From: Eubacterium sp.
GTDB taxonomy: Bacteria; Bacillota; Clostridia; Lachnospirales; Lachnospiraceae
Assembly (NCBI GenBank): GCA_017433615.1
Contig: JAFRGW010000133.1
Coordinates: 1 to 51,832, forward strand
DNA: 51,832 nt
Direction of reading: 5' to 3'
Position numbers and translations under genes: made by a program. Positions 1-51,832 of this stretch are shown here, one piece after another. Within the stretch, counting starts at the first letter, position 1. Every line of letters starts with the position of its first letter. The notes beneath the pieces are model-generated. The model was given only the letters and a program-made list of their open reading frames with translations. It did not search any database and was not told where the DNA came from.

Positions 1-5
1 ATAAT

Positions 6-134
6 ATGGAAAAGAAAAAATTCGGTATCGGAAAGATCCTTCTGATCATATTCGTCATAATCCTGCTTGGTTTAGCGGCAGCTGCTTTCTATGTATATAA
101 GACAGTCAATGATTTTGGCAGTTTTGATGAATAA
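6..134 (+). CDS. small single-pass membrane peptide (42 aa), possibly the end of a longer gene
   Basis: Reading from the ATG at 6 gives a 42-residue product: a basic start (MEKKKFGIGK), one hydrophobic segment of about 20 residues and a short acidic tail ending NDFGSFDE. This is the pattern of a type-II single-pass membrane peptide with a cytoplasmic basic end. The frame is open back to the window edge, so it may instead be the C-terminal end of a larger protein. No family is recognised. It lies about 200 bp upstream of the dehydrogenase gene and need not be related to it. Confidence 0.45.
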   Translation: MEKKKFGIGKILLIIFVIILLGLAAAAFYVYKTVNDFGSFDE

Positions 135-172
135 TTGTAAATAAAGGTGAATTTAAGGCAAGATAATATGCA

Positions 173-222
173 AAGTATACCAGAGATCATGCAAAAATGA
201 TGGCAAGGATTCTCCGTATAAT
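173..222 (+). promoter_or_regulatory. leader element shared with the GAPDH-cluster upstream region, next to a TATAAT box
   Basis: AAGTATACCAGAGAT (173-187) is followed directly by CATGCAA and AAATGAT (188-201). The same three blocks in the same order occur at 40090-40130. A TATAAT hexamer lies at 217-222, 15 bp downstream of the element, without a convincing -35. The arrangement suggests a regulator site overlapping the -35 region of the dehydrogenase promoter. The GTATAC core resembles sites used by GntR/FadR-type regulators, but this is only an analogy. Confidence 0.45.
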
Positions 223-341
223 GCAAGTGGAATCTTATGTCCGGAATGTCCTGTTTCTGTTTGCGCCTGGTTGCGAGGCAGGTTGCGGGCAGCGTTCCGG
301 TTAACTGATTTGGATTTATATTTATATGGAGGGTACTGAAA

Positions 342-1586
342 ATGGCAGATATGTCTTATCTGAAGGATATGCCGATTGCCGTGCTGGGCGGCGGCGCAGT
401 CGGCAAGACCATTGCGGCGGATTCGAAGCTCGGCGGTGCAAAGGATGTGCGCCTGTTCGATGTCATGCCGTTTGCTGAAAAATCACTGGCAAACCTGGAG
501 AAGACAGGCATTCTTCTGGACGGCGTGCAGCACAACCGCGACAGTTTTGAGCGCTCCGGCAAGGCTTATATCGATGTGATCACATCTGATATCGAAAAGG
601 CTGTCAAAGGCGCCGGTATTATTGTTGTTTCCTGTGGTTCCTGGGGGCATGAGCCGATCTTCGAGCAGCTGATTCCGCATCTGGAAGACGGACAGGTCAT
701 CATGGTGTTTGCAGACAACTTCGGCTGCCTGCTGCTCAGAAAGATGATGCGCGAGGCAAACTGCACGAAGAAGGTCATCATCGGCGGCTGGTCATCAGCT
801 CCGTACGGTACCCGTATTGAAAATATCAACGGCTACAATTTCCCGCATGTCGGCGTAAAGTACCGTGCGATCACACTGCGCGGCGCGGCACTGCCGGACA
901 GTGATACACCGGCATTCCTGGAGGCTTCCAAATACCTCCCGGCAATGGATGCCGTCACCCAGGGCGACGGACCGGCAGCCGGCAAAACGATTCTTGACAT
1001 TGACTTTGCAAACGTCAATCCGGTCATTCACGTGCCGGCAACCATTCTCGGCGTCTCCACCATGGAGAACTGGGGTGTCATTTTCTGCGGACACGACAAG
1101 ACCACATATTCTATGTATTCCCATGGTCTATGCCCGTCGATCTGTGAGACGCAGTACGCATTCTATAATGAGGAGATCGCGCTGGCTGAGGCGATCGGCG
1201 TCGGTATTCCGAAGTACAAAAAGCAGATGTTCTTCTCCAGAAGATCTGTCCTGACCCAGGAGTACATGGGACTGGACAAGGACGGCAACGACAACGTCGT
1301 ATTCCCGCTGGATGCACCGTCCAACGAAGGAAATACCGGCCCGAACAGCATCCATCACCGCTATCTGACAGAGGACGTGCCGATCGGCTGCAAGATCTAC
1401 CATGATCTCGGTGTGCAGTACGGCGTGGCGACACCGATCATTGATTCCATGATCACACTTGCCGGTGCATTCCACCAGAAGAACTTCTTCGAGACCAGCA
1501 AATACAACCTGGCATACCTCGGCATCGACAACATGCCGAAGGAAGAACTGCTTGCATATCTGAACGAAGGTGTTTACAATAGATAA
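342..1586 (+). CDS. NAD/NADP octopine/nopaline dehydrogenase family protein
   Basis: A 414-residue cytoplasmic oxidoreductase. The N-terminus carries a Rossmann dinucleotide-binding motif GGGAVG at residues 16-21. The C-terminal half (from about residue 190) matches the all-helical octopine/nopaline dehydrogenase domain, including the NPVIHVPATI stretch near 224-236. Family members reductively condense an amino acid with a 2-oxo acid, or oxidise related 2-hydroxy or branched substrates; the substrate here cannot be inferred. The start is supported by a GGAGGG ribosome site 9 nt upstream. It is apparently monocistronic. Its leader shares an element with that of the type II GAPDH gene at 40.2 kb, which hints at common control. 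Codon choice looks as biased as in dnaK, suggesting good expression. Confidence 0.8.
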   Translation: MADMSYLKDMPIAVLGGGAVGKTIAADSKLGGAKDVRLFDVMPFAEKSLANLEKTGILLDGVQHNRDSFERSGKAYIDVITSDIEKAVKGAGIIVVSCGSWGHEPIFEQLIPHLEDGQVIMVFADNFGCLLLRKMMREANCTKKVIIGGWSSAPYGTRIENINGYNFPHVGVKYRAITLRGAALPDSDTPAFLEASKYLPAMDAVTQGDGPAAGKTILDIDFANVNPVIHVPATILGVSTMENWGVIFCGHDKTTYSMYSHGLCPSICETQYAFYNEEIALAEAIGVGIPKYKKQMFFSRRSVLTQEYMGLDKDGNDNVVFPLDAPSNEGNTGPNSIHHRYLTEDVPIGCKIYHDLGVQYGVATPIIDSMITLAGAFHQKNFFETSKYNLAYLGIDNMPKEELLAYLNEGVYNR

Positions 1587-1685
1587 AAACTATGTAAACG
1601 TCCGAATGGCGGGAAGAATTGTGAGAGTGCGAAGCACGAAACAATCCTGACGTAATCACAGACTAAGTAAATGCAAGGCAGCTAC

Positions 1686-2318
1686 ATGGAATATCAGGTC
1701 CGGGTGACAAGTACAAAAAACAGAAACGTGAGAAGCGCGTGGTTCCGTCTCAGGCGGTTCGGCCTCCGTAAAGACCGCTACGGCGGATATGCGGGGACGG
1801 TTCCTTCCAGACGAAAACTGGAGAAGCTCCGCACGTTCTGTGAACGGAAACAGCTGTATTTCCGGATCAACAATGCCTACGGAAAGCGGAGCGGCTCCTA
1901 CAGGAGCCGCTTCTTGGCGGCCCACCGGTCAGTTTTTTTCGGCTTTTACTTTTGCGCCTACTGCGGAAAGATGCTGCCGAAGAGGAAAGTGAGCGTCGAT
2001 CACCTGTACCCGGTGGGAAGTGCCGCCAGAGATCCGGACATGCAGAAATTTTTGAAAAAGAAACATCTGTCAGGGATCAATGATCCGAAGAATCTTGTGC
2101 CGGCCTGCCGGCGCTGCAATCAGGAGAAAGGCAAAAAAATGGACGGCTGGATCCGGAAGGGCCGGATCGGCCGTCATCAGTGGGTCTGGCTGCTGCGGCA
2201 TCTGCTGCGGATCATGGGGATCGCGCTGCTGACCGCGGCGGCCGTGTACCTGACGCTGTATTTCATGGGATTGGATCTCCGGAGCCTGGAGATTGTGAAA
2301 GACTTGCTGCAGTGTTAA
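1686..2318 (+). CDS. HNH endonuclease-like protein with C-terminal membrane segment
   Basis: A 210-residue basic protein. The central region has the zinc-ribbon HNH pattern: CAYCGKML, then VDHLYPVG with the catalytic-type histidine, then NLVPACRRCNQEKG with the Asn and the second Cys pair. This predicts metal-dependent DNA or RNA cleavage. After the domain come a very basic linker and a hydrophobic helix (about 170-195, MGIALLTAAAVYLTLYF), so the nuclease would be tethered to the membrane, which is unusual for the family. The N-terminal 90 residues are Arg/Lys-rich and unrecognised. An upstream ATG at 1671 is also possible; 1686 is preferred because AAGG lies 8 nt before it. It converges with the SH3 gene, 58 bp apart. 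No restriction methylase is adjacent. Confidence 0.65.
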   Translation: MEYQVRVTSTKNRNVRSAWFRLRRFGLRKDRYGGYAGTVPSRRKLEKLRTFCERKQLYFRINNAYGKRSGSYRSRFLAAHRSVFFGFYFCAYCGKMLPKRKVSVDHLYPVGSAARDPDMQKFLKKKHLSGINDPKNLVPACRRCNQEKGKKMDGWIRKGRIGRHQWVWLLRHLLRIMGIALLTAAAVYLTLYFMGLDLRSLEIVKDLLQC

Positions 2319-2325
2319 AACGAAA

Positions 2326-2356
2326 AAAAGACTGCCACTTGCGTGACAGCCTCATT
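2326..2356 (-). terminator. terminator of the SH3-protein gene
   Basis: On the minus strand an imperfect 9-bp stem (AGGCTGTCA / TGGCAGTCT, two mismatches) with a six-base loop is followed by a run of seven T. It lies in the 58 bp between the two convergent genes and ends transcription coming from 3102. Confidence 0.6.
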
Positions 2357-2376
2357 AATAAGCAGATATAAAAATT

Positions 2377-3102
2377 TTACCAGTTCACCGCGATGTCCAG
2401 CTGGTTCGGATTGGAATAAGCAAATCCGCCGGTATCACATACGATGCAGGTGCCCAGGGAACTCTCTACGAGAGAACCGCGCGGATGTACATCGAGGTTG
2501 GCAGCACACATGATGTAGTTACCGAGCATCTTGACGCCGTCTTCGCGTACCCAGTACTCATCTGCATTGCCCATGCTGCGCATGATGTTGACAACACCGC
2601 TCATGTCCAGATTGTAGTAGGTTTCCTTGCCGCTCGGTCCCTGTACGGTACCGTTGCTGCGGTTCAGAACCGGGCCGTTCCAGGTGCTTGCAGCAGTTTC
2701 TTCAGAGGAGTCCTCTGTTTCTTCTGCATCTTCCGGCTCTGCATCCTGACCGTCATCTGCATCTTCATTTTCATCAGATACATCTTCGGATTCATCATAA
2801 GATGCTTCCGTGTCTTCGTCATCAGATTCTCCATATATGTCAATATACTCCCCGTTGACATATGCTATCTGGCCGTCGTACTCAATCTCGTACCAGCCAT
2901 TGTCGAGTCTGTCAGTTACTGCAACTTCGTCCGCTTCTGCAAGATCGCCGATGATTTCGTCATCCGCAGTTCCGCCTGCACGAACATTCAGTGCACATGC
3001 ATTTACCTGACCATAAACTGTATCGTCTGCGAGAACCGGGATGGCTGTGAACATGGAGACTGCAAGGGCAGTGCTCAGTGTTAACAGTGTTCCTTTTCGC
3101 AT
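2377..3102 (-). CDS. secreted SH3-domain protein with acidic linker and 3D-like C-terminal domain
   Basis: A 241-residue exported protein. A signal peptide (residues 1-26, ending PVLADD) is followed by a bacterial SH3 domain (about 28-85, beginning VYGQVNACALNVRAG), which binds cell-wall peptides in related proteins. Next comes a strongly acidic Asp/Glu linker of about 55 residues and a C-terminal domain (about 165-241). That domain ends GTCIVCDTGGF...LDIAVNW, a pattern like the double-psi beta-barrel 3D/RlpA group of cell-wall-acting proteins. The start at 3102 is chosen over one 33 nt upstream because AAGGAGG lies 9 nt before it and the signal peptide then begins MRKGTLL. It has its own consensus promoter. 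Likely cell-envelope role; substrate unknown. Confidence 0.7.
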   Translation of the reverse strand: MRKGTLLTLSTALAVSMFTAIPVLADDTVYGQVNACALNVRAGGTADDEIIGDLAEADEVAVTDRLDNGWYEIEYDGQIAYVNGEYIDIYGESDDEDTEASYDESEDVSDENEDADDGQDAEPEDAEETEDSSEETAASTWNGPVLNRSNGTVQGPSGKETYYNLDMSGVVNIMRSMGNADEYWVREDGVKMLGNYIMCAANLDVHPRGSLVESSLGTCIVCDTGGFAYSNPNQLDIAVNW

Positions 3103-3133
3103 GATGAATAACCTCCTTAAAAATCTCTTTCGC

Positions 3134-3218
3134 AAATGTTACAAATTTGTTTCGAAATGTTACGGTCGCATTATATGAATAAAACATTCGTATGTCAAAT
3201 TTCCGCTTGGTATGTTAC
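3134..3218 (-). promoter_or_regulatory. consensus sigma-A promoter and direct repeats for the SH3-protein gene
   Basis: On the minus strand TTGACA (3198-3193), an exact 17 bp spacer and TATAAT (3175-3170) form a perfect consensus promoter. The predicted start is near 3163, giving a leader of about 60 nt. GTAACATTT occurs twice on the minus strand (3163-3155 and 3142-3134, 21 bp apart), and a related GTAACATA lies upstream (3218-3211). These repeats flank the promoter and look like operator sites of an envelope regulator. Confidence 0.75.
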
Positions 3219-3602
3219 GGGATCGAATCGTGGTTAAAAGTGCACAATAAATGTGTGAAATATCATAATTGGTAGTGCGAATTAGACAATTTCCCGCGAG
3301 GGTTTCGTGCGGCTTGCCAGTCAAAAGCAGCAAAAACAGCAGAATTCATTGTTGAAATTGCACAAAATTTTACTCGCGGAGGCGCGCGGAGTGGGGAATA
3401 AAGGGATGTCGTGGTATGATAGGTGCAGTGATCTGTGCCGGATCAAACGGCCGTGTTTCGGCAGATGTTGTGTCCGGAATGAGCAGACGGAAGAAGGAAC
3501 AACAATATCGTGTTCTATTATAACAGGCAGGAAACCCGGAAATGAGTCCGGAAACAACAGGCAGGAAACCCAAAAAATGAGTCCAGAAACAAGGGGTATA
3601 TT
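3199..3602. other. 404 bp non-coding stretch upstream of proA
   Basis: No supported gene. A short open frame on the plus strand (3307-3606) has no recognisable protein and overlaps repeats. Near the proA start is a tandem duplication of about 34 bp (3522-3555 and 3556-3590, differing at a few bases). No convincing proA promoter was found. Confidence 0.5.
3522..3590 (+). repeat. tandem duplication of about 34 bp in front of proA
   Basis: Two adjacent units begin AACAGGCAGGAAACCC and end with GTCCGGAAAC or GTCCAGAAAC. They lie just upstream of the proA start codon, so the copy number alters the leader sequence. Confidence 0.85.
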
Positions 3603-4937
3603 ATGAATATCAGGGAAGAAGCACGTGCAATGAAACTTGCGGCGCCGAAGCTTGCGGCGTCATCTGCTGAACAGCGGAATGCTGCGCTGGCGGCTGTCGC
3701 GGCCGCGCTGGATGCGAAGAGGGATGAGATTTTCGCAGCAAATCATGCAGATATGGATGCTGCGGCAGCGGACGGTGTCTCCGGTGCAGTTATGAAGCGG
3801 CTGAAATTTGATACAGGAAAGCTGGAGGACGTGATCAAGGGCATTCAGCAGCTGATCACGCTGCCGGATCCGCTGAATCAGGTGACGCTTGCCAGAGAAC
3901 TGGATGAAGGGCTGATTATGCAGCGCATCACTGTACCGATCGGTGTCATCGGCGTGATCTTTGAGGCGCGGCCGGATGCGCTGGTACAGATCTCCACACT
4001 CTGCATCAAGAGCGGCAACTGTGCAATCCTGAAGGGTGGAAAAGAGACAGCCCGCACAAACCGTGTATTATTTGAAACGATTCACGCGGCAGCTGTGGAA
4101 GCCGGGCTGCCGGCGGAATGTCTGCTGCAGGCGGAACTGCACAATGAGATTGATGAACTGCTCTCCTGCGAGAAGGACGTGGATCTGCTGATCCCGCGCG
4201 GGTCAAATGCATTTGTACAGTATATTATGAACAATACGAAGATCCCCGTAATGGGACATGCCGACGGCGTCTGCCATATCTATGTCTATAAAGATGCAGA
4301 TGAATCGATTGCAATCCCGGTTCTGCTGGATGCCAAGACACAGTATACGGCGGCCTGCAACGCAGTGGAGACGATTCTGGTACACCGTGATATTGCGAAG
4401 AATTTCCTGCCGAAGCTTGCAGAGGCTTTCCGCGGGGCTGATATCAGGCTGCGCGGAACGGAAGAGGCCGGAGAATTGCTGAGCGACAGTGCAGACAGCA
4501 GCATTGCAGGAACAGTCGGCGGAGCAGTCGTTCCGGAAGGCTACGAAATCATGCAGGAGGACGAATTCCACAGAGAATATCTGGAACTGATCGCCTCTGT
4601 GCGTGTCGTCAGCGGTGTGGAAGAGGCCGTCGAACACATCAACCGTTTTGGTTCACATCACACGGATGCTATTATCACGGCAAATGATGAGACAGCTGCT
4701 TATTTCATGCAGATGGTTGATTCTGCAGGTGTCTACCGGAACTGTTCCACGCGGTTTGCGGACGGGTTCCGCTATGGCTTCGGCGCAGAGGTCGGCATCA
4801 GCACGAGCAAGCTGCATGCGCGGGGACCGGTCGGTCTGGAAGGGCTTGTAACATATAAATATGAAATTACCGGTGCGGGACATATTGTCGGCGACTATGC
4901 TTCCGGCCGGCGGCAGTTCCATTTCCGGGATCTGTAA
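3603..4937 (+). CDS. proA: glutamate-5-semialdehyde dehydrogenase (gamma-glutamyl phosphate reductase)
   Basis: Catalyses the NADPH-dependent reduction of gamma-glutamyl phosphate to glutamate-5-semialdehyde, the second step of proline synthesis, in the cytoplasm. The 444 residues align along the family: the N-terminal helix region, VPIGVIGVIFEARPDALVQ (about 112-130), the GGKETARTN cofactor segment, LIPRGSNAFV, and the cysteine-containing stretch YTAACNAVETILVH typical of the ProA catalytic Cys. The C-terminus runs about 20 residues past the classical end (HIVGDYASGRRQFHFRDL). proB, usually the neighbour, is not present here, so the glutamate kinase must be encoded elsewhere. The next gene (Fic) starts 67 bp downstream on the same strand. 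Confidence 0.93.
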   Translation: MNIREEARAMKLAAPKLAASSAEQRNAALAAVAAALDAKRDEIFAANHADMDAAAADGVSGAVMKRLKFDTGKLEDVIKGIQQLITLPDPLNQVTLARELDEGLIMQRITVPIGVIGVIFEARPDALVQISTLCIKSGNCAILKGGKETARTNRVLFETIHAAAVEAGLPAECLLQAELHNEIDELLSCEKDVDLLIPRGSNAFVQYIMNNTKIPVMGHADGVCHIYVYKDADESIAIPVLLDAKTQYTAACNAVETILVHRDIAKNFLPKLAEAFRGADIRLRGTEEAGELLSDSADSSIAGTVGGAVVPEGYEIMQEDEFHREYLELIASVRVVSGVEEAVEHINRFGSHHTDAIITANDETAAYFMQMVDSAGVYRNCSTRFADGFRYGFGAEVGISTSKLHARGPVGLEGLVTYKYEITGAGHIVGDYASGRRQFHFRDL

Positions 4938-5004
4938 AGACCAGCCGTCACTCTGAAAAAAACCGGACCGGAGTTGATCCGGGAATGGTTGGGGAACTTA
5001 AAAC

Positions 5005-6018
5005 ATGCACATATTTGATTATGAAAATGAGCCGGCCGAGCTGCTCACGCCGGAGATTGTCCGTCTGCTGACCCGTGTTCATGAGCACCGCGGGGCGCAG
5101 CAGCTGCTTCTGGAGCAGTACGGCGACCGGCTGATACCGCTCCGTACGGCTGCGGAGCGGCAGTCTGACCGGGCAGCAGCAATGGAGGATGAGACCTATC
5201 GCGGCGCACTGGAAGAGATCCGCAGTCATTTTGACAGGATGGTGCCGTCTCCCGCACTGGCCCGCACACTGCACGCAAAGCTGTTTCCGGAGAACGGGGG
5301 AAGATACCGCGACTCTGACACGGTCATCCGCGGGACAGATTCCTGGGGGGACGGCCGGGTGCGGTTTTATCCCTGCAAGGCGGAGCGGATCGAACCTGCG
5401 ATGCGGGAACTGTTCGCAGCGGCGGAGCATGCACTCAATACGGAGCGTCATGATGCGCTGCTGCTGATTGCACAGTTTGTCATTGATTTTCTGAGTATCC
5501 ACCCCTTTGCGGACGGCAACGGCAAGACAGCGTGGCTGTTGCAGACGCTGCTGCTGTACCGCGCAGGGTACTATATTTGTGCCTATGTGAGCCTCGAGCG
5601 TCTGATCGAAGAGAGCGAGGACATTTATCAGGAGGCACTGCAGTACAGCTCGATTTTCTGGCAGGACAGTACGAACAGCTATGAACCATTTGCGGCATAT
5701 TTTCTGCAGCTTCTGGACCGGGCATATCTGCAGTTTGCGCGGCAGACATCTTATTTATTAGAAGAAAAGCAGTCCAAGGCGGAGCGGATCCGTGATATGA
5801 TCCTGAACTGGAACGGACCGGTCACCAAGCGGCAGATCCGGGAGCAGTATCCGGACATCGCAGTCGTGACCATAGAGCGTACGCTGACATCGATGGTGAA
5901 GGAAGGAATTCTGGCAAAGACCGGCGGTGGTCCGTCAACGGCCTATATCTCAGTGAAAGATGCCCCGCATCTAAAGGCGGCTGGCAGCAAACCAGTCTCA
6001 GGGGCGGGACTTGAATAA
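5005..6018 (+). CDS. Fic domain protein with altered Fic motif and C-terminal winged helix
   Basis: A 337-residue Fic/DOC family protein, normally an AMP-transferase acting on hydroxyl side chains of target proteins. The Fic motif is at residues 166-177 and reads HPFADGNGKTAW. The catalytic His and the DGNG anion-hole loop are present, but the usual GNGRxxR arginines are Lys and Trp. Upstream at about 54-69, SDRAAAMEDE occupies the place of the autoinhibitory (S/T)xxxE(G/N) helix in degenerate form. Residues after about 255 form a winged-helix-like segment (KRQIREQYPDIAVVTIERTL), as in DNA-binding Fic proteins. It sits 12 bp upstream of the MBL-fold gene, so the two are probably co-transcribed. 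Family assignment is firm; catalytic competence is uncertain. Confidence 0.85.
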   Translation: MHIFDYENEPAELLTPEIVRLLTRVHEHRGAQQLLLEQYGDRLIPLRTAAERQSDRAAAMEDETYRGALEEIRSHFDRMVPSPALARTLHAKLFPENGGRYRDSDTVIRGTDSWGDGRVRFYPCKAERIEPAMRELFAAAEHALNTERHDALLLIAQFVIDFLSIHPFADGNGKTAWLLQTLLLYRAGYYICAYVSLERLIEESEDIYQEALQYSSIFWQDSTNSYEPFAAYFLQLLDRAYLQFARQTSYLLEEKQSKAERIRDMILNWNGPVTKRQIREQYPDIAVVTIERTLTSMVKEGILAKTGGGPSTAYISVKDAPHLKAAGSKPVSGAGLE

Positions 6019-6030
6019 GAAGAGCGAATC

Positions 6031-6729
6031 ATGAAGATTACACATATTAAACACAGCGGGTTTACCGTAGAACTGGAACGTACGGTTCTGATTTTTGACT
6101 GGTATACCGGAAGACTTCCGGCATTCCGTCCGGATCAGGAAATATACTGCTTTGTGTCGCACAGCCACGGCGATCATTATGGATCCTGTATCTGGCGGCT
6201 GCGGGAACAATATCCGAATGTACACTATATCCTGGACCGCAATGTGCGGGTCCCGGGGGCAGGGCTGAAGACAAATGCGCGGATCCCGCGTGCAGATGTG
6301 CTGAAGGTGCGCCCGCACAAGAATTATGAGATCGGATCCATCCGGATCTATACACTGCTTTCAACGGATCAGGGCGTGGCATTTGTCGTCGCGGCAGAAG
6401 ACAAGTCGATCTATCACGCCGGCGATCTGAATGTCTGGTATTGGGAAGAGGATTCGGAAAAGGAAAGAAAGTGGCAGGTTGGAATGTACCGGAAGGAAAT
6501 TTCAAGGATTGCAGAATACAGCTTTGATGTGGCTTTTGTGCCGATGGATCCGCGGCTTGAATCGCATGGCCCTGATGCTGTCGTCTGGTTTCTGGAACAT
6601 GTGAACTGCACACAGCTGATACCGATGCACTACTGGAACCAGGAAGCAGATGCAAAGGCTTATCTGGAAGAACCGCGCCTGCAGCCATTCCGGGAGAAAA
6701 TCGTATTTTTGTCGGAGATGGTGCGCTGA
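6031..6729 (+). CDS. MBL-fold metal-dependent hydrolase
   Basis: A 232-residue cytoplasmic protein of the metallo-beta-lactamase fold. The metal-binding motif SHSHGDHYG is near residues 48-56, a second ligand set is YHAGDLNVW around 130-138, and a late His is in MHYWNQEAD near 204. The absence of a signal peptide, the short length and the HAGDLN segment resemble UlaG/YcjY-like or general hydrolase branches rather than antibiotic-active lactamases. The substrate is unknown. It starts 12 bp after the Fic gene and is probably translated from the same transcript. A promoter for the following aquaporin gene begins about 80 bp downstream. Confidence 0.8.
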   Translation: MKITHIKHSGFTVELERTVLIFDWYTGRLPAFRPDQEIYCFVSHSHGDHYGSCIWRLREQYPNVHYILDRNVRVPGAGLKTNARIPRADVLKVRPHKNYEIGSIRIYTLLSTDQGVAFVVAAEDKSIYHAGDLNVWYWEEDSEKERKWQVGMYRKEISRIAEYSFDVAFVPMDPRLESHGPDAVVWFLEHVNCTQLIPMHYWNQEADAKAYLEEPRLQPFREKIVFLSEMVR

Positions 6730-6808
6730 ATCAAAGGGGATTTTTTCGCGAATGCGAACAGGTTCTGCGCATTGGCATACTTCAGACACAGCGGCCGTGC
6801 AGGATGCA

Positions 6809-6837
6809 TTGATTCCACCGAAGGATTATGGTATACT
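6809..6837 (+). promoter_or_regulatory. sigma-A promoter of the aquaporin gene
   Basis: TTGATT (6809-6814), a 17 bp spacer ending in TG plus one base, and TATACT (6832-6837). The predicted transcript has a leader of about 45 nt with AAGGAGG before the ATG at 6890. Confidence 0.7.
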
Positions 6838-6889
6838 ATGATCAAAGATTTTATAAATTTTATATTTATTTTATAAAGGAGGTCATGTT

Positions 6890-7552
6890 ATGAGTTTGGG
6901 TAAGAAGCTGTGTGCCGAATTTATTGGTACATTCGTCCTTGTATTCTTCGGATGCGGAACCGCTGTTGTAGCACAGTGCTCCACAGATAATTATCCGGGT
7001 TATATTCTGACCGCGCTGGCATTCGGCCTTGTAATCGTTGCAATGGCATATTCGATCGGAAATGTTTCCGGATGCCATATCAATCCGGCAGTATCGATCG
7101 CCATGCTGGTGTCCGGCAAAATGACGGCGAAAGACTTTGCCGGCTATGTCCTTGCGCAGGTTGTCGGCGCAATTGCAGGTGCAGGCGTTCTGAAGGCAGT
7201 CCTCGGCGCAAATGCAGGCGCACTGGGCACGAATGGTCTCTACAACGGAAGTGCAGGCGCTTCATTCATTATTGAAATCATCCTGACATTTGTATTTGTT
7301 ATCGCTATTCTCGGTGTCACATCCAAACCGGAATTCGGCAGTGTGGCAGGACTGGTGATCGGCCTTTCTCTGACACTGGTACACATTCTCGGCATTGCAT
7401 TCACCGGAACATCCGTCAACCCGGCAAGAAGCCTGGGCCCGGCACTTTTTGTCGGCGGAGACGCACTCGCATGCGTCTGGGTATTCATCCTTGCACCGCT
7501 CGTAGGCGGCGCACTCGCAGCAGTTGTCTACAAGACACTGTCGGCTGAATAA
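6890..7552 (+). CDS. aqpZ: aquaporin of the AqpZ type
   Basis: A 220-residue integral membrane channel of the MIP family with six helices and two half-helix NPA loops (NPA 65-67 in GCHINPAVSI, NPAR 177-180 in TSVNPARSLG). The four selectivity-filter positions, read by alignment to E. coli AqpZ, are F45, H165, T174 and R180. This is the narrow water-selective set, so water rather than glycerol is the likely substrate. The start is fixed by AAGGAGG ahead of ATG. It is monocistronic: own promoter upstream and a very long palindromic terminator directly downstream. Confidence 0.9.
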   Translation: MSLGKKLCAEFIGTFVLVFFGCGTAVVAQCSTDNYPGYILTALAFGLVIVAMAYSIGNVSGCHINPAVSIAMLVSGKMTAKDFAGYVLAQVVGAIAGAGVLKAVLGANAGALGTNGLYNGSAGASFIIEIILTFVFVIAILGVTSKPEFGSVAGLVIGLSLTLVHILGIAFTGTSVNPARSLGPALFVGGDALACVWVFILAPLVGGALAAVVYKTLSAE

Positions 7553-7584
7553 GTTTTATGGGGAAATACCCCTGCAGATGACAG

Positions 7585-7751
7585 GCTGCCACATTCGGAT
7601 TTTTCGTAAATAATTCATCACCGGGACCGTTTGCACTTCGGTCCTCGTGCAGCGGTACTAAACTCGCACAAAAGTGCTCGTTAAGGACCGGCACTGCGGA
7701 TGTCCCTATGATGAATTATTTACGATCAGATCCGAATGCGGCAGCTTTTTT
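7585..7751 (+). terminator. giant three-tier palindrome ending in T6 behind the aquaporin gene
   Basis: The left arm GCTGCC (7585-7590), CATTCGGA (7592-7599) and CGTAAATAATTCATCA (7605-7620) pairs exactly with TGATGAATTATTTACG (7709-7724), TCCGAATG (7731-7738) and GGCAGC (7740-7745). That is 30 paired bases with short internal loops. TTTTTT follows at 7746. The 88 nt apical region contains further pairings (GGGAC 7623 / GTCCC 7702; CGGTCC / GGACCG). It can act as an intrinsic terminator but is far larger than needed, so it may also be a structured RNA or mobile-element relic. Confidence 0.75.
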
Positions 7752-7958
7752 ATTTTATGATGAAACAGCCCCAAATGTGATTTTTCTGTGATGTTTACAA
7801 GTATTTCTGGATAATCTTTGCCTGACGGATTATAATAAAAACGGTGTTTTTACTAAAATTGTTAAACTAGCAGTCATTATGGAATGATTCAGACTGCCAT
7901 AAGGATATAGAAAAAGACATTTGGTTTTTTAAAACGGCAGTCTCCGGGGAGGATAAGC
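7752..7958 (+). other. leader region of the exporter operon
   Basis: A TATAAT at 7831-7836 with a weak TGGATA 17 bp upstream (7808-7813) is the best promoter candidate. An exact 8-bp inverted repeat, AGACTGCC (7891-7898) and GGCAGTCT (7936-7943), ends a few bases before the ribosome site GGGGAGG and could fold over it. Confidence 0.4.
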
Positions 7959-9470
7959 ATGAAGAAGAAGGGGAGCAACAAAAAGCGCGTGATCATTATC
8001 ACGATTGTAGTCGCTGCGGCAGCGGCATTTCTGCTCTGGTGGTTCTTGCTGCGCGACGGTGCAGGCAGGAAGAATCAGGAGGTGGCCTACGTGCAGACAG
8101 TCGCGGAGATCACAGGTCTCGGGGACAGCACAGGTCTGGTAAACCGCTATGCCGGTGTCGTTGAGGCACAGGAGAGCTGGTCTGTGAAGCAGGATTCAGA
8201 CGCCAAGATTAAGGAGATTCTGGTCAAGGTCGGCGACACGGTGAAGAAAGGCGATGCACTGCTCACCTATGATGTTGATAAATTCCAGTCGGATCTGGAG
8301 CAGGCGCTGATTGATCAGGAACGTCTGCAAAATGAGCTGCAGAATGCGAAGGATACAGTTACGCAGCTGGAGAAAGAAAAGGCGAAGGCAAAGTCATCTG
8401 AACAGGCAAATTACACCATTCAGATCAAGGAACAGGAGCTTACTGTCAAGCAGACAGAACTGGATATTGAGAGCAAGAAGCTGGATGTCAATAAGCTGAA
8501 GAATAACATCGAACACGCGACCGTCACCAGTGAAATCGACGGTGTTGTCAAGTCCATCAACAACGGCGAGACGGATGAGGACAGCTTTTCTTCGGACGGT
8601 GACAGTTCTCTGATCACGATCATGCAAACCGGTGATCTGCGGGTCAAGGGAACCATCAATGAGCAGAACATCACTTCGCTCGGTGTAGGCGCGGAATTAC
8701 TGATTCATTCCCGGACCGATGCTGAAAAAGTCTGGCACGGTGTGATCAGCAAAGTCGACACGGAGAATACAAACAGCGATCAGAACAATTCCATGTATTA
8801 TGGAAATGATTCCGGATCGGGCAGCACCAGCTATCCGTTCTATGTTTCTCTGGAGGACAGCGAAGGTCTGATGATCGGGCAACATGTCTACATGGAACTG
8901 GATTACGGGCAGGACGAAGTGGATGAGAAGACCGGCGTCTGGATGTATGATTACATGATCGATATGACAGATACATCCCATCCGTTTGTCTGGGCGGACA
9001 ACAACGGTAAGCTTGAAAAACGGGAAGTTGAGCTCGGTGCCTACGACGAAGAGATGATGATGTATGAAATCACATCCGGACTGGCGCTTGAGGATTCCAT
9101 TGCAATGCCGGATGAGCGTCTGTCAGAGGGGATGGCGACAAAGCCGATGTCCGAGATGGAGGAAGATATCGATGAAGAAGGATCCGGGGAAGACCTCATG
9201 ATGGATGACATGGATGACGAAGATACGGAAGTCATCGATGATACGGAGGAGTTTGACGAGGAAGATCTGGAAGGTGAAGATCTCGATCCGGATTACGAAG
9301 AGGACGAAGAGGACGATGAAAACGCCTGGGGAACCGAAGAAGGTTTCGAGGGAATGGACGGTTACCAGAGTATGGAAGGTATGGAGCGCGGTGACCCGTC
9401 CATGGACAATGTCGTCGAAGATCCGGAAGACGCCACCTATTCGGAAGACGCCGAGGGTGAAGAAAACTGA
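7959..9470 (+). CDS. HlyD/MacA-type efflux adaptor with long acidic C-terminal tail
   Basis: A 503-residue membrane-fusion-type adaptor for an ABC exporter. The N-terminus is very basic with one membrane helix (about 9-27). The lipoyl-like half-motif VKVGDTVKKGDALLTYD (about 89-105) precedes a coiled-coil hairpin (about 110-185) and the second half-motif VTSEIDGVVKSINNGE, then beta-barrel segments. The last 115 residues or so (from about 386) are overwhelmingly Asp and Glu with scattered Met, a tail not part of the family. It is the first of four genes with ATPase, a second adaptor and a MacB-type permease. In a monoderm cell it would link the permease to the outer membrane face or wall, and the acidic tail may bind cations or a cationic substrate. 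Confidence 0.85.
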   Translation: MKKKGSNKKRVIIITIVVAAAAAFLLWWFLLRDGAGRKNQEVAYVQTVAEITGLGDSTGLVNRYAGVVEAQESWSVKQDSDAKIKEILVKVGDTVKKGDALLTYDVDKFQSDLEQALIDQERLQNELQNAKDTVTQLEKEKAKAKSSEQANYTIQIKEQELTVKQTELDIESKKLDVNKLKNNIEHATVTSEIDGVVKSINNGETDEDSFSSDGDSSLITIMQTGDLRVKGTINEQNITSLGVGAELLIHSRTDAEKVWHGVISKVDTENTNSDQNNSMYYGNDSGSGSTSYPFYVSLEDSEGLMIGQHVYMELDYGQDEVDEKTGVWMYDYMIDMTDTSHPFVWADNNGKLEKREVELGAYDEEMMMYEITSGLALEDSIAMPDERLSEGMATKPMSEMEEDIDEEGSGEDLMMDDMDDEDTEVIDDTEEFDEEDLEGEDLDPDYEEDEEDDENAWGTEEGFEGMDGYQSMEGMERGDPSMDNVVEDPEDATYSEDAEGEEN

Positions 9471-9529
9471 ACCCGGCGGATCAGTCCCTGCCTCAGACGC
9501 GTGGAGCGTCAGGCAGTGGGTTAGAGCGG

Positions 9530-9581
9530 AAGATTCCGGGAATAAGGAAACCTGATCGAAAGATACCGGGAGTAAAGATAA
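9530..9581 (+). repeat. degenerate 30-bp tandem duplication before the ATPase gene
   Basis: AAGATTCCGGGAATAAGGA (from 9530) recurs as AAGATACCGGGAGTAAAGA (from 9560), 30 bp apart. Just upstream (9488-9516) is an inverted repeat, CTGCCT ... AGGCAG with GACGC/GCGTC inside. Confidence 0.6.
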
Positions 9582-9596
9582 TTGAGAGGATTCGAT

Positions 9597-10265
9597 ATGA
9601 TTGTCGAAATGAAAGATGTCTGCAAGGTATACGAGCAGGGCAAGCTTGAGGTTCCGGCACTGCAGCATGTGAATCTGCAGATCCGGGAGGGCGAATATCT
9701 CGCCATCATGGGACCATCCGGTTCCGGCAAATCCACACTGATGAATCTGATCGGATGTCTGGATCAGCTCACCAGCGGAACCTATCTGCTGGACGGACAG
9801 GACATCAGCAAGTGCAGTGATAATGAGATGTCGGACATCCGGCTGCATAAGATCGGCTTTATTTTCCAGAGTTTCCAGCTGCTGCCGTATCAGAGCGCAC
9901 TGGAAAATGTAGCACTTCCGCTGACGTATGCCGGTGTTTCCAGAAGAGAGCGTCTGGAGCGGGCTGCGGAAATGCTGGCGCGGGTGGATCTCTCGGATCG
10001 TGTGGATTTCAAGCCGACACAGCTTTCGGGCGGACAGAAGCAGCGCGTAGCGATTGCACGGGCAATGATCAATCACCCGAAAATCCTGCTGGCAGATGAG
10101 CCGACCGGCGCGCTGGATTCCAAATCCGGTGTCCAGATCATGGAGTTGTTTGAGCGGCTGAACCAGGAGGGCGTTACGGTACTGATGATCACGCATGATG
10201 CGAATATTGCAAAGAATGCACACCGGATGGCAACGATTTACGACGGGATTCTGACAGAAGTCTGA
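9597..10265 (+). CDS. MacB/LolD-type ABC transporter ATPase
   Basis: A 222-residue ATP-binding subunit that energises the exporter formed with the neighbouring permease and adaptors. Walker [10 protein letters not shown] (near residue 38), the Q-loop [10 protein letters not shown], the signature [14 protein letters not shown] and Walker [13 protein letters not shown] are all intact, as is the H-loop MITHD. The start ATG at 9597 is preferred over an upstream TTG in frame because GAGAGGA lies 6 nt before it. The class fits MacAB/YknXYZ-like systems that export peptides or lipophilic compounds using adaptor coupling rather than transport through the permease core. Confidence 0.92.
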
Positions 10266-10273
10266 GGGTGAAC

Positions 10274-10321
10274 TGAAATGCCGGATGGCGAATTCCGGCG
10301 GCAAAGTGAAATGCCGGATGG
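10274..10321 (+). repeat. 15-bp direct repeat in the exporter operon
   Basis: TGAAATGCCGGATGG occurs identically at 10274-10288 and 10307-10321 (33 bp period) in the 119 bp gap between the ATPase and the second adaptor gene. Confidence 0.85.
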
Positions 10322-10384
10322 TAAATGAACAGTCCGGACAGTGAATCCCGATAACAGGATCAGATATACAGGGGAGATGTTCTG

Positions 10385-12613
10385 ATGAACAAAAAGAAGA
10401 AAATTCTGGCTGTAATGATCACAATTGCAGTAATATGCGGCGCCGTTGTGGGTGTATCTGCTGCGGTGCGGAGCACTACCTCGGGCGGAAAGGTTATGGT
10501 CGTACCGGCGGAAGAATTGAATTATGGATACGGTTACTGGGAAGGTGAGAGCATGGAGGGTTACGTTACTTCGGAGCGCACCCAGAACGTGAGACTCAAT
10601 ACTTCGCAGAGTGTGGCCGAGGTCAAAGTCGAGGAAGGTCAGGAGGTCAAGAAGGGTGATGTTCTGATGCTCTACGACATGAAACAGACCGAGGTGAACC
10701 TGGAGAAGGCGGAACTGAGCCTGGAGACGAAGAAACTCAGTCTGAAGAATGCAGAGGATTTACTGAAAAAGCTGAAGAATACCACGCCTTCTTCCGGCGA
10801 CGGAGATGATATGGACGGGCCGGATGAAGATGAGGATGATGATGACGCGGACGATACGGGGAAGACGGTCAAGAAGCCGAAAGCTGCCGATAAACTGACC
10901 GGCAGCAGCAAACCGTATTACGATGCGGAATCTGAGGCGGCTCCCGGCACAGAGGCAAATCCGTATCGGTTTCTTGTGAAAGCCGGTGCGACAGTCAATG
11001 CTGACTTTATCAATATGGTCAAAAAGCTGCAGGGAGAGCAGCCGGTATGCTATTTCGTTCTGGAACTGCGGGAAAATGACAGCTGGGAGGGAAAACTGAT
11101 CCGCTCCTGGATGCAGAACGCATCGGATGTACTGTCCCCGGATAAAGACTGGGTCGGCATCATCGATCCAGACAGTGAGAAGCCGATTATTCCGACCAGA
11201 ACCTTTGCTGAGATCGAAGAGCTGGAGAAGCAGATTAAGAAGAATAATGAAGATATAGAAAAATTAAAATCAGAAATAGAGGATTTGCAGCAGAAACTGA
11301 AACAGGCAGAGTCGAACGCTTCATCTACAGCAGATAATACGTCTGAAAACAATAACACCTCAGATCAAGAGAATACACAAACTTCGGATGACACGACTGA
11401 ACCGACCAGTAAGGAAACAGGAGAAGAAGGATCATCAGACGAGGGAAGCCAGGAAGAAATACAGGAAAAGCAAGCTGAAATCGATGCGCTCAGTGAAGAG
11501 AATCAGGCTCTGCAGGAACAGATTGAAACGCTGCAGGAGCAGAATGAGGTTCTGGAAGAGAATACGGTCAGTTCTTCATCAGTCGCTTTGCGCAGCGTAC
11601 TGCCTGCAGACCGGGCGGCTGCACAGCCAGTGCAGATGACAGCTGCCACAGCTGTTTATCAGAAGATCACACCGGTCACGGGAACGACTGCACTGGTGCA
11701 GGGAAGCGGCAGCGGGGCAGAAGCGGTGCTGACGGATTTTGAAGATCTGGAAGCCGACGAGGATCTGGATGATACAGATGATTCAGATGATTCGGACAGT
11801 GACAGCGATGAAGAAGACGATTCGATTTCATATTCACCCGATTCGCTGAGCGATTCAGAAGTGGATGGCAGCTACACCAGAGAGGAACTCGCCGAGGCAA
11901 TCAAAACGCAGGAGGAAAACATTACAGATCTGCGGCTGGATATCCGCGAAGCGGAGCTGAAGGTAAAGAAAGCCAAAAAAGCGCTGGAGGAAGGCTCTGT
12001 GAAGGCTGTTCTGGACGGCACGGTGACCAAAGTGGAAGATGTGGAAACCGCACTTGCAGACGGTTCGCCGTTTATCACAGTTTCAGGCAATTCCGGTATT
12101 GCCATCAGAGGCGGTCTGCCGGAGAAATTCCTCGGCACGATCTCAGAAGGCAATCAGATCACTGTGGCATCATGGACGAACGGCATGCAGTATACGGCAA
12201 CCATCTCGGAGATTTCTCCGTATCCGGACACCTCGGGTATGTTTGAGGGCGGCGGCGGATATAACAACTCCTACTATCCGTTTATCGCGATTATCGACGA
12301 TGAAGATGCAGAGATGGAAGACAATGACTGGGTGCAGATCTCGATTGATGCAAATACGCTGGCGCAGGATGACGGATTCTATCTGATGCGCGCATTCGTG
12401 CTGGAAGACGGCAATAAAGGGTATGTATACAAGCGCGGCGAGGATGGCCTGCTGCACAGACAGGACGTGAAACTCGGCAAGCTTTCCGGTGATTCCTATG
12501 AGATTCTCAGCGGCCTGACCGCGGACGACTGGGTTGCTTTCCCGTATGGAAAGACGGTCAAAGAGGGTGCACAGACCCGCGAGGGCACGATGGATGAACT
12601 GTATAATGGATGA
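10385..12613 (+). CDS. large second HlyD-like adaptor with inserted domain, coiled coils and acidic runs
   Basis: A 742-residue adaptor, about twice the usual MacA length. The membrane helix is at about 7-27; the first lipoyl-like half, SVAEVKVEEGQEVKKGDVLM, is near 78-97. The hairpin is interrupted by an Asp-rich run (10799-10860), an inserted globular segment (about 10915-11180, including PVCYFVLELRENDSWEGKLI), and two long coiled-coil stretches separated by a Ser/Thr/Glu-rich linker. A second Asp/Ser/Glu run follows (11741-11826), then the returning helix and the second lipoyl half VKAVLDGTVTKVEDVE. The C-terminal barrel is normal. It lies between the ATPase and permease genes, so the system has two non-identical adaptors. 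The inserted domain may contact wall or substrate. Confidence 0.8.
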   Translation: MNKKKKILAVMITIAVICGAVVGVSAAVRSTTSGGKVMVVPAEELNYGYGYWEGESMEGYVTSERTQNVRLNTSQSVAEVKVEEGQEVKKGDVLMLYDMKQTEVNLEKAELSLETKKLSLKNAEDLLKKLKNTTPSSGDGDDMDGPDEDEDDDDADDTGKTVKKPKAADKLTGSSKPYYDAESEAAPGTEANPYRFLVKAGATVNADFINMVKKLQGEQPVCYFVLELRENDSWEGKLIRSWMQNASDVLSPDKDWVGIIDPDSEKPIIPTRTFAEIEELEKQIKKNNEDIEKLKSEIEDLQQKLKQAESNASSTADNTSENNNTSDQENTQTSDDTTEPTSKETGEEGSSDEGSQEEIQEKQAEIDALSEENQALQEQIETLQEQNEVLEENTVSSSSVALRSVLPADRAAAQPVQMTAATAVYQKITPVTGTTALVQGSGSGAEAVLTDFEDLEADEDLDDTDDSDDSDSDSDEEDDSISYSPDSLSDSEVDGSYTREELAEAIKTQEENITDLRLDIREAELKVKKAKKALEEGSVKAVLDGTVTKVEDVETALADGSPFITVSGNSGIAIRGGLPEKFLGTISEGNQITVASWTNGMQYTATISEISPYPDTSGMFEGGGGYNNSYYPFIAIIDDEDAEMEDNDWVQISIDANTLAQDDGFYLMRAFVLEDGNKGYVYKRGEDGLLHRQDVKLGKLSGDSYEILSGLTADDWVAFPYGKTVKEGAQTREGTMDELYNG

Positions 12614-12658
12614 TCGGAAACGGTCTTTAATATATGTATTTGAGAGAGGACAGTGCAA

Positions 12659-13909
<1,251 letters not shown>

Positions 13910-13924
13910 TAAGAAATAATAAGA

Positions 13925-13968
13925 AAGGCGTTCGCAAAAGCATTTAAAAGCTTCTGCGGACGCCTTTT
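13925..13968 (+). terminator. terminator of the exporter operon
   Basis: AAGGCGTTCGCAAAAGC pairs with GCTTCTGCGGACGCCTT (two mismatches) around an eight-base loop and runs into TTTT. It sits right after the permease gene. Confidence 0.85.
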
Positions 13969-13970
13969 CT

Positions 13971-14017
13971 GAGTTGAGCCTCCTGCAGCTCGCGCACGAT
14001 CAGAGATCGCGATTGAA
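13971..14017 (+). repeat. REP-like element, copy A
   Basis: Starts GAGTTGAGCC, then GCAGCTCGCGCACGATC, AGA, GATCGCGATTGAA. The palindromic core is CGATC-AGA-GATCG (13997-14009). It directly follows the operon terminator. The same 47-bp arrangement recurs at 26608, and diverged forms at 29511, 34394 and 37311. Confidence 0.75.
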
Positions 14018-14045
14018 TTTAAAGAAACGGAACGATAAGCAGTGT

Positions 14046-14531
14046 TTATTCTGCCGGCGTGTCTTCCGCCGGTGCTTCCTCCGCCAGAGCCTCTTCAGCC
14101 GTCGCCTCCTTTACCGGCGCGTCTTCGTTTTCAAATATATCATCCTCTGCCGGAGCACCTTCAGCAGAATCCTCGTCTGCGACTGCGCCGATGTGGCATC
14201 CGCAGTGGGAACAGAACTCGGCCTCGTTCGGCACGTCTGCACCGCAGTCCGGGCACGGACGCACGTTGCGGAGCACCTGACGCTGTGCCTGATAGTCTTC
14301 CAGTGTCTGCTCGAGTCTTGCAATTTTTTCAAACATTTCAGTGTATTCTTCCGGGATATCGGTCTGCTGATTCTGATAGACCTGCTGGCCGAGCTGTGCG
14401 TAAATGCCGGTCAGTTCACGTTTGGCTGCTTCGATCTTTGCGGTCAGGGAAACGCGGTCACCGATGTTTTTGGTCTGCTTTGCGGCAACAGTGCCGAAAT
14501 CTGTAAGCATCTTGCTTAAATTCTCAAACAT
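14046..14531 (-). CDS. zinc-ribbon protein with coiled coil and acidic Ala/Glu-rich tail
   Basis: A 161-residue protein. Residues 1-85 are predicted helical and coiled-coil (MFENLSKMLTDFGTVAAKQT onward). A zinc ribbon follows, CPDCGADVP and CSHCGCHIG (two CxxC pairs, about 94-117). The last 45 residues are a low-complexity Glu/Ala/Pro tail of near-repeated EEAPAED units. Start 14531 is fixed by AGGAGG 7 nt upstream; an ATG 30 nt earlier lacks a site. Such small zinc-ribbon proteins are common in Lachnospiraceae and unassigned. It faces the CDF exporter gene divergently, 217 bp apart. Confidence 0.7.
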   Translation of the reverse strand: MFENLSKMLTDFGTVAAKQTKNIGDRVSLTAKIEAAKRELTGIYAQLGQQVYQNQQTDIPEEYTEMFEKIARLEQTLEDYQAQRQVLRNVRPCPDCGADVPNEAEFCSHCGCHIGAVADEDSAEGAPAEDDIFENEDAPVKEATAEEALAEEAPAEDTPAE

Positions 14532-14748
14532 TTCAAATCCTCCTTGTCTGATAGTTAGCATTCCATTCTTTTATCATTTGCAGTATAATAATGCGCGTAG
14601 TTTTGGGATGGAATTGTCCCATCACGCAATATCATAGCACATTTTCTGAATCAATACACAAAAATGAATATTGTTCAGAAAAATTTCACACTTCCATGCC
14701 GGTAATGTTGGAAGTGAAAGAAATAATACATTTGAAAGGAAGAGAACG

Positions 14749-15870
14749 ATGCAGAACGAACTGCAGAACAGAAATCAGGTTATCATCAGAACAAGTATCA
14801 TCGGAATTCTGGCCAACCTGCTGCTTGCCGGATTTAAGGCGGCGGTCGGTATGCTGTCCAATTCGATCTCGATCGTACTGGATGCCGTCAACAATCTGAG
14901 TGATGCGCTGTCCTCGGTCATCACGATTATCGGGACCAAGCTGGCGGGAAAGGCGCCGGATAAGAAGCATCCGCTCGGATACGGCAGAATTGAGTACTTA
15001 AGTGCCATGATTATTTCTGTAATCGTGCTGTATGCCGGCATTACGTCCCTGACAGAATCTATTAAGAAAATAATCCACCCGGAACAGGCGGATTATTCCA
15101 CACCGACGCTGATTATCGTGGCGGCTGCGGTTGCCGTGAAACTGATTCTGGGCAGATATGTGAAATCGGTCGGCGAGAAGGTAAATTCCGGTTCGCTGGT
15201 GGCATCCGGTGAAGACGCAAAGCTGGATTCGGTTATCTCGGCTGCGACACTTGTGGCAGCGATTATTTTCCTGGCGTCAGGTATTTCGCTGGAGGCCTAC
15301 CTCGGTGCCATTATTTCCGTCGTAATCATCAAATCCGGTATCGAAATGCTGATGGAGACACTGAGCAAGATTCTCGGTGAACGTGTGGACAGTGATCTGT
15401 CGCTGGAGATTAAGCGTGATATCTGCAGATTTGAGGGCGTGCAGGGCGCATATGACCTGATCCTGCATAATTATGGTCCGGACACACTGATCGGCTCTGT
15501 ACATGTGGAAATTCCGGATACCTGGGACGCACATCAGATCGATGAACTGACACGGAAAATCCAGAAAAAGATTTATTGCGATCACGGTGTCATCATGACG
15601 GCCGTCGGCATTTATTCCATGAATACAAAAGATGACTTTGCCATGCAGGTACGCTCGGATGTCACAGAAATCGTGATGTCACATGAGCATGTCCTGCAGA
15701 TGCACGGTTTTTACCTCGATGAAGAGGATAAGCGGATCACATTTGATCTGATTATCGATTTCGCGGCAGATGACCGCCGTGAAGTATATCAGCACATCGT
15801 AGACGAGATCCAGGAGAAATATCCGGAGTACAAGGTGCAGGTCGCGATGGATGTGGACGTCAGCGACTGA
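14749..15870 (+). CDS. cation diffusion facilitator exporter, probably manganese-type
   Basis: A 373-residue proton-coupled metal exporter with six helices and a C-terminal cytoplasmic domain (about 200-290), plus roughly 80 further residues resembling a second copy of that domain. The transport-site residues are N48xxxD52 in helix 2 (DAVNNLSDALSS) and D156xxxD160 in helix 5 (SGEDAKLDSV). An Asn/Asp plus Asp/Asp site is the arrangement seen in manganese-type CDFs such as MntE, whereas zinc exporters have His. The start at 14749 is chosen because GAAAGGA precedes it and the conserved helix begins soon after; upstream in-frame codons look non-coding. No metal regulator is adjacent. Confidence 0.85.
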   Translation: MQNELQNRNQVIIRTSIIGILANLLLAGFKAAVGMLSNSISIVLDAVNNLSDALSSVITIIGTKLAGKAPDKKHPLGYGRIEYLSAMIISVIVLYAGITSLTESIKKIIHPEQADYSTPTLIIVAAAVAVKLILGRYVKSVGEKVNSGSLVASGEDAKLDSVISAATLVAAIIFLASGISLEAYLGAIISVVIIKSGIEMLMETLSKILGERVDSDLSLEIKRDICRFEGVQGAYDLILHNYGPDTLIGSVHVEIPDTWDAHQIDELTRKIQKKIYCDHGVIMTAVGIYSMNTKDDFAMQVRSDVTEIVMSHEHVLQMHGFYLDEEDKRITFDLIIDFAADDRREVYQHIVDEIQEKYPEYKVQVAMDVDVSD

Positions 15871-15893
15871 GCTGCTGCGTAAGGTTCACTGAA

Positions 15894-15910
15894 CTGCGCG
15901 TGGCGCGCAG
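15894..15910 (+). repeat. small GC-rich hairpin between the CDF and DUF4317 genes
   Basis: CTGCGCG-TGG-CGCGCAG is a perfect 7-bp stem with a three-base loop in the 87 bp gap. There is no T run, so it is not an obvious terminator. Confidence 0.6.
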
Positions 15911-15957
15911 GATCGCAGAGAACTTAAGGATTAAGGAAAGAATACGGGTGTTTTCAT

Positions 15958-16587
15958 ATGCTGAGAAGAGAAGATATGCTGGAACTGACCCGGCGCATGA
16001 CACCTGCCAGAACTTCGATCGACCGGATTGCCGGCTGCTATTTTGACGAAGAAGGCTATGTGGACGGTACGTTCAATACCGGCTTTTTAAAACTGAAGGC
16101 ATCGGAAAAGGAGAAGAATCTCCGAATCGCAAAGACAATCCCGTATGCAGATACAAACAGGCAGCTGATCGAACTGGATTTTCCGGGAGAGACGCGGGAA
16201 TCCGGTGATATGATGCGTCTTCTGGATGCCATTATGGAATCAGGGCTCAAAAACGACGCTATGCTGGATACCTTTTATGAAGTTGTGGCAGACCATTATC
16301 CAAAGGGCAGGCCATTTGCACTGGTTCTGTTTCACGGCGTCTACGATATTCCGCGCATGGGAAGCGACAAGGCGGAGCAGTGGGAGTCAGAAGAAGTATA
16401 CGAATATCTGATCTGCAGTATTGGTTCGGTGCTGGATGACTACGAGATCGATGAACCGGAATGCGGGTTTTTGTATCCGTCCTTCTATGACCGGAGTGCG
16501 GATATCTTCCATATTGCATTGTATGAGAAGGAACCCGGCGTGAGCGGAGAAGCACTGATTCGGACACTGGGATGTGAGAGGTTGTAA
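15958..16587 (+). CDS. shortened DUF4317-family protein
   Basis: A 209-residue soluble protein resembling DUF4317 proteins of Lachnospiraceae. Matching points are the opening RREDMLELTRRMTPARTSID, GCYFDEEGYV, the LDAIMESGLKNDAMLDTFY helix, ALVLFHGVYDIP and the ECGFLYPSFYDRSADIFHIA block. Usual members are about twice as long; here the C-terminal half is missing and the stop follows directly (LGCERL). There are no neighbouring remnants, so this is probably a compact variant rather than a fresh truncation. Function unknown. A terminator lies about 80 bp downstream, before the heat-shock promoter. Confidence 0.65.
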   Translation: MLRREDMLELTRRMTPARTSIDRIAGCYFDEEGYVDGTFNTGFLKLKASEKEKNLRIAKTIPYADTNRQLIELDFPGETRESGDMMRLLDAIMESGLKNDAMLDTFYEVVADHYPKGRPFALVLFHGVYDIPRMGSDKAEQWESEEVYEYLICSIGSVLDDYEIDEPECGFLYPSFYDRSADIFHIALYEKEPGVSGEALIRTLGCERL

Positions 16588-16669
16588 TCTGGTGCAGACG
16601 GGGAGCTCTGGCCTTTGCAGGGAGACAGGTTTCCCCATAGGGGCGGAACTTTATTATAGAAGAGACAGG

Positions 16670-16702
16670 CTGCCGTGCGGGTTTTCCCGTGCGGCAGTTT
16701 TC
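16670..16702 (+). terminator. terminator before the heat-shock operon
   Basis: CTGCCGTGCGGG, a TTTT loop and CCCGTGCGGCAG (two central mismatches), followed by TTTTC. It separates the DUF4317 gene from the hrcA promoter. Confidence 0.75.
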
Positions 16703-16736
16703 AATTTTAGTTTCATTGATTTTTCACATAAAGGTG

Positions 16737-16765
16737 TTGACAAAGAATGAGTGCGGTGCTACATT
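16737..16765 (+). promoter_or_regulatory. sigma-A promoter of the hrcA operon
   Basis: TTGACA (16737-16742), an exact 17 bp spacer and TACATT (16760-16765). The CIRCE operator begins 15 bp further on, overlapping or just after the predicted start point. Confidence 0.85.
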
Positions 16766-16779
16766 AAGTTACGAAGATA

Positions 16780-16806
16780 TTAGCACTCCACTACACTGAG
16801 TGCTAA
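16780..16806 (+). promoter_or_regulatory. CIRCE operator (HrcA-binding site)
   Basis: TTAGCACTC (16780-16788), nine bases, and GAGTGCTAA (16798-16806) match the CIRCE consensus in every arm position. HrcA dimers bind here and repress until heat or unfolded protein titrates GroEL. It controls the whole downstream chaperone operon, including hrcA itself. Confidence 0.97.
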
Positions 16807-16894
16807 CAAATCGCCGGAAGCGCAGAACACAAGAACATAGTCACTTCCGGGGAGCAAAACTTCGCAGGAAAGAAATCAGAAAGGAGCGGGCGGT

Positions 16895-17968
16895 TTGGAA
16901 CTGGATCAGAGAAAGAAAACGATTCTGAAGGCAATCATTCAGACGTATCTGGAGACAGGCGAACCGGTCGGATCCAGAACGATTTCAAAGTACACGGATC
17001 TGAACCTGAGTTCTGCGACGATCCGTAATGAGATGTCGGATCTGGAGGAGATGGGTTATATCCTGCAGCCGCACACTTCGGCGGGCCGGATTCCTTCGGA
17101 CATGGGCTATCGCTACTACGTCGATGAGCTGATTCAGGAGAAGGACCGTGAGATCGCAGAAGTCAAGGATCTGATGATCAAGAAGACAGACCGTATGGAA
17201 AAGGTTCTGAAGCAGGTCGTCAAAGTACTCGCAACCAACACAAACTATGCGACGATGATCATGCCGGCTGTCCATGCGACGACGCTGAAGTTCATCCAGC
17301 TCTCCCGCGTTCATGAAGACCAGCTTCTGGCGGTTGTCGTGGCCCAGGGCAATCTGGTAAAGAACCAGCTGATCGATCTTGCAGAGCCGATTTCCGATGA
17401 GGAACTCCTGAAGCTGAATCTGCTGCTTAACACACAGATGAATGGACTTTCCATCGGCGAGATCAATCTGGAGATGATTCAGCGGATGAAAGAGCAGGCG
17501 GGAATTCACAGCGAAGTCATCGGACGTGTTGTGGACGCAGTTGCAGAGGCAATCAAGCCGGATGACGAGGCAAATGTATATACCAGCGGTGCGAAGAATA
17601 TTTTCAAATATCCGGAGCTGGCGGATTCCAGCAGTGCCAGCGGACTGATTTCCGCTCTGGAGGACAAGGAAGTCCTGGCAGAGATGCTGCGTGAGACGGA
17701 GCTGGACGGAACAGCGGACGGCGAAGACATTCAGGTTTATATCGGTCAGGAATCACCGATCGACAATGATCATGTATCGGTTGTCACGGCGAGCTACGAT
17801 CTGGGCGACGGTATGAAGGGCCGCATCGGTATCGTGGGGCCGCGCCGGATGGATTATAAGAACGTCGTTGACAATCTGAAGACGCTGAAGATCCAGCTGG
17901 ATACGATTTTCAGGCCGGAAGACCAGGATGATACCGCATCCGGGCCGGGAATCAACGAGAACGAATAG
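16895..17968 (+). CDS. hrcA: heat-inducible transcription repressor HrcA
   Basis: A 357-residue repressor of class I heat-shock genes. The N-terminal winged helix (about 1-75) shows GEPVGSRTISKYTDLNLSSA and the wing PHTSAGRIPSDMGYRYYVD, the family hallmarks. The GAF-like dimerisation domain and inserted segment follow to the C-terminal VGPRRMDYKNVVDNL. Translation appears to start at TTG 16895, 8 nt after AAAGGAG; no ATG is available nearby. It is the first gene of hrcA-grpE-dnaK-dnaJ and autoregulated through the perfect CIRCE 90 bp upstream. The tail after VVDNLKTL adds about 25 acidic residues. Confidence 0.96.
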   Translation: MELDQRKKTILKAIIQTYLETGEPVGSRTISKYTDLNLSSATIRNEMSDLEEMGYILQPHTSAGRIPSDMGYRYYVDELIQEKDREIAEVKDLMIKKTDRMEKVLKQVVKVLATNTNYATMIMPAVHATTLKFIQLSRVHEDQLLAVVVAQGNLVKNQLIDLAEPISDEELLKLNLLLNTQMNGLSIGEINLEMIQRMKEQAGIHSEVIGRVVDAVAEAIKPDDEANVYTSGAKNIFKYPELADSSSASGLISALEDKEVLAEMLRETELDGTADGEDIQVYIGQESPIDNDHVSVVTASYDLGDGMKGRIGIVGPRRMDYKNVVDNLKTLKIQLDTIFRPEDQDDTASGPGINENE

Positions 17969-18078
17969 AAAAGTGCTGTTTGAGCGGCCGGCAGATAAAT
18001 CCCGGTACGGCAGGCATTTTCTAGAATAGACAGGCGGAAAGCCTGACAGAATAAGAAAACAGGAAAGGTGGAGCAATC

Positions 18079-18876
18079 GTGGCTGATAAAAAGCAGACAG
18101 AAACGAAAGAAATGCTCGAACAGGAAACTGCGGCGGCTGAGCAGCCGGAGACAGAAACAGAAACTGCAGAAGCGCAGGCAGAAACGGCAGGAGCCGGGAC
18201 AGCAGAGCCGGAAACGGAAGCAGAGAAGCAGGATGATTCTTCTGAGAATGAGCCGGAAACGGCAGAAGCGGAGTCACAGGAAGCTGCGGATGCCGGGACT
18301 TCTGAAGAAACGGCTGACAGTGAAGGCGCAGAAGCAGAAGAAAGCAAAGAAGCCGAAGCGGAAAATGAAGACACAGAAGCGGACGCTTCAGAAGATGCAG
18401 ATGGCAGCAACGCAAAGAAAGGATTCTTTAAGAAGAAAGAAAAGAAGGATCCCAAAGATGACAAGATCAATGAACTGAAGGACCGTCTGCAGCGTCAGCT
18501 GGCAGAGTTTGACAACTTCCGCAAGCGGACAGAGAAGGAAAAATCCTCCATGTACCAGATCGGTGCAAAGGATGTCATTGAGAAGATTCTTCCGGTCGTC
18601 GATAACTTTGAGCGTGGGCTCGAGACCGGTAATCCGGAAGATCCGTTCGTGGACGGCATGAATAAGATTTACAAGCAGCTGACAACGATGCTGACAGATC
18701 TCGGTGTTACGCCGATTGAGGCAGTCGGCCAGCCGTTTGACCCGGAACTTCACAATGCCGTAATGCATGTGGATGACGAAAACGAAGGTGAAAACATCGT
18801 CGTCGAGGAGTTCCAGAAGGGATATAAATACAAAGACAGCGTTGTAAGATTCAGTATGGTTAAAGTGGCAAACTGA
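18079..18876 (+). CDS. grpE: nucleotide exchange factor GrpE with long acidic N-terminal extension
   Basis: The cytoplasmic exchange factor that releases ADP from DnaK. The recognisable GrpE part starts at about residue 130 (INELKDRLQRQLAEFDNFRKR), continues through the long helix and ends with the beta-wing GVTPIEAVGQPFDPELHNAV and the terminal VVRFSMVKVAN. Ahead of it lie about 125 residues made almost entirely of Glu, Ala, Thr and Ser. The total of 265 is therefore well above the usual 180-200. Start is GTG at 18079 after AGGAAAGG. The extension looks disordered and degenerate-repetitive; whether it is functional is unknown. Confidence 0.95.
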   Translation: MADKKQTETKEMLEQETAAAEQPETETETAEAQAETAGAGTAEPETEAEKQDDSSENEPETAEAESQEAADAGTSEETADSEGAEAEESKEAEAENEDTEADASEDADGSNAKKGFFKKKEKKDPKDDKINELKDRLQRQLAEFDNFRKRTEKEKSSMYQIGAKDVIEKILPVVDNFERGLETGNPEDPFVDGMNKIYKQLTTMLTDLGVTPIEAVGQPFDPELHNAVMHVDDENEGENIVVEEFQKGYKYKDSVVRFSMVKVAN

Positions 18877-18941
18877 ACGGACGCGGGAGTCCGAAGGACG
18901 AAGCGGCCGGGAGGCCTTATAAATAAAAAATAAACAAATAA

Positions 18942-20861
<1,920 letters not shown>

Positions 20862-20906
20862 AATAGACAACCGGCATTCGGTTTTATACGAACGATCATG
20901 TACATC

Positions 20907-21007
20907 CGGGCGCGGTGCAAAAGCCGTGTCCGGATATACTGCGTAAATACGTGAACGCAATGCATCTGTGATGTGGATTTACTGACCTTAAACGTGTTGT
21001 GCGTTCA
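20907..21007 (+). other. hairpins in the dnaK-dnaJ gap
   Basis: The 181 bp gap holds ATCCGG...CCGGAT (20906-20937, with GCGCGGTGC and GCCGTGT inside). It also holds an exact 9-bp pair, GTGAACGCA (20951) and TGCGTTCAC (21000). Neither ends in a T run. They may stabilise the upstream dnaK message, giving more DnaK than DnaJ. Confidence 0.5.
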
Positions 21008-21042
21008 CAGGCGTTAAGACAAAGACAACAGAGGATACAAAT

Positions 21043-22191
21043 ATGGCTGATAAGAGAGATTATTATGAGGTGCTCGGCGTCGATAAGAACGCAGATGAGA
21101 ACACGCTCAAAAAGGCCTACAGGAAGCTGGCGAAAAAATATCATCCGGATATGAATCCGGGCGACAAGGATGCCGAGGCAAAATTCAAGGAGGCAACCGA
21201 GGCATACGGCGTTCTCTCCGACCCGGAAAAACGCAGACAGTATGACCAGTTCGGACATGCAGCCTTTGAACAGGGCGGCGCAGGCGGATTTGGCGGATTT
21301 GATTTCAGCGGTGCTGATTTCAGTGATATTTTCGGAGATATTTTCGGCGATTTCTTCGGCGGCGGCAGAACGCGGCGCGCATCAAATGCACCGCAGCGGG
21401 GTGCCAGCCTCAGGGCAGTCGTGCATCTGACCTTTGAAGAGGCTGTTTTCGGCTGTGAGAAGGAGCTGGAGCTCACATTAAAGGATACCTGCAAGACCTG
21501 CGGCGGCAGCGGTGCAAAGCCGGGAACATCACCGGAGACCTGTAAGACCTGCGGCGGCAGCGGTCAGGTGCGGCGCACGCAGCAGTCTCTGTTCGGCATG
21601 GTCCAGAATATTGAGACCTGTCCGGACTGCCGTGGTACCGGCCAGATTATCAAGGATAAATGCACGGAATGCGGCGGAACCGGCTATACTTCCTCCAGAA
21701 AGAAGATCCAGGTTTCCGTGCCCGCCGGTATTGATCACGGCCAGAGCATCCGGATCCGTGATAAGGGTGAACCGGGAAGAAACGGCGGACCGCGCGGTGA
21801 TCTGCTGGTAGAGGTTTCGGTTGCACAGCATCCGATCTTCCAGCGTGACGGCGTCAATATTTTCTCCACTGCACCGATGACTTACGCACAGGCAGCACTG
21901 GGCGGCGATATCCGGATCGATACGGTTGACGGACCGGTTGTTTATACCGTGAAGCCGGGAACTGCCACTGATACGAGGATCCGTCTGCGCGGCAAGGGCG
22001 TGCCGTCCCTGCGCAGCAAGTCCGTGCGCGGCGACCAGTATGTCACGCTGGTTGTACAGGTTCCGACAGACCTGAACGAAGAGGCGAAGGAAGCACTCCG
22101 CGCATTTGATGCGGCCTGCGGAAACGGGGAGCCGGACGGGAAGAATGAAGACGGCGGGCACAAGAAGAAAAAGCGGTTTGGAAGAAAGTAA
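21043..22191 (+). CDS. dnaJ: Hsp40 co-chaperone DnaJ
   Basis: A 382-residue type I J-protein that stimulates DnaK ATPase. The J domain (1-70) has the HPD tripeptide in [12 protein letters not shown] Gly/Phe-rich segment (about 75-115, repeated FGDIFG) follows. Four zinc-finger repeats of the form CxxCxGxG come next: [24 protein letters not shown] and CTECGGTG. The C-terminal substrate domains end in a basic, Lys-rich tail (KKKKRFGRK). It is the last chaperone gene of the operon; prmA begins 5 bp after its stop, as in many Firmicutes. Confidence 0.98.
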
Positions 22192-22196
22192 GTAAT

Positions 22197-23147
22197 ATGA
22201 AATGGATTAAGTACCGTTTAAAAACGACAACAGCAGCGGAGGATATCGTAAGTGCCGCTCTGATGGAGGCGGGTGTGCAGGGGGTTGAGATTGAGGACCG
22301 GCAGCCGCTCACAGAGGATGAACTCGCGCAGATGTTTGTGGATATTCCGCCGCAGTTCGGGACGGACGACGGGATTGCATTCCTGAGTTTTTATCTGGAG
22401 CCGGATGAAGACCAGGAGGCGGTTCTTTCGGAAGTGCGTGCGGCGCTGGATGAGCTGCGTGATTTTATGGATATCGGCGAGGCGTCGATTGTCAAAAGTG
22501 AGACGGAAGATAAGGACTGGGTGAATAACTGGAAGCAGTATTTTAAACAGTTCTATGTGGATGATATTCTTGTGATCCCGTCCTGGGAGACGGTGAAGCC
22601 GGAGGATGCAGATAAGATGATCCTGCATATTGATCCGGGCACGGCGTTCGGAACGGGTATGCACGAGACAACGCAGCTGTGTATCCGTGCACTGAAGAAA
22701 TATGTGAAGCCCGGCATGCAAATTCTGGATGCGGGAACAGGCAGCGGCATTCTCTCGATTGCAGCCCTGAAACTGGGTGCCGGTTATGCCTGTGGAACAG
22801 ATCTGGATCCGTGTGCTGTTGAGGCTGTATCCGACAATAAACAGGCGAATGAAATCCCTGCGGCGGATTTTGATCTGATCATCGGCAATCTGATTGATGA
22901 TCAGGCCGTGCGCGAAGAGGCTGGATTTGCAAAGTACGATATTGTGGCGGCTAACATTCTTGCGGATGTGCTTGTCCCGATGACACCTGCGGTTGTTCCG
23001 GCGATGAAGGAAGGTGCGGTTTACATCACTTCGGGTATTCTGGAGGGGCAGGAGCAGAAGGTGATTGACGCCTGTGAGAAGGCCGGACTGACACTGCTGG
23101 AAGTGAATCAGCAGGGTGAGTGGATGTCGGTTGTGGCAAAAAAATGA
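22197..23147 (+). CDS. prmA: ribosomal protein L11 methyltransferase
   Basis: Trimethylates lysines and the N-terminus of ribosomal protein L11 with SAM. In 316 residues the N-terminal substrate-recognition domain is followed by a class I methyltransferase fold. Visible elements are DPGTAFGTGMHETTQLC, motif I QILDAGTGSGILSIAA (about 178-193), the acidic TDLDPCAVEAV and YDIVAANILADVLV. There is only a weak ribosome site (GTAAGTA), and the start lies 5 bp after dnaJ, so translation is probably coupled. prmA-rsmE after dnaJ is a standard Firmicute arrangement. Confidence 0.95.
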   Translation: MKWIKYRLKTTTAAEDIVSAALMEAGVQGVEIEDRQPLTEDELAQMFVDIPPQFGTDDGIAFLSFYLEPDEDQEAVLSEVRAALDELRDFMDIGEASIVKSETEDKDWVNNWKQYFKQFYVDDILVIPSWETVKPEDADKMILHIDPGTAFGTGMHETTQLCIRALKKYVKPGMQILDAGTGSGILSIAALKLGAGYACGTDLDPCAVEAVSDNKQANEIPAADFDLIIGNLIDDQAVREEAGFAKYDIVAANILADVLVPMTPAVVPAMKEGAVYITSGILEGQEQKVIDACEKAGLTLLEVNQQGEWMSVVAKK

Positions 23148-23222
23148 TGCTGTGGGTATCGGAGATTCCGGCTTTTCACGAACACTGACCCACTTGCAAA
23201 GCTAACTGCCAACTTCGGCTAA

Positions 23223-23265
23223 ACGTCCGGGATGTTCACGGACGATTTGTTCTCATCCCGGACGT
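23223..23265 (+). repeat. 12-bp perfect inverted repeat between prmA and rsmE
   Basis: ACGTCCGGGATG (23223-23234) and CATCCCGGACGT (23254-23265) form a 12-bp stem around a 19-nt loop in the 223 bp gap. No T run follows. It may be a processing or stability signal, or a member of the long-palindrome class seen at 7585. Confidence 0.8.
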
Positions 23266-23370
23266 AAAGTCTTCGTAAGCAGTGGATCTTTGCTGCGTTC
23301 TGTCAGAATGTTCGTTCAAATGCCCGGAAGCTCCGGCGCCCGCTGGCGTTTTCTGTAATAAGGAGAAGCG

Positions 23371-24117
23371 ATGCACAGATTCTTTGTTGATAGAACGCAG
23401 GTGAGTGATGCCGCGGTGGAGATTACGGGGCCGGATGTGAATCATATCCGCAATGTCCTGCGGATGCGGCCGGGTGATGTGTTCCTGGCGGCCTGCGGGG
23501 ATGAATGGGAATATACCTGCCGGATCGAGTCGGTCCTGCCGGACCGGATCCTGGCGAAAATTGAGGACGCACAGATGCCCGGAAAAGAGCTGCGTTCTCA
23601 TATTTTTTTATTTCAGTGTCTTCCCAAAAGTGATAAGATGGATCTGATTGTGCAGAAGGCCGTGGAACTTGGCGCATATGCGGTTGTTCCGGTACAGGCG
23701 GAGCGGAGTGTTGTCCGCTATGACGCGAAAAAAGCCGCAAAGAGAGTGGATCGCTGGAATGCGATCGCAGAAAGTGCGGCGAAGCAGGCGAAGCGCATGA
23801 TCATTCCGCGGGTAACAGAGATTCATACCTTTGCGGAGTTGTTTACATTTGTGCAGGAGCAGGGAATTCAGGTCTGTCTGATGCCCTATGAACTGGCGGA
23901 AAACATGGATGAGACGCGTCAGATCCTGCAGTCGATTGCACCGGGAGAGCGGATCGGCGTTCTGATCGGCCCGGAGGGCGGATTTGCGCCTTCTGAGGCG
24001 GAGCAGGCAATTGCGCACGGATTCCGTTCGATAACGCTTGGAAAGCGGATTCTCAGAACGGAGACTGCGGGGCTCGCGGCGCTTTCGATTCTGATGTATT
24101 TGCTGGAAGATGTGTGA
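23371..24117 (+). CDS. rsmE: 16S rRNA (uracil(1498)-N3)-methyltransferase
   Basis: Methylates U1498 of 16S rRNA in the 30S subunit. The 248 residues show the N-terminal PUA-like barrel (MHRFFVDRTQV ... GPDVNHIRNVLRMRPGD) and the C-terminal SPOUT knot. Knot signatures are QKAVELGAYAVVPVQAERS, LIGPEGGFAPSEAEQA and LGKRILRTETAGLAALSIL. AAGGAG precedes the ATG. It belongs to the chaperone-operon tail and lies 31 bp upstream of the cysteine desulfurase gene. Confidence 0.96.
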   Translation: MHRFFVDRTQVSDAAVEITGPDVNHIRNVLRMRPGDVFLAACGDEWEYTCRIESVLPDRILAKIEDAQMPGKELRSHIFLFQCLPKSDKMDLIVQKAVELGAYAVVPVQAERSVVRYDAKKAAKRVDRWNAIAESAAKQAKRMIIPRVTEIHTFAELFTFVQEQGIQVCLMPYELAENMDETRQILQSIAPGERIGVLIGPEGGFAPSEAEQAIAHGFRSITLGKRILRTETAGLAALSILMYLLEDV

Positions 24118-24148
24118 ATTCTGACGGATAAAGGAAGATAAACAAACC

Positions 24149-25300
24149 ATGGAAATCTATTTTGACAATGCGGCGACGACACAGCCGTACCCGGAGGTCC
24201 GGGAGATCGTGATGCAGATGATGAATGCCGATTACGGCAATCCTTCTTCGATGCATATGAAAGGTGTTGAGGCGGAGCGGTTTGTCCGCAGCGCGACGGA
24301 GACGCTTGCCGGCCTGCTTCGAGTGAAACCGAAGGAGATTTATTATACATCCGGCGGAACAGAATCCAATAACTGGGCCCTGTTCGGCACTGCGGACCGG
24401 CAGAAACGGAAGGGAAAACATATCATCATCAGTGCGGTGGAACACGCTGCAGTCTCCGCGCCGGCGAAGGTGCTGGAAAAGCAGGGATTCGAAGTGACGC
24501 GGCTTGGAACGGATGCGGACGGCAGGGTTGATCCGGAAGAACTCCGTGCGGCCATTCGTCCGGACACCATTCTGGTTTCCGTGATGTTTGTCAATAATGA
24601 AATCGGCACGATCGAGCCGGTCGACGAACTGGGAAAAGTAGTGCATGCCTGCAATCCGGACACACTGTTCCATGTAGACGCCGTGCAGGCGTTCGGCAAA
24701 CTGCCCATTTATCCGAAGCAGCTGGGAATTGATATGATGTCGGTCAGCGCGCACAAGATTCACGGGCCGAAGGGCGCCGGATTCCTGTATCTCGGCGAAA
24801 AAGCACGGATCAATCCGCTGATTTACGGCGGCGGACAGCAGAATGACATGCGCTCCGGTACGGACAACGTTCCGGGAATTGCCGGACTTGCCGGGGCTGC
24901 ACAGGAAATCTACAGCCGCATGGACGCGAACAGAGAGCACCTGACAGCGTTGAAAAGCCGTCTGCATGACGGGCTGCAGAATCTGGAGGATGTCGTGATT
25001 CATGCAGATATCCCGGAATCCGCGTCGCATATTCTGAACGCCTCTTTTGTGGGAATCCGCAGTGAGGTGCTTCTGCACACACTTGAAGATGCCGGCATCT
25101 ATGTTTCCGCGGGAAGCGCCTGCTCCAGCCACAAGCGGGCGGGAAGTGCGACGCTGACAGCCATCGGCTGCAGCAAAGAAGAGATGGAATCAGCGATCCG
25201 GTTCAGCTTCTCGGGAATGAATACGATTGAAGAGGTTGACCGCACGCTGGAAGTATTGCAGGAAGTCGTGCCGCAGCTGCGAAGATTCCGCAGGAGATAA
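24149..25300 (+). CDS. cysteine desulfurase of the NifS/NifZ type
   Basis: A PLP enzyme that removes sulfur from cysteine as a protein persulfide. In 383 residues it has the opening IYFDNAATTQPYPEV, the cofactor His in SAVEHAA, HVDAVQAFGKLP, the Schiff-base Lys in VSAHKIHGPKG and the active-site Cys in the long flexible loop VSAGSACSSHKRAGS. The gene directly precedes thiI, and ThiI lacks a rhodanese domain. As in Bacillus NifZ-ThiI, this desulfurase probably hands sulfur directly to ThiI for 4-thiouridine in tRNA. No IscU partner is present. Confidence 0.92.
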   Translation: MEIYFDNAATTQPYPEVREIVMQMMNADYGNPSSMHMKGVEAERFVRSATETLAGLLRVKPKEIYYTSGGTESNNWALFGTADRQKRKGKHIIISAVEHAAVSAPAKVLEKQGFEVTRLGTDADGRVDPEELRAAIRPDTILVSVMFVNNEIGTIEPVDELGKVVHACNPDTLFHVDAVQAFGKLPIYPKQLGIDMMSVSAHKIHGPKGAGFLYLGEKARINPLIYGGGQQNDMRSGTDNVPGIAGLAGAAQEIYSRMDANREHLTALKSRLHDGLQNLEDVVIHADIPESASHILNASFVGIRSEVLLHTLEDAGIYVSAGSACSSHKRAGSATLTAIGCSKEEMESAIRFSFSGMNTIEEVDRTLEVLQEVVPQLRRFRRR

Positions 25301-25377
25301 TTATTGAAGATGTCCTGGCGCAGGCGTGTCAGCGACGGAATTGTGAAACCGGACATCAATGGAGGATATAAAGAACA

Positions 25378-26568
25378 ATGAGATATCAGTCATTTCTGGT
25401 TAAATACGCGGAAATCGCGATCAAGGGAAAGAACCGGCACATTTTTGAGGATGCGCTGATCCGGAATATCCGCTCGGCGCTGAAACCGGTGGATGGCATT
25501 TTCCATGTCTTTAAGGAAATGGGCCGTCTGTATATTACGATGGATGAGCCGTATGATTACGATGGTGCGCTGGAAGCACTGAAGCGTGTGTTCGGCATTG
25601 CTTATATCTGCCCGGTTGTTGCTGTTGATTCTCTGGAGTTTCCGGTGATAGCGGAGCATGTGGCGGACTACATGAAGGCAGTCTATCCGGAGCAGGAGTC
25701 GGCCGGGAAGAGCTTCAAAGTGTTTGCGCGGCGCGCCAGCAAGCAGTATCCCATGGATTCCATGGAAATTGCCAGTGAACTGGGCGGCGTGATTCTGGAG
25801 GCATGCCCGCATCTGCACGTCGATGTGCATAATCCGGAGATCAGCCTGACCGTGGAACTGCGGCAGCAGGCCTATATTTATTCCAAAAACATCCCGGGAC
25901 CGGGCGGCATGCCGGTCGGGACGAACGGCAGCGCAATGCTTCTGCTCTCCGGCGGCATCGATTCGCCGGTGGCCGGTTATATGATCGCCAAGCGCGGCGT
26001 CCGGATTGACGCGGTCTATTTCCATGCGCCGCCGTACACCAGCGAGCGTGCAAAGCAGAAGGTTGTGGATCTGGCAGAACAGGTTGCAAAATACAGCGGA
26101 CCGATTCGTCTGCATGTCGTTAACTTTACGGATATTCAGCTGGCAATTTATGAGAAATGTCCGCACGACGAGCTGACCATTATCATGCGCCGCTACATGA
26201 TGCGGATTGCGGAGCATTTCGCAGGGCAGGACGGTGCGCAGGGACTGATCACAGGTGAGAGCATCGGACAGGTTGCCAGCCAGACCATCCAGAGTCTGGT
26301 GTGCACGAACGCTGTCTGCAAACTCCCGGTATTCCGGCCGCTGATCGGATTTGACAAGCAGGAGATCGTCGCAATTTCCGAGAAGATCGGAACCTATGAG
26401 ACGTCGATCCTGCCGTATGAAGACTGCTGTACCATTTTTGTTGCGAAGCATCCGGTGACCAAGCCGGCGCTGAAGCGCATTGAGCATTCTGAGAAAAAGC
26501 TGGCGGATGTGATTGACGGGCTGTATCAGACAGCGTTGGAGACGGCTGAGACAATCGAGATCGGCTGA
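25378..26568 (+). CDS. thiI: tRNA 4-thiouridine synthase ThiI, short form
   Basis: Adenylates U8 of tRNA and inserts sulfur to give 4-thiouridine. The 396 residues comprise the ferredoxin-like N-domain, a THUMP domain (about 60-165) and a PP-loop ATPase with SGGIDSP at 191-197, then YFHAPPYTSERAKQKV. The C-terminal rhodanese domain of E. coli ThiI (about 480 residues) is absent, so sulfur must come from a partner, most simply the desulfurase encoded immediately upstream. GGAGG precedes the ATG. A REP-like element follows 40 bp after the stop. Confidence 0.95.
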   Translation: MRYQSFLVKYAEIAIKGKNRHIFEDALIRNIRSALKPVDGIFHVFKEMGRLYITMDEPYDYDGALEALKRVFGIAYICPVVAVDSLEFPVIAEHVADYMKAVYPEQESAGKSFKVFARRASKQYPMDSMEIASELGGVILEACPHLHVDVHNPEISLTVELRQQAYIYSKNIPGPGGMPVGTNGSAMLLLSGGIDSPVAGYMIAKRGVRIDAVYFHAPPYTSERAKQKVVDLAEQVAKYSGPIRLHVVNFTDIQLAIYEKCPHDELTIIMRRYMMRIAEHFAGQDGAQGLITGESIGQVASQTIQSLVCTNAVCKLPVFRPLIGFDKQEIVAISEKIGTYETSILPYEDCCTIFVAKHPVTKPALKRIEHSEKKLADVIDGLYQTALETAETIEIG

Positions 26569-26607
26569 AGAGGCGTACGATGCATGCACTCTGATTCGGC
26601 CGACGCA

Positions 26608-26654
26608 GAGTTGAGCCCCCGGCAGCCCGCGTGCGATCAGAGATCACGATGGAA
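26608..26654 (+). repeat. REP-like element, copy B
   Basis: Begins GAGTTGAGCC, contains GCAGCCCGCGTGCGATC, AGA, GATCACGATGGAA. Nearly identical in order and spacing to copy A at 13971; the GATC-AGA-GATC core is kept. It lies between thiI and the HPr terminator. Confidence 0.75.
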
Positions 26655-26667
26655 ATGTCGTGTATGG

Positions 26668-26701
26668 GAAATAAAGAAACCCCGCGTCGTATGACGCGGG
26701 G
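26668..26701 (-). terminator. strong terminator of the HPr-like gene
   Basis: Perfect 9-bp stem CCCCGCGTC / GACGCGGGG with a four-base loop. On the minus strand it is followed by TTTCTTTATTT. On the plus strand no T run follows, so it serves the minus-strand gene. Confidence 0.85.
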
Positions 26702-26771
26702 CATTTCGCAGGATTACAGGCGCGGCCGGAAAACCGGCGTGCCGTATATGCGTGAACAGTTCAACAGTTAT

Positions 26772-27011
26772 TTACTGCTCAACGATGTATGGTTCCAGTA
26801 CGGAGAGAACGGTGTCAAGATCATCCCCGTCGGTATGGATGTTCAGATCAATGGTCTTGGAAAGATCCAGGCTGAAGATACCCATGATGGACTTTGCATC
26901 AATGACATAGCGGCCGGAAACGAGATCGAAATCAAACGTGAAACGGTTGATGGTATTTACAAAAGCTTTTACTTTGTCGATAGAATCCAGAGAAATGCGG
27001 ACTGTTTTCAT
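26772..27011 (-). CDS. Crh-like HPr protein lacking the PTS histidine
   Basis: A 79-residue HPr-fold protein. The block YVIDAKSIMGIFSLDLSK matches the HPr region around regulatory Ser46, and Ser is present (S41 here). The N-terminal segment that should carry the phosphoacceptor His15 reads SLDSIDKVKAFVNTINRF, with no His. It therefore cannot accept phosphate from enzyme I but could be phosphorylated by HPr kinase, as Bacillus Crh is. This suggests a regulatory part in carbon catabolite control or a divergent structural role. Start 27011 follows GGAGG by 7 nt. It has its own strong terminator and is flanked by divergent mtaB. Confidence 0.75.
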   Translation of the reverse strand: MKTVRISLDSIDKVKAFVNTINRFTFDFDLVSGRYVIDAKSIMGIFSLDLSKTIDLNIHTDGDDLDTVLSVLEPYIVEQ

Positions 27012-27201
27012 GTATATTTCCTCCATTCATGCAATTGTGAAATAAGTAACATTCAATTTCAGAATAAAAGGCAGCGAAACGGATGAAACAATATGTGATG
27101 AATTCCGCCGGCTGCCTGCTAAGTTTCTGCTTCATCAGCTATATTACAGGCGGCGTCCTGAAAAGTCAAGACGAAGAATATAACAAAGGTGTGATTTTTC
27201 T

Positions 27202-28686
27202 ATGAAGAAACAGACGGCGGCGCTCCACAATCTGGGGTGCAAGGTAAATGCATATGAGCTGGAGGCGGTCCGGCAGCTTCTTGAAGGCAGCGGTTATGAA
27301 ATTGTGCCCTTTGCGCCGGGCGCAGATCTGTACGTCATCAATACCTGTACGGTTACGAGCATCGCTGACAAGAAGTCGCGGCAGATGTTGCACAGAGCAA
27401 AGAAGATGAATCCGGACGCGCTGGTTGTCGCCATGGGGTGTTATGCACAGATCAATGGGGACAGCCTGACAAAAGATCCTGCAATCGACATTGTAATCGG
27501 CAATAATAAGCGCATGGAGTTGCTGCAGGCGATTCAGGCGCATCAGGAAAGCGGTGAAAAGCAGGATGCCAGAATCAATATCAATCAGACGAAGATCTAC
27601 GAGCCGCTTGAGATCACCCGCTCTTCTGAACACACGCGGGCATTCATCAAAGTTCAGGACGGATGCAACCAGTTCTGTACCTATTGCATGATTCCGTATG
27701 CGCGCGGGCGCGTGCGCAGCAGACGGCCGGAAGATGTGGTCAGGGAAGTGACAAAACTTGCGGAGAACGGCACGCGGGAAGTGGTGATCACCGGGATTCA
27801 TGTCTGTTCGTACGGACAGGATTTCGAAGCCGGCGGCTTATCTGCATCCGCGGCAGATTCCGGGCTTCGCACAGACGGGCAAAAGACAGATCTTCTGTAT
27901 CTGCTGCAGCAGGTGAACAAAATTCCCGGGATTGACCGCATTCGTCTGGGTTCTCTGGAGCCGACGGTGATGACAGAGGAGACAGCTGCCGGCATGGCGC
28001 GTCTTGAAAAACTCTGTCCGCATTTTCATCTCTCACTACAGAGCGGCTGTGATGCAACCCTTGCGCGCATGAACCGCGGGTATACAGCGGCAGAATACCG
28101 CGGAATCGTAGAGCTGCTGCGCAGAGAGTTTGACCGCCCGTCTATCACCACGGATGTGATCGTCGGATTTCCCGGCGAGACGGCGGAAGAATTCGAGGAG
28201 AGCCGGAAGTTCATTGACGATATTTCGTTTTATGAGACGCATATTTTCCCCTATTCCAGACGCGCGGGAACCCGCGCGGCGGCATTTCCGGATCAGATTC
28301 CGGAGACGGTCAAGAAGGAGCGCGCGTTGATTCTCCGGGAACTGGGCGATGCAAAGCGGGCAGCATGGCTGCAGCAGTACACAGGTGAAACTGCCGAGGT
28401 GCTGCCGGAGGAGAAGATCCAGGTGAAGGGGAAATGGTACTGGCGGGGGCACACGCCGCGCTACCAGGAGGCGCTTCTGCCGGCGGACGGCGGCAGTGCA
28501 GATCCGGCAGTTTTCAGAAATGCGGATCCGGCCGGCTCCGGCAGTGCAGGTCCGGCAGCTTCCGGAAACATAGGTGCGTCAGCTGCAGGCAGTACGCTGA
28601 TTGCTGCGGGCGTTCCGGTACAGGTGAAAATTCTGGACGTGCTGGAAAAACAGTATCTTTTGTGTGAAAAACACGAAATTTTCTGA
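27202..28686 (+). CDS. mtaB: tRNA t6A37 methylthiotransferase MtaB
   Basis: A radical-SAM enzyme converting t6A to ms2t6A at tRNA position 37. The N-terminal UPF0004 domain has its three cluster cysteines at C13, C49 and C80. The radical-SAM triad C155xxxC159xxC162 is in GCNQFCTYCMIPYARGR. The TRAM region and tail follow. At 494 residues it exceeds the usual 430-450. An insertion of about 22 residues (LSASAADSGLRTDGQ region, nt 27826-27885) follows GIHVCSYGQDF, and a Gly/Ser/Ala/Pro repeat tract near the C-terminus (nt 28489-28600) is built from a 48-bp near-duplication. Both look like in-frame expansions outside the active site. Confidence 0.92.
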   Translation: MKKQTAALHNLGCKVNAYELEAVRQLLEGSGYEIVPFAPGADLYVINTCTVTSIADKKSRQMLHRAKKMNPDALVVAMGCYAQINGDSLTKDPAIDIVIGNNKRMELLQAIQAHQESGEKQDARININQTKIYEPLEITRSSEHTRAFIKVQDGCNQFCTYCMIPYARGRVRSRRPEDVVREVTKLAENGTREVVITGIHVCSYGQDFEAGGLSASAADSGLRTDGQKTDLLYLLQQVNKIPGIDRIRLGSLEPTVMTEETAAGMARLEKLCPHFHLSLQSGCDATLARMNRGYTAAEYRGIVELLRREFDRPSITTDVIVGFPGETAEEFEESRKFIDDISFYETHIFPYSRRAGTRAAAFPDQIPETVKKERALILRELGDAKRAAWLQQYTGETAEVLPEEKIQVKGKWYWRGHTPRYQEALLPADGGSADPAVFRNADPAGSGSAGPAASGNIGASAAGSTLIAAGVPVQVKILDVLEKQYLLCEKHEIF

Positions 28687-28689
28687 CAC

Positions 28690-28725
28690 TTGCTATTTTC
28701 AGGCAGGCAGTGTAAACTATATAAT
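28690..28725 (+). promoter_or_regulatory. probable promoter of ireB-ruvX
   Basis: TTGCTA (28690-28695), a 17 bp spacer and TAAACT (28713-28718). A TATAAT at 28720-28725 is an alternative -10 without a matching -35. It lies in the 94 bp gap after mtaB. Confidence 0.5.
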
Positions 28726-28780
28726 TGATTTGCGTTTCATGCAGAAATGATTCTGCAGCGGGGAGAATGAGGGCATCATT

Positions 28781-29050
28781 ATGAGTCAGATAGACAGCAC
28801 ACAATTTTTCGATGTTAAACTGGAATCCGATATTTCCGTGCGCGAAGTTCTGAATTCGGTCTACGAGGCAATGATTGAGAAGGGATACAATCCGGTCAAT
28901 CAGATCGTAGGTTATATCATGTCCGGTGATCCGACCTACGTTACCAGCCACAAAGGTGCGCGCAGCAAGATCATGAAGGTCGAGCGCGATGAGCTGGTGG
29001 AAGAACTGCTGCGTGACTATATCAGACATGAGATCGGAAGGGACGTATAA
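28781..29050 (+). CDS. ireB: IreB family regulatory phosphoprotein
   Basis: An 89-residue small cytoplasmic protein (UPF0297). Characteristic segments are TQFFDVKLESDISVREVLNS, GYNPVNQIVGYIMSGDPTYV and HKGARSKIMKVERDELVEEL, almost the whole family profile. In Enterococcus IreB is a target of the Ser/Thr kinase IreK and a negative regulator of cephalosporin resistance; the Thr-rich N-terminus there is phosphorylated. Here the stop overlaps the ruvX start by one base (TAATG), so the two are translationally coupled, the standard Firmicute arrangement. Confidence 0.95.
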   Translation: MSQIDSTQFFDVKLESDISVREVLNSVYEAMIEKGYNPVNQIVGYIMSGDPTYVTSHKGARSKIMKVERDELVEELLRDYIRHEIGRDV

Positions 29051-29484
29051 TGGCCAGAATTCTGGGGCTTGATTTTGGTGCGAAAACCGTCGGCGTCGCA
29101 GTCAGTGATCCGCTGGAGATCACGGCACAGGGCGTGGAGATTATTCGCAGAAAACAGGAAAACAAGCTCCGGCAGACCCTTGCGCGCATTACGGAACTGG
29201 CAGCTTCCTATGAAGCAGTCCGGATTGTGATCGGTCTGCCGCGCCATATGAACAATGATTTCGGCGAGCGGGCGGAGAAAACAAAGGCCTTTGGCGATGC
29301 TGTCGCGAGAAGAACCGGTCTGCCGGTTACGTACCGCGATGAGCGGCTGACGACAGTTGCAGCTGACAGGGCCATGAATGAAATGAATCTGCGCGGTGCG
29401 GCCCGCAAGGAAGTCGTCGATGAGATTGCGGCTGTTCTGATTCTGCAGAACTGGCTGGACAGTCCGGAACATACGCGTTCGTAA
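29050..29484 (+). CDS. ruvX: Holliday junction resolvase-like YqgF/RuvX
   Basis: A 144-residue RNase H-fold nuclease involved in pre-16S rRNA 5'-end maturation and possibly Holliday-junction resolution. The first acidic site is in LGLDFGAKTVGVAVSDP. GLPRHMNNDFGERAEKTKAF is the conserved helix entry, and the late acidic site is in YRDERLTTVAADRAM. It overlaps ireB by one base. A REP-like element and a structured leader separate it from RNase J. Confidence 0.95.
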   Translation: MARILGLDFGAKTVGVAVSDPLEITAQGVEIIRRKQENKLRQTLARITELAASYEAVRIVIGLPRHMNNDFGERAEKTKAFGDAVARRTGLPVTYRDERLTTVAADRAMNEMNLRGAARKEVVDEIAAVLILQNWLDSPEHTRS

Positions 29485-29510
29485 TTCCGGAGGATCGCAG
29501 GAGAAGGGTA

Positions 29511-29555
29511 TAAGTGCGCTTCGCAGCCAGTGTGTGATCAAAGATCTTAATTGAA
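29511..29555 (+). repeat. REP-like element, copy C (diverged)
   Basis: TAAGTGCGCTTCGCAGCC, then TGTGTGATC, AAA, GATCTTAATTGAA. It shares the GCAGC start, the GATC-NNN-GATC core and the terminal ATTGAA with copies A and E, but the outer stem is decayed. Confidence 0.6.
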
Positions 29556-29933
29556 ATAGTATATTACCGTTCAGGGCGAAACGAAGAACGGAAGAACCAT
29601 ATAAATTTTTTACAGAAACTAAAAACGGAGAGCATGTGTATCGGCAGAGATACAGCTGTGCCCGGAGCCGGGCAGCAGCTAGAAGATCTGCCGGGATTAT
29701 AAATAACCGGGGAATTATGTCCGCCGACTGCGGTATACCGGGGATCCGTCTGCAGAGACGTTTTCCTGAAGGATCCGCCGGAATGCGGCTGACGCGGACC
29801 GTTTTCCGGTTCTGAATTATTTGCACGGCATTATCATGTAAATACAGGACGCAGCGGCCTGATCCTGCCTGAAGGAGGGAGGAGCGGGCCGGTGCGGCCT
29901 GCGCATGCGTCTCCACGTTGGAATGGAGGCATT
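29556..29933 (+). other. structured leader of RNase J
   Basis: About 380 bp without a gene. It has a hairpin AGCTG-T-GCCCGG-AG-CCGGGC-AG-CAGCT (29654-29680), a smaller GTATC/GATAC pair just before it (29638-29652), and further GC-rich inverted segments around 29770-29805. Two ribosome sites occur. AAGGAGGGAGGAG leads to GTG 29892, and TGGAGG leads to TTG 29934. This may allow RNase J autoregulation through its own leader, as inferred for other RNases. Confidence 0.45.
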
Positions 29934-31601
29934 TTGAATAACAAAAAAGAAAAACAGGCACTGAAAATCATTCCGCTCGGCGGTCTGGAGCAGATCGGAA
30001 TGAATATTACAGCATTTGAATACGACGACAGCATTGTTGTTGTCGACTGCGGCATGGCATTTCCGGATGATGAGATGCTCGGAATCGATATGGTAATTCC
30101 GGATATTTCCTATCTGCTGGAAAACAGCGAGAAGGTGAAGGGATTCGTCATCACGCATGGACACGAGGACCATATCGGCGCGCTCCCATATATTCTGAAG
30201 CAGCTGAATGTTCCGATTTACGCGACAAAACTGACGATCGGCCTGATTGAGAACAAGTTTCAGGAACATGATCTGATGAATACAACCCGCCGCAAGACCA
30301 TACAGTTCGGCCAGTCGATCAACCTCGGCTGTTTCCGGATTGAATTTATCAAGACCAATCACAGTATCCAGGATGCTGCGGCGCTGGCTATTTACTCACC
30401 GGCGGGCATCGTGGTCCATACGGGTGATTTTAAAGTAGACTATACACCGGTGTACGGGGATGCCATTGACCTGCAGCGCTTTGCGGAAATCGGCAAAAAA
30501 GGCGTGCTTGCCATGATGTGCGACAGCACCAATGCGGAGCGGCCCGGATTTACCATGTCAGAGCGTACCGTCGGCGGCACGATTGACGGTCTGTTTGCGG
30601 AGAACATGAATTCCCGCATTATCATTGCAACATTTGCATCGAATGTTGACCGCGTACAGCAGATTATCAATTCGGCGAAGAAGTTTGACCGTAAGGTGGT
30701 TGTGCAGGGACGCAGCATGGAAAATGTCATCGCGACTGCATCGGAGCTCGGCTATCTGAGCATCCCGGAGCACACGCTGATCGATATCAATGAGATGAAG
30801 AACTATCCGGATGAGAAGATGGTGCTCGTGACAACGGGAAGCCAGGGCGAGTCCATGGCTGCACTTTCGAGGATGGCGGCTGACCTGCACAAGAAGGTTA
30901 CGATCAAGCCGAACGATACCATTATTTTCAGTTCGCATCCGATTCCGGGTAATGAGAAGGCAGTCTCCAATGTCATCAATGAACTCTATGAAAAGGGCGC
31001 AAAGGTGATTTTCCAGGATGTCCATGTTTCCGGACATGCCTGCCAGGAGGAGATCAAGCTGCTCTATTCGCTGGTGCGGCCGAAATATGCAATTCCGGTG
31101 CACGGTGAATTCCGTCATCTGACAGCACAGGCCAACATCGCGAAATCGCTGGGCATTGCAAACGAAAATATTTTTCTTCTGCACTCTGGAGATGTGCTCG
31201 AACTTTCAGAAGAGAAGGCAGAGGTTACTGACAAGGTGCAGACCGGCGGCATCATGGTCGACGGACTCGGCGTCGGGGATGTCGGAAACATCGTTCTGCG
31301 TGACCGGCAGAAGCTCTCGGAAGACGGGATTATTATCGTCGTGTTTACGCTGGAGCGCTATGGCAGACAGGTACTTGCGGGACCGGATATTGTCTCGCGC
31401 GGATTTGTCTATGTGCGGGAATCCGAGGATCTGATGGACGAGGCACACATTGTCGCCGAGGAGACGATTAACGACTGCCTGAACAATCAGATGACCGACT
31501 GGGCGCGGATCAAAGGCGCCGTGAAAGATGCACTCAGCAGTTTTGTGTGGAAACGTACCAAGAGAAGACCAATGATCCTTCCGATCATTATGGAAGCATA
31601 A
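29934..31601 (+). CDS. rnj: ribonuclease J
   Basis: A 555-residue 5'-exo/endoribonuclease of the beta-CASP metallo-beta-lactamase group, central to mRNA decay and rRNA maturation. The metal motif THGHEDHIG is at about 74-82. CDSTNAERPG, the beta-CASP segments IIATFASNVDRVQQI, VTTGSQGESMAAL and VHVSGHACQEE follow, then the C-terminal domain. Alignment to family starts (KIIPLGGLEQIGMN) favours the TTG at 29934, with TGGAGG 4 nt upstream. A GTG at 29892 with a stronger site would add 14 residues. It is followed 20 bp later by the YlbF-type gene, so the two are likely co-transcribed; in Bacillus the YlbF-YmcA-YaaT complex also acts in mRNA processing. Confidence 0.94.
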   Translation: MNNKKEKQALKIIPLGGLEQIGMNITAFEYDDSIVVVDCGMAFPDDEMLGIDMVIPDISYLLENSEKVKGFVITHGHEDHIGALPYILKQLNVPIYATKLTIGLIENKFQEHDLMNTTRRKTIQFGQSINLGCFRIEFIKTNHSIQDAAALAIYSPAGIVVHTGDFKVDYTPVYGDAIDLQRFAEIGKKGVLAMMCDSTNAERPGFTMSERTVGGTIDGLFAENMNSRIIIATFASNVDRVQQIINSAKKFDRKVVVQGRSMENVIATASELGYLSIPEHTLIDINEMKNYPDEKMVLVTTGSQGESMAALSRMAADLHKKVTIKPNDTIIFSSHPIPGNEKAVSNVINELYEKGAKVIFQDVHVSGHACQEEIKLLYSLVRPKYAIPVHGEFRHLTAQANIAKSLGIANENIFLLHSGDVLELSEEKAEVTDKVQTGGIMVDGLGVGDVGNIVLRDRQKLSEDGIIIVVFTLERYGRQVLAGPDIVSRGFVYVRESEDLMDEAHIVAEETINDCLNNQMTDWARIKGAVKDALSSFVWKRTKRRPMILPIIMEA

Positions 31602-31621
31602 GGGAAGCGAGGCGGTTTCTG

Positions 31622-31954
31622 ATGATTCTGTCAGGAAAAATACGCGAACTTACGAATTTAATTAAGCGGACAGAAGAATACAGACGGTATCAGCGCGTGC
31701 GGATCGAGCTGGATCAGCATACGGAACTGAAACAGCAGGTCGATGCGTACCGGATAGAGAAATACAGGATGCAGCAGTTCGGGGCGGATATGTACGCAGC
31801 AGCAGATGAACTGCATGGCAGGTATCAGGCGCTTCTGCGGGAACCGCTGGTGATGGAGTATCTGGAACTGGAAAATGCAATCTGCAGAATGATCCGTGAG
31901 ACCTGTGACGAGATTATGGAGGAGATCCCGCTGGATCTGCCTGATATCGGATAA
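31622..31954 (+). CDS. YlbF/YmcA family protein
   Basis: A 110-residue all-helical protein of the YlbF/YmcA (DUF964) family, here read as MILSGKIRELTNLIKRTEEY followed by two helices with regularly spaced charged residues and ENAICRMIRETCDEIM. Family members form the RicA/RicF part of the Ric (Y) complex that guides RNase Y processing and competence/sporulation in Bacillus. Its place 20 bp behind RNase J fits an RNA-processing role. The start at 31622 lies after the RNase J stop and has GAGGCGG upstream; a longer frame overlapping RNase J is less likely. Confidence 0.75.
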   Translation: MILSGKIRELTNLIKRTEEYRRYQRVRIELDQHTELKQQVDAYRIEKYRMQQFGADMYAAADELHGRYQALLREPLVMEYLELENAICRMIRETCDEIMEEIPLDLPDIG

Positions 31955-32038
31955 TGCAGCGCTGACCGTGGTGTGTCGGCAGCAGTTTTTGTTTCCTGCA
32001 TAAAGCAGTGTACCCTGATGACTTAAAGGAGAACATGT

Positions 32039-32494
32039 ATGGATAATGAAGTAAGTACCGGAAGAGGTTACCGGCTCGCCGTCAGCGGCATGAAAAATCT
32101 GATCAAAATACTGGTTATCATCTGTATTGTGATCGCGCTCGTGCTTCTGAGCCGCCGCGCCTACAGACTGGGCTATCAGGTATTTTACCAGCAGCCGGTT
32201 GATCAGGGGGAAGGCCGTGAGATTACGATTAATGTCACAGCGGATATGTCCGTGACGGATATCGGTGAAATGCTGAAAAATGCAGGACTTCTTGAGGAGG
32301 AACCCACAGTGTTCCGCCTGCAGGAACTGTTTTCGGATTATCATGGGAAGATCAATCCGGGAACGTATACGCTTCGTACGAATATGACGGCAGATGAGAT
32401 GCTGCGCGTACTCGGCGGCGAAGCGGAAGAGGAAGATACCAATACGGTAACAGAGCAGACGCAGGAAAATGCGACAGGGAAGGAACTGGTCTGA
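32039..32494 (+). CDS. MltG-like stub lacking the transglycosylase core
   Basis: A 151-residue protein with one N-terminal membrane helix (about 22-42, IKILVIICIVIALVLL) and then the LysM-like entry segment of MltG/YceG (INVTADMSVTDIGEMLKNAGLLEEEPTVFRL ... GKINPGTYTLRTNMTADEMLRVL). It stops where the catalytic domain with its essential Glu should begin; full MltG is about 350 residues. It sits where Bacillus has yrrL (mltG), immediately before trmR. It is therefore probably a stable short lineage form, binding glycan or regulating rather than cleaving. AAAGGAG precedes the start. Confidence 0.8.
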   Translation: MDNEVSTGRGYRLAVSGMKNLIKILVIICIVIALVLLSRRAYRLGYQVFYQQPVDQGEGREITINVTADMSVTDIGEMLKNAGLLEEEPTVFRLQELFSDYHGKINPGTYTLRTNMTADEMLRVLGGEAEEEDTNTVTEQTQENATGKELV

Positions 32495-32495
32495 C

Positions 32496-33137
32496 ATGAT
32501 AGTACCTGAACGTATCCTGACATTTATCAATTCGCTGGATGACGGTCTGACGCCGTTCCTGGAAAACCTTGCGAAGGAAGCCCGGGAAACAGACGTGCCG
32601 ATCATCCGGCGGGATATGCAGAGCCTGCTGAAGGTTCTGATCGCCATGAAACAGCCGCATCGAATTCTTGAAATCGGTACGGCTGTTGGTTTTTCTGCAA
32701 TCCTGATGGCAAAGTACGGACCGGCAGACTGCACGATTACGACCATCGAGTCGTATGAAAAGCGGATCCCGCTGGCAAAGGAGAATTTCCGGCAGGCCGG
32801 ATTTCAGGACAGGATTGAACTGCTGGAGGGCGACGCCGCAGTCATTATGCCGCAGCTTGCGGAAACATATGATTTTATTTTTATGGACGCGGCCAAAGGG
32901 CAGTACCCGGCACTTCTGGAAGACTGTCTGCGGCTTCTGGCGCCCGGCGGCGTTCTTGTCTCAGATAACGTGCTGCAGGACGGCGACCTGATTGAATCCC
33001 ACTATATCGTTGAGAGAAGAAACCGCACGATCTACAAGCGGATGCGGTCCTATCTGTATACGCTGAAGCACCATCCGCAGCTTACGACCGCGATCCTGCC
33101 GGTCGGGGACGGGGTGACGGTGTCGGTGAAATGTTGA
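32496..33137 (+). CDS. trmR: tRNA 5-hydroxyuridine methyltransferase, TrmR/O-methyltransferase family
   Basis: A 213-residue SAM-dependent O-methyltransferase. Motif I ILEIGTAVGFSAILMAKYG (about 63-81), IESYEKRIPLAKENF, the metal-binding FIFMDAAKGQYP and LVSDNVLQDGDL mark the catechol-O-methyltransferase-like family to which B. subtilis TrmR (YrrM) belongs. TrmR methylates 5-hydroxyuridine at the tRNA wobble position to 5-methoxyuridine. Context supports this: MltG-like gene just upstream (start 1 bp after its stop) and the U32 hydroxylase gene just downstream. The start is set at ATG 32496 after GGAAGGA. Confidence 0.88.
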   Translation: MIVPERILTFINSLDDGLTPFLENLAKEARETDVPIIRRDMQSLLKVLIAMKQPHRILEIGTAVGFSAILMAKYGPADCTITTIESYEKRIPLAKENFRQAGFQDRIELLEGDAAVIMPQLAETYDFIFMDAAKGQYPALLEDCLRLLAPGGVLVSDNVLQDGDLIESHYIVERRNRTIYKRMRSYLYTLKHHPQLTTAILPVGDGVTVSVKC

Positions 33138-33163
33138 TCCGCGCCGGAAATGAAAGGACAGAA

Positions 33164-34396
33164 ATGAAAAACACGAAAAAACCGGAATTACTCGTGCCGG
33201 CCGGCAGCCTGGAAGTATTAAAGGTCGCCGTCAACTTCGGCGCAGATGCTGTCTACATCGGCGGCAATGAATTCGGCCTCAGGGCAAAGGCCAAGAATTT
33301 TAATATGGAGGAAATGGCCGCAGGCATATCCTATGCGCACGAGCACGGAGTGCGGGTGCATGTGACGGCTAATATTTTTGCACACAATCCGGATCTGGAA
33401 GGTGTGCGTGCATATTTTGAAGAGCTGCGCGCGCTGCAGCCGGATGCGCTGATCATTGCGGATCCCGGGGTTTTTCAGATCGCGAAAGAAGTCTGTCCGG
33501 AGATTCAGCGCCATGTCAGCACCCAGGCCAATAACACGAATTATGCGACTTGCAACTTCTGGCATGCGCAGGGCGCGAGCCGCGTCGTGACGGCCAGGGA
33601 GCTGTCACTGGAGGAACTGAAGGAGCTGCGCGCTAAAACGGACCCGGAACTGGAGCTGGAGACATTTATCCACGGAGCTATGTGCATCTCTTATTCCGGA
33701 CGGTGTCTGCTGTCGAATTATTTCACCGGACGCGACGCAAACCGGGGTGCATGCACGCACCCGTGCCGCTGGAAATATGCGGTGGTAGAGGAGACGCGGC
33801 CCGGCGAGTATCTGCCGGTATATGAAAACGAGCGCGGCACCTATATTTTCAATTCACGCGATCTCTGCATGATCGAGTATATGCCGGAGCTGATTGAATC
33901 CGGCATCAGCAGTTTCAAAATTGAAGGCCGGATGAAGACGGCACTGTATGTGGCGACGGTTGCGCGGACCTACCGGAAAGCAATTGATGATTACCTGCAG
34001 GATCCTGCGCTTTATGAGGAACATCTGCCGTGGTACCGGGAACAGATTGCGAGCGGGACGTTCCGCAATTTCACAACCGGCTTTTTCTTCGGTAAGCCGA
34101 CGGACGAAGACCAGATTTACGACAACAATACCTACGTCACAACTTACCGGTATCTCGGGGCCGTTGAGCGGATCGATGAAAACGGCTTTGCCGTGATCAC
34201 GCAGAAAAACAAGTTCGCAAAAGGCGACCTGATCGAAGTGATGCAGCCGGACGGCGCCAACCTGGAACAGGTGGTGCGTGCGATCTATGATGCGGAAGGC
34301 AATGAAATGGAATCCTGTCCGCATCCGCAGCAGGAACTGCATCTGGATCTGGGCATGCAGCCGGCGCAGTATGATATTCTGCGCTGCAGAACGTGA
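33164..34396 (+). CDS. U32 family protein, probable tRNA wobble-uridine hydroxylase subunit (TrhP type)
   Basis: A 410-residue U32 family member. PELLVPAGSLEVLKVAVNFGADAVYIGG is the family N-terminus. ELETFIHGAMCISYSGRCLLSNYFTGRDANRG contains the conserved cysteines and CTHPCRWKY the further Cys pair; FKIEGRMKTALYVATVARTYRKAID follows. In B. subtilis two U32 proteins (TrhP1, TrhP2) behind trmR make 5-hydroxyuridine in tRNA. Only one is present here, of the TrhP2-like full-length type. Start 33164 follows GAAAGGA; a start inside trmR is less likely. Its older label, collagenase or peptidase, is probably misleading. Confidence 0.85.
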   Translation: MKNTKKPELLVPAGSLEVLKVAVNFGADAVYIGGNEFGLRAKAKNFNMEEMAAGISYAHEHGVRVHVTANIFAHNPDLEGVRAYFEELRALQPDALIIADPGVFQIAKEVCPEIQRHVSTQANNTNYATCNFWHAQGASRVVTARELSLEELKELRAKTDPELELETFIHGAMCISYSGRCLLSNYFTGRDANRGACTHPCRWKYAVVEETRPGEYLPVYENERGTYIFNSRDLCMIEYMPELIESGISSFKIEGRMKTALYVATVARTYRKAIDDYLQDPALYEEHLPWYREQIASGTFRNFTTGFFFGKPTDEDQIYDNNTYVTTYRYLGAVERIDENGFAVITQKNKFAKGDLIEVMQPDGANLEQVVRAIYDAEGNEMESCPHPQQELHLDLGMQPAQYDILRCRT

Positions 34397-34440
34397 TGAG
34401 CCTGGATGTGCAGTTCGCGTACGATCCGTGATCGTAAGTT
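34394..34440 (+). repeat. REP-like element, copy D
   Basis: TGATGAGCC, then TGCAGTTCGCG and the core TACGATC-CGT-GATCGTA (34420-34436), a perfect 7-bp stem. Relative to copy E two stem pairs change together (C-G to T-A, G-C to A-T), so the structure rather than the sequence is kept. It overlaps the U32 stop codon. Confidence 0.7.
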
Positions 34441-34488
34441 TACCCGCTCGTTGTGAAAGCCGTTTACCAGGAGGCGGCACATTATTTT

Positions 34489-35496
34489 ATGAAAGCATCA
34501 TTTATTACAGCGCTCAACACAGTCCTTCCGTTTGTGCTGTATCTGACATTCGGATATGGTGTGAAACGGCTGGGGGTCGTTGACGAAACGTTTCTGAAAA
34601 AACTGAACCGGATGGTGTTCCAGTGTTTCTTTCCGGTGATGATGTTCAGTAATGTATATCACATCGAGACAGTGGACCTGATCCGGGTTCCCTACGTGCT
34701 CACGGCATTGTTCAGTCTGCTTGCTGTGATTGTGATTCTGATGCTGGTAGTTCCGCTGTTTGTAAAAGGAAATCCGCAGCGAGGCGTGATTATCCAGGGA
34801 ATCTACCGCAGTAATTTTGTGCTGTTTGCGCTGCCGATGGCAGAAAGTGTATTCGGCGCAGAAGGCGCGACGACCGCTTCTGTGCTGATTGCGATTATCG
34901 TACCGTTTTATAATCTGGCAGCGGTTATTATTCTCGAGATGTTCCATGAAAAGGAACTGGCTGCTGCAGCGGAGCATTCTGCAGATGCCATAGCTCCGGC
35001 ATCCGGCAAAAAGAATGCTGCTGTCAATCCGAAGATTCTGCTGCAGAACGTGCTGACCAATCCACTGATTGTCGGCGCAATTGTCGGTGCGGTATTTCTG
35101 TTTTCCGGGATCAGCCTGCCGCAGGCAGTGGACCGGCCGGTGCAGGCAATTGCTGATATGACAACACCGCTGGCATTGTTTGTTCTGGGCGGTACGCTCC
35201 GCTTCCGTGCAATCGGTCCGAATATGAAATATCTGGTTCCGACACTTGCGGCGAAGATGATCCTGCTGCCGCTTCTGACAACGATCCTGTCCACACAGCT
35301 TTCGATGACTGCCATCGAGCGGTTTGTTCTGCTTGTAATGTACGGATCACCGACGGCAGTCGCATCATATGCGATGGCCGAAAACATGGGCGGGGACGGC
35401 GAACTGGCCGGCCAGATTGTCGTGATCGGTACAGCTGTTTCCGTATTCACGCTGTTTGGATGGATCTTCCTGTACGGGCAGATGGGCATGCTCTGA
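34489..35496 (+). CDS. AEC (auxin efflux carrier) family transporter
   Basis: A 335-residue membrane protein with about ten helices in two inverted halves of the AEC/BART superfamily. Visible elements are LYLTFGYGVKRLGVVDETFL, NRMVFQCFFPVMMFSNV, the crossover-like IYRSNFVLFALPMAESVFGAEGAT, and the second half LQNVLTNPLIVGAIVGAVF, PLALFVLGGTL and VLLVMYGSPTAVASYAMAENM. Bacterial members export or import organic acids such as malate or other small carboxylates. The start at ATG 34489 has AGGAGG 14 nt upstream, which is rather far; a GTG at 34453 is an alternative. It lies between REP copy D and the comM promoter. Confidence 0.85.
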   Translation: MKASFITALNTVLPFVLYLTFGYGVKRLGVVDETFLKKLNRMVFQCFFPVMMFSNVYHIETVDLIRVPYVLTALFSLLAVIVILMLVVPLFVKGNPQRGVIIQGIYRSNFVLFALPMAESVFGAEGATTASVLIAIIVPFYNLAAVIILEMFHEKELAAAAEHSADAIAPASGKKNAAVNPKILLQNVLTNPLIVGAIVGAVFLFSGISLPQAVDRPVQAIADMTTPLALFVLGGTLRFRAIGPNMKYLVPTLAAKMILLPLLTTILSTQLSMTAIERFVLLVMYGSPTAVASYAMAENMGGDGELAGQIVVIGTAVSVFTLFGWIFLYGQMGML

Positions 35497-35575
35497 GCAG
35501 GGAACAGGGTATGCTGCCGGTCTTCGCATGCCGCAGGATGCGACTGTTCGTGAAGTGACATAACACAAATAACAA

Positions 35576-35604
35576 TTGACATAAAACCTCCACGGAGATA
35601 TTAT
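35576..35604 (+). promoter_or_regulatory. sigma-A promoter of comM
   Basis: TTGACA (35576-35581), an exact 17 bp spacer and TATTAT (35599-35604); the start is near 35611. The spacer contains AAAACCTCC (35583-35591), the exact complement of the comM ribosome site GGAGGTTTT (35640-35648). Confidence 0.85.
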
Positions 35605-35650
35605 GTAGTCATAAAGAATGATTTACATAGTATTTTCCCGGAGGTTTTTT

Positions 35651-37276
35651 ATGTTCTGCAGAATTCGTTCATCAGCTATTTTCGGCGTAGAGGCCCTGCC
35701 TGTTGCGGTTGAGGCAGATGCCAGTACGGGACTGCCGGTATTTTCGATTATCGGATATGTCTCGTCGCAGGTGCGGGAGGCACAGGACCGGGTGCGGGCA
35801 GCGATGCGGGCCTGCGGAATCAACCTTCCCCCGCAGCGTCTGACGGTGAATCTGGCACCCGGAGACCTGCGCAAAGACGGCACCCGCTTTGATCTTCCGA
35901 TTGCTGCTGCAGTGCTCGGCGCAATCGGTGCGATCGACCCGGTAATTCTGTCGGATGCCATGGTGCTCGGGGAGCTGCGGCTGGACGGCAGCGTGGGCCG
36001 GATCAGCGGCGTGCTGCCGGGGGTACTGTGTGCAAAGGAGGCCGGATGCAGCCGGTGTATTGTTCCGGCAGAAAACCGGAAGGAGGCGGAGATTGTCAGT
36101 GGAATTCGTGTGATCGGAGTCCGGGATCTGGCAGATCTGATCTGTTATGCACGCGGCGACTGGGACGGGAATGAACCTGCAGAAACGAAGGGGCTGACCG
36201 CAGCGATAGATGCCGGAGCGGAACATGGGAAAGAACCGGAAGGGCAGACAGGTTATTGCGGGGCAGCGGATGCAGGAAGCATGCCGGCGTGCGCCCCGGC
36301 GGAACAGGCGCAGCCGGACTTTGCGGATATACAGGGGCAGGAGGCACTGAAACGCTGTGCGGTGATTGCGGCTGCCGGATTTCACAATCTGCTGATATCG
36401 GGGCCGCCCGGGGCGGGCAAATCCATGGCGGCACAGCGGATTCCGACGATCCTGCCGGAACTGACAAAAGAAGAGCAGCTTGAAATTACGAAGCTCTACA
36501 GTATTGCCGGGCTGCTGCCGGCAGACCGGCCTCTGATCCGGACACGTCCGTTCCGCAGTCCGCATCACTCTCTGACACCTGCGGCACTCTGCGGCGGCGG
36601 ACGGATCCCGCAGCCGGGAGAAGTGACGCTGGCGCACCGGGGTGTCCTGTTTCTGGATGAGCTTCCGGAAATGAAGCGTGACACAATTGAACTGCTGCGC
36701 CAGCCGCTGGAGGATCATCATGTCACAATTTCCCGGGTCGGGGGGACATTCGACTATCCCGCGGGATTTTTGCTGGTTGCGGCGATGAACCCCTGTCCCT
36801 GCGGATATTTTCCGGACCGCAGTAAATGTCAGTGCTCCCTGGCGGAAATCGGACAGTACAGGAGAAAGATCAGCCATGCAATGATGGACCGCATTGATCT
36901 GCACTGCGAAGTGCAGGCGGTTACATATCAGGAGCTGACCCGGGAATCAGCGGTTTCAGTAAAAAAAGAACCGTACATAGATTCAGCGATGATGCGGAAG
37001 CAGGTGCATGCAGCGGTAAAAATACAGGCGGAGCGGTACCGGGGTGCCGGAATTCATTTTAACAGCGAGCTACAGGCTGCACAGATCAGACAGTACTGCC
37101 CGGTGACAGATGCGGGGAACAACGTGCTCCGGGAAGCTTTTGAGACGCTGGGACTGTCCGCCCGGGGGTATCATCATATTCTCCGGGTTGCCAGAACCAT
37201 TGCAGATCTGGAAGGGGAGGAAATCATCGGGGAAGCGCACGTAAACGAAGCAATTATACTCCGGAATGGAGACTGA
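35651..37276 (+). CDS. comM: YifB/ComM family Mg-chelatase-like AAA+ ATPase
   Basis: A 541-residue AAA+ protein. ComM is a DNA branch-migration helicase in natural transformation of Gram-negatives; the role in Firmicutes is less clear. The N-terminal ribosomal-S5-like fold (SSAIFGVEALPVAVEAD, NLAPGDLRKDGTRFDLP) is followed by Walker A GPPGAGKS (251-258), RPFRSPHHSLTPAALCGGG, Walker B LFLDELPE and AAMNPCPCGYFPDRSKCQC with the zinc cysteines. An extra Ala/Glu/Gly-rich linker (about 170-222) precedes the ATPase core. Start ATG 35651 follows GGAGG by 6 nt. dprA, another transformation-related gene, comes next, supporting a DNA-uptake processing module. Confidence 0.93.
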   Translation: MFCRIRSSAIFGVEALPVAVEADASTGLPVFSIIGYVSSQVREAQDRVRAAMRACGINLPPQRLTVNLAPGDLRKDGTRFDLPIAAAVLGAIGAIDPVILSDAMVLGELRLDGSVGRISGVLPGVLCAKEAGCSRCIVPAENRKEAEIVSGIRVIGVRDLADLICYARGDWDGNEPAETKGLTAAIDAGAEHGKEPEGQTGYCGAADAGSMPACAPAEQAQPDFADIQGQEALKRCAVIAAAGFHNLLISGPPGAGKSMAAQRIPTILPELTKEEQLEITKLYSIAGLLPADRPLIRTRPFRSPHHSLTPAALCGGGRIPQPGEVTLAHRGVLFLDELPEMKRDTIELLRQPLEDHHVTISRVGGTFDYPAGFLLVAAMNPCPCGYFPDRSKCQCSLAEIGQYRRKISHAMMDRIDLHCEVQAVTYQELTRESAVSVKKEPYIDSAMMRKQVHAAVKIQAERYRGAGIHFNSELQAAQIRQYCPVTDAGNNVLREAFETLGLSARGYHHILRVARTIADLEGEEIIGEAHVNEAIILRNGD

Positions 37277-37310
37277 AGTCAGTGGAACAGTCACCCTTTA
37301 TAAGGCGCGT

Positions 37311-37363
37311 GGAGTGCCCGGCTGTGCCGCGCAGCCCGTGCGCGATCAGAGATCGCGATTGAA
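37311..37363 (+). repeat. REP-like element, copy E
   Basis: GGAGTGCCCGGCTGTGCCGC, then GCAGCCCGTG and the core CGCGATC-AGA-GATCGCG (37341-37357), then ATTGAA. A perfect 7-bp stem and the best-formed core of the five. It lies between comM and dprA. Confidence 0.75.
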
Positions 37364-37392
37364 CACGCCATGAGGATGAACAGGAGGTGGAG

Positions 37393-38352
37393 ATGCGGTA
37401 TGTAAAGAAACAGGATCCGGAGTACCCGGCACAGCTGCGGCCGTATGAGCGGATGCCTGAAATGTTGTATGTATGCGGTGACTTTCCGGATCCGTCCAGA
37501 CCATGTGTTGCGATTGTCGGCGCGCGGAACTGCAGTCATTATGCCTGGCAGGAAGCATTCCGGTTCGGACAGATTCTCTCCGAAGCCGGCGTACAGATCA
37601 TCAGCGGCATGGCGCGGGGCTGTGATGCCGCGGGACATGCAGGTGCACTCGCGGGCGGTGGGCATACGTTTGCTGTGCTCGGCTGTGGTGTGGATGTATG
37701 TTATCCGCCTTCAAACCGGGATTTGTATCATCGCATTCCGGAGGAAGGCGGCGGGATTCTGTCGGAATATGAGCCCGGTACACCGGCCCTGGGCTGGCAT
37801 TTTCCGATCCGGAACCGGATCATCAGTGCATTTGCAGATATTGTTCTGGTCGCCGAGGCGCGGAAGAAGAGTGGTTCGCTGATTACAGTGGAATATGCAC
37901 TGGAACAGGGAAAGACGGTGTATGCAATTCCGGGGCGGAACCGGGATCCGTTCAGTGCAGGCAGTAATCAGCTGATTGCGCAGGGGGCCGGCGCGGCCAC
38001 ATCCCCGGAGGTGCTGCTGGAGGAACTGCAGTCCATAAGGATCCGGCAGAAACCGGTTCCGGAAAGACTGAAGAAAACAGAACAAATGCGCCGTGAACTG
38101 CGGGAGGAGAGCACATTGTCCGGAGGTGATTCCGGGCAGGAAGTGAAAAAGCTTCTGGAAGGACTCCGGGAAATCTGCAGCGATCCGGAATTTCTGGAGA
38201 TCGCAGAGACACTGGATTTTGATGAAAAGAACGTATATCAGCTTTCAGAAGCCTGCGGCTGTACACTCGCAAAGGCAGGCAGCTATCTGATGAAACTCTG
38301 TGCTGCGGGTTATGCGAAGGAAGTGCTCCCCGGATATTTCGCCAGGGTGTAG
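37393..38352 (+). CDS. dprA: DNA-processing protein DprA
   Basis: A 319-residue single-stranded-DNA-binding RecA loader. The Rossmann-type fold shows VAIVGARNCSHYAWQEAFRF, IISGMARGCDAAGHAGALAGG, VLGCGVDVCYPPSNRDLY, SEYEPGTPALGWHFPIRNRI and ALEQGKTVYAIPGRNRDPFS. The C-terminal winged-helix (DML1-like) segment carries VYQLSEACGCTLAKAGSYLMKL. ATG 37393 is chosen, 5 nt after AGGAGG, over a GTG 6 nt earlier. A 16-bp tandem duplication runs across the stop codon (38340-38371), so the end of the gene was duplicated. Confidence 0.94.
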   Translation: MRYVKKQDPEYPAQLRPYERMPEMLYVCGDFPDPSRPCVAIVGARNCSHYAWQEAFRFGQILSEAGVQIISGMARGCDAAGHAGALAGGGHTFAVLGCGVDVCYPPSNRDLYHRIPEEGGGILSEYEPGTPALGWHFPIRNRIISAFADIVLVAEARKKSGSLITVEYALEQGKTVYAIPGRNRDPFSAGSNQLIAQGAGAATSPEVLLEELQSIRIRQKPVPERLKKTEQMRRELREESTLSGGDSGQEVKKLLEGLREICSDPEFLEIAETLDFDEKNVYQLSEACGCTLAKAGSYLMKLCAAGYAKEVLPGYFARV

Positions 38353-38371
38353 AGACGCCAGGGTGCAGAGA
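38340..38371 (+). repeat. 16-bp tandem duplication across the dprA stop
   Basis: CGCCAGGGTGTAGAGA (38340-38355) is followed at once by CGCCAGGGTGCAGAGA (38356-38371). The first copy contains the TAG stop codon; in the second it has become CAG. Confidence 0.85.
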
Positions 38372-38465
38372 CGGGGAAGGGACAGGAAACGCCCGTCTGC
38401 GTTGGACTTTACGGTCAATGTATGATATGGTTTTGGGAATACAGAAGAATACCAGGCCGGTGCCG

Positions 38466-38537
38466 GCGTGGCTGACAAAACGGTCGTACCGTCTGCAGGC
38501 AGCGTGGCTGACAGAACTGTCGTATTGTCTGCAGACA
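38466..38537 (+). repeat. 36-bp tandem duplication upstream of the cysteine-rich protein gene
   Basis: Two 36-bp units, each starting GCGTGGCTGACA and ending GTCTGCAG plus RCA, differ at six positions. The first contains the palindrome ACGGT-CGT-ACCGT. The unit is a multiple of three and open in the frame of the downstream gene, but the real start is at 38571. Confidence 0.85.
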
Positions 38538-38570
38538 GACGCGTGCAAGATCAGGAGAGGAGCGGTATTT

Positions 38571-38963
38571 ATGAGTAAATTAGTGGACAGAGCAAAAGAA
38601 CTCCGGGCAGATGAGACAAAACATTATAACTGCGCGCAAGGTGTCCTGGTTCCTTTTGCAGAGGCAAAGGGGATTGATGCGGAGACAGCATATCAGATCG
38701 CAGGAAATTTCGGCGCCGGCATGAAGCGTGCGGCCACCTGCGGCGCGGTCACCGGCGCACTGATGGCACTGGGCCTTTACGGTGTAGAGGATCCGACAGT
38801 GATCGCAGAGTTCTACCGCCGTCTGAAGGAGAACCACGAGGGATGTCTTGACTGCGCGGATCTGCTGCGCATCAACAAAGAAAACGGCGGCAATAAAAAA
38901 ACGCACTGCGACAACATGGTGTACGAGTGCGTTTCGCTGGTTGAGGAATTATTGAAGAAATAA
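38571..38963 (+). CDS. C_GCAxxG_C_C family redox-type protein
   Basis: A 130-residue soluble protein of the C_GCAxxG_C_C family, named for its cysteine pattern. Here NCAQGV (first Cys), GAGMKRAATCGAVTGALMALGL (second Cys with the GCA-like motif), GCLDCADLLRIN (Cys pair) and HCDNMVYECVSLV are all present. Members are thought to bind a metal cluster or act in redox chemistry and often travel with oxidoreductases; no reaction is established. Start 38571 has GAGGAG 8 nt upstream. It converges on the DeoR regulator gene 40 bp away, with an imperfect AATGTAtC/GGTACATT hairpin between. Confidence 0.85.
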   Translation: MSKLVDRAKELRADETKHYNCAQGVLVPFAEAKGIDAETAYQIAGNFGAGMKRAATCGAVTGALMALGLYGVEDPTVIAEFYRRLKENHEGCLDCADLLRINKENGGNKKTHCDNMVYECVSLVEELLKK

Positions 38964-39003
38964 TTGCCAAATGTATCAATGATTTCTTCCAGGGACCGGT
39001 ACA

Positions 39004-39771
39004 TTAAGGGCAAACCAGTTTAATATTATTGTAGGAGATCGCATCCAGATACTTCTTCTCCGGCTCGCGGTTCGTCACGACAGCGTAGAGATCGTTGAAC
39101 TGGTAGAAGGAGAGGGTGGATGCCCTGTCAAATTTACTGTCGTCTGCACACAGGATAATCTTGTCGCTGCAGGCGACAACTTTTTTCTTGGTTTCTGCCT
39201 CGAAGTATGTCGTATGGGTCAGCCCTTTCTCGAGAGATACGCCTGTTGCCGCGATAAATGCCGCATCGGCGGAAATTGCAGAGAGCGGGTCCAGCGTCGA
39301 GATGCCGGAATAAGAGTTTGTCGCATGGTTGTAATATCCGCCCAGTGCGATGATGTTCAGCGTCGGGTATTTGGCTGCCTCATACATAACATTGAGTGAA
39401 TGCGTGATCAGCGTAACGTTGCTTTTCTCGGCAAGATAAGGAACCATGCAGGCAACCGTGGTGCCGGAATCCAGAAAGATGGTTTCTCCGTCAGATACCA
39501 TGTCGGCTGCCAGTCTTCCGATGATATTCTTGGCGGTGCTGTTCTTCACTGAACGAACCTGCAGCGGAACCGGCGCAGTATCTGTGTCATTTTCAGTAAT
39601 TGCGGAGACGCCGCCGTAGACTTTCCGGATGCGGCCGCGCTTGATCAGCTCATTGACATCACGGCGTACAGTGTTGACAGAGACCATGAAGTGGTTGGCA
39701 AGGTTCTCAAGCGGAACATTTCCTTCAGAAAGAATATATTCTTCCATTTCAATCAGACGGTCAATGCGCAT
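39004..39771 (-). CDS. DeoR/GlpR family sugar-responsive regulator
   Basis: A 255-residue repressor-type regulator. The N-terminal helix-turn-helix (about 17-50) has PLENLANHFMVSVNTVRRDVNELIKRGRIRKVYGG, the DeoR signature. The C-terminal sensor domain carries GETIFLDSGTTVACMVPYL and ITHSLNVMYEAAKYPTLNIIALGG, a fold that binds phosphorylated sugars or trioses. ATG 39771 follows AAAGGAG. It is divergently placed, about 490 bp from the type II GAPDH gene, so it very likely controls that gene and itself. Its own leader contains overlapping palindromes (CCGGTTACCGG and CCGGATATCCGG, 39802-39820). Confidence 0.88.
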   Translation of the reverse strand: MRIDRLIEMEEYILSEGNVPLENLANHFMVSVNTVRRDVNELIKRGRIRKVYGGVSAITENDTDTAPVPLQVRSVKNSTAKNIIGRLAADMVSDGETIFLDSGTTVACMVPYLAEKSNVTLITHSLNVMYEAAKYPTLNIIALGGYYNHATNSYSGISTLDPLSAISADAAFIAATGVSLEKGLTHTTYFEAETKKKVVACSDKIILCADDSKFDRASTLSFYQFNDLYAVVTNREPEKKYLDAISYNNIKLVCP

Positions 39772-40262
39772 GGGGAACTCCTTTCGTTCAGCTGGTGTTT
39801 TCCGGTTACCGGATATCCGGACAGGTATGGGAGCCTGCCTGATCAGCATTTTAGCTTGGAAATAATTGAGTTACTTTGGGTTAAATTGGAAAAGTTTTTT
39901 CGAACAATTCGCGGTATGGAGGGGAAAGGTTCCATACAAAAACCCTGTAAAAAATTGGTTAAATTGTTGTCAAATAATCTGGCCTGGCGGGTTTCAAAAG
40001 TTGTGCATACCCGAAAAACCGCGTAAAATAAGGAAAAATAATAATTTAACAAAGTTTCGGATTACAAAACGCCAATAAATATTCAATAGAAGTATACCAG
40101 AGATTGCCCAATACATGCAAGAGAAATGATAAAGTTTTTGGAAAAAATATTTTTTGAAATTGGGTATTGCAAAAACTTAACCAGTCTAATATAATGAGAT
40201 CAGTGTTAAGCCATTTCTATTTTGATAATTTAGTTTTTTCAAAAAAGAGAGGAGAAGGAATC
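39772..40262. promoter_or_regulatory. divergent control region of the DeoR gene and the GAPDH cluster
   Basis: AT-rich, 491 bp, no gene. GGTTAAATTG occurs identically at 39879-39888 and 39957-39966, and TTAACC, the inverse of its core, lies inside the GAPDH promoter spacer (40178-40183). The promoter is TTGCAA (40167-40172), 17 bp, TATAAT (40190-40195). The element AAGTATACCAGAGAT (40090-40104), with CATGCAA and AAATGAT following (40114-40130), is shared with the leader at 173. Repressor sites for the DeoR protein plus a second regulator are the simplest reading. Confidence 0.7.
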
Positions 40263-41309
40263 ATGGCAAAGGTGAAGGTAGGTGTAGCTGGTTACGGTAC
40301 CATCGGACAGCGTCTGGCAGACGGTGTTGCAAAGCAGGGAGATATGGAGCTGGTCGGTATTGCTGATATGGCCCCGACACTTGCAATCCGTGCGCTCTAT
40401 GAAAAAGGTATGCCGTATGACCTGTATCTTGTAAATGGTGCAGATACAGCAAAGTTTGACGAAATGGGTATCCCGTACAAGGGATCTTTCCAGGATCTGG
40501 TAGATCAGGTTGATGTTATGCTGGATTCCTCTCCGGCTGGTATTGGTCTGAAGAATAAACGTATCTATGAGGCAGCCGGTGTCAAGGCAATCTTCCAGGG
40601 CGGTGAGAAGAACGAAGTCGCTGATGTCTTCTTCCACGGCTATGCAAACTTCGAGAAGGGTCTTGATCAGAACTATCTGAAGCTGACAAGCTGCAATACC
40701 ACAGGTCTCATCCGTACGGTTGATGCACTTGACAGAGCTTATGGCATTGATAAGGTTGCCATCACAATCATCCGCCGTGTTGCTGACCCGGGCGATTACA
40801 ACCGTGGTCTTACCAACGCACTGCAGATTGAGAAGGCTCCGACACACCAGGCAGTTGACCTGATGACAATTATGCCGCACATCAATGCAACCGGTATCCT
40901 GGTTCACACACCGGTTACACACGGACATATCATCACAGTTCTCGCAACCGGCAAGAACGGCAAGATCACGAAGCAGATGGCTATGGATGCGTTCAAGGAT
41001 CATCCGCGTATCCGTATCCTGCGCATGGAAGACGGCTTCCTCGGAAACGCTTCCTACTTCAAATACGGCCGTGACCTCGGACATGAGCGCGGTGATATGT
41101 ATGAGATCGGTCTGTGGGAGAACAGCATCGTAGAGTCCGGCGATGACATCATGTATGCATTCGTCGTTCCGCAGGAAGCTGTTACCATTCCGGAGACAAT
41201 GGACTGCATCCGTGCAGCTATGCATATGCAGGAGACCCGTGAAGAGGGTACCTCCGAGACAAACAAATACCTCGGCATCGGCAAGTTCAAAGCTATGGGA
41301 CTGGGCTGA
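40263..41309 (+). CDS. type II (archaeal-type) glyceraldehyde-3-phosphate dehydrogenase
   Basis: A 348-residue phosphorylating GAPDH of the archaeal class, which converts glyceraldehyde 3-phosphate to 1,3-bisphosphoglycerate with NAD(P). The dinucleotide motif GYGTIGQRLADGV is at 10-22. The catalytic Cys is C144 in LKLTSCNTTGLIRTVDAL, the archaeal motif rather than the bacterial SCTTN. RRVADPGDYNRGLTNAL and PTHQAVDLMTIMPHINAT are also archaeal-type. The start at 40263 follows GAGGAGAAGGA. It stands apart from any bacterial-type gap and is followed by an archaeal-type PGK. Possible jobs are glycolysis with altered cofactor or oxidation of another aldose phosphate. Codon use is strongly biased. 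Confidence 0.9.
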   Translation: MAKVKVGVAGYGTIGQRLADGVAKQGDMELVGIADMAPTLAIRALYEKGMPYDLYLVNGADTAKFDEMGIPYKGSFQDLVDQVDVMLDSSPAGIGLKNKRIYEAAGVKAIFQGGEKNEVADVFFHGYANFEKGLDQNYLKLTSCNTTGLIRTVDALDRAYGIDKVAITIIRRVADPGDYNRGLTNALQIEKAPTHQAVDLMTIMPHINATGILVHTPVTHGHIITVLATGKNGKITKQMAMDAFKDHPRIRILRMEDGFLGNASYFKYGRDLGHERGDMYEIGLWENSIVESGDDIMYAFVVPQEAVTIPETMDCIRAAMHMQETREEGTSETNKYLGIGKFKAMGLG

Positions 41310-41373
41310 TCAGCATCTGACAAGGTAATAAATGCATAGGGCTGCAGCTGCAGTATATGTGCCTGAAACATGG

Positions 41374-41406
41374 AGAGGCTGTCGCGTATGCGCGGCAGCC
41401 TCTTTT
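41374..41406 (+). terminator. intergenic terminator between GAPDH and PGK genes
   Basis: AGAGGCTGTCGCG, TATG, CGCGGCAGCCTCT forms a 13-bp stem with one T/G wobble and runs into TTTC. It lies inside an otherwise operon-like series, so it probably lowers rather than blocks transcription into pgk. Confidence 0.8.
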
Positions 41407-41480
41407 CACATTAGAAGAGGAGCGGTGCTGCGCCGGCAGTGAATCTGCCGCGCGGGCTGCGAAAAGGAGAAGCAATTATT

Positions 41481-42737
41481 ATGAAATTTGGAATCCGTAC
41501 ACTTGACGAAGTAAATGTGAGCGGAAAAACCGTCCTCTGCAGAATTGACATCAATCAGCCGGTTGATATGGAGACCGGTACCCTGAAAAGCACGACACGT
41601 ATTCAGGCGTGCGTCCCGACAATCCGGGAACTTTCCGACAAAGGTGCGAAGGTTGTCCTGATGGCACACCAGGGAAGCGATATCGAGTACCAGAATTTCT
41701 ATACGACAGAGCCGCACAGCAAAGTTCTTTCCGAACTGCTCGGCAAAGAAGTACAGTTTATTCCGGATGTCTGCGGACCAGCGGCAATTGAGAAGATCAA
41801 ATCCCTGAAAGACGGTGAGATCCTTCTTCTGGACAATGTCCGCTTTATGTCTGAAGAGCAGACACTCTTTGAGAAAAAACTCCGTCTGACACACGAAGAA
41901 ATGGCAAAAACCATTGTTGTCCGCAAACTGGCACCGCTCGGCGATCTGTATCTGAATGATGCATTTGCCGCAGCACACAGAGACCAGCCGACACTTTCCG
42001 GCTTTGAGCAGGTTCTTCCGTCTATGATGGGACGTCTGTTCGAGAAGGAATACGTTGTCCTCTCCGAACTCATGGAAGCACCGGCGCGTCCGTGCACATT
42101 TGTTCTGGGCGGCGCAAAGATCGCCGATGCATTCCTGATGATGGAATCCGTTCTGTCAGCAGGCGCTGCAGATCATATCCTTGCAGGCGGCGTTGTTGCG
42201 AACATTCTCCTGATCGCAAAAGGAGAGCAGATCGGCCAGGGCAGCTATGATTTCATCGTGAAATCCAATTACGAAGAATTCTTTGAGAAGGCGAAAGTTC
42301 TCCTCGAGAAATATGCAGACAAGATTGTTCTGCCGGTTGATCTGGCATGGACAGAGGGAGATGTCCGCAAAGAGGCAAAGATCGGCGAGATTCCGGCAGA
42401 GATCGGATCTACCGATATCGGTGAAGAGACCGCAAAGATGTATCAGAAATACATCCTCGAATCGAAGACTGTCTTTGTCAATGGCCCGATGGGCATCTTT
42501 GAGGCAGAACTGACAGAACTCGGAACAAAGATGGTCTGGGATGCACTCGGTGACACAGAGGCATTCACGGTTGTCGGCGGCGGCGACAGCATCACCGCGA
42601 CCACAAAATACGGCAAAACAGACAAGATTTCCTATATCTGCACCGGCGGCGGCGCGCTGATTCGCTTCCTGACAGGTGAGGAACTTCCGGTTGTGAAGGC
42701 GCTGCGCCACGGATCACAGATCCCGATCAAAGACTGA
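41481..42737 (+). CDS. archaeal-type phosphoglycerate kinase
   Basis: A 418-residue PGK-family kinase making ATP from 1,3-bisphosphoglycerate. Conserved points are VLCRIDINQPVD (R21, D23, N25), VVLMAHQGSD where bacterial PGK has HLGRP-type residues, LLDNVRFMSEE, DLYLNDAFAAAHRDQPT, LGGAKIADAFLMM, NGPMGIFEAELTELGTK and the nucleotide loop VVGGGDSITATTKYG. The AHQG and shortened loops are archaeal features, matching the GAPDH upstream. AAGGAG precedes ATG 41481; a longer reading to 41439 has no site. LarA-like gene follows 15 bp later. Confidence 0.88.
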   Translation: MKFGIRTLDEVNVSGKTVLCRIDINQPVDMETGTLKSTTRIQACVPTIRELSDKGAKVVLMAHQGSDIEYQNFYTTEPHSKVLSELLGKEVQFIPDVCGPAAIEKIKSLKDGEILLLDNVRFMSEEQTLFEKKLRLTHEEMAKTIVVRKLAPLGDLYLNDAFAAAHRDQPTLSGFEQVLPSMMGRLFEKEYVVLSELMEAPARPCTFVLGGAKIADAFLMMESVLSAGAADHILAGGVVANILLIAKGEQIGQGSYDFIVKSNYEEFFEKAKVLLEKYADKIVLPVDLAWTEGDVRKEAKIGEIPAEIGSTDIGEETAKMYQKYILESKTVFVNGPMGIFEAELTELGTKMVWDALGDTEAFTVVGGGDSITATTKYGKTDKISYICTGGGALIRFLTGEELPVVKALRHGSQIPIKD

Positions 42738-42752
42738 GAAAGGAGCATCCAC

Positions 42753-44000
42753 ATGAAACTGGAACTTGGAATCGGTCAGGGAACCCAGACTGTGGAAATC
42801 CCGGACAATAACGTTTTAGATGTGCTGACCCCGAATCCTGTCGAATATGATCTGATGGGAGAGGACGAGGTCAGACGTGCACTCGCAGATCCGATCGGTT
42901 CTCCGCGTCTGAAAGATATTGTGAAACCAGGCGAAAAGATCGTGATGATCACAAGTGATATCACACGTCCGATGCCGACCTACACGGTCATGCCGGCACT
43001 GCTGGACGAACTGTATGCGGCAGGCTGCAAACCGGAGGATCTGACACTGATGTTCGCCCTCGGCAGCCACAGAAAGCATACCGAAGAAGAGATGATCCAT
43101 CTGGCCGGTGAGCGTGCGTTCAATGAGATCCGCTGCATCGACGGGGATGCAGAAGATGTTGTTCATGTGGGTGAAACTTCCCGCGGCACACCGGTGGACA
43201 TTGTCCGCGAGGTCGTAGAGGCTGACCGCAGAATCTGCCTCGGCAACATCGAGTACCATTATTTTGCAGGCTATTCAGGCGGTGCCAAGGCAATCATGCC
43301 GGGCGTCTCGACCTGGAATGCGATTCAGGCAAATCACAGCCGCATGGTTGAGTCCGGTGCACATGCCGGAAATATCGAAACAAATCCGGTCCGTCTGGAT
43401 ATCGAAGAAGCGTGTGCGATGGTCGGCGTTGATTTTATTCTCAATGTTGTGCTTAACGAGCATAAGAAGATTGTTAAGGCGGTTGCCGGTGATCTGACCA
43501 AAGCACACCGCGTCGGCTGTGAGTATCTGGACAGACTTTATACCAAGTACATTCCGAAACAGGCTGATATCGTCATTGTATCGCAGGGCGGTGCGCCGAA
43601 GGATCTGAATCTTTATCAGACCCAGAAGGCGCTGGACAATTCCAAGCACGCTGTCAGAGATGACGGAATTATCATCCTCGTAGGTTCCTGTAAAGAGGGA
43701 CTCGGCAACCCGGTATTTGATGCCTGGTTCCGCGAGGCGAGCTGCCCGCAGGATATCATAGACCGCCTCGCAGCGAAGTTTGCACTCGGCGGCCATAAGG
43801 CGGCAGCGGTTGCACAGGTCATGACCCGGGCAAAGATCTTTATGGTATCCGATATGGATCCGGATTTCGTACGCTCAATCTTCATGACCCCGTTCGCAAC
43901 CGTGCAGGAAGCCTATGACGCGGCCGCAGCAGAACTCGGCGCTGACGCTTCTGTAATCGTGATGCCATATGGCGGTTCGACGCTGCCGAAACTGAAGTAG
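42753..44000 (+). CDS. LarA-superfamily nickel-pincer racemase/epimerase
   Basis: A 415-residue protein of the lactate racemase superfamily. All the residues used by Lactobacillus LarA for substrate and nickel-pincer cofactor are visible at matching spacing. They are D69 and R72 (SDITRPMP), H106 (GSHRKHT), H169 and the cofactor Lys K179 (EYHYFAGYSGGAKAIMPG, 10 apart as H174/K184), H195 (NH, 26 from H169) and Q289/K292. The superfamily racemises or epimerises 2-hydroxy acids including lactate, malate, hydroxyglutarate and gluconate, so the substrate is open. The cofactor-building genes larB, larC and larE are not in the window. The start follows GAAAGGAG, 15 bp after PGK. Confidence 0.9.
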   Translation: MKLELGIGQGTQTVEIPDNNVLDVLTPNPVEYDLMGEDEVRRALADPIGSPRLKDIVKPGEKIVMITSDITRPMPTYTVMPALLDELYAAGCKPEDLTLMFALGSHRKHTEEEMIHLAGERAFNEIRCIDGDAEDVVHVGETSRGTPVDIVREVVEADRRICLGNIEYHYFAGYSGGAKAIMPGVSTWNAIQANHSRMVESGAHAGNIETNPVRLDIEEACAMVGVDFILNVVLNEHKKIVKAVAGDLTKAHRVGCEYLDRLYTKYIPKQADIVIVSQGGAPKDLNLYQTQKALDNSKHAVRDDGIIILVGSCKEGLGNPVFDAWFREASCPQDIIDRLAAKFALGGHKAAAVAQVMTRAKIFMVSDMDPDFVRSIFMTPFATVQEAYDAAAAELGADASVIVMPYGGSTLPKLK

Positions 44001-44494
44001 AAGGTGGCTTTAACTAAGTTATTTCTTTTTACGCCGTCCGACAAAGATGTATCTCGCCTGCTCCGCGAAAACACCATCGAACCACATGCTAAGATTCTGT
44101 AAGTGTGCCGCCGATTCGTCATAAGCGCAACTCACAGCCGGCACACTAACATCATCTAAGCATCCGTTTCTCCGGTGTTTTCCATGCAAGTCGCAGCGAG
44201 GATACATACTTTGCCGTAAGGCTTACACAGTGGCACACGCAGCTATTTTGCGCCTGCGGCCGCGCAACATGAAACAACACTGTATACAGCGGCCGTTCGC
44301 AGCGCCGCCAAAGAGTAAGCGCGAGGCGGTGTGGACAAATATAAGTTCAACGGCGAATTCTACCTGAGCCGGGGAACATATATTTGTCCACACCACCTCA
44401 AGCGAACTCATTAAAAGCCCCCTTTAAATCAATAGCAATTCGGAATTATCATATTCCGGAAATATAAACAAATTAATACTATAAGGAGAAAAAC
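44001..44494. other. highly structured 494 bp non-coding segment
   Basis: No supported gene. Three nested or adjacent inverted repeats are present. GAAAACACC (44067-44075) pairs with GGTGTTTTC (44174-44182). Inside it AGTGTGCCG (44102-44110) pairs with CGGCACACT (44139-44147). GGTGTGGACAAATATA (44328-44343) pairs exactly with TATATTTGTCCACACC (44379-44394), extended by GAGG/CCTC to 21 positions with one mismatch. A small CGGAAT-tatcat-ATTCCG dyad (44441-44458) lies near the malic enzyme start. No T run follows the large stems. Could be a non-coding RNA, a small mobile element relic or a leader. Confidence 0.75.
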
Positions 44495-45670
44495 ATGGAT
44501 TACGCAAAAGAATCACTCAGACTCCACGCAGAATGGAAAGGTAAAATCGAAGTCATCGCGACCGTTCCGGTCAAATCCAAAGATGACCTTTCCCTCGCCT
44601 ACACACCGGGTGTTGCACAGCCGTGTCTGGAGATCCAGAAGGATATCAACAAGAGTTATGATCTGACACGCCGCGCAAATATGTGCCTGGTTGTCACCGA
44701 CGGTTCTGCAGTTCTCGGCCTTGGCGATATCGGCCCGGAAGCCGGCATGCCGGTTATGGAAGGCAAATGCGTCCTGTTCAAATCCTTCGGCGGCGTTGAT
44801 GCATTTCCGCTGTGCGTCAAGACAAAAGACGTTGATGAATTCGTTAATACCGTTTATCTGATCAGCGGCAGCTTCGGCGGCATCAACCTCGAGGATATCG
44901 CTGCACCGCGCTGCTTCGAGATCGAGAAAAAGCTGAAAGAGAAATGTGATATTCCGATTTTCCACGATGACCAGCACGGAACCGCTGTTATTTCCCTCGC
45001 AGGTCTTACCAATGCACTGAAGATCGTCGACAAAAAGATCGATGAAATCAAAGTTGCCGTAAGTGGTGCCGGTTCTGCAGCAATTGCAATCTCCAAGCTG
45101 CTGATTTCTGCAGGCGTCAAGAACCTTACCATCTGTGACCGCCGCGGTGCGATCTACAAAGGCCGTAAAGAAGGCATGAACAGCATCAAGGAAGAGATGG
45201 CTGAGATCACCAATCCGGAGAACTGCCAGGGATCTCTTGCAGACGCAATGGTCGGCGCAGACGTATTTATCGGTGTCAGTGCACCGGGTCTGGTTACCCA
45301 GGATATGATCCGTTCCATGGCGAAGGATCCGATCGTATTTGCATGCGCAAACCCGACACCGGAGATTTTCCCGGATGAGGCAAAGGCAGCGGGTGCAAAA
45401 GTTATCGCAACAGGCCGCAGTGACTTCCCGAACCAGATCAACAACGTTCTGGCATTCCCGGGCATTTTCCGCGGTACATTCGATGTGCGCGCAAGTGATA
45501 TCAACGAAGAGATGAAGATCGCAGCAGCACATGCACCGGCAGATCTCGTATCTGATGAGGATCTGAGTGCGGATTATATCATTCCGGCAGCATTTGACGA
45601 GCGTGTATGCCCGGCTGTTTCCAAAGCAGTTGCAGAAGCGGCAAGAAAGAGCGGTGTAGCACGCCTGTGA
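44495..45670 (+). CDS. NAD(P)-dependent malic enzyme
   Basis: A 391-residue oxidoreductase that decarboxylates malate to pyruvate. The opening [21 protein letters not shown] contains the catalytic Tyr. [29 protein letters not shown] is the family core. The metal/catalytic block [20 protein letters not shown] and the dinucleotide motif [19 protein letters not shown] follow, then [20 protein letters not shown]. This is the short form without the phosphotransacetylase tail. It may yield pyruvate from malate produced or epimerised nearby. A structured leader precedes it; ATAAGGAG is the ribosome site. Confidence 0.93.
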
Positions 45671-45709
45671 TGAACACGAAGGTTTTCGTCAGTAAGGGCA
45701 ACATATTGA

Positions 45710-45826
45710 GAATTTCGCAGGAAATTCAGCAAAAAAGACTGCGAAAAACTGCAATCGGCAGTTGAATGTTTCTGAAAAACAGTATAAACTAACAGAAGAT
45801 GTGCAAATGGATATTTCTGACAGAAA
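45710..45826 (+). promoter_or_regulatory. transketolase promoter with flanking palindromes
   Basis: TTGAAT (45762-45767), 17 bp, TAAACT (45785-45790). Upstream is GAATTTC-GCAG-GAAATTC (45710-45727), a perfect palindrome. Downstream of the predicted start is TTTCTG-A-CAGAAA (45814-45826), also perfect and operator-like. Confidence 0.55.
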
Positions 45827-45883
45827 TTCCTTTTTGCGAGCAGGTACAAGTTGACTTTTATCAATGCAAGGAGAGATAAAGCT

Positions 45884-46744
45884 ATGAGCAAAGAGCAGAA
45901 GATGCAGGAACTGCGTGAGTTTGCTGCTGAAATCCGTGTAGAAACGCTGAAGATCATCGGCTCTCGCGGCTTTGGTCATGTCGGTGGATCCATGTCCCTG
46001 GCAGACGCTTATGCCGTTCTGTACGGTGCAGTTATGAAGTATGATCCGAAGAACCCGACATGGGAAGACAGAGACTGGTGTGTTCTTTCTAAGGGTCACG
46101 GCGGACCGGTTATGTATGCTACCCTCGGCCTTAAGGGCTTCTATCCGGTAGAAAATGCATATCAGCTGAACCAGCCGCATACCACATTCCCGTCTCATAC
46201 AGACCATCTGATGACTCCGGGTGTTGACCTGACAACAGGTTCTCTCGGCCAGGGCATCAGCGAGGCAGTCGGCGCAGCGCTCGGCAACAGAGCACAGGGC
46301 AGAGACAGCCATACATTCGTTTTCGTCGGCGACGGTGAGGCAGATGAAGGACAGGTTTGGGAGGCAGCTCAGTTTGCAGCTCATTATAAGATGAATAACC
46401 TGATTTGCCTGGTTGACAACAACGGACGTCAGCTTGACGGTGATGTAAATGTTGTCATGAGCCATGGTAAGGGCATCGGCGCGAAGTTCGACGCATTCGG
46501 ATGGCACGTAATCGACGTGGCAGACGGCAATGATGTTGAGCAGATCTATGATGCGATCCAGGAAGCTTACAAAGTAGAAGATAAGCCGATCGCACTGATC
46601 CTGAACACTGTCAAGGGTAAAGGCGCAACATTCGCTGAGTCCACAGGCGCACATTCCTCTCAGCCGTCCAAGGAAGAGTGGGATGAGGCAATCAAGGTAG
46701 CTGAAGAGAATCTCGCTGCAGTCCGCGCGCAGAAAGGAGCATGA
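45884..46744 (+). CDS. transketolase N-terminal subunit
   Basis: A 286-residue half of a two-subunit transketolase that binds thiamine diphosphate. The TPP motif is GDGEADEGQVWEAAQFAAHYKMNNLICLVDNNGRQLDG; GFGHVGGSMSLADAYAVLYG, LSKGHGGPVMYATLG and the HTDHLMTPGVDLTTGSLGQG block are characteristic. Start 45884 follows AAGGAGAG; an ATG-like start at 45851 is less likely. It ends just before the ATG of the second half. Transketolases move two-carbon units between pentose, tetrose and triose phosphates. Split forms are common in Clostridia. Confidence 0.94.
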   Translation: MSKEQKMQELREFAAEIRVETLKIIGSRGFGHVGGSMSLADAYAVLYGAVMKYDPKNPTWEDRDWCVLSKGHGGPVMYATLGLKGFYPVENAYQLNQPHTTFPSHTDHLMTPGVDLTTGSLGQGISEAVGAALGNRAQGRDSHTFVFVGDGEADEGQVWEAAQFAAHYKMNNLICLVDNNGRQLDGDVNVVMSHGKGIGAKFDAFGWHVIDVADGNDVEQIYDAIQEAYKVEDKPIALILNTVKGKGATFAESTGAHSSQPSKEEWDEAIKVAEENLAAVRAQKGA

Positions 46745-46746
46745 TC

Positions 46747-47712
46747 ATGAGTTTTGTTTTAGATGGAAAACATGAGAAAGATAAACGTGCATGCCGTGAT
46801 GGCTATATCGATGCAGTGCTTGAGCTGATGGATGCTGACAAGAAAGTTGTTCACATTGACTGCGACCTGAAGGGCTGCATCAATGTCGGAAGACTTGACA
46901 AGGCTCATCCGGATCAGGTTTACAATGCAGGTATCGCTGAGGCAAATGCAGTCGGCATCGCTTCCGGTATGGCAGCATCAGGCCTGACTCCGTTTATCCA
47001 CACATTCGGTATCTTTGCTTCCCGCCGTGTATTTGACCAGGCATTCCTGTCCGCAGGTTATTCCGAGTGGCCGGTACACATCGTAGGATCTGACCCGGGT
47101 GTCACAGCTGCATTCAACGGCGCTACACATATGCCGTTCGAGGACTGCGCACTGTATCTCTCTGTTCCGAATGCAACAGTCGTTGATCCGGCAGACTATG
47201 CACAGTGCTATGCGCTGACCAAGGAACTGGCTAAGGTTCCGACCATCACATACCAGCGTCTGATCCGTAAGGGCTTCGTAAAGGTTTACGAGGATGGCTC
47301 TGAGTTCGAACTCGGCAAGGGTGTTACACTCCGTGACGGCAGCGACGTTACCATCATCGCTTCCGGTATCATGGTAGACAAGGCTCTGCAGGCTGAAGAA
47401 GCACTCAAGGAAGAGGGCATCTCCGCACGTGTTATCGATATGCACACCTGGAAGCCGCTTGATGAAGAACTGATCATCAAAGCTGCAAAAGAGACCGGCG
47501 CAATCGTCACAGCTGAGAACCATCAGGTAAGCTGCGGCCTCGGCTCCGCAATTGCAAACGTTCTGGCACAGAACTGCCTCGTTCCGCAGGAGTTCGTAGG
47601 TATCCAGAACCGCTATGGTCAGGTTGGACCGCAGGATTTCCTTGAGAAAGAGTACAACCTTATGCCGGAAGACATCGTTGCAGCTGTCAAGAAGGTTATC
47701 GCAAGAAAGTGA
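46747..47712 (+). CDS. transketolase C-terminal subunit
   Basis: A 321-residue second half with the pyrimidine-binding and C-terminal domains. The catalytic Glu is in VYNAGIAEANAVGIASGMAASG. FIHTFGIFASRRVFDQAFLSAGY and HIVGSDPGVTAAFNGATHMPFEDCALY follow, then the C-domain SDVTIIASGIMVDKALQAEEAL. ATG 46747 is preferred, 7 nt after AAAGGAG, over ATG 46741, which overlaps the upstream stop. It must assemble with the N subunit to act. A terminator follows at 47864. Confidence 0.94.
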   Translation: MSFVLDGKHEKDKRACRDGYIDAVLELMDADKKVVHIDCDLKGCINVGRLDKAHPDQVYNAGIAEANAVGIASGMAASGLTPFIHTFGIFASRRVFDQAFLSAGYSEWPVHIVGSDPGVTAAFNGATHMPFEDCALYLSVPNATVVDPADYAQCYALTKELAKVPTITYQRLIRKGFVKVYEDGSEFELGKGVTLRDGSDVTIIASGIMVDKALQAEEALKEEGISARVIDMHTWKPLDEELIIKAAKETGAIVTAENHQVSCGLGSAIANVLAQNCLVPQEFVGIQNRYGQVGPQDFLEKEYNLMPEDIVAAVKKVIARK

Positions 47713-48025
47713 TGATACCAGGGTCAGAAACCTGAAGCACACTGCACGGAGCAATCCGTGGTATCATAATCTATAATCAGGGTCAGAAGTCCGGGATGCG
47801 ACGCAGAACGCGTTCGCGGCCATGGGGTGATTACCCGCAAATCAAATAAAAAGCAGCATCGAGACGGGCGCGACTCAGATCGCGCCCGTTTTCAGCGTAA
47901 GAAAACAGCGGCAGGGCGAAACTGCGTCCGGCTGAGACAGAGCCAGGAGACAGCGCAAGGAGCAGCATCCGAACGAAACACCGCACGGCTGATTTACGCT
48001 GACGCATAATCAGGAGGAGAAATTC
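47713..48025. other. 313 bp gap after the transketolase pair
   Basis: No gene. It has TGATACCA (47713-47720) and TGGTATCA (47759-47766) as an 8-bp inverted pair. CAGGGTCAGAA is repeated directly at 47719-47729 and 47778-47788. A strong terminator follows, then basic-codon sequence without a convincing frame. Confidence 0.6.
47864..47892 (+). terminator. terminator behind the transketolase genes
   Basis: ACGGGCGCGA (47864-47873), six bases, TCGCGCCCGT (47880-47889), then TTTC. A perfect 10-bp GC-rich stem. Confidence 0.85.
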
Positions 48026-49297
48026 ATGGACAGGAGAAACGGCAGATGCCGTGGACAATTAAGAGGACTTACAGCACTGACACTGGCGGCCGGCATGCTT
48101 TTTGCAGCATGCGGCACTGAATCGGCAAATATTGAACAGGTGTCAGAAGCATCCGAAGTACCGGCAGCTGCAGTTTCGCAGACAGTGACAGTGACACCGG
48201 CGCCGACGCCTGTTCCGGCGGCAGCACCCGTAGAAACAGCGTCAGAAGAGACAGTATATGGCCTTGCGGAAATTCCGGCCGGCTATGGCATCTACAAGAA
48301 TGCCGCCGGCAATTACAGTTTTCTCTATGCAGATACATTTAACCCGGAAGAACTGGAAGATGCAGACGGCGCAATGTTCTATACAGACCAGGAACGCGTC
48401 AATTACGTCTGTGTCTTCACAGACAACAGCGGCGGGGAGAAGACGGAAGACTATCTGGACGAAATAGAGGCACATTTCCGGGAGACGGTGGAAGAGAACG
48501 GGTATGAGATCTGGGAAGAACCGGCAGTTACGGAGGCGCTTGTTCTGAATGGCCGTATCCTGCAGGGAATCCGTTATGGTTATTCGGTCAACGGTTCCCG
48601 CAGAGAATACACGGACTATATCGAGGAAGTGACGGACGGCAGAGTCGACAATATCGTCGTTTATGAGCAGCATGTGGTGCAGGGCAGTGATGATACTACC
48701 AATCTGGCCCTTCAGGATGCTGTTGCAAGTTTTGCACCGCAGGCGGGATTCTATGAAAATGTTCCGCTCGCAGAGCCGGAACCGGCAGCTGAAAATGCAC
48801 TGGCAGCCGAAAATGCAGCCCCGGAGTTCCAGATTGCGGAAGATGAACTGATCTATATCAGCGACCTGCAGAATTTCTCAGTAATCCTTCCGGAATATGT
48901 GATGGTGGTCGTTTCCGGGGAAACCGGAGGCATGACAGTATTCTGCAGCGGGAAGGGAGATTTTCCCACTGTCTTAATAAACCGGATCGACGATGTAGAT
49001 GCGAAAGATTATATAGAACAGATGCTCTCAGCCCTGTCTGAAGATGAAAACGTGACGACACTTACATCTGAAGTGGAGCGGTTCGGCGTCAACGGAAAGA
49101 ATGCATATCGTTTTGATTATTACGCGCCTGATGCCGAGGGCAATACAACCGGCAAAACACTTGCTGCCGTCAATACAGACGGCGGGATTGCGCTGTTTGA
49201 GGCTACTTACTACGATGTGGGACTGAATGATCTCAATACCGTAATGTCCCGGGCAACTGAGAGCTTCCGGCCGAGTGCGGCAGCGTACACGGGCTGA
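48026..49297 (+). CDS. predicted lipoprotein of unknown function
   Basis: A 423-residue exported protein. The basic start and hydrophobic segment end in the lipobox LFAAC with the lipid-accepting C29, so it should be anchored to the outer face of the membrane. A Thr/Pro/Ala-rich linker (about 40-70) is followed by two similar globular halves. The first opens IPAGYGIYKNAAGNYSFLYA and the second ISDLQNFSVILPEYVMVVV; each ends with a segment like DAVASFAPQ or ATESFRPSA, which suggests an internal duplication. No catalytic motif is recognised. AGGAGG precedes the ATG. It separates the transketolase genes from the IolD-type gene; a link to either is not shown. Confidence 0.7.
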   Translation: MDRRNGRCRGQLRGLTALTLAAGMLFAACGTESANIEQVSEASEVPAAAVSQTVTVTPAPTPVPAAAPVETASEETVYGLAEIPAGYGIYKNAAGNYSFLYADTFNPEELEDADGAMFYTDQERVNYVCVFTDNSGGEKTEDYLDEIEAHFRETVEENGYEIWEEPAVTEALVLNGRILQGIRYGYSVNGSRREYTDYIEEVTDGRVDNIVVYEQHVVQGSDDTTNLALQDAVASFAPQAGFYENVPLAEPEPAAENALAAENAAPEFQIAEDELIYISDLQNFSVILPEYVMVVVSGETGGMTVFCSGKGDFPTVLINRIDDVDAKDYIEQMLSALSEDENVTTLTSEVERFGVNGKNAYRFDYYAPDAEGNTTGKTLAAVNTDGGIALFEATYYDVGLNDLNTVMSRATESFRPSAAAYTG

Positions 49298-49730
49298 TGA
49301 CAGATCACAAGTGTGTGCTTTGAAAATAACCGGTGTATTCTCGTGGCTTCAGAACAGTTGTGTGAGGTTCACAGATACTTCGCACCGCGCGTTCTGCACA
49401 GTCGCGTAAAAGATTCCGGGTCATGTGCGTGCGTTTGCGTGCGTTTTGAAGCGTGGCTTTTTTGAAAAATCGCACAAAATGAAAGTGAAGAAATTGGGCG
49501 AATTGACGGATTTTTTGTAAAGACGGCGATTCGCTTGATTTTTTTTTGCGTGCGTGCTAAAGTATGAATAACGAGTGCTATGCACGCGAAAGCACGCATT
49601 GCACGCAAACATTGTAAACACTGTTCTGTAATCATGGCACAGTGCAGTGTAAAAACACGATGCAGTCTTCGGCCGGTATGCAGATTTGACCGGCGGCAGG
49701 GCTGTCCAGTAAGAAAGGAGCAGAAACGTT
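49298..49730 (+). promoter_or_regulatory. iolD-type gene promoter with clustered GCGTGC/GCACGC sites
   Basis: The promoter is TTGATT (49535-49540), 17 bp and TGC-TAAAGT (49558-49563). Its spacer contains GCGTGCGTGC. A left cluster at 49425-49442 contains GTTTGCGTGC (49433-49442). A right cluster has GCACGCGAAA, GCACGCATT and GCACGCAAAC in series (49582-49610), the last being the exact inverse of the left site. The layout, sites before, inside and after the promoter, fits repression with DNA looping. The rest of the gap holds nothing recognised. Confidence 0.7.
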
Positions 49731-51662
49731 ATGGAAAAAACGACGAGAATGACAACAGCACAGGCTATTGTAAAATTTCTCGACAATCAGTACGTACTGA
49801 TGGATGGCGAGGAAACCAAGTTTGTTACAGGTTTCTTCACAATCTTCGGACATGGTATTGCTGTCGGTCTCGGCGAGGCGCTTGATTCTGATCCGGGCGA
49901 TCTCAGAGTTATGCAGGGACGTAACGAGCAGGGTATGTGCCACGCAGCTATCGCTTACGCTAAGCAGAGCGACCGCAAGAAAATCATCGCGTGCTCATCT
50001 TCAGTAGGACCTGGCGCTGCAAATATGGTTACAGCATGCGCAACAGCTACTGTTAACAATATTCCGCTGCTGGTATTCCCGGCAGATACTTATGCAACCA
50101 GACAGCCTGATCCGGTTCTGCAGCAGCTTGAGCAGAGCAACAGCCTGGCTACAACAACCAACGATGCTTTCAAGCCGGTTGTTAAGTACTGGGATCGCAT
50201 TGACCGTCCGGAAAAACTGACAACAGCTCTGATCAACGCTATGCGCGTTCTGACAGACCCGGCAGAGACCGGCGCTGTCTGCATCGCACTTCCGCAGGAC
50301 GTTGAGGGTGAGTCCTGGGATTTCCCGGATTACTTCTTCAAGAAACGCGTACACCGCATTACAAGACCATGTGCAGTCGCAGAAGAGATCGATGATATCG
50401 CAGCTGTTATTGCTGAGGCTAAGAAGCCGCTCGTAATCGTAGGCGGCGGCGTCCGCTACTCACTGGCAGGCGAAGAAGTTGAGAAGTTCTGTGCAGAGTT
50501 CAATATCCCGTTCGGCGAGAGCCAGGGAGGAAAGAGCGCATGCAAGTCCAGTGATCCGTACTGCCTGGGCGGTATCGGTGTTACAGGTACTTCCGCATCC
50601 AACAAGATCGCGAAAGACGCTGATGTTGTTATCGCAATCGGAACAAGACTTTCCGACTTCACAACCAGCTCCAAGTGGCTGTTCCAGAATCCGGATGTCA
50701 AGTTCGTTACCATCAACAACAACCGCTATCATGCATATAAGTATGATGCAGTCAAGGCTGTCGGCGATGCAAAGGTTACTGTTGCAGCCCTCGCTGAAGT
50801 ACTTCGTGCAAAAGGCTACAAGTCCGCATACACAACCGAGATCAAGGATGTCAAGGACGAGTGGGATGCAGAGCTTGAGCGTCTCGGCGGTATTGTCTGC
50901 GACGGACCGGACTTCGAGCCGATGATCAAGGCAAGAGATCCGAGAACGGTTCCGGAGTTCGTAAAGATGTACGGCACATCCCTGACCCAGACTGCAGCAC
51001 TCGCAACACTGCGTGCATGCATGGGCGAAGATGACATCATCATCACAGCAGGCGGATCTCTTCCGAGCTGCAACCAGCGTGTATGGAAGACCGACAAGCG
51101 CGGCGGATATCATGCAGAGTACGGCTATTCCTGCATGGGCTATGAGATCGGTGCATCTCTCGGCGTTAAGTGGGCAGACCCGGATGTAGAAGAATACACA
51201 GTCATCGGTGACTCCTCCTTCCAGATGCTCAACTCTGAGCTTGGAACCATCATGCAGGAGCGCGTTAAGACAAATATCCTTGTTTTCGATAACTGCGGAT
51301 TCGGCTGCATCAACAACCTGGAAATGACACATGGTATCGGCAGCATTGCTACTGAGTTCCGTTACACAGACGGCAAGAAGCCGACCGGCGATCTTGTTCC
51401 GACCAACTACGCACTCATCGGTCAGGCATTCGGCATGAAGACCTACACCTGCAAGAGCGTAGAAGAACTGCGTGACGCAATCCTTGATTCCAGAAAACAG
51501 GAAGTTGCATGCCTGTTCGATCTGAAGATCGTTCCGAAGACCATGACAGACGGCTATGGTTCCTGGTGGAATGTAGGCCTTGCTGACACATCCAAGAACC
51601 CGGATGTCAACAAGTGCTTCGAGGAACTCAAAGAGCACAGAGACGCTGCAAGAGCATATTGA
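49731..51662 (+). CDS. iolD: IolD-type TPP enzyme, 3D-(3,5/4)-trihydroxycyclohexane-1,2-dione acylhydrolase
   Basis: A 643-residue thiamine-diphosphate enzyme. In myo-inositol breakdown IolD opens the trihydroxycyclohexanedione ring to 5-deoxyglucuronate. The N-terminal RMTTAQAIVKFLDNQYV, the Glu-containing RNEQGMCHAAIAYAKQ, the middle domain and the TPP site VIGDSSFQMLNSELGTIMQERVKTNILVFDNCGFGCINN with GIGSIATEFRYTDG follow the IolD pattern, and the length is usual. The start follows AAAGGAG. No other iol gene (iolB, C, E, G) lies upstream; they could follow beyond the window. A related specificity cannot be excluded. The promoter is heavily operator-decorated. Confidence 0.88.
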   Translation: MEKTTRMTTAQAIVKFLDNQYVLMDGEETKFVTGFFTIFGHGIAVGLGEALDSDPGDLRVMQGRNEQGMCHAAIAYAKQSDRKKIIACSSSVGPGAANMVTACATATVNNIPLLVFPADTYATRQPDPVLQQLEQSNSLATTTNDAFKPVVKYWDRIDRPEKLTTALINAMRVLTDPAETGAVCIALPQDVEGESWDFPDYFFKKRVHRITRPCAVAEEIDDIAAVIAEAKKPLVIVGGGVRYSLAGEEVEKFCAEFNIPFGESQGGKSACKSSDPYCLGGIGVTGTSASNKIAKDADVVIAIGTRLSDFTTSSKWLFQNPDVKFVTINNNRYHAYKYDAVKAVGDAKVTVAALAEVLRAKGYKSAYTTEIKDVKDEWDAELERLGGIVCDGPDFEPMIKARDPRTVPEFVKMYGTSLTQTAALATLRACMGEDDIIITAGGSLPSCNQRVWKTDKRGGYHAEYGYSCMGYEIGASLGVKWADPDVEEYTVIGDSSFQMLNSELGTIMQERVKTNILVFDNCGFGCINNLEMTHGIGSIATEFRYTDGKKPTGDLVPTNYALIGQAFGMKTYTCKSVEELRDAILDSRKQEVACLFDLKIVPKTMTDGYGSWWNVGLADTSKNPDVNKCFEELKEHRDAARAY

Positions 51663-51832
51663 GCGAGGAGAGTTTTACAAGGGTGTGGGATGGATACAGC
51701 TTGTCTGTAATCCAGACCACAGCTTTGGAAAATGTGACGGTTGAGCACGAAGGATAATAATCCGGAGTGCGAACACCGTCAGCGGATGCGAGAGCGTATA
51801 AGACGCGGAGCAGCCGCGTACTCTGAGCGAAT
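51663..51832. other. sequence after the IolD-type gene to the window edge
   Basis: 170 bp with no recognised gene. GACGG (51737) and CCGTC (51776) form a loose inverted pair. The last 30 bases, GAGCAGCCGCGTACTCTGAG, faintly resemble the start of the REP-like element but lack its GATC core. Confidence 0.35.

Follow-up and report, generated by a model that had tools for sequence, protein, structure and literature searches.

The DNA analysed here, the whole of contig C105 with its 51,832 bases (hereafter the window), carries a gene cluster which, judging from its sequence, probably encodes a second half of myo-inositol catabolism that needs no kinase. We also consider it likely, if with slightly less assurance, that homologues of transketolase, GAPDH and PGK have been re-tuned to carboxylates that resemble xylulose 5-phosphate, GAP and 1,3-bisphosphoglycerate, which would yield D-malyl phosphate as a new ATP-yielding acyl phosphate, provide a physiological role for malate racemase, and define a widespread anaerobic inositol route in at least three phyla.

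Gene content and conservation of the cluster

The identities of the genes are established (Table 1). All genes named in the preliminary description (those for the DeoR regulator, GAPDH, PGK, LarA, malic enzyme and split transketolase) are present and match NCBIfam or Pfam families, and PGK and LarA are indeed separated by 15 bp. The starts of the DeoR, GAPDH-II, PGK and TK-N genes, the last three at ATG codons, were refined by comparison with relatives. The set had been considered complete at position 47712, but iolD, overlooked earlier, follows about 2 kb downstream. The contig ends after iolD, so that genes beyond it are not seen in the window's own genome (G000).

Table 1. Features of the cluster in the window.
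Feature	Position	Strand	Family match or remark
DeoR-family regulator	39004..39771	-	Pfam DeoRC and HTH_DeoR; divergent from the cluster
Promoter-like site TTGCAA-17-TATAAT, 5' of GAPDH-II	40167..40195	+	weak; 5 such sites found in the region, 7.6 expected from shuffled sequence
Type II (archaeal-class) GAPDH homologue (GAPDH-II)	40263..41309	+	NF003251, 391 bits (cut-off 185)
Archaeal-class PGK homologue	41481..42737	+	Pfam PGK, 384 bits (cut-off 27)
LarA, nickel-pincer malate racemase, LarAH6 group	42753..44000	+	NF052593 "malate racemase, LarAH6", 583.8 bits (cut-off 500)
Malic enzyme (ME)	44495..45670	+	Pfam malic and Malic_M
Split transketolase, N (ThDP-binding) subunit (TK-N)	45884..46744	+	Pfam Transketolase_N, 195 bits
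Split transketolase, C subunit (TK-C)	46741..47712	+	Pfam Transket_pyr and Transketolase_C
iolD, trihydroxycyclohexane-1,2-dione hydrolase (inositol catabolism)	49731..51662	+	TIGR04377, 868 bits (cut-off 715)

As had been supposed, a separate bacterial-type pair exists besides the archaeal one, with gap on contig C90 and pgk on contig C81 of the same genome. The proviso that the archaeal pair might be simply the glycolysis of a genome with no other gap and pgk therefore does not apply, and the same holds for the proviso that gene order might not be conserved, since the order PGK-LarA-ME is kept in five genomes of the genus and in G014, a member of another genus. The cluster thus has the look of a catabolic unit of its own, distinct from glycolysis. 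The earlier idea of a dedicated route thus stands as regards this separation and the conserved order, but not as regards its input, which had been thought to be a sugar broken down to triose or tetrose phosphates. This is unlikely, because the adjoining iol genes point to inositol, by way of 2-deoxy-5-keto-D-gluconate (DKG). The preliminary description knew of no pathway with this gene set, and none of this kind was found in the open-licence literature either; PMC5808187 and PMC12130570 are unrelated to the proposed pathway.

Co-occurrence of the genes is likewise established, from 80 related GAPDH-II loci of Bacillota, Spirochaetota and Chloroflexota, whose neighbours were found by tblastn. 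PGK lies near GAPDH-II in 75 of the 80 loci, LarA in 62 (58 with an identity of at least 50%), TK-N or TK-C in 56 (53 with at least 40%), IolD in 43 and ME in 40, and at least one of IolB, IolD, IolE and IolG is found in 53. A DeoR match occurs in 22 loci, with at least 50% identity in six, and a similar DeoR gene precedes GAPDH-II in genomes G001, G003, G004 and G014. Downstream of iolD in G003 and G014 lie iolB-like, iolE and iolG genes; IolE and IolG exceed their cut-offs at both loci and are absent from the window, and the IolB-like proteins match only the IolB family, with 71.6 and 94.5 bits against a cut-off of 205. Bacteria with the cluster beside inositol genes are many, often from gut or rumen samples. 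Several observations count against the proposed route: these IolB-like proteins stay below the IolB cut-off, four of the 62 LarA matches are only 36-38% identical, no transketolase was found in the 40 kb examined of the 49-kb contig of G014, and eight loci, some on short contigs, have GAPDH-II without LarA, TK-N or iol genes.

Proposed route and residue changes

We infer all substrates and reactions of the route, as well as what becomes of the ketol unit. IolG, IolE, IolD and an IolB-like isomerase would lead from inositol to DKG. The split transketolase would then pass a ketol unit, C5 and C6 of DKG, to an aldose phosphate, for instance GAP, so that xylulose 5-phosphate is formed; the remainder of DKG would be D-malate semialdehyde ((R)-3-hydroxy-4-oxobutanoate). 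From this semialdehyde, NAD and phosphate, the type II GAPDH homologue would make D-malyl phosphate, and the PGK homologue would use D-malyl phosphate and ADP to form D-malate and ATP; the LarAH6 racemase would then turn D-malate into L-malate, and malic enzyme L-malate into pyruvate, CO2 and NAD(P)H. We take DKG to be a carboxylate look-alike of xylulose 5-phosphate, with the same configuration at both carbinol carbons, and D-malate semialdehyde to be a look-alike of D-glyceraldehyde 3-phosphate, again of the same configuration. By Fischer bookkeeping the stereochemistry fits the route. Oxidation of the semialdehyde would give D-malate, which would explain a malate racemase ahead of malic enzyme.

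Changes at substrate-binding residues are established for transketolase and PGK, in tallies limited, as for LarA below, to proteins of at least 85% of the reference length. The ThDP and catalytic motifs of transketolases are present, including the conserved His and GDGE in TK-N, and the nearest solved split transketolase to TK-C is 6yaj. The residues binding the substrate in transketolase are Ser384, Arg357, His461, Asp469 and Arg520 (PMC4601599). Among 54 TK-C sequences (53 of 55 loci plus the window, two distant relatives included), His461 is replaced by Asp in 52, Asp469 by Asn in 53, Ser384 by Cys in 43 and Arg357 by Lys in 48; Arg520 is kept in 52 and the catalytic Glu in all 54. The TK-C of the window itself keeps both Arg357 and Arg520.

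The closest solved structures to GAPDH-II are 2czc and 1cf2. Its catalytic Cys and His are common to no fewer than 97% of 81 cluster sequences and also to three archaeal ones, with changes at 39 other positions. The proposed function is that of a phosphorylating D-malate-semialdehyde dehydrogenase. For the cluster PGK the closest solved structure is 2cun. Human PGK binds BPG through seven residues, Asp23, Asn25, Arg38, His62, Arg65, Arg122 and Arg170 (PMC3900376). Six of these are kept in all 68 cluster PGKs (67 of the 75 loci with a match, plus the window), while position 65, Lys in 10/10 ordinary PGKs, is Ser in 59, the basic residue being replaced by Ser in the window as well, and Asp in the other nine. 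An independent origin of the Asp-type proteins was unsupported; the Ser- and Asp-types group together in a single clade, next to archaeal 2cun. We propose that this protein acts as a D-malyl-phosphate kinase forming D-malate and ATP. The GAPDH and PGK homologues are probably not acting on GAP and 3-phosphoglycerate.

The best solved match of LarA is the malate racemase Mar2 (6d6z, E 1.4e-119). A GHK motif marks the malate groups of the LarA family, according to PMC7583248; it is present in the window and in 57 of 60 sequences overall (59 of 62 loci plus the window, three distant relatives included), the other three having YHK. LarA most likely acts on malate. Its Phe at the position of Mar2 Lys173 counts against the proposed route. 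As to larBCE, which had been suggested for a search, larB and larC are present in the window's own genome (contig C170). Among 50 GAPDH-II genomes, LarC exceeds its cut-off in only 32 and LarB in 29, which also counts against the reading; neither does so in the complete genome of Pelolinea submarina, where LarA may therefore lack its cofactor.

Proposed replacement of IolC and alternative readings

The absence of IolC over its cut-off is established for most of the genomes concerned. Of the 80 GAPDH-II genomes, 50 were examined: IolD exceeds its cut-off in 43, the IolC kinase in only three. Lachnospiraceae FE2018, Oscillibacter valericigenes An411 and Pelolinea submarina are isolates that have GAPDH-II and IolD while lacking IolC over the cut-off. 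By comparison, IolC is found in 25 of 30 genomes from the order that have IolD and lack GAPDH-II over the cut-off (3/43 vs 25/30, Fisher p 1.5e-11, with kinship not corrected for); the five such control genomes without IolC count against the proposed replacement. Two of the three exceptions, G339 and G366, have two IolD copies each, and in G366 IolC adjoins the copy on contig C5. No IolC over the cut-off was found in the six genomes comprising the window's own genus and G014, and a comparison of IolC references, obtained from three of nine loci, with the 80 loci returned a single, weakly related sequence (L116, 26% identity).

Were GAPDH-II and PGK instead a second, inositol-linked lower glycolysis, taking GAP from transketolase and the pentose phosphate pathway to 3-phosphoglycerate while LarA and malic enzyme treat malate separately, the matches to family models and the kept catalytic residues would be expected, and so would the circularly permuted phosphoglycerate mutase in 11 of the 80 loci, which hints at 3-phosphoglycerate and counts against the proposed route. 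We regard this as unlikely, given the ordinary gap and pgk of the same genome and the replaced BPG-binding residue in all 68 PGKs; moreover, DKG would have no fate where IolC is absent, and D-malate no source. It is slightly less likely still that the module degrades another compound yielding a 2-hydroxy acid, with iol adjacency reflecting the co-occurrence of inositol and that compound. Dorea D27 and Lachnospiraceae CE91-St61, which have the whole module and no IolD over the cut-off, speak for such a compound and against the inositol route. The Dorea locus also speaks for such a compound, with a ribose-type ABC transporter (from ORF reading), a protein resembling DapA, and others that resemble IolM and IolO but do not reach the cut-offs. 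Against this reading stand the replacement of IolC in IolD genomes and the finding that, where the GAPDH-II locus lacks iol genes, 6 of 10 genomes have IolD elsewhere, vs 30 of 294.

A very improbable reading is that the oxidised aldehyde is malonate semialdehyde, which a kinase and an aldolase, both unrecognised, would form from DKG, and that the homologues of GAPDH and PGK take the place of IolA. In its favour, IolA over the cut-off is missing in five of six genomes tested, but the transketolase, racemase and malic enzyme would be left unused, and 47 of the 50 genomes have no IolC over the cut-off. The sixth genome, G000, has one IolA-family MMSDH over the cut-off, on contig C168. A contaminant origin of this contig is not demonstrable (GC 0.499, the window having 0.519; its tetranucleotide r of 0.953 falls inside the range of 0.948-0.975 given by the four other contigs of the genome sampled), and its MMSDH therefore stays as evidence against the kinase-free route by way of D-malate semialdehyde.

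Significance and comparison with known systems

Plant diets commonly contain inositol and phytate. Judged only by their genes, these bacteria resemble organisms that degrade inositol incompletely and carry glycolysis in duplicate. If the proposed route is true, genes now named gapdh and pgk are misnamed in many genomes, and a new site of substrate-level phosphorylation is added. LarA resembles Mar2 of the LarAH6 group in family, GHK motif and malic enzyme as gene neighbour; the main text of the Mar2 paper makes no mention of inositol, phosphoglycerate or transketolase and leaves the in vivo role open (PMC7583248). Malate racemase would gain a biological role through the proposed route.

In the sulfo-transketolase pathway for sulfoquinovose, a split transketolase cleaves an unphosphorylated acidic ketose and hands on the ketol unit. 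The same is proposed here, with a carboxylate instead of a sulfonate; we know of no GAPDH-PGK pair or malate racemase in that pathway. The Thermotoga inositol pathway, with IolM, IolN and IolO, is likewise an alternative route without IolC, but it uses other enzymes and retains all six carbons. In the canonical Iol pathway of B. subtilis, IolG, IolE, IolD and IolB lead to DKG, after which the kinase IolC and the aldolase IolJ lead on to DHAP and malonate semialdehyde. Anaerostipes also has the canonical pathway, according to PMC8355322. The route proposed here would share the steps to DKG and differ thereafter, with transketolase, GAPDH-II, PGK, LarA and malic enzyme in place of IolC and IolJ.

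Gene content of the cluster

The preliminary description, which had seen in this cluster a separately regulated archaeal-type pair of genes joined to a hydroxyacid racemase, holds as an observation. All of the genes it named, for a DeoR regulator, type II GAPDH (GAPDH-II), archaeal-class PGK, the nickel-pincer racemase LarA, malic enzyme and a transketolase split into two subunits (TK-N and TK-C), were found in the window, and an ordinary bacterial gap and pgk are also present in the genome. It had overlooked the gene for IolD, an enzyme of inositol breakdown, downstream of the cluster.

Features of the cluster and its surroundings
Feature	Position	Strand	Remark
DeoR	39771-39004	minus	
Type II GAPDH	40263-41309		
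Archaeal-class PGK	41481-42737		
LarA	42753-44000		NCBIfam malate racemase, LarAH6 group, 583.8 bits (cut-off 500)
larA-malic enzyme spacer	44004-44470		Imperfect palindromes at 44067-44182 and 44310-44412
Malic enzyme	44495-45670		
Two-subunit transketolase	45884-46744 and 46741-47712		
423-residue protein	48026-49297		Lipoprotein-like start
IolD	49731-51662		2 kb downstream of cluster, near contig end

In a second genome of the genus (G003), the gene order of the window is followed by an IolB-like gene, iolE and iolG. The order in a genome of another genus (G014) is GAPDH-II, PGK, LarA, malic enzyme, iolD, iolB-like, iolE and iolG, with no transketolase found within the 40 kb examined. At both loci IolE and IolG exceed their family cut-offs, and the IolB-like proteins fall below that for IolB (71.6 and 94.5 versus 205 bits).

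The spacer between larA and the malic enzyme gene, about 470 bases in the window, spans only about 30 to 115 bases in G014 and in four other genomes of the genus (G001 to G004); 139 of its bases are repeated at 73% on contig C35 of the same genome. At E 0.001 neither Pfam nor NCBIfam has a match for the 423-residue protein, which is 66% identical over 347 residues to that of G003, as against more than 99% for the flanking transketolase and IolD proteins.

Company of GAPDH-II and the IolC kinase

A GAPDH-II alignment was scanned against one genome per species (84,980 species), yielding 239 related stretches. The best 80 of these, which were kept, are labelled in their records as Lachnospiraceae and other Clostridia, Spirochaetota and Chloroflexota. 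Within the window's order GAPDH-II is rare: of 295 genomes drawn, only that of the window itself exceeds the cut-off, although this draw did not include G014 or the other four members of the genus, all with GAPDH-II. Searching the best 80 loci with reference proteins by tblastn matched PGK in 75 (at most 600 bp from GAPDH-II and on the same strand in 73), LarA in 62, TK-C in 55, TK-N in 52 and malic enzyme in 40, together with IolE in 46, IolD and IolG in 43 each, IolB in 38 and DeoR in 22. At least one iol gene occurs in 53 loci. All six enzymes are found together in 31 loci, 23 of them also with IolD, and missing neighbours are partly due to cut ends, since contigs are often short. Counting closer relatives only leaves LarA in 58 loci (at least 50% identity), TK-N or TK-C in 53 (at least 40%), IolG in 35 (at least 45%) and DeoR in 6 (at least 50%). 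References for MMSDH (IolA family) and PfkB from contig C168 gave one match each.

In the known inositol pathway, 2-deoxy-5-keto-D-gluconate (DKG) is acted on by the kinase IolC, which was above cut-off in none of the six genomes of the genus and G014. Fifty GAPDH-II genomes were chosen from the 80 loci; IolC exceeded the cut-off in 3 and IolD in 43, the latter count being biased upward since 40 of the chosen loci carry an iol gene. IolC was present in 25 of 30 control genomes of the order draw, which have IolD without GAPDH-II above cut-off (3/43 versus 25/30, Fisher p = 1.5e-11, kinship not corrected for). Two of the three exceptions (G339 and G366) have two IolD copies each, and in G366 IolC adjoins the copy on contig C5. 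Where the chosen locus had no nearby iol gene, IolD was found elsewhere in 6 of 10 genomes, versus 30 of 294 (p = 0.0003). Five of the 30 controls (G053, G073, G149, G275 and G287) have IolD with neither IolC nor GAPDH-II above cut-off, so other variants may exist: some of the five may be incomplete and others may hold a further variant.

A candidate route from DKG to malate

The cluster probably encodes a different lower branch for the catabolism of inositol. The gene set, its neighbours, the altered residues and the lack of IolC above cut-off are direct observations; every reaction is inferred. By our bookkeeping of configurations, DKG in its ketose form has that of xylulose 5-phosphate, with a carboxylate replacing the phosphate, and D-malate semialdehyde has that of D-GAP. 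Transketolase would remove C5-C6 from DKG to leave D-malate semialdehyde, whose phosphorylating oxidation followed by a kinase step would yield D-malate and ATP. Since malic enzyme normally uses L-malate, a malate racemase is exactly what a D-malate route would need, and the scheme would thus employ every enzyme gene of the cluster in one hypothesis.

Human PGK binds BPG through seven residues (PMC3900376). Six are conserved in all 68 cluster PGKs, which form a single clade beside the archaeal structure 2cun, and at the seventh, Arg65, 59 of them carry Ser and 9 carry Asp; all 10 ordinary PGKs compared have Lys at this position, and 2cun and 1vpe have a basic residue. We take Arg65 to contact the 3-phosphate. 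Substrate-binding residues of transketolase include His461, Asp469, Ser384, Arg357 and Arg520 (PMC4601599), and the ordinary split transketolase 6yaj has the same residues at these positions, whereas the 54 cluster transketolases carry Asp (52), Asn (53), Cys (43) and Lys (48) at the first four. Of the 54, 52 conserve Arg520 and all conserve the catalytic Glu; in the subunit encoded by the window, position 357 is Arg. Both catalytic residues of GAPDH-II, Cys and His, are conserved in at least 97% of cluster sequences, but at 39 positions, some of them in the archaeal SHHG motif, three archaeal structures agree on one residue and at least 90% of the 81 sequences from the clusters have another in common. 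The GHK motif of the malate groups is found in 57 of 60 LarA proteins (YHK in 3) and the AGYSGGxK lysine in all 60; a Phe at the position of Lys173 in the solved malate racemase Mar2 counts against the proposed route.

Other observations also weigh against the inositol route. A circularly permuted phosphoglycerate mutase lies upstream of GAPDH-II in 11 of the 80 loci, an arrangement more in keeping with a glycolytic role than with the proposed route. Among the 50 GAPDH-II genomes, LarC exceeded its cut-off in 32 and LarB in 29; both of these cofactor genes, suggested as a check, are present in all six genomes of the genus and G014, and the Pelolinea submarina genome, which is complete, has neither above cut-off. 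The full module occurs in Dorea D27 and CE91-St61, in whose genomes no IolD exceeds its cut-off. The single MMSDH-family dehydrogenase above cut-off in the window's genome, on contig C168, also counts against the route, as do the five control genomes that have IolD and lack both IolC and GAPDH-II above cut-off.

At locus L148 (7301-8905), the cofactor-independent phosphoglycerate mutase has its two halves in swapped order (TIGR01307, 466.8 bits in two stretches); similar ORFs at L163, L164, L165, L166, L171, L173, L174, L177, L178 and L189 were placed in the same group from blastp alone. The Dorea sp. D27 locus (L176) combines the complete six-enzyme module with a ribose-type ABC transporter assigned by reading ORFs, a DapA-like protein, a 2-hydroxyacid dehydrogenase, and IolM-like and IolO-like proteins that score under their cut-offs. 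The window's genome has two further split transketolases (L105, G000:C168:38001-57000, at 1146-6021 and 12478-15833). One has as neighbours a putative kinase of the PfkB type, a putative class II aldolase and a putative alcohol dehydrogenase; the other, with the same Asp/Asn changes, adjoins the one MMSDH-family dehydrogenase above cut-off in this genome. They possibly belong to another transketolase-based acid pathway.

Relation to known pathways

The inositol pathway of gut Anaerostipes is given as iolBCDEGJ (PMC8355322). A survey of LarA proteins (PMC7583248) found that LarAH6 racemizes malate, taking malic enzyme in the gene surroundings as a clue, and left open what role it plays; the main text of the survey is silent on inositol, phosphoglycerate and transketolase. 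In the parts of the open-licence literature searched, no link of transketolase to DKG or inositol breakdown was found. The nearest idea to the proposed route that is known to us is the reported sulfo-transketolase pathway.
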